Source of the DNA: a virus
DNA: 35,831 bases
IMG/VR virus record: IMGVR_UViG_3300020430_000043
Span: 1-35,831 of that record
Direction: 5' to 3' (one strand)
Below the pieces are notes generated by a model. The model saw only the letters and a program-made list of their open reading frames with translations, made no database searches and was not told the DNA's origin. Of this stretch, positions 1 to 35,831 are shown one piece after another (position 1 is the stretch's first letter; every line of letters begins with the position of its first letter). The position numbers and the translations under genes are program-made.

Positions 1-1409
1 ACGGCGGAGGTGTAGGTATTGGCATTAATATGATAAGACCCGCCGGCTCTAAAATTACAGGTAATGGAACTTCAGACGGCGTTGTCCCTTTTTGCAAAAT
101 ATATGATTCAACTATCCTCGCAACAAACCAAGGTTCAGTTCGACGAGGAGCTGCAAGCGTTAATATCAATATTGAACACAATGACTTCCTCGAGTGGCTT
201 GAAATTAGAGAACCTAAAGGTGACGTTAACAGACAATCTCTTAACCTGCATCAGTGTGCTGTCGTTGGTGATAAGTTTATGCGAAAGCTACAAGCAGGAA
301 ATCCTGAAGCAAGAACAAAGTGGTCAAAGCTTATCCAAAAACGTAAAGCAACTGGAGAACCTTATATTTTATTCAAAGGAAATACAAACAAAAATAATCC
401 AGAAGCATATAAAAAAAATAGTTTAAAGGTACATATGACAAACATATGTAGTGAAATTGTATTACATACAGATGAATCACATAGCTTCGTGTGCTGTTTA
501 TCATCTGTCAATTTAGATAAATATAATGAATGGAAGAATACGAATTTAATTTACGACGCGACTTGGTTCCTGGACGGTGTGCTAGAAGAATTTATTCAAA
601 AGGCCAAGAATATGAAGGGATTCGAGAACTCTGTACGCAGTGCGGAGAAGGGCCGAGCATTAGGATTAGGTGTCCTTGGATGGCACAGCCTATTACAAAA
701 AAACGGAATATCTTTCGAGAGTTTATTAGCTCAATACAAAACAAGAGAAATATTTTCAAAGTTAAAACTTGAAACTGAAAGAGCATCAAGGGCTTTAGCT
801 GAAACGTATGGTGAGCCTTTATGGTGTGTAGGAACTGGGATGCGGAATACACATTTAAGAGCTGTAGCCCCTACCGTGTCTAACAGTAAACTAGCTGGTA
901 ATGTATCGCCTGGTATCGAACCATGGGCTGCTAATGTTTTTACTGATCAATCAGCAAAAGGTACGTTTATAAGAAAAAATAAAGAGCTTAAAAAGTTATT
1001 AAGAAAAGTAGGTATTGATAATAAAGAAACTTGGAATAAGATTTTAAATGATGGCGGATCAATACAAGATATAAAAGAGTTAGATGATTGGTACTATGAT
1101 ACCTTGGGAAGGTTAACCAATGAAAAGAAAGATAATGAGCCTGCTAAAAATGTATTTAAAACTTTTAAAGAGATAAATCAGTTAGAACTAGTAAGACAAG
1201 CAGGTATAAGACAAGACTATATAGATCAATCGGTAAGTCTAAACTTAGCATTCCCATCTGAAGCTTTACCAAGATGGATAAATCAAGTACATATAGAAGC
1301 ATGGAAACGAGGTATAAAAACGTTATATTATACGCGAACAGAATCTGTATTACGTGGTGATATAGCAGCCAAAGCTATGGACCCAAATTGTATAAGCTGT
1401 GATGGTTAA
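1..1409 (+). CDS. nrdA: Ribonucleotide reductase class I large (alpha) subunit, 5'-truncated by the window edge
   Basis: Reduces ribonucleoside diphosphates to deoxy forms and so supplies dNTPs for phage replication. The frame is open from the first base, and the GGGVGIGIN motif lies before the first visible Met (base 30), so that Met is internal and the real start is outside the window. Counting from it, the radical-site signature NICSE is at 138-142 (catalytic Cys140, with Asn138 and Glu142). The radical-transfer tyrosine pair is Tyr433-Tyr434 in KTLYY, and the C-terminal redox cysteines are Cys454 and Cys457 (CISC). The double Tyr favours class I over class II. About 460 residues are visible against roughly 750 in the family. 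It is the only plus-strand gene and meets the minus-strand endolysin gene tail to tail, 2 bases apart. The partner beta subunit is not in the window. Confidence 0.93.
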   Translation, partial: GGGVGIGINMIRPAGSKITGNGTSDGVVPFCKIYDSTILATNQGSVRRGAASVNINIEHNDFLEWLEIREPKGDVNRQSLNLHQCAVVGDKFMRKLQAGNPEARTKWSKLIQKRKATGEPYILFKGNTNKNNPEAYKKNSLKVHMTNICSEIVLHTDESHSFVCCLSSVNLDKYNEWKNTNLIYDATWFLDGVLEEFIQKAKNMKGFENSVRSAEKGRALGLGVLGWHSLLQKNGISFESLLAQYKTREIFSKLKLETERASRALAETYGEPLWCVGTGMRNTHLRAVAPTVSNSKLAGNVSPGIEPWAANVFTDQSAKGTFIRKNKELKKLLRKVGIDNKETWNKILNDGGSIQDIKELDDWYYDTLGRLTNEKKDNEPAKNVFKTFKEINQLELVRQAGIRQDYIDQSVSLNLAFPSEALPRWINQVHIEAWKRGIKTLYYTRTESVLRGDIAAKAMDPNCISCDG

Positions 1410-1411
1410 GA

Positions 1412-1756
1412 TTAATATGTCCAAATACTTTTTGATGGTGCGCCGGGATAACCTATTCCTAAATGTATAAAGCCTTTTTTTCTACTTATACCTATACGTT
1501 TGAAACCAACTTCAATAGCCGCTTTAACAATATTATAAGTTGAAGCACCACCTATACTTTCTATATCTACTGCAGCACCATATGCATGTTCTCCTGGTTG
1601 TTTTTTTGCTGCTTCTATAGGATGTTCGGGGCTTCTATAACTTGAAGTTATTCTAATAGGTTTACCATAAATTTCTCTTACTTTGTCAAGCATATCTAAT
1701 AACTTAGAATCCATCATCTCAAAGTTATTAAATTCATTTTCTTTAAAATATTTCAT
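1412..1756 (-). CDS. M15-family peptidase, probable endolysin
   Basis: A 114-residue zinc peptidase of the M15 type (D-Ala-D-Ala carboxypeptidase/endopeptidase-like), expected to cut peptidoglycan cross-bridges at lysis. The single-domain pattern is complete: SSYRSPEHP at 38-46, zinc ligands His57 and Asp64 in HAYGAAVD (H-x6-D), and a third His98 in GFIHLG. No signal peptide or membrane segment is seen, so a holin would be needed to release it; holin candidates lie at 30.2 and 35.4 kb. It is the last gene of the minus-strand array, and its start overlaps the preceding gene's stop by 4 bases, which suggests translational coupling. A role in tail or virion entry rather than lysis cannot be excluded. 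The family call is strong; the role is inferred. Confidence 0.85.
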   Translation of the reverse strand: MKYFKENEFNNFEMMDSKLLDMLDKVREIYGKPIRITSSYRSPEHPIEAAKKQPGEHAYGAAVDIESIGGASTYNIVKAAIEVGFKRIGISRKKGFIHLGIGYPGAPSKSIWTY

Positions 1757-2028
1757 TCACCACATTTTTTACTTGGATCATCAACTCTTCTCCAGTCTTC
1801 TTTTTCAAACCAATCTCTTAGTGTAGCTCCTTTTTTACGAGCACCTTTAACATTTGTTTTAGAAGATCTTCTATACTTACCGGCCTTGCCAGAACTTCGT
1901 TTAGCCCTAACCAGTTTATCTTTTTCAGATTTACTCATGCTTCTTAATTTAGAAGCAGGCAAACAGGTTTTAGTTGTACCGCCACCTTTTTGTTTTTTAA
2001 AAGGAGAATTACTTTGATTATACGCCAT
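1753..2028 (-). CDS. Small basic protein of unknown function
   Basis: A 91-residue, very basic protein with three parts: a Lys/Gly-rich start, a middle rich in Lys, Arg and Ser (about 30-65), and a C-terminal aromatic stretch ATLRDWFEKEDWRRVDD (68-84) ending KKCGE. There are two cysteines, Cys22 near the N terminus and Cys89 near the end. I recognise this general type from marine phage genomes but know no function. It overlaps the PAP2 phosphatase gene by 11 bases and the endolysin gene by 4, so it is embedded in the operon. Nucleic-acid binding is plausible from the charge only. It belongs with the other small lysine-rich genes at 2572-3388 by composition, though I see no clear sequence match to them. 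Confidence 0.75.
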   Translation of the reverse strand: MAYNQSNSPFKKQKGGGTTKTCLPASKLRSMSKSEKDKLVRAKRSSGKAGKYRRSSKTNVKGARKKGATLRDWFEKEDWRRVDDPSKKCGE

Positions 2029-2572
2029 AATTTTTTTCTTTTAAATGTTCATACAATTTATCTCCCACCTCTTTACCAAACGTACTATCAGATTTAAAGT
2101 GTGCCCTACCAATATTTCTACTATCTGAAATTTGGTTTGCTTCGTTTTGGTATTTGTCTCTGAGCTCTGGATATTTATCACTTAAAACATTTGCAATTAA
2201 TTTAGATTGTGCTGAATGTCCAGAAGGATATGATGGAGTTTTCATTGATGGTAAATCTACATTTTCCATGTTTACACCTAATTGTTTTGCAATATCTTTT
2301 GGCCTAGGTCTATTAAAATAATTCTTTAGTTGTTTTATTACAACAGATGAATCATCTTGTAGTTTACTTATTTCATTTTTAGGAAATGGTAAACCACTAG
2401 TTTTATTTATGTTTTCAAAACTTCCTATAATATCGTCTTTATCTTGAACAAAGTTAGGATCTACGTTTAACGTACCTAACTCTTGTAATTCTTTAAATGT
2501 TTGTAAAGAATCGTTAGCTGGAGGTCTGCGTAAAGATAATTGCGTTGTGTCAAAGTCTTCAAATAAATTCAT
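2018..2572 (-). CDS. PAP2-type (class A acid phosphatase-like) phosphatase
   Basis: A 184-residue protein carrying the full three-part PAP2/vanadium-haloperoxidase catalytic signature. Motif 1 is K-x6-RP with Lys83, Arg90 and Pro91. Motif 2 is PSGH at 116-119. Motif 3 is SR-x5-H-x3-D with Arg152, His158 and Asp162. The family removes phosphate from lipid phosphates or small phospho-substrates. No long hydrophobic segments are present, so this looks soluble (class A non-specific acid phosphatase-like) rather than the membrane lipid-phosphatase form. The N-terminal 75 residues are polar and match nothing I recognise. The start codon overlaps the previous gene's stop by 1 base (TAATG). It sits between tiny basic genes and the endolysin gene. 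Envelope remodelling or scavenging of phosphate in phosphate-poor seawater are possible roles; both are inference. Confidence 0.85.
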   Translation of the reverse strand: MNLFEDFDTTQLSLRRPPANDSLQTFKELQELGTLNVDPNFVQDKDDIIGSFENINKTSGLPFPKNEISKLQDDSSVVIKQLKNYFNRPRPKDIAKQLGVNMENVDLPSMKTPSYPSGHSAQSKLIANVLSDKYPELRDKYQNEANQISDSRNIGRAHFKSDSTFGKEVGDKLYEHLKEKNYGV

Positions 2573-2805
2573 TATCCTAATTTTTTCATTGCTTTATTTC
2601 TAGCACATTTCATTTTTCTAGCATAGCTAGGATTTTTTTTACGGTTAAATACTATTTGTTGATTTAAACTACCAACAATAGCTTTTTTATTTCCTTTTCT
2701 ACTTTTGATTAACCAATTTGCTAAATCACCACAGTTAAGTTCTTTAAACTTACCTTTAGCATCTGCGTATTTACTATCTTTCCACTCAGGTTTTTTTTCT
2801 GCCAT
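2572..2805 (-). CDS. Small Lys-rich protein, cluster member A
   Basis: A 77-residue basic protein of unknown function, rich in Lys and Arg with two cysteines (in ELNCGD and MKCARN). A LANWLIK segment (28-34) resembles LANWFIN in the 62-residue protein encoded at 3045-3233. Its C-terminal half (NKKAIVGSLNQQ to RKMKCARNKAMKK) lines up loosely with the C-terminal half of the protein at 2786-3073. I therefore read these three as diverged paralogues. It overlaps the upstream gene by 20 bases and the PAP2 gene by 1. Charge and size would suit DNA condensation or RNA binding, but nothing in the sequence proves this. Confidence 0.7.
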   Translation of the reverse strand: MAEKKPEWKDSKYADAKGKFKELNCGDLANWLIKSRKGNKKAIVGSLNQQIVFNRKKNPSYARKMKCARNKAMKKLG

Positions 2806-3073
2806 GTTTTTTTCTTACTTTATTTTTACAACTTTTAGCTATAGCAGCTTGTTTAGGTTTACCTCCAAACTTAGATCTTTGTTCTAACACTGTTAGTATT
2901 TGTATTTTTCTAGCAAAAGGTTTATTTATGTTAATTACTTTACTACACGTAGCTTTAGCATCAGCTACAGTAGCATATTTTATTTTTACTGTATCTTTAG
3001 GGTTCTCATCTGTATATAAACGTCTACCAGAACCTTTAGGTTTTTTACCTGTCCCTTTTTTTGGATCTGCCAC
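2786..3073 (-). CDS. Small Lys-rich protein, cluster member B
   Basis: A 95-residue, strongly basic protein of unknown function. The first 20 residues are Lys/Gly-rich and probably disordered (KKGTGKKPKGSGRR). A short structured part follows, with ATCSK around 41-45, and then a helical basic C terminus (QAAIAKSCKNKVRKKHGRKKT, from about 75). It carries two cysteines spaced as in cluster member A, and its second half aligns loosely with that protein. It overlaps its upstream neighbour by 29 bases and its downstream neighbour by 20, so the whole cluster is translated from tightly overlapping frames. No catalytic motif is visible. Confidence 0.7.
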   Translation of the reverse strand: MADPKKGTGKKPKGSGRRLYTDENPKDTVKIKYATVADAKATCSKVININKPFARKIQILTVLEQRSKFGGKPKQAAIAKSCKNKVRKKHGRKKT

Positions 3074-3233
3074 CTTTACAATTTTGCATGTTTATAAACC
3101 AATTGGCTAATTGTATATCGCGTTTAGTAGCATTGTTACGTGCTTTTAATTTGAATATTTTTCCGCATGTAACATCACCACCATATAACTTATTTATTCT
3201 TGCTTTAAGTACACCACGATATTCTTTAGCCAT
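3045..3233 (-). CDS. Small Lys-rich protein, cluster member C
   Basis: A 62-residue basic protein of unknown function with Cys residues at GDVTCGK and MQNCKGG. It has the segment DIQLANWFINMQN, close to LANWLIK in cluster member A, which supports common descent. It begins with an ATG that overlaps the preceding stop by 1 base (TAATG) and ends 29 bases inside the next gene. The paired cysteines and lysine-rich ends recur across the cluster, so disulphide or metal-linked small proteins are possible. This is inference from composition only. Confidence 0.65.
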   Translation of the reverse strand: MAKEYRGVLKARINKLYGGDVTCGKIFKLKARNNATKRDIQLANWFINMQNCKGGRSKKRDR

Positions 3234-3388
3234 TATTTTTTACTTTTTCCCATCTTACCTGGTCCACCAGCTTTAGTACATCTTACACCCCAACCTGAGG
3301 CATATGCAGATGGCCATACTTTAAATTTTCTTTTTGCCGCGGCTTTACAGGGCCCGCTTATTTTACCCATGATCGGTGATTTTTTCAT
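3233..3388 (-). CDS. 51-residue basic protein, first gene of the small Lys-rich cluster
   Basis: A 51-residue frame fills the gap between the giant virion protein gene and cluster member C. It starts 4 bases after the giant gene's stop and its TAA overlaps the next ATG by 1 base, which is the local spacing rule. The protein begins MKKSPIMGK, has SGPCKAAAKRKFKVWPSAY (11-29) and VRCTK, and ends in Lys. Its opening recalls the KKSPAKM repeat units of the protein encoded at 31424-32089. Two cysteines and high basic charge match its neighbours. Perfect fit to the operon spacing and the non-random aromatic core (KVWPSAY) support it as real. Function unknown. Confidence 0.7.
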   Translation of the reverse strand: MKKSPIMGKISGPCKAAAKRKFKVWPSAYASGWGVRCTKAGGPGKMGKSKK

Positions 3389-3392
3389 ATCT

Positions 3393-6300
3393 TTATCTTC
3401 TTTTTGGTAATCTTTGTTTAGGCCTTGTAGCTTTAGGTTGCCTATACGGTTTTACTATATTACTTTTCTTTTTTTGTTTTTTATTATATTTTGTTTCTAT
3501 ACCTACCTGCCAACCAGGCCAACCAAGCCCTGTAGCAAGTCTTTGCATATAAGTATTTTGCTCGTTAAAAGCATTACTTAAATTTTCATATTTTTGTGTT
3601 AATCTATCAAAAGGTAAATTAGTTCCTCCAGTTAAAGTCCTTGCTATTGGTTCTAACCTAACAGTTTTACCTTCTTTTAGATCTTCACCAACTAATTTAA
3701 AATATATATCCCAATCAAAATTTCCTTGTCTATTTTTATAATCTCTAGCTCTATAACCGTCATTAAGTCCTTTGACTCCATATACAAGATCTTTTACACG
3801 AGCTCCTACAGGTGGAGAAATATCAAGTAATTCTAATATTGGTTTACCAAAATCTTTTTTCTTACCTTTTTCTTTATTTAATTCTTTGGCTAAGCTTAAA
3901 GCTGAATCTTTAATTGTTGATATAGCAAAACCATACATTCCAAAACCTGACAACAAAGAGTTTAAAACACCATTCATTGCATAATAAAGTTTTTCTTCAT
4001 CTTCTTCTTTTAATTCATCAGATAATGGATTAATACCCATGAATGCTAGACCTTGCTGTAGTGTTGTAAATATTAAGTTTTGTATAGCACCATAATAAAC
4101 TATTTTACCTAAATGTTCAACAGGATTACCCCTACCTGCTTTTAAATCCATAGCAGCCTTATTCATCAAACGCATGTATTGTAAAGGTACGTTTTGAAAC
4201 GTGTAAAAATATTGACCTATTTTGTCAGCTTGCATTTTACTTATTTTATCAGGTCTTGAAGATTGTTGAGCATTTTCTGCTGCTTCCTGCCAATCAATCA
4301 TTGCTTGTTTTTCTGATTCTGTTTGTGACAAGCCTTGTTTTTTATAGGTGTTTATTCTATTACGGTAAAATGTAGCACCACCTGTTACTATAGCAAACGA
4401 GTCCATTAGTCTTGTAGGAAAATAACCTAGTTTAAAAATTTTAGCGTATAAAGCACCTAGTCCTCCTTTTTGAATTATATTTTGTATTTGTTCTTCTCTA
4501 ACATCTAATTTTAAACCACCAAATCTATCTTGTATAAAGTTAGAGTTTATTAATGTAACAACATCCGAGCTAAACTGAGGAACATTTGCAAAAGCTTTAC
4601 CTGCTGCTACAGGATTATTATCAGAATAATTAATAAAGTTAGTTAATGAAATAGTTTGTAATATGGCGGACCTCATATTTAAAAACATAATTGACCCTGT
4701 AGAACCTGTTAAATATAAATCTATTGCAGATCCTACTCTACTTTCTGTTCCTGTAAACGGTCTATTACGACCTGACTTCATTCTTTTTAATATATCTACT
4801 AATGAATTTCTGTATTTTTTACCATATATAGCTTCTAATTTATTTAAATTATTTTTAGAAAATATTTCATCTACATTAGCTTGCCATTGTTGTAAATATC
4901 TAGCTCTTTTAGTATTGTTTACACTTCTAGTTAAGTCTATATTAATTCCATAATCTGACCAACCTTCGTTTTGAGGTTCTGGATAACCATCTTGTTTGGT
5001 AATTTTTATTAACTTATCACCATAAACCTTTAATTGTGGATTTTTAAATACATAAGTTAATAAATCTCTTTTTGATCTTTCACTTAAGCCTGGTATATCG
5101 TAACCAGATTTATTCCATATGTAAACTCTAACCGCGTCTTCATTTGTGTATGGTAAATTACCAGCTTTATTTTTTAATTTTTTCATTTTAGGAACATCTT
5201 TTAAAGACTTTTTTAAATCTTTAAAATCGCGCATCATTTGTACTCTTGACGCGTATATGTCGTTCATAGCACTTGCAAATGGTATTAATAAGTTTTTCTT
5301 ATACCATTGCATTTGTTGCTCACCAAGCTTACCATCGGCTAGTGTTGTATAAAGTAAACCTAAAAAATCATCTTCATAAGGTAGTATACCAAACTTATTA
5401 ATAAGTTGTTGTATTTTTTTAGAACGTTTTCTTGATTCACCTAACTTTTTAGCTGTCTCAGCGTCTATTACTTCAGTTCTAGGTATTTTAGTTTTGCTTG
5501 CTGTTTCTAATATTTTATTAAACTCTTGATTTAATTTACTGCTTTTATAAAAGTCTTGTATCTCTTGATTAATCTCAGCATCTACCAATGCAGCATTGTT
5601 TATTGCTAATTGATCATCTTCTTCTAAACCTTTTGGTGGTTGTTTATCTTTAGGTAATCTTTTATTATTCTTTTTTGCAGCTTTCTTTTCTTCGTTATTA
5701 AGATTATTTTCTGCCTCTTCTAACGTAAACATTAAGCGGCTTTTACCTGTAGCAATATCTGCAGTTTCTTGCGGTGAACTTAGTTCTTGTAATCTAATTT
5801 CTTGATTTACTAACATGCTTCGTAACAAGTTAGTTAAAGCTTGAGCTACAATACCTTCTTGTCTTGGTGCACCTGTTATTAAACCTTCATTAATACCTAT
5901 AGCTTTTAATACATCTTCTGTTGTTAAGTTTTCTTTCTTTTTAAACTGAATAAGTCCTTGATCTCTACCATATCTTTGACCAGTATTTTCATAAAAGTTT
6001 TGTAATACTTTTGTTGGCAAACCAGTTGAAGTACCAAGTAATCTACCTGATGCTGCTTTTTCTAAACTTACAGATTGTTCTGGTAATGCATCTAATATTT
6101 CTTGTGCTAATGGTTGTAAAAATTTAGTTAAAGCAATATATTCTTTTGTACTTGTATTATTTTTAGTATCAAGTCTACTTAACCTTATGTCACCAATTAG
6201 TGGTACTATAATCTCTTCATTGACCCTGTTTATTATAGAAAGTTTTGATGATGGAGACCTTGACATTAAATTTTTAAATGTCCTTTGATCTTCAGGTATT

Positions 6301-9300
6301 TTTTCAAATTCTTCCTTAACTATATCTTGAAACTTTTGTTTTAGCTCTGGTTTATTTTTTAATATTTTATTTTTAAGTACTATACCCTTAGGCCCTGTTG
6401 TTTCAGTAGTTTCTTCTATTGGTACATCAATTATATCCGCAACCCCTGCTTCCTCTGTTACATCAGTAGTAAATTTCTCTGGGAATATTCTTCCTTGTAT
6501 ACCTCTCATGCGGTCTTGTAGATACTTATTTACATAACCCGAAAGTGGTACACCTTTTTCAGGATCAAACTTAGTTACTAAATCTAATAAACCAGTAGGT
6601 CCTGAAATACTTTCAGCAATAAAATCCTCTTTGTAAGTTTCATAGCCTGGTAAGTTTTGTAGTTTTGATGCGGCTTTTTGTATCATAGGTTCGTACAGAT
6701 CTACAATCTCTCCAAAACCTCTCATACCTTTTTCAGCATATATTTTATTTACTTTATCAGCCATTTCTTGGCGACTAGTTTCTTCTAATGTTTCTTTTAT
6801 TATACCTGCAAAATCAGATTCAGTAGGTTGTGTACTTGTTTCTGTTTCTACTTCTACAGCAGGTGTAGCATCTTGTAATAAACCTGTAGCTTCTAAACCA
6901 CCTTCAACACCAACACCTTTAGTTACTCTTAATGCTTGAGGGCTAATTTCTCCCTTGTTTAAACTATCGTTAAAACCCTTTAAAAAATTGTATACATCTC
7001 TACCATTACTAAATTCAGCTTGTAAACCTAAACTTTTAAATGTATTATTAATAAAATCTAAAAGCTGTTGGCCAAAAGTATCAGTATATTTTATATGATT
7101 TCTATTTAATGCATCTATAAATAAAGTTAAAACTTCCTCATCTTGAATAGCTTCAGGTTTATTTTTGTATAGTCTTAATCTATTTGAAAAATTAGAATCT
7201 TCTTTTAATAAATCTGGTTGTATTTTATTTAAATATTTTTTTAAACTATCAGCTAGTTTTTTTGTGGTTTTAGGATTATCATCTAATAAATTTTTTAAAA
7301 CAAAATGTCCTAACTCATGGTTTAATGGATCTTTAAAAGGTCTAGTTGCATCTAACCTACTTAAGTTTGTAACAATAGTAGTCCCTTTTCCTTTTCTATC
7401 TACATATAAACCGTCACCGCCTATGCCCTTTACTAAATTATCACTAACTTCTGTATACTCTTCTGCTGTTAAGTTTTCTTTAGCCCATGACAAAAACTCT
7501 GCATCGTTTTTAACTACTTCAACTTTTGCACCTATTTGTTCACCTGCCTTTGCCTTATCACTGATTCGCTGAGTTTGCATTTGCTGAAGTTCTGTTTGAA
7601 TTTCATTAGACAAAGATTCTATTTCAGCATTAATAGGACCAGTTAATATAGGTATACTTTGTTTTTCTCTTTTTTGTAAACTAAGAAATTTTCTTACATT
7701 ATTTACTAATTTAGAACGCTTATTAATATCACCATAAACTATAGGTTCAACAACTCTTATAGCATTTTCTGTTTCTCTAAAATTATTTAATACTTCAGCA
7801 ATACCCTTTTTGGTAATTTGATTTGCCGTACGAGCTCTCCTTAAATCTAGTTTTAAAGCATCTAAAGATCCAGGCATACGTGCTACTTCAACTTGTAATT
7901 CTTCTGTAGGTGTATCTTGACTAAAAATTTGTAGCATGTTATCACCAGTTGGCCTTAATTTTTTTTCAACTTGGTGTACCCTTACATCTTTTGCAACGTT
8001 AGATATAGCCTTAGCACCAACACCTGCAGCAATACCAGGCGTAACCATTTCAAAACCTATTTCTTTTATATCTAGAGGTTGTCCAGCAAACTTTTGACCT
8101 AAAAATTCTCCAGTACCACCACCAATCATATCAGTTCCAACTAATGTTGCACCAGTTTTAATATTAGAAAAACCTCTACCTTTTAAAGCTAAACCAAGTG
8201 ATTTAGCCATACCACCTGTTATAGCATCTATAACTCCTATAGCAATACCGCGATTATTTGCTCGTGAAATTAAATCTGCATATTGTTCTGCGTTTGTTAA
8301 AATTTCTTTTGTTTTTTCTACAGTTGGTTTACCTTTCTGCATATCACCAAATAATATATCAGTAAAAGTAAACATGGCTTCCATAAACCCACCTAATGTT
8401 GCTACTGAACCTACTACAGAACCATACGCAGTTCCTATACCAGGAACTACCGTACCTATAGTAGCTCCAGCTGCTGCACCTTGCAACATTTTTTCTTGTG
8501 CTGCTGTACTCTTTGCTGCTGTACCTGCTAAAGATGCAAGTGATCCAAAATAAATAGGTAAAACCGCACCTGGTTCATCAAATAAACCAAATGCAAAACC
8601 TGTAATTCCACCACCCATTTTATTATAAGTATCTTCAAAACGACGCATCTCATCAGATATTTTTATATTATCTGCATTGGCATTGTATTGATCAATAACA
8701 CCTTGTATAGCTTTACGATCTTGTTCATCGTCTCCAGTTATACCTTGAGATATTAAATCAAAAGTAGGTTGTATAATATCAGTCCTAGAAAATCCTTCAT
8801 TAGCTGCTTGTACAATGTCATTAATAGCATCTAATAAAAAAAACTCTCCTTTTTCTTCTTCAGTTGATAGCTCAGGATATTTTTTTAATAACTGATCACG
8901 CTCTTTAGTAAGACCAACAAACTCTTCTAATATTTCAGGAGTATAATAAACAGGCTTAGCAAAGTTTTCTGTTCTGCGTTTATATTCTTCTATTTTGAGG
9001 TTTACCTCATCAAGTCTTTCTTGTAAACCTTTATAGTCTGTAGTATCTACTGTAGAATCTTTAGTTTTTGTTTCAACTTTTATATCTTCAGATTTTGGTA
9101 AATCCAAAGAAATATCTTCCGAAGATGATTCCGTAACGTCGAGCACTGGATCTTTCTCCTCCTGAGTTGTGCTCTCTGTCTCGGGAGGATCCGGCTTTTT
9201 TCCGTTTTCAGTTACATTTATTTCTTCTGTAACTTCTACAGCATCAGGAAAATCTTTTTTAAGTTTATCTTCGTCTTTATCGTCTATGCTATAGATAAAA

Positions 9301-9323
9301 CCATTTGATTTAAATTGTTTCAC
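3393..9323 (-). CDS. Giant internal virion (ejection) protein with HELGH metallopeptidase motif and sigma-70 region 2-like domain
   Basis: 1976 residues, probably the counterpart of T7 gp16: last and largest of three presumed internal virion genes after the tail genes. Residues 1-100 are acidic and disordered. About 235-440 are Gly/Ala-rich and hydrophobic and could insert in a membrane. HELGH at 669-673 is a zincin-type zinc motif. About 860-946 read like sigma-70 region 2: EIVDLYEPMIQKAASKL, then ESISGPTGLLDLVTKFDPEKG, then SGYVNKYLQDRMRGI, the order and spacing of the family's core-binding and -10 recognition helices. Residues 1200-1970 are mainly helical with further hydrophobic stretches (about 1535-1570 and 1740-1810) and end very basic. 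I see no lytic transglycosylase motif as in T7 gp16. The start is GTG, overlapping the previous TAG by one base, with an in-frame stop just upstream. Virion location and ejection are inferred from gene order and size. Confidence 0.8.
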   Translation of the reverse strand: MKQFKSNGFIYSIDDKDEDKLKKDFPDAVEVTEEINVTENGKKPDPPETESTTQEEKDPVLDVTESSSEDISLDLPKSEDIKVETKTKDSTVDTTDYKGLQERLDEVNLKIEEYKRRTENFAKPVYYTPEILEEFVGLTKERDQLLKKYPELSTEEEKGEFFLLDAINDIVQAANEGFSRTDIIQPTFDLISQGITGDDEQDRKAIQGVIDQYNANADNIKISDEMRRFEDTYNKMGGGITGFAFGLFDEPGAVLPIYFGSLASLAGTAAKSTAAQEKMLQGAAAGATIGTVVPGIGTAYGSVVGSVATLGGFMEAMFTFTDILFGDMQKGKPTVEKTKEILTNAEQYADLISRANNRGIAIGVIDAITGGMAKSLGLALKGRGFSNIKTGATLVGTDMIGGGTGEFLGQKFAGQPLDIKEIGFEMVTPGIAAGVGAKAISNVAKDVRVHQVEKKLRPTGDNMLQIFSQDTPTEELQVEVARMPGSLDALKLDLRRARTANQITKKGIAEVLNNFRETENAIRVVEPIVYGDINKRSKLVNNVRKFLSLQKREKQSIPILTGPINAEIESLSNEIQTELQQMQTQRISDKAKAGEQIGAKVEVVKNDAEFLSWAKENLTAEEYTEVSDNLVKGIGGDGLYVDRKGKGTTIVTNLSRLDATRPFKDPLNHELGHFVLKNLLDDNPKTTKKLADSLKKYLNKIQPDLLKEDSNFSNRLRLYKNKPEAIQDEEVLTLFIDALNRNHIKYTDTFGQQLLDFINNTFKSLGLQAEFSNGRDVYNFLKGFNDSLNKGEISPQALRVTKGVGVEGGLEATGLLQDATPAVEVETETSTQPTESDFAGIIKETLEETSRQEMADKVNKIYAEKGMRGFGEIVDLYEPMIQKAASKLQNLPGYETYKEDFIAESISGPTGLLDLVTKFDPEKGVPLSGYVNKYLQDRMRGIQGRIFPEKFTTDVTEEAGVADIIDVPIEETTETTGPKGIVLKNKILKNKPELKQKFQDIVKEEFEKIPEDQRTFKNLMSRSPSSKLSIINRVNEEIIVPLIGDIRLSRLDTKNNTSTKEYIALTKFLQPLAQEILDALPEQSVSLEKAASGRLLGTSTGLPTKVLQNFYENTGQRYGRDQGLIQFKKKENLTTEDVLKAIGINEGLITGAPRQEGIVAQALTNLLRSMLVNQEIRLQELSSPQETADIATGKSRLMFTLEEAENNLNNEEKKAAKKNNKRLPKDKQPPKGLEEDDQLAINNAALVDAEINQEIQDFYKSSKLNQEFNKILETASKTKIPRTEVIDAETAKKLGESRKRSKKIQQLINKFGILPYEDDFLGLLYTTLADGKLGEQQMQWYKKNLLIPFASAMNDIYASRVQMMRDFKDLKKSLKDVPKMKKLKNKAGNLPYTNEDAVRVYIWNKSGYDIPGLSERSKRDLLTYVFKNPQLKVYGDKLIKITKQDGYPEPQNEGWSDYGINIDLTRSVNNTKRARYLQQWQANVDEIFSKNNLNKLEAIYGKKYRNSLVDILKRMKSGRNRPFTGTESRVGSAIDLYLTGSTGSIMFLNMRSAILQTISLTNFINYSDNNPVAAGKAFANVPQFSSDVVTLINSNFIQDRFGGLKLDVREEQIQNIIQKGGLGALYAKIFKLGYFPTRLMDSFAIVTGGATFYRNRINTYKKQGLSQTESEKQAMIDWQEAAENAQQSSRPDKISKMQADKIGQYFYTFQNVPLQYMRLMNKAAMDLKAGRGNPVEHLGKIVYYGAIQNLIFTTLQQGLAFMGINPLSDELKEEDEEKLYYAMNGVLNSLLSGFGMYGFAISTIKDSALSLAKELNKEKGKKKDFGKPILELLDISPPVGARVKDLVYGVKGLNDGYRARDYKNRQGNFDWDIYFKLVGEDLKEGKTVRLEPIARTLTGGTNLPFDRLTQKYENLSNAFNEQNTYMQRLATGLGWPGWQVGIETKYNKKQKKKSNIVKPYRQPKATRPKQRLPKRR

Positions 9324-10852
9324 TATTCTTCTATTTTAGTTGATGATATTATATAGGGTGGTAAGTTTTGCGGTCCATCGCCATAACGTTCTTTATGTCT
9401 TCTTATTTCATCTTGTCTAAGTCTACTTAAATCACCTGTTCTAATTTTTCTTTCTATACCATCTTTATCAGTAATAGTAATTAAATTATCATTAGTCATA
9501 AATCTTATTTTGGCTTTAACCATAAACAAATCGTCGTTATCATCAATTTGTTGTTCTATTTTTGTTATTGGATCTTGGTAACGATAAAAGTTTACTTTAA
9601 TTGTTTCACCTTCGTCTAAAGTCCTACCAGACGATGGAGTTAATTCAACAAATCCCATGTCTCTTATTCTATCACCTAATTCTGGGAAATCAGAATATTT
9701 TTTAAATGGGTCCATAAACGTTTGAGTTTCAGGTAACTCTAACAATTGATCTAAATGTACTCTTACATTTCTACTTTTAGTTCCTTTACCACCACCTCCA
9801 CCTCTTCTACCACTAGTATCTTCTTTAGGTGCTTGGTACATAGGCATTTTAGAATCAAAATAATAATCAAAGCCTCTTGGATTACCGTCACTATCTGTAC
9901 TGCTTTTAAATATCGCAGCATCTTCTTTTGATATAGGTTGACCAGCAAATTTACCATCTTCTCTTTCTGCAGATTCTATAAAATCATCTTTAAATCCAAA
10001 TATATCTACAGCAATAGCATTTATATCTTCTATTGAACTTTGCATTGTTGATTGATATAAAGCAGCTTTCATTTGCGCTACACCTAAATCGTAATCTTTC
10101 CTACTTAAATTTCTAAAAGTTGGCGTAGGTGATCCAGCTGAAGTTGTCCAACCTAAAGCAACTAAACCTGCAGCAATTTGTTCATCAAGGTTTGGAACTT
10201 TACCATATACCTTTGACAAGAAACCTTCGGCTTCTACTTTCTTTTTACCTCCTTCAAGATTAGGATTACTTATAGTATAGTAAGCAACTCCATCTTCAAA
10301 ACTTTTATATATACTATATCCTTCTCCTTGCTTCATACCAGTAAAAACATTTGCCATCATCATGTGTTCTGCATTGCCATTGGCAGTTGTTGCACCACCT
10401 TGATTAGATAAGTATTTATCGTTGTCACTAAAGTTTTCTATATAACTGCTAGCGAAAGTTTTTTCAGCTTCTGCTAACTGTACAAGTTGATTAAGTTCTT
10501 TTTGTATTCTATTTCTTTCTGCTGATACACTTTTAAAACTTTCTTTACCTAAGTTTTTATCTTGTATTTGAGTTAATAAATTAGTGTGTTGATTAACTAA
10601 ATCATCAAACAACATATAATCAGCTCTATCTCCTTGTGCTTCTCTTAATCCTTTATAAAATAGCTGTGTATCAATTTGAGCTAACTTAAGTATTTCAGCA
10701 TTTTCTTTTTGTATCCTTTTTGCTTTTTCGTTGTTAAGCTTAATTTTTAATTTGTTAGCATCAATAAAGACATTAGCAATAGATTGTATTGCTTCCATTT
10801 GTTTTCCAACTCCTCCAACGTCTGGGGTACCGGGTTGTCTATATGTGCTCAT
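9323..10852 (-). CDS. Probable internal virion protein (T7 gp15-like position)
   Basis: 509 residues, no family recognised with certainty. Residues 1-150 are helical and rich in Lys, Gln and Glu, suggesting coiled coil. A mixed region follows, with a flexible Gly/Arg-rich linker (GRRGGGGGKGTKSR, about 345-358). The C-terminal 130 residues look beta-rich and end acidic. It lies between the gp14-like membrane-associated gene and the giant gene, overlapping the first by 4 bases and the second by 1, which is the T7 order gp14-gp15-gp16. From this I infer an internal core protein that is ejected and forms part of the trans-envelope conduit. A tail accessory role is the alternative. Confidence 0.6.
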   Translation of the reverse strand: MSTYRQPGTPDVGGVGKQMEAIQSIANVFIDANKLKIKLNNEKAKRIQKENAEILKLAQIDTQLFYKGLREAQGDRADYMLFDDLVNQHTNLLTQIQDKNLGKESFKSVSAERNRIQKELNQLVQLAEAEKTFASSYIENFSDNDKYLSNQGGATTANGNAEHMMMANVFTGMKQGEGYSIYKSFEDGVAYYTISNPNLEGGKKKVEAEGFLSKVYGKVPNLDEQIAAGLVALGWTTSAGSPTPTFRNLSRKDYDLGVAQMKAALYQSTMQSSIEDINAIAVDIFGFKDDFIESAEREDGKFAGQPISKEDAAIFKSSTDSDGNPRGFDYYFDSKMPMYQAPKEDTSGRRGGGGGKGTKSRNVRVHLDQLLELPETQTFMDPFKKYSDFPELGDRIRDMGFVELTPSSGRTLDEGETIKVNFYRYQDPITKIEQQIDDNDDLFMVKAKIRFMTNDNLITITDKDGIERKIRTGDLSRLRQDEIRRHKERYGDGPQNLPPYIISSTKIEE

Positions 10853-11673
10853 TTTTTACCTGTTTTTTGTGATGCTACTACAGAACCTTGATTACCTGTA
10901 CCACCTGCATCTAAAGTTCCTTGTTGATTTGCTCTACTTGATGCTTTAGCCTGTAAACCAGATGAAAAAACTTGGGCTGCGCTGCTTACGCCTTGGCCCA
11001 TAATATTTGCCGCATTGTTACTAGCTGATTGTTGTCTTTGTTGTTGACCAGTAATTTGAGCTTGTTTACGATCAAGTTGTTCCATCATACGATTATCTTT
11101 TTCTCTGTATACAAACAACTGTCCTTCTGCATCTAATTGTTGTTGTCTTGTTGCTTCGCCAAATAAAGCTGATTGTACCCTTACTTGTTCTGAAATACGA
11201 TTTGCTTGTAGTTGAGATTCACCCTTAGCTCTCATAATTTCGTTTTGTACTTCTTGTTGTTCAATAGTAGCAGATACACTCTTTTTTGATTCAGCAGCGG
11301 CTCTAGCTAAAGCAGTTGCTCCACCTGCACTAGCACCGGTTGCAGCTAATAAATCTAAAGTGTTAGCTAAAGCTTTATCTGTTTCTTGTATTTGTATTTC
11401 AGCAGCTTGAGTTGCAACACCTAAATTAGCAAATGGGTTTGAAAATTCCTCTGAAAAATTTTCAATCATATAACTTAAATCTTCAGCGTTTGCATATGGG
11501 TTGATTACAGGTATTGTTTTATTGCGCTCTTTTTCTAAAAGTTCAATATCTCTTTGCAATCTAGCTGCTTCGTTTCTAGCTCCTTTAGCTTGTTGTTTTT
11601 GTTGGTTAGCCATGATACCAGTTCCTAATAACGTAGCACCGGCTCCAATAGCTGCTCCTATTATGAATGCCAT
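10849..11673 (-). CDS. Probable internal virion protein with N-terminal membrane segment (T7 gp14-like position)
   Basis: 274 residues. It opens with one small-residue hydrophobic helix (AFIIGAAIGAGATLLGTGIM, 2-21), like the membrane-inserting N termini of small podovirus ejection proteins. Long Gln/Ala/Glu-rich helical stretches (about 25-60 and 130-215) probably form coiled coils, and the C terminus is low-complexity (Gln, Ser, Ala, Gly). I infer that after ejection it inserts into the outer membrane as the first part of a channel. The start overlaps the cupin gene's stop by one base (TAATG) and its TGA overlaps the next ATG. Family assignment rests on architecture and order rather than on a conserved motif. 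Confidence 0.65.
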   Translation of the reverse strand: MAFIIGAAIGAGATLLGTGIMANQQKQQAKGARNEAARLQRDIELLEKERNKTIPVINPYANAEDLSYMIENFSEEFSNPFANLGVATQAAEIQIQETDKALANTLDLLAATGASAGGATALARAAAESKKSVSATIEQQEVQNEIMRAKGESQLQANRISEQVRVQSALFGEATRQQQLDAEGQLFVYREKDNRMMEQLDRKQAQITGQQQRQQSASNNAANIMGQGVSSAAQVFSSGLQAKASSRANQQGTLDAGGTGNQGSVVASQKTGKK

Positions 11674-12044
11674 TATTTCACTATTTGATTTTCTAATTTT
11701 TTAATATCTTTTGTGTTATCTGGATTTTTATGTATATTAATAAAAATAGATTCTTCATGAGCTAATATTACTCGTTGTGCACCAGGTTTTGATATAGTAT
11801 AACAAGGTGCTAGATGTGTAATAATCTCATTGTTTTCTCTAATTGATACTCTACCCTTTAATAAAAACCATACATGCTCATGTTTATGTTTAGCTCCTAT
11901 AACTACTTGGCCTTTAGACATAACCATTTTACGCATATATATTTGATCTGCAAACTCATGAGTAATTGGTATAATATCTTTAGTATCAACTATTTTACCA
12001 TTGTTGTGTATTATATTTAATTCTTTTTTTGCTTCTAATTCCAT
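11673..12044 (-). CDS. Cupin-domain protein in the tail module
   Basis: 123 residues containing one cupin beta-barrel. Cupin motif 1 is visible as G50-AKHKHEHVWFLLKG64, with metal-ligand candidates His53, His55 and His57. Motif 2 is around PGAQRVILAHEE (87-98), with His96. The usual Glu of motif 1 is not at its standard place. Substrate and reaction cannot be told from sequence; cupins range from enzymes to pure binding or structural barrels. It directly abuts the tail nozzle gene upstream (no gap) and overlaps the gp14-like gene by one base. It may therefore be a virion part, for example a sugar-binding or fibre-attachment element, rather than a metabolic enzyme. That role is inference. Confidence 0.75.
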   Translation of the reverse strand: MELEAKKELNIIHNNGKIVDTKDIIPITHEFADQIYMRKMVMSKGQVVIGAKHKHEHVWFLLKGRVSIRENNEIITHLAPCYTISKPGAQRVILAHEESIFINIHKNPDNTKDIKKLENQIVK

Positions 12045-13574
12045 TTAATATGATGATATGTTATACTGTGAAGATACAGCAAAAATTTCTTTCATACCGC
12101 CAGGATCTGTATTAGTATCTGTTGAAATAGTAACAGTTGTAAAATATCCTTTAATACCTGTTATTTGATTACCAAACCTAACTTCACCAGACGTTGCTGG
12201 ACTATTGTTAATTATATTAGCAAAGTATTTATTTTCTTTACGATCAAACCCTGCTCTATTAATAGGTGGCGTCATAGCTGTAGGAAACTGATTACCGAAA
12301 TTATCATATGCACCTTCATTATAACTATATATTAAAGCAGTGCTATCGTTTGTATTAGACTTGTCAAAATTATCTCCTGTTGAAGTTGTTTCCCAACCTG
12401 TATCTATAGAACCTATACCTGTTTTATCTGATATAATGTTATCAACTTGCCAACCATTACTACCTTCGTAGTTAATAGTTTTAAATACTTTTGAAGCACT
12501 TACCTCTGGATTAAATATAAATTTAATAGTAGATTTATATTGTACTCCATAAAAATTAGCTCTGTTTACTGACTCACTATTATGTCTGTATAATTGTGCT
12601 TGTTTAGCAGAAGTAGTTCCATTATTAAATGTATAAAAAATATTTTTTAAACTAGTACCCATAGCGGGTTTGTAATTATAAAAACTAGTCCATCCTTTTA
12701 CAGATTCATCAAAAGAAACTGTATAATAATCTGTCGTTATATTTTCACCTAAAGGTCCAAGTGTATAAGGTTGATTTGGTTGTAATGAAACAACATACTG
12801 TTTAGTATGTATATCCCACATACCAAAAGCTCTACCTACTCCATATTGACTATCAAGGCCACTAAGTTTATCACGAAAGAAATCATACATACCATATCGT
12901 TGTATTTCTTCTAAACCATCTCTTGATAATCTCATAACAGCGTTACGATCTTTGTCTGTAAAATATTTTCTAAATCCATATATAGCAAAGCTTTCTGGAT
13001 TACGACTTATACCAAATTCACCTAAATAACCTTGAGGTTCTCCAATAACCATGTTACTAGTAGTTACAGATGGATTGCCTTCTGCTGTATAAATAACATT
13101 TTTATTTATTGGAGCACGACTTACTTTATCTTCTTGAAATATATTTAAATAATAATCTTCTGCATATAATTTTTGTATTGTACCTTTAGCTGGATCTAAA
13201 CTTCTAGTTATATCTTCTCCAACACTAAAAACATTACTTTCGTTTATTCCAGTTGTTGAATTAAAAATTCCAGAGTATATTAATGCATGGCCTCTAAACC
13301 TAGCACTTGGCTCTTCTTCAACTAAATAAGCTCTTGGGCCAAATGTTGTACTAGTGTTATTATACCCACCTCGTATACGCGATTCTTCAATCATCCAGTT
13401 TCGCGTTTCATTATTAGTTTGAGGTGTTATAGTTCCATAAGAACTCACACCAGTTTCTCCAGGATTATAATTTGGTATACCATATGATCCATTCCAAACA
13501 GGTGTATTACCCGAATCAACTACCTTTTTTAAAACAAAGCTGTTAAAATATCTTACTTCTACTATTGCACTCAT
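12045..13574 (-). CDS. Tail structural protein, nozzle/stabilisation-associated
   Basis: 509 residues, beta-rich with many Tyr, Asn, Ser and Thr and no signal peptide or enzyme motif. The N terminus (VEVRYFNSFVLKKV) and the C-terminal EIFAVSSQYNISSY resemble tail proteins I recall from Bacteroidota phages. A segment around 100-165, with LYAEDYYLNIFQEDKVSRA, reads like a conserved core. It follows the 1483-residue nozzle-type protein by 34 AT-rich bases and precedes the cupin gene without a gap. It is probably assembled at the distal tail, either completing the nozzle or carrying fibres. Exact position in the virion is unknown. Confidence 0.65.
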   Translation of the reverse strand: MSAIVEVRYFNSFVLKKVVDSGNTPVWNGSYGIPNYNPGETGVSSYGTITPQTNNETRNWMIEESRIRGGYNNTSTTFGPRAYLVEEEPSARFRGHALIYSGIFNSTTGINESNVFSVGEDITRSLDPAKGTIQKLYAEDYYLNIFQEDKVSRAPINKNVIYTAEGNPSVTTSNMVIGEPQGYLGEFGISRNPESFAIYGFRKYFTDKDRNAVMRLSRDGLEEIQRYGMYDFFRDKLSGLDSQYGVGRAFGMWDIHTKQYVVSLQPNQPYTLGPLGENITTDYYTVSFDESVKGWTSFYNYKPAMGTSLKNIFYTFNNGTTSAKQAQLYRHNSESVNRANFYGVQYKSTIKFIFNPEVSASKVFKTINYEGSNGWQVDNIISDKTGIGSIDTGWETTSTGDNFDKSNTNDSTALIYSYNEGAYDNFGNQFPTAMTPPINRAGFDRKENKYFANIINNSPATSGEVRFGNQITGIKGYFTTVTISTDTNTDPGGMKEIFAVSSQYNISSY

Positions 13575-13608
13575 TTATTTTATAATCACTTATTTATAAT
13601 TTAAATTA

Positions 13609-16600
13609 CTAAGGATCAATTTGAGATGGTACAGCTGTGCCTTTTAATTTTAAACCATTTGAATCAAAATTAGCAGACCATATCCTAAAGGGTGTTAAAG
13701 CACCTACAATACCATAACTTTGTTGTAATATATTTGTACCTGACTGTGATACATTTGACGTTTGTGTTCCATCAAATTGTGGATAAAAATCTTGACCAGC
13801 CAAAATATTATATCCTCTCCAAGAAGTACTAGCACTCCACGCTGGAGGATTCCATATAGTTGTTAATGCTTGGTCGGTATAAAATTGTGTTACATATTGT
13901 AAAAAAGGCTCTCTTGCCCACACCGTAACTTTACCGCTTGTGCCAACCGCTAAAGCACTTGCTGCTTTTGCTGTATTTGCTCCAGTTGTAGTAACTTGAT
14001 ATGCATAAGAAGTAATGCTAGGATTAGTTCTAGTATATGGATAATACATATCACCCCAATCAATATTATATATAAAATATGACCCATTAGAATATATATT
14101 TGAAGGTAATTGCCCTCCAGATAATACACTATCTGGCCAACCAGGCACAATAGGAGCTGGATTTAAACTTTCGTTACTTCTTCCATAAGGATAACGTATT
14201 ATTAATCTATAATCTCCAAAACGATCTACTTCATCAGAATATACTTTTACATTATCTTTTGTTGCGGCTGCACCAACACAAACTATTTTTTTACCTTGAG
14301 TTGATAAAACATCTTGGTTTAATATAGACATTGTATCAACGTTTAATTGAATATAATCGCTTTGATTTGAACTATTAGTAGAACTAGGATCATTTACAAA
14401 TGACCCAAATCCTGCATCTGCATTTGTTGCATCTTTTAAACGACCCTCAAAAGAAAGGCCCCCGTTTTGACTTATAGGATAAAGAGTATAATCTGCATAA
14501 CGATTTTGTGTGGTACTTCCCCACCTAATTTCATTACCTTCTATATCTTTTGCTATTTCCCATGCATCTGCAGCTGCACCAGCTGGTCTGTATTGTAAAG
14601 TTATAGGAAATTGAACTCTTAATAAATCTGAAGTTTGTAAACTATTAGTATAAGTTTCTGAAACTGCATCATTATCTATAGATATATCTACTAATATATA
14701 GCCTGTGCCTCTAGTAAGACCACCTTCACTTTGAGGTGTTGTTGCAATCGCACTACCAATAGCGTTATAATTACTATTAGCATATTCATAAGTTATACCA
14801 CCGGAAGTAGTATTTATTGTTTTAGTTTCAATATAGTTACCTGAAGTAGGTAAAGTGCTGCTTAAAACTAAAGTATTATTTCCGGTACCAGTATAAGCGT
14901 TCATGGTTCTATCTAAAATAGGTGCAACACTAGCTCCTGTGTTAACTGAATTAGTTGCATCACTTGTCCAATATATAGCTAGTGATGACCCTCCAGCAGA
15001 TAATAAAGATTCTTGTGCTACATTTGTACCCTGGCCCCACCCTGAATTTACTGCTGCATTGCCAAAAATAACATCTGTAGTAAATGAATCAGTTAATTCG
15101 CCTGCGTCTTTTACTTGTATTGTTAAATTATTAAGGCCTGTTGGTGTACCTGTTATAGTTATTTCGCCTGTTACAGTATCTATGCTAAATTGGTTACCTG
15201 CTGGTTGAGAAGTTATACTAAATTCTAAATCTTTTTTATTTACTGTAATTCCTGCACCACCAACTGGAGAGGTATCTGCACTTCCGTTTACAGCGCTAAA
15301 TAAACTATTTGATGCATTGAGACTTGTTTGGCCAACTTGCATAGAAATAGAAGAAGGCTTTGGAGTTATGGTAGGTGCTACATTTTGTAATGCACCTGTT
15401 GATGTTAAAGTAGCTCCATCATTATTATAAGTAAAGCTATATTGATCGATTACGTTTGAATTAGGTCCATAATAAAAAAGTCTAGCAGTCTTAATCGTAT
15501 AATTATCATATGTTGCTGGATTATTTTTATCTAATGGTTGACCATTATTATTACTTTTAGTCATAATAAAATATGGCCCATTGTCTCCTTCTTGTATTAT
15601 TTCATTATTACCATTTCTAATATTAACAATAGTTAAATTAGAATTTTGCACTGGGCTATCGTTATTAGCTGCAGAAGCTGCTGTTTGTACTGCAAATTGA
15701 TTTGCAACTGTTGAGTTCAAACTCATGCCTTCGTTTAAAGAAAAACTATAATTAAAAAGTCCTGTAGCTAATCCTGTATTACCTGTTAATATTGCATTAT
15801 TTAATGATGAAATTAATCCTGTTGTAGATGTTTCAAAATATATATTTAATAATGATTCTACTGGTGCAGTTTCAAAAACACCTAATTGAAAAGCATAACT
15901 TGAACTAGATGATGTTAAACTACCTATCGGATTTGATGCTATTTGTACAAATTTAGCTATTAATGGATCTGAATTTGAATTATACAAGTCCGTTGCTGCT
16001 GAAGCAGTAATACCAAACATATCACTTATTGTACCAATAATAGTTACATTGTTGTCTACACTGGTAAGCGTAGATGTATTAGGATAAAAAGCAACATTAT
16101 GTGTAGGTGTAGCAGAATTTATAGGAGTAACTCTACCAAATAACTCTACACTACTTCTTGAAACCATTAAGGTTTCGTTATCTTCACTAAACTCATCTTC
16201 AGATGATCTAAATTGTTTTTGATCAGGACCTACTAATGATAAATCTCTAGGTATTTTATTTATATTATCACTAAACAATGTTACGAAACCTACTTGTCCA
16301 GCTATGTCATTTAAATTAGTTACAGTATTAGGTGGGCCATCCATAATACCTGGAGAATAAACATTATAATATTCTTGTTCTGTTTGTTTAATAACCACTT
16401 TAAAAGAATACCATCCTAAAGGATTATAATTTGAACTACCTGCATCTCCATTATATAAACCAGGAGCACCTGAGTTTAATGTTCGATTACTTGTAATTTG
16501 GTCGTTAAATAATAGTTTAATTGAATCACCACTTAAAGTAGAAATAGGCAATGAAGATGATTCTGTACTTGTTCTATAGTTATGATATATTGTAGCAGCA

Positions 16601-18060
16601 TCAAATGCATCATTACCAATTACATTTTGTATTTGACTATTAGATAGTAATACAGTAGAAGATCTACCGTATCTATCACTTAATACAATACCTGCTTGAT
16701 AATTTCTATTTTGTTTAACCGTACTATTAGGATATTCTGTAATTCCTGTATATCCTACAGGATTAGATGGAGAAGGTATTGCAAATGTTGATTTTTGGCT
16801 TACTCCTACATTATAATTTAAATTTGCAGGAGGTGTGTGTTTATCTTGAAAATTTCCATAAACAATCCTATTAGAAATTATTTCTTGTGATAAAGCTCTT
16901 ACTGGCACTTTATCATATACTCTTATTATTTCAGACTCAGGTAATGTTTTATAAGGTTTAGTAGCTTGATAAGTAAATTCAATAATGTTGGCAGTTCCAA
17001 AATCTGCTTGTTCTATTGTATTTAATACTTGTACGTTTTGTAAACCATCTTCTTTATATAAAATATCAATTTCTTTTATTTTAAAATAAGAAAAAAGATT
17101 ATTACCTGTAACAGGATTATTGCTATTATCTAAAGGTAATGGAATTTGTAATTTAATTTCATTAACTTTATTTTCCATAAATTCTACTATAGTGCTCCTA
17201 TAAGTCTTATCTTCATCACTATTTAAAAAATATCCATCTTGTTTAGGGATATATGCTGCTTGCGTAAAAGGAGCAAAAACTGAATATTCATTATCATCAA
17301 ATCTAAATCTATAACTAAATCTTACAAATTTATCTTCTAAATAATCTGGGTCTCCTGGATATGTTGAATTATAAGGATTTGGTGTTCCTTGAAAATAAGG
17401 ATTTTGTGTAGTATTATCAGCTAAAGTTGGGCTAACAACGTCGTACATTGTAGTTTCATATCCTGATAAATCAGTCGTTGTTGTTTGTTTATATAAATTT
17501 ATAGGTTGGTAGGGTGCATATTTTGCAACAGATATTTGATCTTCATTAGTATAATAATTAACATTTTCTGAAGCAAGTCTTACATTTATTTTACGAGGTT
17601 GATTTCTATTATCTGTAAAAAATAGTAATTCTTCAATTAAATTTACACCTGTAATTAAATTAGTAGTTGAAAAATTTAAAAAACTACCAGAAACTAAAAT
17701 AGAAGACGCAGCTGTAGCAACATTGTAAGAATATATATAATTTTTTGCAGTAGCATTAAAAGTAATATCTGTTAAATAATTTGGATCAGTGTAATCAGTT
17801 AAAAATATATATATAGTATCATCATTAGTATTTGTAAATTGACCTATTATTTGCAAATTATTAGCCGATGTGCTTGTTAATACATTAAAATCCGCTAATA
17901 GTTGATTACCTAAAACATTTTCTAAAGCTCCAACATCTGCGCTTTCAGATTTACTTACTTGAATGTTATTACCTTCTCTATATTCCCCTTGCGGTATTAA
18001 TCTCGCATCAAGGTCAAGGTTCATTTTTGACTTTATAAAAGCATTTTTAACCTCAGGCAT
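13609..18060 (-). CDS. Large tail nozzle / DNA-stabilisation protein with Ig/cadherin-like insert
   Basis: 1483 residues. The start (KSKMNLDLDARLIPQGEYRE, then ENVLGNQ at 45-51) matches what I remember of the tail stabilisation or nozzle (T7 gp12 / P22 gp10-like, crAss muzzle-type) proteins of Bacteroidota podoviruses. Such proteins close the tail tip and hold DNA in the capsid. Roughly 1-650 are beta-rich, consistent with a propeller-like fold. About 900-1010 contain a cadherin/Ig-like repeat, with sequences such as ITSQPAGNQFSIDTVTGEITITGTP (broken here by no gap). The remaining C terminus is beta-rich and may contact the host surface or fibres. The protein is much longer than T7 gp12 (about 800), and the insert explains part of this. 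It lies 4 bases after the connector gene. Confidence 0.75.
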   Translation of the reverse strand: MPEVKNAFIKSKMNLDLDARLIPQGEYREGNNIQVSKSESADVGALENVLGNQLLADFNVLTSTSANNLQIIGQFTNTNDDTIYIFLTDYTDPNYLTDITFNATAKNYIYSYNVATAASSILVSGSFLNFSTTNLITGVNLIEELLFFTDNRNQPRKINVRLASENVNYYTNEDQISVAKYAPYQPINLYKQTTTTDLSGYETTMYDVVSPTLADNTTQNPYFQGTPNPYNSTYPGDPDYLEDKFVRFSYRFRFDDNEYSVFAPFTQAAYIPKQDGYFLNSDEDKTYRSTIVEFMENKVNEIKLQIPLPLDNSNNPVTGNNLFSYFKIKEIDILYKEDGLQNVQVLNTIEQADFGTANIIEFTYQATKPYKTLPESEIIRVYDKVPVRALSQEIISNRIVYGNFQDKHTPPANLNYNVGVSQKSTFAIPSPSNPVGYTGITEYPNSTVKQNRNYQAGIVLSDRYGRSSTVLLSNSQIQNVIGNDAFDAATIYHNYRTSTESSSLPISTLSGDSIKLLFNDQITSNRTLNSGAPGLYNGDAGSSNYNPLGWYSFKVVIKQTEQEYYNVYSPGIMDGPPNTVTNLNDIAGQVGFVTLFSDNINKIPRDLSLVGPDQKQFRSSEDEFSEDNETLMVSRSSVELFGRVTPINSATPTHNVAFYPNTSTLTSVDNNVTIIGTISDMFGITASAATDLYNSNSDPLIAKFVQIASNPIGSLTSSSSSYAFQLGVFETAPVESLLNIYFETSTTGLISSLNNAILTGNTGLATGLFNYSFSLNEGMSLNSTVANQFAVQTAASAANNDSPVQNSNLTIVNIRNGNNEIIQEGDNGPYFIMTKSNNNGQPLDKNNPATYDNYTIKTARLFYYGPNSNVIDQYSFTYNNDGATLTSTGALQNVAPTITPKPSSISMQVGQTSLNASNSLFSAVNGSADTSPVGGAGITVNKKDLEFSITSQPAGNQFSIDTVTGEITITGTPTGLNNLTIQVKDAGELTDSFTTDVIFGNAAVNSGWGQGTNVAQESLLSAGGSSLAIYWTSDATNSVNTGASVAPILDRTMNAYTGTGNNTLVLSSTLPTSGNYIETKTINTTSGGITYEYANSNYNAIGSAIATTPQSEGGLTRGTGYILVDISIDNDAVSETYTNSLQTSDLLRVQFPITLQYRPAGAAADAWEIAKDIEGNEIRWGSTTQNRYADYTLYPISQNGGLSFEGRLKDATNADAGFGSFVNDPSSTNSSNQSDYIQLNVDTMSILNQDVLSTQGKKIVCVGAAATKDNVKVYSDEVDRFGDYRLIIRYPYGRSNESLNPAPIVPGWPDSVLSGGQLPSNIYSNGSYFIYNIDWGDMYYPYTRTNPSITSYAYQVTTTGANTAKAASALAVGTSGKVTVWAREPFLQYVTQFYTDQALTTIWNPPAWSASTSWRGYNILAGQDFYPQFDGTQTSNVSQSGTNILQQSYGIVGALTPFRIWSANFDSNGLKLKGTAVPSQIDP

Positions 18061-18064
18061 TTAT

Positions 18065-19291
18065 TTAAGTTTTAATCCATTTAGATTTGTTACGCATAAC
18101 TTGTACTATCTCATCAAGCTTTATATTAGATAATCTTATTTTTGTATTTCTTAGTTTAGCGCTTTTTTCATTTCTATATCTTCTTACTATATATTCAGGA
18201 GTATTTTTTTTCGTAGCTAATACTGCATGATTTACATACGCATACACAGCTTCTTCTGCTAGTTTTGGTACTTTAGATTCTGCATCATATGCAAGGCCGT
18301 CTGATATATATTCAAATATAATTAGTTTATCTCGTAGATTACTAGAAAAAGAAACCTTACCTTCTCTATAGTTCATTGTAAACCAACCATTTTTTTGTGT
18401 TGTTTCTGGGTCTAATCCATATCTTTCTCCCCAAAATCCTTCATAACCATATCCATAAAATGCACCGGGATAAACTCCAGAGTTTATATTATTAACATCT
18501 ATATTTCCTGTTAATAAACGATCGTTAGCGTTTGCCCATCTTTCTTCTGTTATAGACGTAGTATTTAAACCATCTTCAAAGTTATCTTGTATTGGTATTG
18601 ATTGCCAATCTTGAGGCAATAAACTATAAGGATTTGAAGTTAATGTAGTAGGATATATTACATGTTTAACACCTAAAGTATCAATCCACGAAAGTTTTAC
18701 ATAATTAACATAGTCTTGAGGAAGTGGTAAAGATAAATTATCAGGTATTGTAGCTTCTTGAGAATGTATACTTTGTAATGTATCATAACTAAATTCTTGT
18801 AAAGCTCGTTTTACATGAAAAATAATATCTGTTCGTTTTACTTTTTCTATAAGCTTACCGGGCCCAACGTATGCTATTAAAAAATTTGTTACTAAATCAG
18901 AAACTTTTACATAACCATAGCCACCGTAGTTTTCTTCTACAATATCACCAAAAGCATCTTGATTACCATAATAACCACCTGTTAATATTTTTAATTGTAC
19001 TACAATAACTGTGTATTGAGCAGGTGTTGCGGTTATAGTTATAACATTATCTACAACAGTATATGGATTAGTATATTCAGTAAAAGTTCCTGGCATACCG
19101 TCTGCACTTGTATATAGCTTAAAATTATTATTAGCGTATTCTACAGAGTTAGGATCATAATTACCTAAAAATAAATCAGTATTAAATGTTGCAGTATACG
19201 TATTTGTAGTACCATCTGCAACAAAACTTTGTACACCTGCATAATATTGCGAATTAGTTTCCTGGATTAATCCACCATCTGGGCTTGCCAT
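18065..19291 (-). CDS. Tail tube / head-tail connector (ring) protein
   Basis: 408 residues with no enzymatic motif. The first 120 are beta-rich. A helical middle (about 130-180, with IEKVKRTDIIFHVKRALQEF) then leads to LPLPQDYVNYVKLSW, a pattern I associate with podovirus tail tube/adaptor proteins. The C terminus is basic and helical (NEKSAKLRNTKIRLSNIKLD). It lies between the 251-residue connector protein and the nozzle gene, 3 bases after the first and 4 bases before the second, exactly where short-tailed phages encode the tail tube. I infer that it forms a ring under the portal. The choice between adaptor ring and tube hub is open. Confidence 0.7.
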   Translation of the reverse strand: MASPDGGLIQETNSQYYAGVQSFVADGTTNTYTATFNTDLFLGNYDPNSVEYANNNFKLYTSADGMPGTFTEYTNPYTVVDNVITITATPAQYTVIVVQLKILTGGYYGNQDAFGDIVEENYGGYGYVKVSDLVTNFLIAYVGPGKLIEKVKRTDIIFHVKRALQEFSYDTLQSIHSQEATIPDNLSLPLPQDYVNYVKLSWIDTLGVKHVIYPTTLTSNPYSLLPQDWQSIPIQDNFEDGLNTTSITEERWANANDRLLTGNIDVNNINSGVYPGAFYGYGYEGFWGERYGLDPETTQKNGWFTMNYREGKVSFSSNLRDKLIIFEYISDGLAYDAESKVPKLAEEAVYAYVNHAVLATKKNTPEYIVRRYRNEKSAKLRNTKIRLSNIKLDEIVQVMRNKSKWIKT

Positions 19292-19294
19292 ATT

Positions 19295-20050
19295 CTATGA
19301 TTTTTTATTTATTTCGTCCATTTGTACTTGTTGGGCAGCTGCTTGAACAATTTGAGGATCTTTAATAATTATACCAGAATACATTAATATTCTTAATATC
19401 ACTTCAGTTTGTTCACTTATATCTAATTCAAAATCTTGTGAACCAGTATTAGTTGCTGCATTATAAACAGCTGTATTATAAACATACTGTCCAAGAGTAC
19501 CTACAGTAAAACCCCACACTACATCTACTGGTTTACGAACATATTGTACTTGTATATCGCTTTGTATAGTGGTTGGCCTAACAAATAAATAATTATTCTC
19601 AAATAAATATGTTGGAAAAGTTTCTGTTGCTTTTGTTAATTTTGACTTTTCAGAAGTATAAAAGTCATTCCTTTGAAGTCTTTGGACTAGTACTTCGTTT
19701 TTGTAAGTAACTTCACCAATACGATATAAGGTAACAGATTTACCATAAGCATCAGTATTAGGTAAAGTAAAATATTTGTCTGTAGTTACAGCGGCAGTTT
19801 GATAAATTGCATTTCCAAATGTTTTAAATACAGCTATTTTTTCATCAATGTTTTCAACACGATCTGAGTAATTCATGTCAGTTTGTGAAACTCGTATTTG
19901 TTGATTTAAGTCTTCAAAATATTTTTCAAATATTTCTAACTGAACCTGTGTTGCAACATTATTAAATTCATTAGGAGTCATATAACCCCTTTGCTCTTTG
20001 TTTAATATTGTCAACACTGTTTGATATACAGTGTTTACGTTTATAGCCAT
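19295..20050 (-). CDS. Head-tail connector / tail ring protein
   Basis: 251 residues. The helical N terminus (VNTVYQTVLTILNKEQRGYM, then NNVATQVQLEIFEKYF) resembles adaptor-type proteins that bind below the portal. A beta-rich middle follows (VTLYRIGEVTY, IQVQYVRKPVDVVWG), and a C-terminal helix contains VQAAAQQVQMDEINKKS. It directly precedes the tail-tube gene, 3 bases apart, and follows a 63-base spacer with a hairpin. Its position after the capsid gene and before the tube gene fits a connector role in podoviruses. Family-level identity is from memory of similar marine phage genes rather than from a single diagnostic motif. Confidence 0.65.
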   Translation of the reverse strand: MAINVNTVYQTVLTILNKEQRGYMTPNEFNNVATQVQLEIFEKYFEDLNQQIRVSQTDMNYSDRVENIDEKIAVFKTFGNAIYQTAAVTTDKYFTLPNTDAYGKSVTLYRIGEVTYKNEVLVQRLQRNDFYTSEKSKLTKATETFPTYLFENNYLFVRPTTIQSDIQVQYVRKPVDVVWGFTVGTLGQYVYNTAVYNAATNTGSQDFELDISEQTEVILRILMYSGIIIKDPQIVQAAAQQVQMDEINKKS

Positions 20051-20070
20051 ATTAATCTTTTATAATATAA

Positions 20071-20097
20071 TAGCTGGCCGAATTAACGGCCTAGCTA
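20071..20097. other. GC-rich imperfect hairpin between two structural genes
   Basis: TAGCTGGCCG pairs with CGGCC-T-AGCTA around an AATTAA loop, giving a 10-pair stem with one bulged base. It lies in the 63-base gap between the genes at 20114-20914 and 19295-20050. The sequence following it on the minus strand is AT-rich but not a clean U-run, so a terminator is possible but weak. A processing or attenuation stem is an alternative. Confidence 0.45.
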
Positions 20098-20113
20098 CTA
20101 TATATATTACATG

Positions 20114-20914
20114 TTATCCTAATTTTTTTTGTATTGTTTTATACAATTCAACCCCTTCGTCAGTTTTAAAGTAAGCTGCCATTGCTGAATAAGGATTTTC
20201 ATCAAAAGGTACATTCATTATTTTTCGCCCTGTTTTAGCTATACTAAATGATCTTTGATCTTGAGACAATTTAATAATACCCATTTCCTCAGCAACAATT
20301 GCAACATTTCTTAATTCAACATTTTCATCATTTGCTAATTCTAAAAACAGTTGCGGGTTTTCTTTTGCATAAATCAACACATCTCTTCTTATTTCTTTTG
20401 AACTCATCTTACTAACCTTAGAACCTAAATCTACTCTTAGTATCGCTTCAGCTAATGTTACATCTATTTCCTTAGCAGCATTTAATGCTTCAATAGTAAC
20501 TTCCATTACATCCAAATCATCAACAGCTTCTACCACTGGATCAAATTCTTTATATTTTTTATCTTTTAATGGATGATATATAGAAAGTAATTTTTGTAAA
20601 TTTTGTTGTTGCTTTGGCACAGAAAGTATACCGTTTCTAAATATAATATGTCCTAATGTTGCCTCTCCTTTTTGTTCATCTACAAATGGTGAAGTTTGGT
20701 TAGTTGCATACCTTAATTCTCTTTGTTGATTTGTTGTTTCATCAAACCATAATAATGGATATTTGTATGTATGTCTTGATGCTATTGTATATGTTAAAGG
20801 ACTATGTTCGCCTAATAACAAATATGTACGATCTTTAACTTCCCAACTATTTTTTTTAGCAATAGGTTGAGCTACAGGTTTAGGTGTAGCTTTTTTCTTT
20901 GTTGTTTTTTCCAT
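20114..20914 (-). CDS. Structural protein between capsid and connector genes, role unknown
   Basis: 266 residues. The Lys/Pro/Ala-rich N terminus (1-22) is probably disordered. A beta-rich part follows, with SPLTYTIASRHTYKYPLLWF, then a helical acidic part (about 125-215). The C terminus begins with an LSQDQRSFSI...GRKIMNVPF segment and ends in helix. I recall proteins of this kind next to capsid genes in Bacteroidota phages, but their function is not known to me. The gene lies just after the capsid gene and its terminator and before the connector genes. Head completion, neck or minor capsid roles are all plausible. Confidence 0.6.
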   Translation of the reverse strand: MEKTTKKKATPKPVAQPIAKKNSWEVKDRTYLLLGEHSPLTYTIASRHTYKYPLLWFDETTNQQRELRYATNQTSPFVDEQKGEATLGHIIFRNGILSVPKQQQNLQKLLSIYHPLKDKKYKEFDPVVEAVDDLDVMEVTIEALNAAKEIDVTLAEAILRVDLGSKVSKMSSKEIRRDVLIYAKENPQLFLELANDENVELRNVAIVAEEMGIIKLSQDQRSFSIAKTGRKIMNVPFDENPYSAMAAYFKTDEGVELYKTIQKKLG

Positions 20915-20948
20915 GATATAATAAAATTAAATAAATAAAAAAGACAAT

Positions 20949-20972
20949 AGAGGGTAGCATAAACTACCCTCT
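20949..20972 (-). terminator. Rho-independent terminator after the major capsid gene
   Basis: A perfect 9-pair inverted repeat, AGAGGGTAG and CTACCCTCT, is separated by a 6-base loop. Read on the minus strand it is followed by ATTGTCTTTTTT, a good U-run. It begins 15 bases past the capsid gene's stop codon. It is the only clear intrinsic terminator I see in the window and would give the capsid transcript a defined 3' end. Confidence 0.85.
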
Positions 20973-20986
20973 TTGCCTAGTAAATA

Positions 20987-22450
20987 TTATGAAGATGTAA
21001 ATAACACGAAGTTATTTGCACCTTGCACACACAAACATCTTTCTGATAGGAAATGTACTACCATCGAGTCAACGTCTGTAGTGAAAGCACCACCAGCAGA
21101 ACCAGTGATCCAAGATTTCATACGTCTGTCTTCTGTTTGTGAAGCTCTATATCTAACGTGCAAGAAAGGACGTCTAATGTTAGAACCTAGTATTTGGTCA
21201 TATACAGTTGAAGTACCAGCTGGAATTAATACTCCATCAATACCTGAAACTGCAACGCCACCTCTTGTAGAAGCGTCATTTAAATATTTCCAGTCTGTTT
21301 TATAGAAATCATAAGAACCTCTTCTAAATCCTGAAAAACCAAGATTTAAAGCCATTTCTTCTGAATTTTCAAATAAACCAAAAGCTGTACCACCTTGCAT
21401 ACCAGTTGAAATACTAGCAAGCATGTCGTCAATATCTAATGATGTATTTCTATTTAAGAAAAGCATATTTTCTTCAATAGCTCCTTGAGTATCTAAGTTT
21501 TTAAGGATGCTATCAAATTCACCTAATCCAGCTGCTGCACTAAAGTTATTTAGTACGTTACCTCTAGACTGTATAGCAGCAAATAAGCCTTCAGTTCCAC
21601 CAATTACTGGCGCAAGACCAGCAACACCAGAACCTGCAGCGGCTTTTTCACCTTCTACTACTGCCATTTCTAAGTAATCTTCAAATCTTAATCTAGTTTC
21701 AGATTCAGCTTTTAAATACCATAGATAACCTGATGTACCATCTTCCGTTGCTACTTCAATCCAACCAATTTGAGCCATATCTGAACCGTTAATTTCGTAA
21801 CGATCTTTGATAATAATTGGTCTATTGTTGAATTGAGTTAGTATAGGAGTAATACTTTTAATATCTGTATCTCCGGTACCTTTTCTATATTCTGAACCAT
21901 AAACAAATATTTTAAGACCTGCTAATACATTACCTGCAGAACCTAAAGTTGTAGATAAATTTGCTCCAGTATATGTAGCAACTGTAATTGTAGCTGTTGC
22001 ATTACCTCCAGCCACTGTACCAGTGCTACCAGTTACCAAAGCTTTTACCTCTGCACCTGTTGCGGGATTCATTACTACTAATGTATCATTTACAGAAATG
22101 TTGTTATCAACAAAATCTGGTCCTAAAGTAGCATTTAATGTAAAAGTTAAGTCAGTATTGTTTGCAGCTTTGCTTACATCGTTATAAGCTACGTGTAACC
22201 TATTTTGTTCTGACCAAATAACCTGATCAGAAGTCATAGGCATTTCAGCTCCTACCATACGTAAGAAACCTGAAAGAGTTCTATTACCGTATCTTTCTAC
22301 TTCTTGTTCGTAGACTTCAGGTAAATATTGTTGTGCAAAATCAGCAAAATCAGCTCCGGCAGAATCAGTAAACTGAATGTAGTTAGTAGACAAAATTTGC
22401 TGTTTGGCACTTGGTTTAATTGCCCCAAATTGGGGAGTAACATTTGCCAT
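20987..22450 (-). CDS. Major capsid protein
   Basis: 487 residues, expected to form the icosahedral shell (HK97 fold inferred). Position is classical: terminase, portal, scaffold, then this gene, and it alone is followed by a strong terminator. Recognisable stretches are YGNRTLSGFLRMVGAEMPM (55-73), KDRYEINGSDMAQIGW near 215-230, and the C-terminal GVLIPAGTSTVYDQ...RPFLHVRYRAS with FLSERCLCVQGANNFVLF at the end. I associate these with capsid proteins of marine Bacteroidota phages. Residues about 95-190 are Ala/Thr/Gly-rich and beta-like, probably an inserted surface domain. The start ATG follows an A-rich sequence with no Shine-Dalgarno, 5 bases after the scaffold stop. Confidence 0.85.
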   Translation of the reverse strand: MANVTPQFGAIKPSAKQQILSTNYIQFTDSAGADFADFAQQYLPEVYEQEVERYGNRTLSGFLRMVGAEMPMTSDQVIWSEQNRLHVAYNDVSKAANNTDLTFTLNATLGPDFVDNNISVNDTLVVMNPATGAEVKALVTGSTGTVAGGNATATITVATYTGANLSTTLGSAGNVLAGLKIFVYGSEYRKGTGDTDIKSITPILTQFNNRPIIIKDRYEINGSDMAQIGWIEVATEDGTSGYLWYLKAESETRLRFEDYLEMAVVEGEKAAAGSGVAGLAPVIGGTEGLFAAIQSRGNVLNNFSAAAGLGEFDSILKNLDTQGAIEENMLFLNRNTSLDIDDMLASISTGMQGGTAFGLFENSEEMALNLGFSGFRRGSYDFYKTDWKYLNDASTRGGVAVSGIDGVLIPAGTSTVYDQILGSNIRRPFLHVRYRASQTEDRRMKSWITGSAGGAFTTDVDSMVVHFLSERCLCVQGANNFVLFTSS

Positions 22451-22470
22451 TTTTTTTAATTTTTAATTTT
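22451..22470 (-). promoter_or_regulatory. A-rich translation start region of the capsid gene (no Shine-Dalgarno)
   Basis: Immediately before the capsid ATG the minus strand reads AAAATTAAAAATTAAAAAAA, with no GGAG-type sequence. Similar A/T-only leaders precede the starts at 23652, 29626, 32089, 34986 and 35765. This is the pattern of Bacteroidota, whose ribosomes mostly do not use Shine-Dalgarno pairing, and it supports the host assignment. The most abundant virion protein having the purest A-rich leader fits high expression. Confidence 0.55.
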
Positions 22471-23652
22471 ACGTGTTTTAATTTTAAGTTTTGAAGAATC
22501 AAGTCCACTAATAGCTTTCACTTTTAAACCATTTACAAACACTTCACCTGAAGCTGTAGGCCTAGGTTCTGTGCTTATATTTTTTGATTTAGCCACTTGT
22601 TCTTTTATAGCATCAGTACGTCCTTGCTCATAAAAGTGGTTAGCAATTGTATCAGCGTTTCTTGCAGTGTAAATAGCTTTATGATAACCTGCAGGATCAC
22701 TCATTTGACCATCTTTGTCTAGAAACGTTCCGACAAATTGTGATAAATCATTTTGTGAATTTGCAACTGAGTTAGGATCTTTAATTCCGTACCTAAATTT
22801 TTTATCTCCTAATTTAAAATCAAAACCTTTGAAATCATTAGAAAAATAGTTATTAGTACGATCAACAAATCCTTGTCTAATAGCTTCTTTACTCTGTTCT
22901 TCTTGTTTATATCGGTTAAAAAAGTCAAGTGCTTTTTGTTGCTCACTATTTACAGAAGGTTTCAACTTGATCTCTTCATAGTATTTTTTCTTAGTTTGCT
23001 CTAAAAAGTTTTTTGCTTTTGCAACTTCTTCTTTATATGCTATTTGTTTCTTACGTATATCTTTTGGATCATCAACCTCTTTGTCATAATCAAAATCTTC
23101 CAAAATAACATTTACGTCTTCTGTATCTAAATGTGGTTTAGTTTGTTTATAATATTCTCTTATTAAAGTATAATCATCAACATTACTGTAATCAGCATTT
23201 AATCTAGCATAATCTTGTATATCACCACCTGTTTCTTTCATAAACTCTATAAGTTTATTTATATTTTCAGGTAGTTCTTCTTTTGCTTCCTTTTGTATTA
23301 CCTCTTTTGGTTCTTGTTTAAGTTCAGTTTTTTCTTCAGTAGTAGCATCTTTTTCCTCTTTATCTTTTTCTTCAATCAATTGTATAGGTGTTTCTACTTC
23401 TGTTTTGCCATCATCGTTATTATTTTTTCCGGCAGGTTCTTCAACTGTTTCTTTGTTGTCTTGCTCTCGAACTCCTTCGCTAGTTTTGGGTTCGTCGCGT
23501 ACAGATACCTCATCTGTGCTTTGCTCCTGAATGGCATTGTTTTCTTCTTTTTTTGTTAAATCTACTTTAGTTACTTCTGATTTTCCAACTAATTTTTTTG
23601 GGGTTTTCTTTTTAATTTTAAAAGAACCCTCTTGTTTTACTTCTTCTGACAT
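22456..23652 (-). CDS. Probable scaffolding protein
   Basis: 398 residues, directly upstream of the capsid gene. Residues 1-130 are extremely charged (Lys/Glu/Asp/Thr repeats) and disordered. The middle 130-300 is helical and charged, suiting the elongated helical fold of scaffolds. The C terminus is basic (SSKLKIKTRKIKN), as in scaffolds that bind the capsid through a positive helix-turn-helix. A similar basic motif, FKIKKKTPKKL, occurs near the N terminus (11-21). There is no protease motif, so this is not an obvious protease-scaffold fusion. The assignment rests on position and composition; direct similarity was not tested. Confidence 0.7.
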   Translation of the reverse strand: MSEEVKQEGSFKIKKKTPKKLVGKSEVTKVDLTKKEENNAIQEQSTDEVSVRDEPKTSEGVREQDNKETVEEPAGKNNNDDGKTEVETPIQLIEEKDKEEKDATTEEKTELKQEPKEVIQKEAKEELPENINKLIEFMKETGGDIQDYARLNADYSNVDDYTLIREYYKQTKPHLDTEDVNVILEDFDYDKEVDDPKDIRKKQIAYKEEVAKAKNFLEQTKKKYYEEIKLKPSVNSEQQKALDFFNRYKQEEQSKEAIRQGFVDRTNNYFSNDFKGFDFKLGDKKFRYGIKDPNSVANSQNDLSQFVGTFLDKDGQMSDPAGYHKAIYTARNADTIANHFYEQGRTDAIKEQVAKSKNISTEPRPTASGEVFVNGLKVKAISGLDSSKLKIKTRKIKN

Positions 23653-23680
23653 AATAAAATAATATTAAATAATTAAAAAT

Positions 23681-26095
23681 TTATCTTGGTTCAAATTGTT
23701 CTAAACCAAAACCATCTAAATTGTCGAATCCTGCTGATTCAAAATCTGTAGGTAATAAATCGTTTTGTCTTTGATTTATTAATTGTGATTGTTGTGTTCC
23801 TTGTATTCTTATACGTTCGTCTTTACGATCTTCTATTTCTTTTTCTTTTATAGTTTCAGCCTCAGACCTTGCTCTTGCTAATTGAATATTATATTCAAAC
23901 TCTTGTTGCATTAATTCTTTTTTAATCAACGCTTCTTGTTGCATACGGCTTATTTCAAAATCTGATTTGGCTCTTTCTAATTGTACCTTAGCTTCGTTTA
24001 TAGCTTGTTGTTTTTGCACTTCTGCTAACGCAGCTGCCTCATTAGTTTTTTGATTTGCTTGAGCTTGTGCTTGTATGTTAGCTTGTGCTTTTTCTTGATC
24101 TGCCTTATCTTTTTGTCTTCTTTTTTGTTTTAATAATTGATTAGCTAATTTAATATTATTAATTTCTCTAATATCAATTGCATCTTCTAAATCAATTCCA
24201 CCAGCTTTAAGTGCTATTTGTATATTTTGTTCTAACTGATTTTTTTCTTCAGCATCTGGTTCTAATTCTAAAAATATACCAAAATCGTGTAAACATATTT
24301 GTTCAATCTCTTCAAGCGTTTTAACATTAAAAGTATTAATACTATTTATTAAAGCTTGTTTAGTTAAAGGAAATTGTAACGCATCATTTATTCTTAAACT
24401 TACATTTTCAGCATTTCTAATTGTTATATACATTAATGCTTTTAATACATGTCTTGTTGCCGTATTAGAATTAGCGGCTGCTAACTTTTGTAAACCTACT
24501 AATGCATTTTTATCTGGTGTACTAGCATCTACAGCTTCATTTAAACCAGTAGTATCTCTAATCATTTGTAAATAGTACTGATATGTTTGTATTAAACTTT
24601 GGATTTTTGCAAGTCCACTTGATGATTGTAATTCTTGTATTGGTACTTTACCTCTATTTAATTCTCCATCTTGAGTTAAAGATCTACCTACAATACTACC
24701 TGTTTGAAAATACATATTTAATGCTTCAGCAGGATTATAATTAGTACCGTTCCCTAAATCTACTTCTGCCAAACCATCCATATCTAAATAAACTCCATCA
24801 GGTACTACTCTAGCCAACACTTGTTGTAACTTCAAATGTGTTAACTGTATCATATCTGCAAAGCTTGTGGTTCTGCTAACTAAAGAGTCAATGCGACCTT
24901 TATATATTCTTGGTGCACAAATACTATAATTCATATTTACTTTAGTAACATCACCTAATGGTCTTGTCATATTTTCTGACAATTGCCATTTTATAACTTT
25001 ACTCATACCTAAAACTTTTGCACCAGTATATAAAACCTCTATGCTTCTAGATAATTTTTCAAAATTGTCATTTTCTGGTGGATTAAAGGTATCGTCTTTT
25101 TCTATTGTTTTTTCTAAACCTTGATCTGTTTTTTTAACTTTAAATACTTGATTTGTGTAAGTTTTATATTCAAAAAACAATATAGGTATTAAATTATAAT
25201 CATCTTGTCCTCCATAATTACGCACATAATTACTGTAACTAGCAGGACCTTTATATTTTTGTATTTCTTTTAAATCACTATCTGTTAATTCTGGAAATAA
25301 TCTTTTAACTTCTGATATAGTTAAGTTTTTAACTTCACCTACATAATATATATCATTAAAGTTAGGATCTTCTGTATATGAATAAACCATTGTGGCTGGA
25401 TCAACATAATCTATAGTTACTCCTTCAGATAAATTAAAATTTGTTTTTGAAGCAGCAATACCTAATACAGCTAAATCATAAGCTAGTCGGCGTTTAGTTT
25501 CATCATATTTATTATAATTAAAAACGTTGCTAATTACTTCTTCTTCTGCAACCTCTATAGATTGTTTATAGTTTAATTGTAAATATAAATCTAGTTCATC
25601 TTTATTTGCTGGTAGTTTATCTGGTTGAGCTGATTTAAAAAAGTTTTCACCTGTAACTTTATTGTATTGTTCTATTATTTGTTTGTTTGTAATATCTCTT
25701 AATGCATTAAACGCAAATTCAGTTCGTTCTTTAACAGCAAAAGGATCTGTAGCAAATGATTTAATTTCATAACCTTTATCTGTCATACCATTAACAATAA
25801 TATCTACAAACTTAGGTAAGATTGGTACAATTTTCCAGTCTAAATTTAAATAAGATAAATCACCATTAATAGATAATTCATCTTTATATTTTTGTATAGG
25901 TTGTTCTCCTCTAGCATATAATCTCAACCTATGGAAATTTTGAAAATTTTGTAAATACCTATCCCCGCTATAGTCTTGATTAAACCACTCATTTTCAATT
26001 GCTTGTGCAACTTGTAGTCCATAATCATAACTGTTCTTTACTGCGTCTGGTACTACCTGATCTGGAAATGAACTGTTATAGTTTGTATATACCAT
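23681..26095 (-). CDS. Portal protein
   Basis: 804 residues, forming the dodecameric DNA gate at one capsid vertex and the docking site for terminase. It lies between terL (4 bases upstream) and the scaffold gene, the standard order. Residues 1-600 have mixed helix and sheet with portal-like stretches such as LPKFVDIIVNGM, TMVYSYTEDPNFNDIYYVGE and DTTGLNEAVDAS. About 640-780 form a very long Gln/Ala/Lys/Glu-rich helix, comparable to the C-terminal barrel of P22-type portals, and the tail ends GFDNLDGFGLEQFEPR. The length is above the usual 500-750, mainly through the helical part. The large size and barrel fit a podovirus. Confidence 0.85.
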   Translation of the reverse strand: MVYTNYNSSFPDQVVPDAVKNSYDYGLQVAQAIENEWFNQDYSGDRYLQNFQNFHRLRLYARGEQPIQKYKDELSINGDLSYLNLDWKIVPILPKFVDIIVNGMTDKGYEIKSFATDPFAVKERTEFAFNALRDITNKQIIEQYNKVTGENFFKSAQPDKLPANKDELDLYLQLNYKQSIEVAEEEVISNVFNYNKYDETKRRLAYDLAVLGIAASKTNFNLSEGVTIDYVDPATMVYSYTEDPNFNDIYYVGEVKNLTISEVKRLFPELTDSDLKEIQKYKGPASYSNYVRNYGGQDDYNLIPILFFEYKTYTNQVFKVKKTDQGLEKTIEKDDTFNPPENDNFEKLSRSIEVLYTGAKVLGMSKVIKWQLSENMTRPLGDVTKVNMNYSICAPRIYKGRIDSLVSRTTSFADMIQLTHLKLQQVLARVVPDGVYLDMDGLAEVDLGNGTNYNPAEALNMYFQTGSIVGRSLTQDGELNRGKVPIQELQSSSGLAKIQSLIQTYQYYLQMIRDTTGLNEAVDASTPDKNALVGLQKLAAANSNTATRHVLKALMYITIRNAENVSLRINDALQFPLTKQALINSINTFNVKTLEEIEQICLHDFGIFLELEPDAEEKNQLEQNIQIALKAGGIDLEDAIDIREINNIKLANQLLKQKRRQKDKADQEKAQANIQAQAQANQKTNEAAALAEVQKQQAINEAKVQLERAKSDFEISRMQQEALIKKELMQQEFEYNIQLARARSEAETIKEKEIEDRKDERIRIQGTQQSQLINQRQNDLLPTDFESAGFDNLDGFGLEQFEPR

Positions 26096-26099
26096 TTAC

Positions 26100-28319
26100 T
26101 TATATTAATTTTGAAGTTACACCTTCATTGTTATATTTTTTTATTCTTAAATCAATAGGTTTAAATATTTTTTTTGCCACTGGTCTGTATTTATTTTTAT
26201 TACATGCCATTATAGCTAACCCAGAGCTTATTGAAGCATCATACTTTGTTCTATTATTTAAATTAAATTTAGTCCAATCATTAAGAGTTCTAAGAAACAA
26301 CATATTACCATACGTATCATTGTTAAAACCTATATTTTCATCAATATAAGATTCAATTGCTGCTGCATGAGCTTGCTTCATATCTTCACTAGAATTAGGT
26401 ACTCCACCTATTTCTTTTTCAGTTACTGATAATTTATATTTAAGTTTATCTGGTCTGTTCATAGAATAACCTCTATAGCCTCTTCTTTTTAAATAATATA
26501 ATAATCTAGGCTTATTGTTTTCGGCTAATATAGGCATACCATAAAATACTAAAGCCATTAAAACATCTTCAAAAAATATTTCAGTATTATCAGGCCTAGA
26601 TATATATTCTAAAAAAAACATATTAATTGGAATATCTTCCATGCTAAACTTTGTTAATCCATGTAAAGAACCTTTAGAGCCTCTTCCATCTACTGTTCCT
26701 GAAATATCGTAACTATCACAACCAAAAGCACCTAAATGTTCATTAGCAGGATATTTTAAACCATTTTTTATAATATATTTATTTTGTAAATGGTTAGGTG
26801 GTACCCATGAAATAAAAAATCTACCATTATTATTAGGTACAAACATTACACTTGTATCTTTGATTCCATTAAACCATTGAAAATTACCTTGTGTAATTAG
26901 ATTTTCATATTTAGTTTCTTCTAAATAATCTATTTGTTCATATAGTTTAGTTAGATTAAATAGTGATTCTTTTGTTTCGTCTCTAAATGCATGTTGTATA
27001 GTTCTAGGAAATTGTCTATAAAATTCATTCAATGCATCTTGATCATTTTTTAAACCGTCAACTTCATTTAACCAATGATCTATAACACCAATATCTATTT
27101 CGGTACCGTCAATGCTTGATATTGGTTTTTCGGGGTTATTGAAGACAGGTAATCCAAACATATCAATGAATCCTTCGTAATTCCATTCCATAGGAATAAA
27201 CAAAGAATATAATCCTGAGCCAGTCTGTCCATTGCGGTTTCTATTTCTAACGTCTGAGTTTTCATAAATTTTTTTAAAGTTATCTCCACCCTTATCTAAT
27301 GAGTTAGATGTTGAACCCATCATACATTTTCCTACTACTTTGCTTCCTAATCTTAATGTTGTTTTAGTAACTCTCCAATTATTAATTATATTATCTGGTC
27401 TTTCCCATTTTCCAGATTCATCATGAGCTAAGAGTTTTAATTTTTCTCCATCATAAGAATTATCCCCTGTATTTTTCCAATCAATTGTAGTATCAAGCCC
27501 GTCAATATCTTTAGCCTGTTCGCCTATTTCTATCTTGCGCCGAGTGAGTTTAGAGGCGGGGACTCGGTATGCAAGCTCTGTCTTGGGGCGATCCATTCCG
27601 TCTTGCACGGGCTTGAAGAAGAAAGGGTAATTAACACTGATTGGGACAACTTTATCGGTGAACATTTTTTTAGCATCAGCTCCTGTTTTTGATAAGATAC
27701 CAAATCTTGCATCTGAAGATACTGTTGCTTGGTTAACCAACTCTGACGAGGCCATAAAGCTAAATCCAGACCGTCTATTTTTGAGGTAGCATATTCCGTA
27801 ACACCTGGGGTCGGCCTTACAAGCTTCCCAAAATATAAAGAATAAACGGTTGGATTCGCGAAATTCAGCAGAACCAACGTCAATTTTAGTCCACTGCAAG
27901 TACATATAATGAGAACCAGTAACATAAGTAGCTTTCTCATTATTATAAAACGTAAATCCCTCATCCCTTCTTCTAAATTCGTTTTCTATATAATCATACC
28001 ATTGCTCTTTAAAGCTATCAGGATAACTATTCCATTCAAATACTGTTTTTATTTTTTGTAATGGTTTAGGATATGGTAATTTTTCCCAATATTGTTCAGT
28101 GTTTTTTTTAGATCTTTTGTAGATATTATTAAGTAATGGTAATGCTATTTTTAAATTTTGTATTTCATATATTTCACCTATTTGTCCTGTTTTACTAATT
28201 ATAACTACATCATGTTCTTTGTTATAACCATACTTCCATTGCTTTTTCTTATTATATTTTTTAACAATGTTAGGTTTTATATAATCATCTAAAACTTTAT
28301 ATAAATCTTGCTTGTACAT
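26100..28319 (-). CDS. terL: Terminase large subunit
   Basis: 739 residues, the packaging motor ATPase and headful nuclease. The ATPase part shows a variant Walker A in LKNRRSGFS (179-187), Walker B LKLLAHDE (294-301, catalytic Glu301) and a coupling motif GSTSNS (335-340). The RNase H-like nuclease follows from about 525, with acidic candidates Asp535 in GAFGCDSYD, Glu571 in FFLEY and Asp694 in KYDASISS. The stretch CYGICYLKNRRSGFSFMASSE (broken between Tyr174 and Glu193) and YVTGSHYMYLQW match what I recall of crAss-like and related Bacteroidota phage terminases. A patch around 27541-27600 is about 58% GC by hand count, against surroundings near 30%, without breaking the frame. Start overlaps the preceding stop by one base. 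Confidence 0.92.
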   Translation of the reverse strand: MYKQDLYKVLDDYIKPNIVKKYNKKKQWKYGYNKEHDVVIISKTGQIGEIYEIQNLKIALPLLNNIYKRSKKNTEQYWEKLPYPKPLQKIKTVFEWNSYPDSFKEQWYDYIENEFRRRDEGFTFYNNEKATYVTGSHYMYLQWTKIDVGSAEFRESNRLFFIFWEACKADPRCYGICYLKNRRSGFSFMASSELVNQATVSSDARFGILSKTGADAKKMFTDKVVPISVNYPFFFKPVQDGMDRPKTELAYRVPASKLTRRKIEIGEQAKDIDGLDTTIDWKNTGDNSYDGEKLKLLAHDESGKWERPDNIINNWRVTKTTLRLGSKVVGKCMMGSTSNSLDKGGDNFKKIYENSDVRNRNRNGQTGSGLYSLFIPMEWNYEGFIDMFGLPVFNNPEKPISSIDGTEIDIGVIDHWLNEVDGLKNDQDALNEFYRQFPRTIQHAFRDETKESLFNLTKLYEQIDYLEETKYENLITQGNFQWFNGIKDTSVMFVPNNNGRFFISWVPPNHLQNKYIIKNGLKYPANEHLGAFGCDSYDISGTVDGRGSKGSLHGLTKFSMEDIPINMFFLEYISRPDNTEIFFEDVLMALVFYGMPILAENNKPRLLYYLKRRGYRGYSMNRPDKLKYKLSVTEKEIGGVPNSSEDMKQAHAAAIESYIDENIGFNNDTYGNMLFLRTLNDWTKFNLNNRTKYDASISSGLAIMACNKNKYRPVAKKIFKPIDLRIKKYNNEGVTSKLI

Positions 28320-28591
28320 TATTTAGCTCTACTTTCAGCAAATCCTCCAAATTTTATTTTATTAGATTTACTATCTTCTAAAATATTTTTTTCTTGTTCA
28401 ATACGTGTAAGTATTTCAAAAGCATCAAATATTGCTAGCTTTTTTGTTGCTGCTGCGTTTTTTAATCTATCAGCTGCTAAATCTTCAGAAGCGTCGTCAA
28501 CTATAATCTCTTCTTCTGCTACTTTAATTAATTCATCAACTGCTTTTTGCCCAGCTTGGATTATATTCTGTTTTATTTTTTTGCTGTTCAT
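28319..28591 (-). CDS. Candidate terminase small subunit
   Basis: 90 residues, helical, directly before terL (one-base overlap). It contains AADRLKNAAATKKLAIFDAF (about 40-59) and ends KFGGFAESRAK. Small size, predicted all-helical makeup and position suit a DNA-recognising small terminase, but I see no certain helix-turn-helix. The start lies 56 bases inside the preceding gene, and the protein has no other Met, so this overlap is probably real. It could instead be another small packaging or head protein. Confidence 0.5.
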   Translation of the reverse strand: MNSKKIKQNIIQAGQKAVDELIKVAEEEIIVDDASEDLAADRLKNAAATKKLAIFDAFEILTRIEQEKNILEDSKSNKIKFGGFAESRAK

Positions 28592-29141
28592 ACTTAATTA
28601 CAATATCATTTGATTTCATACAGTATAAAAATTCATTATCTATTATAAATTCAAATTCTGAATTAGGTGTAAAACCTATACAGTCTCCAGATTTAATTCC
28701 TAGCTTGTTTAAAGAGCTATTGTCATATTTAAGTATCCCAATATGCTTAGCTAGTTTATCTAACGTTAAATCATCTTTATTTACAATTGGTTTTACAAAG
28801 CATCTATCGCCAAAACTTTTCCAACCGGTACCATTATTATATAAATAAATTTGATCTACTTGACAAAAATACTTATTGTCAAATAAAAATTTACTACTGT
28901 TTTTTTCTTTACCTCTTATATCATAATATCTTCTAAATACATTATGATGTATCATAACGTAGTCGTTTGGTTTCAACGGTGTTTTATAAGCAAGAGGTAT
29001 AGATTTTACTTTAGCTAATTTATTAATGAATTTAAAAGATTCTATACTAGTGTTTAATATTAATTTTTTACCATTAATTTTTTTTTGATTATTATATCGT
29101 TCACCTACTGGTTCAACAATAAAATCATAAACACTATTCAT
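28536..29141 (-). CDS. Tandem double GroES-like (co-chaperonin fold) protein
   Basis: 201 residues that read as two GroES-type beta-barrels in a row. Half 1 (1-102) begins YDFIVEPVGERYNN, has KKLILN and AKVKSIP, then LKPNDYVMIHHNVF and CQVDQIYLY. Half 2 (about 108-185) begins SFGDRCFVKPI, has HIGILKYDN, then LGIKSGDCIGF and EFEFIIDNEFLYCMKSNDI. Each follows the GroES order: GDRVLVKP start, GxVVAVG strand, VKxGDxVxF, and an IDGExYxIMxExDI end. No obvious mobile loop is present in half 2. It lies just before the terminase genes, well away from groEL, so it may be a modified cap for the phage chaperonin or a structural barrel used in assembly. The fold is inferred by eye. Confidence 0.65.
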   Translation of the reverse strand: MNSVYDFIVEPVGERYNNQKKINGKKLILNTSIESFKFINKLAKVKSIPLAYKTPLKPNDYVMIHHNVFRRYYDIRGKEKNSSKFLFDNKYFCQVDQIYLYNNGTGWKSFGDRCFVKPIVNKDDLTLDKLAKHIGILKYDNSSLNKLGIKSGDCIGFTPNSEFEFIIDNEFLYCMKSNDIVIKYEQQKNKTEYNPSWAKSS

Positions 29142-29364
29142 ATTCTAAATTATACTCTACAGATACAGCCATGTTATTATTAAACTTTTTCCACGGAAGT
29201 ACTTCTTGATTTTTTTTAATAAATATATTATAAGAATTATCAGAATCGTCAAATATGATATAAGCTATTTTATGACCCCCGTAAACTTCCTGTCCTAAAG
29301 AGTAATGCATAGCATCATTTTTATAATCAGAACCAATACTGATTTTTCTTATAATATTAGACAT
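29134..29364 (-). CDS. Small conserved-looking protein, unknown
   Basis: 76 residues, beta-rich, starting SNIIRKISIGSDYK and containing AMHYSLGQEV, YNIFIKK and ending VSVEYNLEYE. The type is familiar to me from marine phage genomes without a known role. It overlaps both neighbours by 8 bases and so belongs to the same translational unit as the coiled-coil protein and the double-GroES-like protein. No catalytic or DNA-binding motif is visible. Confidence 0.6.
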   Translation of the reverse strand: MSNIIRKISIGSDYKNDAMHYSLGQEVYGGHKIAYIIFDDSDNSYNIFIKKNQEVLPWKKFNNNMAVSVEYNLEYE

Positions 29365-29626
29365 CTTTATTCTCTTCTGTTTTATCTTTTTGTTCTACAG
29401 GTTTATATACTCCTGTTTCAAGATCAATAGTTACCGCCCCATATTTTTCTTCTAACTCTTTTTTATGATCTTCATTATCTTTTATTAAACCAGCGTAATC
29501 GTGTAATAAAAGATGTTTTTGATTTTCAACATGCCCAATGTCTCTTAAAAGATTATTCATTGTTAGTTGATGATCTTTAATTTTTTTAAGTTCTTCTTCT
29601 GTAATTTTTTTTTCTACGTTACTCAT
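29357..29626 (-). CDS. Small coiled-coil protein
   Basis: 89 residues. Residues 5-65 are strongly heptad-like and rich in Glu, Lys, Leu and His (EEELKKIKDHQLTMNNLLRD and so on), predicting a coiled coil. A short segment YGAVTIDLETGVYKP (63-77) follows, then a charged tail. This helix-then-ITLETG layout recurs in small phage proteins I have seen near packaging genes. A scaffold-like or adaptor role is possible; nothing is decisive. It is preceded by 25 AT-rich bases that could hold its start signal. Confidence 0.6.
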   Translation of the reverse strand: MSNVEKKITEEELKKIKDHQLTMNNLLRDIGHVENQKHLLLHDYAGLIKDNEDHKKELEEKYGAVTIDLETGVYKPVEQKDKTEENKDV

Positions 29627-29651
29627 TTGATTAAATTTAAATTAATTTTTA

Positions 29652-30236
29652 TTAAAATAAAGCTATTAAGCTTGTTACGGTAGTAGCCGCATCAGTATTA
29701 TGTATTGTTTTACATGTTATAGGTAAAAAAGTATTTGCTGTTAATCCTGTTATTGTTATAGCATTTGTATCTTCTGCTAAAGTTACTTTAACGTTTCCAC
29801 TTGAACCTACATATATAGAAGGTAATCTACCATCAAAATCACCATTTGGTTTTTCTAAATCTGCACCTGCTAACGTTGCAGTGACAGCACCTGTTATGGT
29901 TGATACGCCAAATGCTAAGTTTAACGAAGCTGTGTTAAAAATAATAGTTTCGCCTGATGCTCCAACATTAGGTCCTTGATCTATAGGTTTAACAGACGCT
30001 ATAGCTCCAGCTCCATCAGAAGTTATTAAAAATTTTGCTCCTGTATGTTGAGCGTTTGATGCTGCGCCAGTATAAGTACCACCTGAGGCGTATGCAATAG
30101 CTGTTGTAGTAGCTGGTGCACTAGCAGCTGTATTGCTAGATAAATTACTTAAATTTTGTGCTTTTAATGTTTGCTCAGCTAACATATCAATTGCACTTAC
30201 AGCAAAATCACTAAAATTATTTTGATAACTTCCCAT
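29652..30236 (-). CDS. Probable capsid decoration or other structural protein
   Basis: 194 residues, small-residue-rich (Ala, Gly, Thr, Ser), beta-strand-like, with no charge clusters. The N terminus (DFAVSAIDMLAEQTLKAQNL) is helical. The C-terminal part has LPSIYVGSSGNVKVTLAED and FLPITCKTIHNT, a pattern I associate with phage structural proteins that decorate heads. It is 1 base from the holin gene. Expression level cannot be judged. A decoration or head-fibre role is inference from composition. Confidence 0.6.
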   Translation of the reverse strand: MGSYQNNFSDFAVSAIDMLAEQTLKAQNLSNLSSNTAASAPATTTAIAYASGGTYTGAASNAQHTGAKFLITSDGAGAIASVKPIDQGPNVGASGETIIFNTASLNLAFGVSTITGAVTATLAGADLEKPNGDFDGRLPSIYVGSSGNVKVTLAEDTNAITITGLTANTFLPITCKTIHNTDAATTVTSLIALF

Positions 30237-30237
30237 T

Positions 30238-30618
30238 TTATTTTGTTTTATCTTTTACTTTTTCAAATGTTCTAAGACCGCCTAAACCTAGCATACCTAG
30301 TAATACGGTCATCAAATGTTCCATTTGTAATGCCGGTGGAACATCTTGCGGGTCTAACGCCCAAATAAATAAATCTCTTATTATAAAATTATAAGCTAAA
30401 GCTACACCGCATACCCAACCAATAAACGGTCTCCAGCCTGCAACAAATACCGTTCTGTGCCCGGCTTCAATTTCATTTATTTTAGTTTGTATAGATATAA
30501 GCTCGTTAGGATCTAATTCTTTTCCTTTAATAGCTTCTCTTATTTCCCAGGCTAAATTACCTGCTACAGACTTTCGGCCATTACCACCTTTTAAAAGTCC
30601 TAATAAAAACTTTAACAT
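30238..30618 (-). CDS. Holin, 3-TM GTA-type
   Basis: 126 residues, expected to permeabilise the inner membrane at lysis so that endolysin reaches peptidoglycan. A signature EAGHRTVFVAGWRPFIGW (51-68) is followed by a hydrophobic stretch to 88, then a second one (99-117) ending GMLGLGGLRTFEK. This matches the family of 3-transmembrane holins found in gene-transfer agents and many phages. The N-terminal 10 residues are also hydrophobic. It lies 4 bases from the mini-metallopeptidase gene, but the M15 endolysin is about 29 kb away, an unusual separation. Confidence 0.8.
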   Translation of the reverse strand: MLKFLLGLLKGGNGRKSVAGNLAWEIREAIKGKELDPNELISIQTKINEIEAGHRTVFVAGWRPFIGWVCGVALAYNFIIRDLFIWALDPQDVPPALQMEHLMTVLLGMLGLGGLRTFEKVKDKTK

Positions 30619-30622
30619 TTAA

Positions 30623-30931
30623 TTAAACTTTATTATATGCTTCTGTTTCCCAAGGTAAATTTTTAGCACCTTCTACCATTTTACTTCTTGGGTAAATTTT
30701 TCCTTTCCAATAAACATTTTTATGATCATAATCTAAATCACCTCTACGAAACTGATCTATATGTACCATTTCATGTTTAATAACACTGCCTCTTTGGCTT
30801 GGATCTAATCTACTATTAATTAAAATAGTTTGATTGTTATTTGCTTTACCTAATGTATCATCACCTAAATCTTGATGATAAACAGGCACCCCCAAATCTT
30901 TATATGGAGGATTAGTTAATTTAAACGCCAT
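30623..30931 (-). CDS. Mini zinc metallopeptidase (zincin-like)
   Basis: 102 residues with HEMVHIDQFRRGDLDY (53-68), an HExxH zinc motif in the gluzincin style. Acidic residues that could act as third ligand sit at Glu95 and Glu97 in LPWETEAY. The short size, with the motif in the middle and the ligand near the end, fits the minigluzincin pattern. The first 50 residues (LINSRLDPSQRGS) are polar. It sits next to the holin gene and could take part in lysis, virion maturation or self-cleavage of structural proteins. The motif is clear; substrate is unknown. Confidence 0.7.
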   Translation of the reverse strand: MAFKLTNPPYKDLGVPVYHQDLGDDTLGKANNNQTILINSRLDPSQRGSVIKHEMVHIDQFRRGDLDYDHKNVYWKGKIYPRSKMVEGAKNLPWETEAYNKV

Positions 30932-31085
30932 TTGGCCTGTATGGAAATTTTTTATTAAACCATTCTTTTCTAGCAGAACAGCCGCAAGGGATATTTAATC
31001 CCTCGCTGACTCTATCTACTACTGATTTAATACCGGTAACAGTGGTGAATTTTTCAATATCATCACCTAAACCTCTTGATTTCAT
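30921..31085 (-). CDS. 54-residue protein with CGC motif
   Basis: A 54-residue frame, MKSRGLGDDIEKFTTVTGIK at the start, then a conserved-looking end NIPCGCSARKEWFNKKFPY (32-50). It overlaps the mini-metallopeptidase start by 11 bases and lies 2 bases after the gene at 31088-31390, matching the local packing. The CGC...RK...FPY pattern is known to me from small genes in marine phages. Two close cysteines suggest metal or disulphide binding. Without this frame a 156-base hole would remain in a gapless array. Function unknown. Confidence 0.75.
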   Translation of the reverse strand: MKSRGLGDDIEKFTTVTGIKSVVDRVSEGLNIPCGCSARKEWFNKKFPYRPNGV

Positions 31086-31087
31086 AA

Positions 31088-31390
31088 TTAAGCTACTGCT
31101 ATTGCTGTAATTTCAATATCTGAAGCTAACTGAACAGTTGCAACTACTCCTCCTGGATTAGCAGTCAGTGCACTATTAATTGCTGATGCAATATCTGCAC
31201 CTTTTGTTGAATCAGTAAGTGTAATATAAGAACTTGCATCCTGAAAAAATATTGTTGCTTCATTTGCATTAATTGCACTGTTTGAACCTTTTTTAACTAA
31301 TGCAATTTGATCTACTCCTATAAGTATATCAACTGTATAGTTTAAACTAGATGCTAAGTTTTCTTTTTTAATCTTGATAAATTTTGCCAT
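31088..31390 (-). CDS. Small structural-type protein, unknown
   Basis: 100 residues, mostly short beta strands: AKFIKIKKENL, YTVDILIGVDQIALV, ATIFFQDASSYITL, and a C-terminal VVATVQLASDIEITAIAVA. A helical segment ADIASAINSALTANPGG (64-80) separates the strands. It has low charge and no signal or membrane segment. I have seen similar short proteins in marine phages. A virion part is the simplest guess. It is 2 bases from the next gene and 33 bases from the SPAKM-repeat gene. Confidence 0.6.
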   Translation of the reverse strand: MAKFIKIKKENLASSLNYTVDILIGVDQIALVKKGSNSAINANEATIFFQDASSYITLTDSTKGADIASAINSALTANPGGVVATVQLASDIEITAIAVA

Positions 31391-31423
31391 GTCTTTAAAT
31401 TTTGTTGTTGTTAATGTTTATGT

Positions 31424-32089
31424 TTAGCTTTTTCTACCAAAGGTAACTTTACCTTTCATTTTAGCTGGAGACTTATGTCCCATTTTAGCAGGACTTTTAT
31501 GTCCCATTTTAGCTGGTGATTTGTGACCCATTTTTGCGGGTGACTTTTTCATTTTTGCGGGTGACTTTTTCATTTTTACGGGTGACTTTTTCATTTTTAC
31601 TGGAGTTTTTTTCATATCTATAGGATTTTTTTTCATTGTTGCAACTGCTGACTTATCATCTACTGTTTTACCTTTATTTTTTAAATTTTGTTGATAAGTT
31701 TTACTTCTTGGATCATTTTCTTTTCTTCTAGGATATTGATCTGTTAAATCTGCTTGTGGATGATAGTCATTTGGATCTAAATTTCTTGGGTTAGGTCTTT
31801 TAACATGACCAAACATTATAGGATTAGTTTTCATGTTAACCCCTTCTGTTCCTTGTCCTGCAATATCTTCAACTGGCATATATTTTAAATCATCATCCAT
31901 TTTTTTTACAGGTGTTTCTGGATCTCCCATCATAGACATAGAATATCTAGGATGATTACCTGAATAGTGTCCAGCTCCTCCTCTTGTATGAACATCATGC
32001 TCATAATTTTCTAAATAATGAAGTCTTGCTTTACCAGTAAGATGCTTGTCATACGCTTTTTTTAAATCGTATCTTGGGTGCTTACTCAT
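31424..32089 (-). CDS. Basic protein with C-terminal SPAKM repeats
   Basis: 221 residues. The first 150 are polar and His/Asn/Pro-rich, with no known domain (HPRYDLKKAYDKHLTGKARL at 4-23, then several HPRY-like pieces). Residues 153-211 are eight tandem units: five of 7 residues (KKNPIDM, KKTPVKM, KKSPVKM, KKSPAKM twice) and three of 8 residues (GHKSPAKM). The Lys-Ser-Pro pattern recalls histone H1-type and other DNA-condensing tails, which bind DNA through charge. The unit gradient, diverged first and identical last, indicates repeat expansion toward the C terminus. Packaged DNA condensation is plausible but inferred. It sits 17 bases after another small basic gene. Confidence 0.75.
   Translation of the reverse strand: MSKHPRYDLKKAYDKHLTGKARLHYLENYEHDVHTRGGAGHYSGNHPRYSMSMMGDPETPVKKMDDDLKYMPVEDIAGQGTEGVNMKTNPIMFGHVKRPNPRNLDPNDYHPQADLTDQYPRRKENDPRSKTYQQNLKNKGKTVDDKSAVATMKKNPIDMKKTPVKMKKSPVKMKKSPAKMKKSPAKMGHKSPAKMGHKSPAKMGHKSPAKMKGKVTFGRKS
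31457..31633 (-). repeat. Tandem DNA repeat, five 21-base and three 24-base units
   Basis: The repeat lies inside the SPAKM-repeat gene and encodes residues 153-211. The 21-base units carry KKSPAKM-type codons and the 24-base units carry GHKSPAKM. The 24-base units are close copies differing at a few third positions, so array length probably changes by slippage or recombination without shifting the frame. Confidence 0.85.
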
Positions 32090-32106
32090 TTTTAAAAATT
32101 TTAATA

Positions 32107-32397
32107 TTAATATTTACCTTGTATACCTTTAGGGCTTGATTTAGTACTTTTACCTGGACCACCCCAAAGTGATTTACAAGCCCAGTATCTTGCTGTTAAT
32201 TTATCTTTTGCTGAATCACATCTGTGTCTTGCTCTAAATGATTTACGTGCAGCGGTTGAATAATTATGTCCATAACCTTTTGCTCCAAAATGTATTAGTT
32301 TTTCTTTACCATTTGCACAAGCCTTGACCATTTTCTTTTTGCCAGCTTTATCAGATCGCGTAGGCTTGTTACAAGCCATTTTGTTTTTATCAGCCAT
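32107..32397 (-). CDS. Small Cys/Lys-rich protein of a marine-phage type
   Basis: 96 residues, strongly basic, with cysteines near the N terminus and in the core. The central block HFGAKGYGHNYS, RKSFRARHRCDSAKDKLTAR and YWACKSLW (37-80) is a pattern I recall from several aquatic viruses, always in small, unassigned proteins. The aromatic and Cys pattern may hold a small metal-binding fold, but I cannot name it. It overlaps the 50-residue membrane protein gene by 8 bases. Composition links it with the small Lys-rich cluster at 1753-3388, at the other end of the late region. Confidence 0.7.
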   Translation of the reverse strand: MADKNKMACNKPTRSDKAGKKKMVKACANGKEKLIHFGAKGYGHNYSTAARKSFRARHRCDSAKDKLTARYWACKSLWGGPGKSTKSSPKGIQGKY

Positions 32398-32542
32398 TTT
32401 TTTTTACATTCCACCATTTATTTAAGGTATATCCTATAGTTACTAATAGTAATATAATTTTAAGCCAGACCTCAATATTCATCATAGTTACTCCTAACGT
32501 TAATGAATTAATAGTATATAACTTCAAATCTGAAAAACTCAT
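32390..32542 (-). CDS. 50-residue single-pass membrane protein
   Basis: A 50-residue frame, MSFSDLKLYTINSLTLGVTM at the start, with a hydrophobic segment of about 17 residues (VWLKIILLLVTIGYTLN, 25-41), then a basic end KWWNVKKNG. It starts 1 base after its upstream neighbour's stop and overlaps the next start by 8 bases, so its spacing is that of a real gene. A basic tail after one membrane helix resembles small holin-accessory or pinholin-like proteins, but this is only a shape match. Confidence 0.6.
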   Translation of the reverse strand: MSFSDLKLYTINSLTLGVTMMNIEVWLKIILLLVTIGYTLNKWWNVKKNG

Positions 32543-32543
32543 T

Positions 32544-32744
32544 TTATCTAGATGATTTAGCAATCTGGGTAATTGGCCCAGATTTGTAAAAACTAGGATA
32601 TTTTTTTAATTGTATAGGATTAATACCTGAACTACTTCCGCCTGCCATAGGAAAACCCATAGTGTCCATAGGTCCACTCCATAAAGCGTTTGCTCCTACA
32701 ACACCTTCTTCTGCTCTTATTACTGCTGATGTTTTATGTCTCAT
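32544..32744 (-). CDS. Short Gly/Ser-rich protein, unknown
   Basis: 66 residues, no known domain. It has AEEGVVGANALWSGPMDTMG and ends GPITQIAKSSR. It is low in charge and rich in Gly, Ser, Pro and Met, with no signal or membrane segment. It is 1 base from both the winged-helix-like gene upstream and the membrane protein gene downstream. Real by spacing; function unknown. Confidence 0.55.
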   Translation of the reverse strand: MRHKTSAVIRAEEGVVGANALWSGPMDTMGFPMAGGSSSGINPIQLKKYPSFYKSGPITQIAKSSR

Positions 32745-32745
32745 G

Positions 32746-33192
32746 TTATCTATATTTATCTTTATTAACGTTATATATCGATTTAGTTAAAACTTTATCA
32801 ATATATGTTTTACCTTTTATTATTTTGTTTCTTCTTTCACTTGTTGGTATATCAATTTCTCCAAGTATTATTTTATATATAGTATTAATTAAAAGTTTTG
32901 TTTTATATGTTAAAGTATATATATTATATTTTTGAGTTGTTCTATTTCGTTCTCTCCATACTTTAATCCAACCATCTTTTAATAAACGGTTCCACCTTCG
33001 GTTATCCCAACTATACGAATATACACCTTTTTTAAAATCATTTTTTGTAAATAAATTTATACAATCTAAATAAATTAATAATTCTAAATCTGGTTCATTA
33101 AGTTTATTATTCTTACAAGCCCATTTTCTTATTATTCTATAGTGTTTAAAAATATTAAAATGTTTTAAATCACTAGGCTCTAATTGTTTCAT
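32746..33192 (-). CDS. Winged-helix-like protein, possible regulator
   Basis: 148 residues. Residues 30-100 fit a winged helix-turn-helix: helix LNEPDLELLIYLDCINLF, recognition-helix area SWDNRRWNRLLKDGWIKVWR, then a wing (RNRTTQKYNIYTLTYKTK). The layout of a GWIxVxR turn before a basic wing and YTLTxKxK resembles MarR/PadR-type proteins. The C-terminal 45 residues are basic. It directly follows groES (4-base overlap). A transcription regulator of phage late genes, or a packaging-associated DNA-binding protein, are the main options. The fold is inferred by eye. Confidence 0.6.
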   Translation of the reverse strand: MKQLEPSDLKHFNIFKHYRIIRKWACKNNKLNEPDLELLIYLDCINLFTKNDFKKGVYSYSWDNRRWNRLLKDGWIKVWRERNRTTQKYNIYTLTYKTKLLINTIYKIILGEIDIPTSERRNKIIKGKTYIDKVLTKSIYNVNKDKYR

Positions 33193-33449
33193 AGTACAAT
33201 TACAACATCTTGTAACTTAATAACTTGATATATTTCTTTATCATATTCTACATCATGTCCGGCATGTTTATCATAGAATATATTATCATTGTTTTTAATA
33301 CCTACTACTTCATTACCTATAGAAATAACTTTTGCTTTATTATATCTTAAATCTTCTCTAGTTTTTTCGGTTAACAATAAACCTCCTTTAGTTTTAGATA
33401 TACCTTGTTTTTCTTTTTGAATTATAATATTATTCCCCACCGCCTTCAT
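33189..33449 (-). CDS. groES: GroES-type co-chaperonin
   Basis: 86 residues, the usual size being about 95. It caps the GroEL ring during folding. It starts MKAVGNNIIIQ, then has a mobile-loop-like segment GISKTKGGLLLTE (16-28) whose GGLLL stands where GroES has GGIVL. It continues with RYNKAKVISIGNEVVG, KNNDNIFYDKHAGHDVEYD and a final DVVIVL. The roof loop is short. It begins 20 bases inside groEL, in reversed gene order from the usual bacterial groES-groEL. Partnering with the phage GroEL, rather than that of the host, is likely from linkage. Confidence 0.8.
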   Translation of the reverse strand: MKAVGNNIIIQKEKQGISKTKGGLLLTEKTREDLRYNKAKVISIGNEVVGIKNNDNIFYDKHAGHDVEYDKEIYQVIKLQDVVIVL

Positions 33450-34986
33450 TTGCTCTTAAATTATTTATTACACAGTCGGTTGATAATATTGTAGTAGCAA
33501 CTGATGCAGCGTTTTTTAACGCTGTTTTAGTTACTAATAAAGGATCTATAATACCAGACTTAATCATATTACATTTTTTACCTGTAATAACATCAACACC
33601 CCATTGATCTTTGTCTATATATTTTACTGGTAAGTTTGCATTATCTAAAATTGTTTCATATGGTGAAACTATAGAATCTAATAAAATTTGTTCTGATACA
33701 TCTTTAGCAATAACATTTTTAGATGCGTTTAACAAGGCTACACCACCTCCGGGTACAATACCTTCTTTTATTGCTGCTTTAGTTGCAAATATAGCGTCTT
33801 CTACTCTATCAGCTTTTTCTTGTAATTCAATACTAGTTTCAGCGCCAACTTTAACTGTGGCAATTTTAGCTGACAATGTGGCTAATCTTTTTTCTAGTCT
33901 TTGTATTTCAGCGGTGTTTTTAGTTTCAAGAATTTGTTGTTTAACATTTTCAATAATGTTTTTAACACTATCTTCTATTTCAGCAACTTTAATAATAGTT
34001 TCAGTATCTGTAGTTATAGATTTTACACAATGTCCTAAAAATTCCGGCTGTATTAAATCCATGTCATCACCTAAATCTTCATTAACAATTTTAGCTTTAG
34101 TAAGTAAAGCAAGATCTGCTAAAGTATCTTTTTTTGATACACCATAGGTAGGTGCATTAATAATATTAATTTTAATATTACCTTTCATTTTATTCATAGC
34201 CAAAGTTGAAATAACTTTTGGATCAACATCAGCTATTATTAAAAGCGATTTGTTGTTTTTAATTACAAATTCTAATACTGATTGTATTTTTCTTATATTC
34301 TCTATTGGTGATTCTACAATTAATACTAAAGCATTTTCAAGTTCAGCAACACGTGTATCTTTACGAGTTATAAAATTAGAATTAGTTAACCCTTTATTAT
34401 ATTGAATACCGTCGATTAATTCACTTGTAGTTTCAGAATTTTCAGTAGTTTCCATTATTACAACACCTGTTTCATCTACTGATCTATAAGCATCCCCAAT
34501 TATTTTACCAAGTTTAATATCATTGTTTGTTGATATACTAGCAACTTGATCTATCATTTCACCAGTAACTTTTACTGAATTTTTTTCTAAATATCTATTA
34601 ACTTTTTCAACAGCATTGTCTATGCCTTCTTTAATTTTTCTAGGTCCTAAATTAGATAATTCGTTACCTGCATTTTGTAATATAGAATAAGCTAGTACTG
34701 TTGCAGTAGTAGTTCCATCTCCAGCTTCTTTAACTGTTTTCCTAGCTGCTTCTTTAATTAACTTTGCACCTATATTTTCTACAGAATCTAAAAGTATAAT
34801 AGCATCTGCTACTGTTACTCCATCTTTAGTAATTAATGGATTCCCTTGTTCATCTTCTAGTATAACACGCTTACCGCTAGCTCCTAAAGTTGAACTAACG
34901 GCTTGCGTGAGTTTATTGATACCTTTAAATATTTTCTTTTTAGCTTCATCTCCAAAGCTAAGATTTTTGACTATTGCATCTGTCAT
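33430..34986 (-). CDS. groEL: GroEL-type chaperonin
   Basis: 518 residues against about 545 in bacteria. It folds proteins in a ring chamber using ATP. ATP-binding TLGASGKRV (33-41), TKDGVTVA (53-60, Asp55) and DGTTTATVL (90-98) are intact. The Asp of the RVEDAIFATKAA segment, matching the catalytic Asp398 of E. coli GroEL, is present. The substrate-binding apical region is recognisable. The C terminus ends RANEGGGE and lacks the GGM repeats. This is a complete and probably active enzyme with a trimmed tail. The 30-base gap before it is AT-only with no Shine-Dalgarno. Phage-borne chaperonins are known from marine viruses and usually serve capsid folding. It is translated just before groES with overlap. 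Confidence 0.93.
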   Translation of the reverse strand: MTDAIVKNLSFGDEAKKKIFKGINKLTQAVSSTLGASGKRVILEDEQGNPLITKDGVTVADAIILLDSVENIGAKLIKEAARKTVKEAGDGTTTATVLAYSILQNAGNELSNLGPRKIKEGIDNAVEKVNRYLEKNSVKVTGEMIDQVASISTNNDIKLGKIIGDAYRSVDETGVVIMETTENSETTSELIDGIQYNKGLTNSNFITRKDTRVAELENALVLIVESPIENIRKIQSVLEFVIKNNKSLLIIADVDPKVISTLAMNKMKGNIKINIINAPTYGVSKKDTLADLALLTKAKIVNEDLGDDMDLIQPEFLGHCVKSITTDTETIIKVAEIEDSVKNIIENVKQQILETKNTAEIQRLEKRLATLSAKIATVKVGAETSIELQEKADRVEDAIFATKAAIKEGIVPGGGVALLNASKNVIAKDVSEQILLDSIVSPYETILDNANLPVKYIDKDQWGVDVITGKKCNMIKSGIIDPLLVTKTALKNAASVATTILSTDCVINNLRANEGGGE

Positions 34987-35016
34987 GATTAAATTAAATT
35001 AAATTATAGTTATATA

Positions 35017-35307
35017 TTATTTAAAAGTTTTAACAACCTTTGGTCCTTTAATAAATTCTAATTTTTTATTATAATGATTTATAGAAGCATCAATTGCTTT
35101 TTCAGCACCTTCTATAGTTTCTCTTCGTGTAACATCATGCCAAGTATTTTCATCGTTAATATCTTGATACTCAGTTTGATAGAAACCATTTGGTAATTGA
35201 CTTATACGCCAATTTGATTTTTGCACAATATGTTTCCAAAGTTTTAGGGTTTCATCGGAAATTTTTGGTTGACTAGACCATGTTTGAGTCTGATAAAATA
35301 GTGTCAT
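35017..35307 (-). CDS. Small conserved-looking protein before groEL
   Basis: 96 residues with an aromatic, polar core: NWRISQLPNGFYQTEYQDIN (32-51) and TWHDVTRRETIEGAEKAIDA (55-74), ending GPKVVKTFK. The pattern of a three-stranded sheet followed by a helix (ETIEGAEKAIDASINHYNKK) is plausible. I recall similar proteins beside viral chaperonin genes, function unknown. It is 30 bases ahead of groEL and 50 bases after the holin-like gene, so it could be co-transcribed with the chaperonins. Confidence 0.6.
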   Translation of the reverse strand: MTLFYQTQTWSSQPKISDETLKLWKHIVQKSNWRISQLPNGFYQTEYQDINDENTWHDVTRRETIEGAEKAIDASINHYNKKLEFIKGPKVVKTFK

Positions 35308-35357
35308 TGGTTTTGGTTTTTAATTAATATAAAGGTTTATTTTATAATTACTTGGTT

Positions 35358-35765
35358 TTACTCTCCTTTACAACTACAGTTATTTTCACCGCATATGCAT
35401 TTTTTAAAATCAATATCTAATGTTTTATTCAAAAGTAATCGATCTATCATATCATCTTGCAATTTAATAACCATATTTTCTAAAGAATCTTTTTGAGTAA
35501 CTAACATATCTATTTTCATTTGCAATGAAGATATATTTTTTTTAGCTTCTTCTAATTCATTGGGTTTAGAACCTGTTATTGCACTTATAATCATTGCAAG
35601 CGACGCCGCTAGCATACCTACAAGTGTAGTTAATAAATCTCTATTTGAGCTTGGGATTTCAAATTGTGTTAAATAAAACATAATACATACTATCATGCCA
35701 AACACCAAAAGGCTGCCAAAAAAATGGCGAATGTCTCGAGCTACTCCGTTTCTTGGTAATTTCAT
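35358..35765 (-). CDS. Holin-like two-span membrane protein with coiled coil
   Basis: 135 residues. A short basic N terminus (RNGVARDIRHF) precedes two membrane helices: 15-35 (FFGSLLVFGMIVCIMFYLTQF) and 43-65 (DLLTTLVGMLAASLAMIISAI). Then comes a helix-rich coiled coil (70-112) and a Cys-rich tail (Cys123, Cys125, Cys130, Cys132) that may bind metal. Two spans with a cytoplasmic tail fit class II-type holins. The long coiled coil and Cys tail are not standard for holins, so a membrane-bound regulator or spanin-like role remains possible. It follows the partial tail-fibre gene by 15 bases. Confidence 0.55.
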   Translation of the reverse strand: MKLPRNGVARDIRHFFGSLLVFGMIVCIMFYLTQFEIPSSNRDLLTTLVGMLAASLAMIISAITGSKPNELEEAKKNISSLQMKIDMLVTQKDSLENMVIKLQDDMIDRLLLNKTLDIDFKKCICGENNCSCKGE

Positions 35766-35780
35766 ATTTTGTTTTAAATT

Positions 35781-35831
35781 TTAAGCAAACGCCATATATA
35801 AATAGTTATCTGTACCAGAAGCATTTGCATT
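35781..35831 (-). CDS. 3' end of a tail-fibre-like gene (truncated by window edge)
   Basis: Only the last 16 residues are in the window: NANASGTDNYLYMAFA then stop. This ending (aromatic, then YMAFA) is typical of receptor-binding or fibre proteins of phages as I recall them. The rest lies beyond the right edge. Too short to support more. Confidence 0.5.
   Translation of the reverse strand, partial: NANASGTDNYLYMAFA

Follow-up and report, generated by a model that had tools for sequence, protein, structure and literature searches.

A sigma-70 region 2-like domain predicted within a giant virion-type phage protein

What would a piece of a transcription initiation factor do inside a giant phage protein encoded among virion genes? 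The question is raised by the window, a 35,831-base IMG/VR viral record in which a gene with a GTG start encodes a protein of 1976 amino acids and ends the structural block (3393..9323, minus strand; from the ORF list and its translation). An initial annotation had marked a sigma-70 region 2-like domain at 6486-6746 of the minus strand; this interval corresponds to residues 860-946 of the 1976-aa ORF, and the motifs quoted for it are present. The protein had also been read as a giant, probably ejected virion protein in the place of T7 gp16, and PHROG matches of its neighbors, together with synteny, indicate that the giant closes the virion structural operon. The syntenic neighbors (10849..18060, minus strand) are genes of 274, 123, 509, and 1483 aa, the last two belonging to the virion structural protein family phrog_14478. 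Near relatives have this operon too: of 80 domain-bearing loci, 78 contain the 509-aa gene and 56 the 274-aa gene, and the terminase is 70-80% identical to that of the window in 28 of the 30 domain-bearing records tested.

The sigma-like domain itself (residues ~854-962; 6438..6764, minus strand) emerges from sequence, profile, and fold searches. Sigma factor families account for every NCBIfam match of the window segment at E<=1 (8/8), the best being FliA_WhiG (TIGR02479; E=0.001), and its only PHROG match is the sigma family phrog_351 (E=0.0028). A phmmer search with the segment against PDB sequences returned only two matches, both to sigma WhiG chains (E 0.11-0.15), while 12 of the 15 PDB sequence matches of a three-sequence homologue profile were sigma factors. 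When the window protein and 30 relatives were scanned with Pfam, Sigma70_r2 (PF04542) gave no significant match, and the scores of the domain stay below the curated Pfam and NCBIfam cut-offs. In the cleanest test, an HMM built solely from region 2 of E. coli K-12 RpoD, RpoS, RpoH, and FliA was applied to a set of 174 giants totaling 416,485 aa. Its best match among them is the window protein (residues 876-939, 15.5 bits, E 9.7e-5), and its top match lies inside the domain in 104 of 117 domain-bearing giants, where the domain makes up 4.3% of their length; reversed-sequence controls peak at 4.0 bits.

The initial annotation had also looked to structure prediction, and AlphaFold2, with a model made on a 30-sequence alignment, gave a sigma-like rather than a non-sigma fold, with a pLDDT of ~97 over the domain. 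Helices are predicted at residues 835-886, 894-907, 912-918, and 927-946, with a low-confidence linker behind them. The first is a long helix in the region 1.2/2.1 position (6666..6821, minus strand; helix 4-55 of the model). The second and third, at residues 894-918 (6570..6644, minus strand; helices 63-76 and 81-87 of the model), are region 2.2-like, occupy what is the core-binding position in sigma factors, and align to RpoD 394-418. The last (6486..6545, minus strand; helix 96-115 of the model) is region 2.3/2.4-like, falls in the position that serves the -10 element in sigma factors, and contains the conserved Y930, K933, and R938. When this model was compared with the PDB by Foldseek, the first 34 matches were all sigma factors (RpoS, SigA, sigma-70, sigma-32, and SigC); the best had an E of 0.14 and a probability of 0.97, modest statistics within a consistent list. 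Among viral structure models, the best two matches were phage sigma factors and the third was a large uncharacterized viral protein (1475 aa in the model). A second model that included a downstream segment, region X (residues about 1085-1200; 5724..6071, minus strand), again matched sigma factors first. Although none of these searches settles the matter by itself, the concordance of NCBIfam, PHROG, phmmer, the E. coli sigma profile, and AlphaFold2/Foldseek makes the predicted sigma resemblance more than chance and confirms the domain as first annotated. A ClpS assignment was considered after a 30-member scan in which a ClpS model produced an isolated match (E=0.00023) in a different family member; the all-helical AlphaFold2 model argues against a ClpS fold.

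While the domain shares its helix order and the glycine/aromatic framework of regions 2.1-2.4 with FliA/WhiG-type and other sigma-70 factors (TIGR02479; PF04542), it differs from them in lacking regions 3 and 4, in its changed core-contact and -10 residues, and in being embedded in a 1976-aa virion-type protein. No clear region 4, the helix-turn-helix that nearly all sigma-70 factors possess, had been seen at the outset, and an HMM for region 4 likewise finds nothing above reversed controls in the giants; an HMM for region 3 run over them gave nothing convincing. Region X, which is conserved in part of the relatives, contains no recognized sigma region 3 or 4, and its candidacy as region 4 is unsupported by both the second model search and the region 4 HMM. 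A region-2-type module can work without region 4 in the case of T4 gp55, a phage sigma factor with region-2 homology. The two have in common a region-2-type module without region 4, but gp55 is small, free-standing, and synthesized late in infection, whereas the window domain is part of a virion-type giant.

How much of the sigma machinery the domain retains is evident from 83 aligned domains; in the gapless part of the alignment, each residue n of E. coli sigma-70 is matched by residue n+500 of the window protein. The family keeps the sigma-70 framework positions G408, G411, an aromatic at 419, G424, and Y430, and at family level is similar at D403 (57/83), I405, and Q406, the last as glutamate. 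Changed in the family are E407 (to T/S), W433 (to K in 82/83), W434 (to F/Y), R436 (to P), and A438 (to an invariant R), and the window copy specifically has D403 replaced by A, Q406 by I, and R436 by Q. Residues for core contact and -10 melting are thus only partly kept, and least so in the window copy. In sigma-70, polar residues make core contacts, and W433 is the base-flipping tryptophan in -10 melting. A retained framework with replaced polar core contacts and a replaced base-flipping tryptophan would plausibly allow core binding and DNA contact. Since the position of the base-flipping tryptophan is a near-invariant lysine, classical -10 promoter melting is doubtful and is not to be assumed.

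The search for homologues in related phage giants that the first reading had suggested shows that the domain family is widely conserved in IMG/VR. A three-sequence profile (A1) finds 183 relatives (loci), and all 80 of the 80 loci kept lie inside giant phage ORFs, the complete ones mostly of 1900-3300 aa and some cut by contig ends. Nine residues are invariant in the 83 aligned domains (P892, G911, L915, P926, L927, N932, R938, F951, and D954), and further residues, such as G866, are fixed or almost fixed; Y930 and K933 are near-invariant in the -10 helix. After iterative search, the domain was found in 117 of 174 giants. Among 74 near-full-length giants sampled only via their C-terminus, it is present in 34 and absent or unrecognizable in 40; its lack from the latter indicates that it is not essential to the basic job of the giant. 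One scan of genome contigs with one short pattern found no cellular relative of the domain, which is weak evidence of absence.

Directly behind the last sigma-like helix, before the low-confidence linker, lies the conserved motif FPEKFTTDVTE (residues 947-957; window 6453-6485), within which F951 and D954 are invariant and E957 is present in 80 of 83 domains. This motif could be a processing or docking site. A separate observation concerns two giants in which the sigma slot holds dissimilar sequence of about 26% identity (L106, ORF aa 290-430; L107, ORF aa 1095-1215), with downstream flanks 77% and 52% identical, respectively, to those of domain-bearing giants. Weak matches to SigF/G and ECF sigma factors were obtained for these slots (best E 0.018 and 0.01), which is suggestive only of a possible module replacement. 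Over 45 such slots, sigma matches are barely above noise, and no clear enrichment emerges with the E. coli sigma profile (5/24 in the slot).

The remainder of the giant indicates the kind of protein in which the domain resides. Upstream of it is a HELGH zincin metallopeptidase motif (residues 669-673; 7305..7319, minus strand; HExxH pattern); Pfam yields no significant peptidase match in the window giant, and the zincin assignment is at motif level. An HExxH occurs <=400 aa upstream of the domain in 109 of the 117 domain-bearing giants, at a median of 167 aa from the domain start (range 141-293), and all giants together contain 167 HExxH motifs, compared with 0.6 expected from composition. Further toward the N-terminus, a glycine-rich stretch (residues 255-312; 8388..8561, minus strand) has a weak likeness to tape-measure proteins (phrog_23574, E=1.2e-4). 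With such a motif in a multidomain giant encoded among virion genes, the architecture is best read as that of the zincin-bearing polyvalent phage protein class. Members of this class are packaged, injected giants, of which the N4 virion RNA polymerase is an example (PMC5512222). The N4 enzyme is about 3500 aa long, and its passage through the tail channel as beads on a string has been proposed (PMC12633501). Giant size, HExxH, location among virion genes, and linker-joined modules are common to N4 vRNAP or its class and the window giant. Unlike N4 vRNAP, however, the window giant has a sigma region-2 module and no recognized polymerase domain, there being no Pfam or PHROG match to one. The parallel with T7 gp16, in turn, is by position only.

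The best conserved stretch of these giants is the C-terminal part (residues 1250-1955; 3459..5576, minus strand), for which six giants of related phages show 36-41% identity along about 690 aa. The full-length giant used as query against viral contigs gave no match because conservation is patchy; the terminase, the domain profile, and the C-terminus served to gather relatives instead. Remote homology also connects the C-terminal ~700 aa with gp74 of Tenacibaculum phage Gundel (E 2.2e-12), which is annotated as a structural protein and provides the sole sequence link found from the giant to an annotated virion protein. This homologue indirectly supports a probable presence of the giant in the virion.

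The terminase and portal of the window phage match PHROG families, and tblastn groups the terminase with those of Flavobacterium elemo phages, Cellulophaga phi19:3, phi18:3, and phi38:1, Tenacibaculum Gundel, and a Maribacter phage, so that by its terminase relatives the phage falls in the Pachyviridae/Pervagoviridae/Elemovirus group. Gundel and Calle are podoviral (PMC8776804). By analogy with these relatives, the host is probably a member of Bacteroidota. The giants of Cellulophaga phi38:1 (gp101) and phi19:3 (gp129), Gundel (gp74), and Flavobacterium elemo (gp18) belong to the same phage group by terminase and portal and lie at the same operon end. Those of Gundel and elemo have an HExxH, as the window giant does, but the sigma-like domain of the window family is not detectable in any of the four. 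Gundel alone corresponds to the window giant by sequence, at the C-terminus, whereas the others do so by position only. Positional counterparts in two related phages (L001 741-12320 and L003 28852-39936) are about 3700-3860 aa long and have HExxH motifs; the sigma domain of the window family was not detected in them.

Free-standing sigma factors are also encoded in most near relatives of the window phage. Of 30 domain-bearing records, 23 contain a further ORF (about 250-290 aa) with a match to Sigma70_r2, 17 of them above the curated cut-off, and aligned examples of this free sigma (~255 aa; L193-L206) read as regions 2, 3, and 4 and are complete. As near relatives encode a free, complete sigma, the group appears to redirect host polymerase by sigma factors. 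Both the free protein and the domain of the giant are sigma region 2, with weak profile similarity, but they are different sequence families, and the former, unlike the latter, has regions 2, 3, and 4 complete on its own gene. The free sigma is also present in 8 of 16 records whose giant has no domain; set against the 23 of 30 with it, and counted on fragments, a link between the two is not convincing. No free sigma gene was seen in the window fragment. The Bacteroidota promoter pattern gave an uninformative 4 matches in the window, compared with 3.0 expected.

Taken as a virion protein of the polyvalent type that bears a zincin motif and, where N4 vRNAP has its polymerase, a sigma region-2 module, the giant would be ejected and would act on host RNA polymerase, a reading to which we give an even chance. 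In the proposed mechanism, the phages would be podoviruses related to Pachyviridae and Elemovirus, and the giant, packaged in the particle, would join the zincin motif, the region-2 module, and the conserved C-terminal part; the linkers on either side of the module are of low confidence and probably disordered. Following adsorption, the giant would thread its way into the cell, either together with the genome or before it. Its region-2 module would then dock on host RNA polymerase, most likely at the beta-prime clamp helices, as sigma region 2 does, and would bias the polymerase to the incoming DNA or displace the host sigma for as long as the complete sigma factor encoded by the phage had yet to be made. 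Packaging, ejection, polymerase docking, the promoter effect, and any proteolytic release by the zincin are steps that we infer. The more specific proposal, that a region-2-only sigma domain on an ejected giant takes hold of host RNA polymerase on behalf of the incoming genome, ahead of all phage gene expression, is offered tentatively, as a possibility short of an even chance.

The module might instead bind host core polymerase and read no promoter, acting as a competitor that blocks host sigma to shut host transcription or as a tether that keeps polymerase next to the entering genome, whose uptake would then be driven by transcription. This somewhat unlikely alternative fits a region 2 that stands without regions 3 and 4 in an ejected-type giant and that has lost the -10-reading tryptophan (W433 to K, 82/83) while keeping the glycine and aromatic framework. 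However, the polar core-contact residues are changed too, and the near-invariance of Y930, K933, and R938 in the -10 helix suggests that the -10 face is also functional. We consider it unlikely that the fold has been exapted, such that the sigma region-2 domain makes no contact with RNA polymerase and has as its only ligand DNA, a different domain of the giant, or some partner in the virion. The altered core-contact and melting residues, the invariant residues that are particular to this family and lie outside the sigma signature (P892, F951, and D954 among them), and the absence of the domain from many related giants would agree with exaptation, but the sigma resemblance covers regions 2.1-2.4 in full and peaks in the window copy itself, a pattern that functionless drift would not have preserved. 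Chance resemblance of an unrelated helical domain with an accidental FDPEKG, which the non-significant Pfam Sigma70_r2 result and single-search E-values of only 0.001-0.1 might suggest, is nearly excluded by sequence, profile, and fold searches that all select sigma factors, co-linear over regions 2.1-2.4, and by negative reversed-sequence controls.

Should the capture of host polymerase by an ejected sigma-like module be correct, it would constitute a third strategy beside packaged polymerases, as in N4, and packaged polymerase-modifying enzymes, of which T4 Alt is one. No report of a packaged sigma module was found in the open-access papers searched. For early transcription control by phages that lack a packaged polymerase and have Bacteroidota-type hosts, the module is a concrete 110-residue candidate, conserved in ejected-type giants of a widespread aquatic phage group. 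It would give the sigma fold a use other than in free transcription factors, and these viruses (marine phages with Flavobacteria-type hosts) may deliver, together with their DNA, a means of taking over host transcription. It would likewise add a domain to the polyvalent-protein catalogue, the main text of which mentions no sigma domain and does not contain the word sigma (PMC5512222).

Two further features of the window were noted. Genes for a GroEL-like chaperonin (518 aa; window 33430-34986) and a 201-aa GroES-like co-chaperonin (window 28536-29141) adjoin the terminase. On the strand opposite to the structural block, a gene for the large subunit of ribonucleotide reductase (window 30-1409, plus strand) is cut by the window start.
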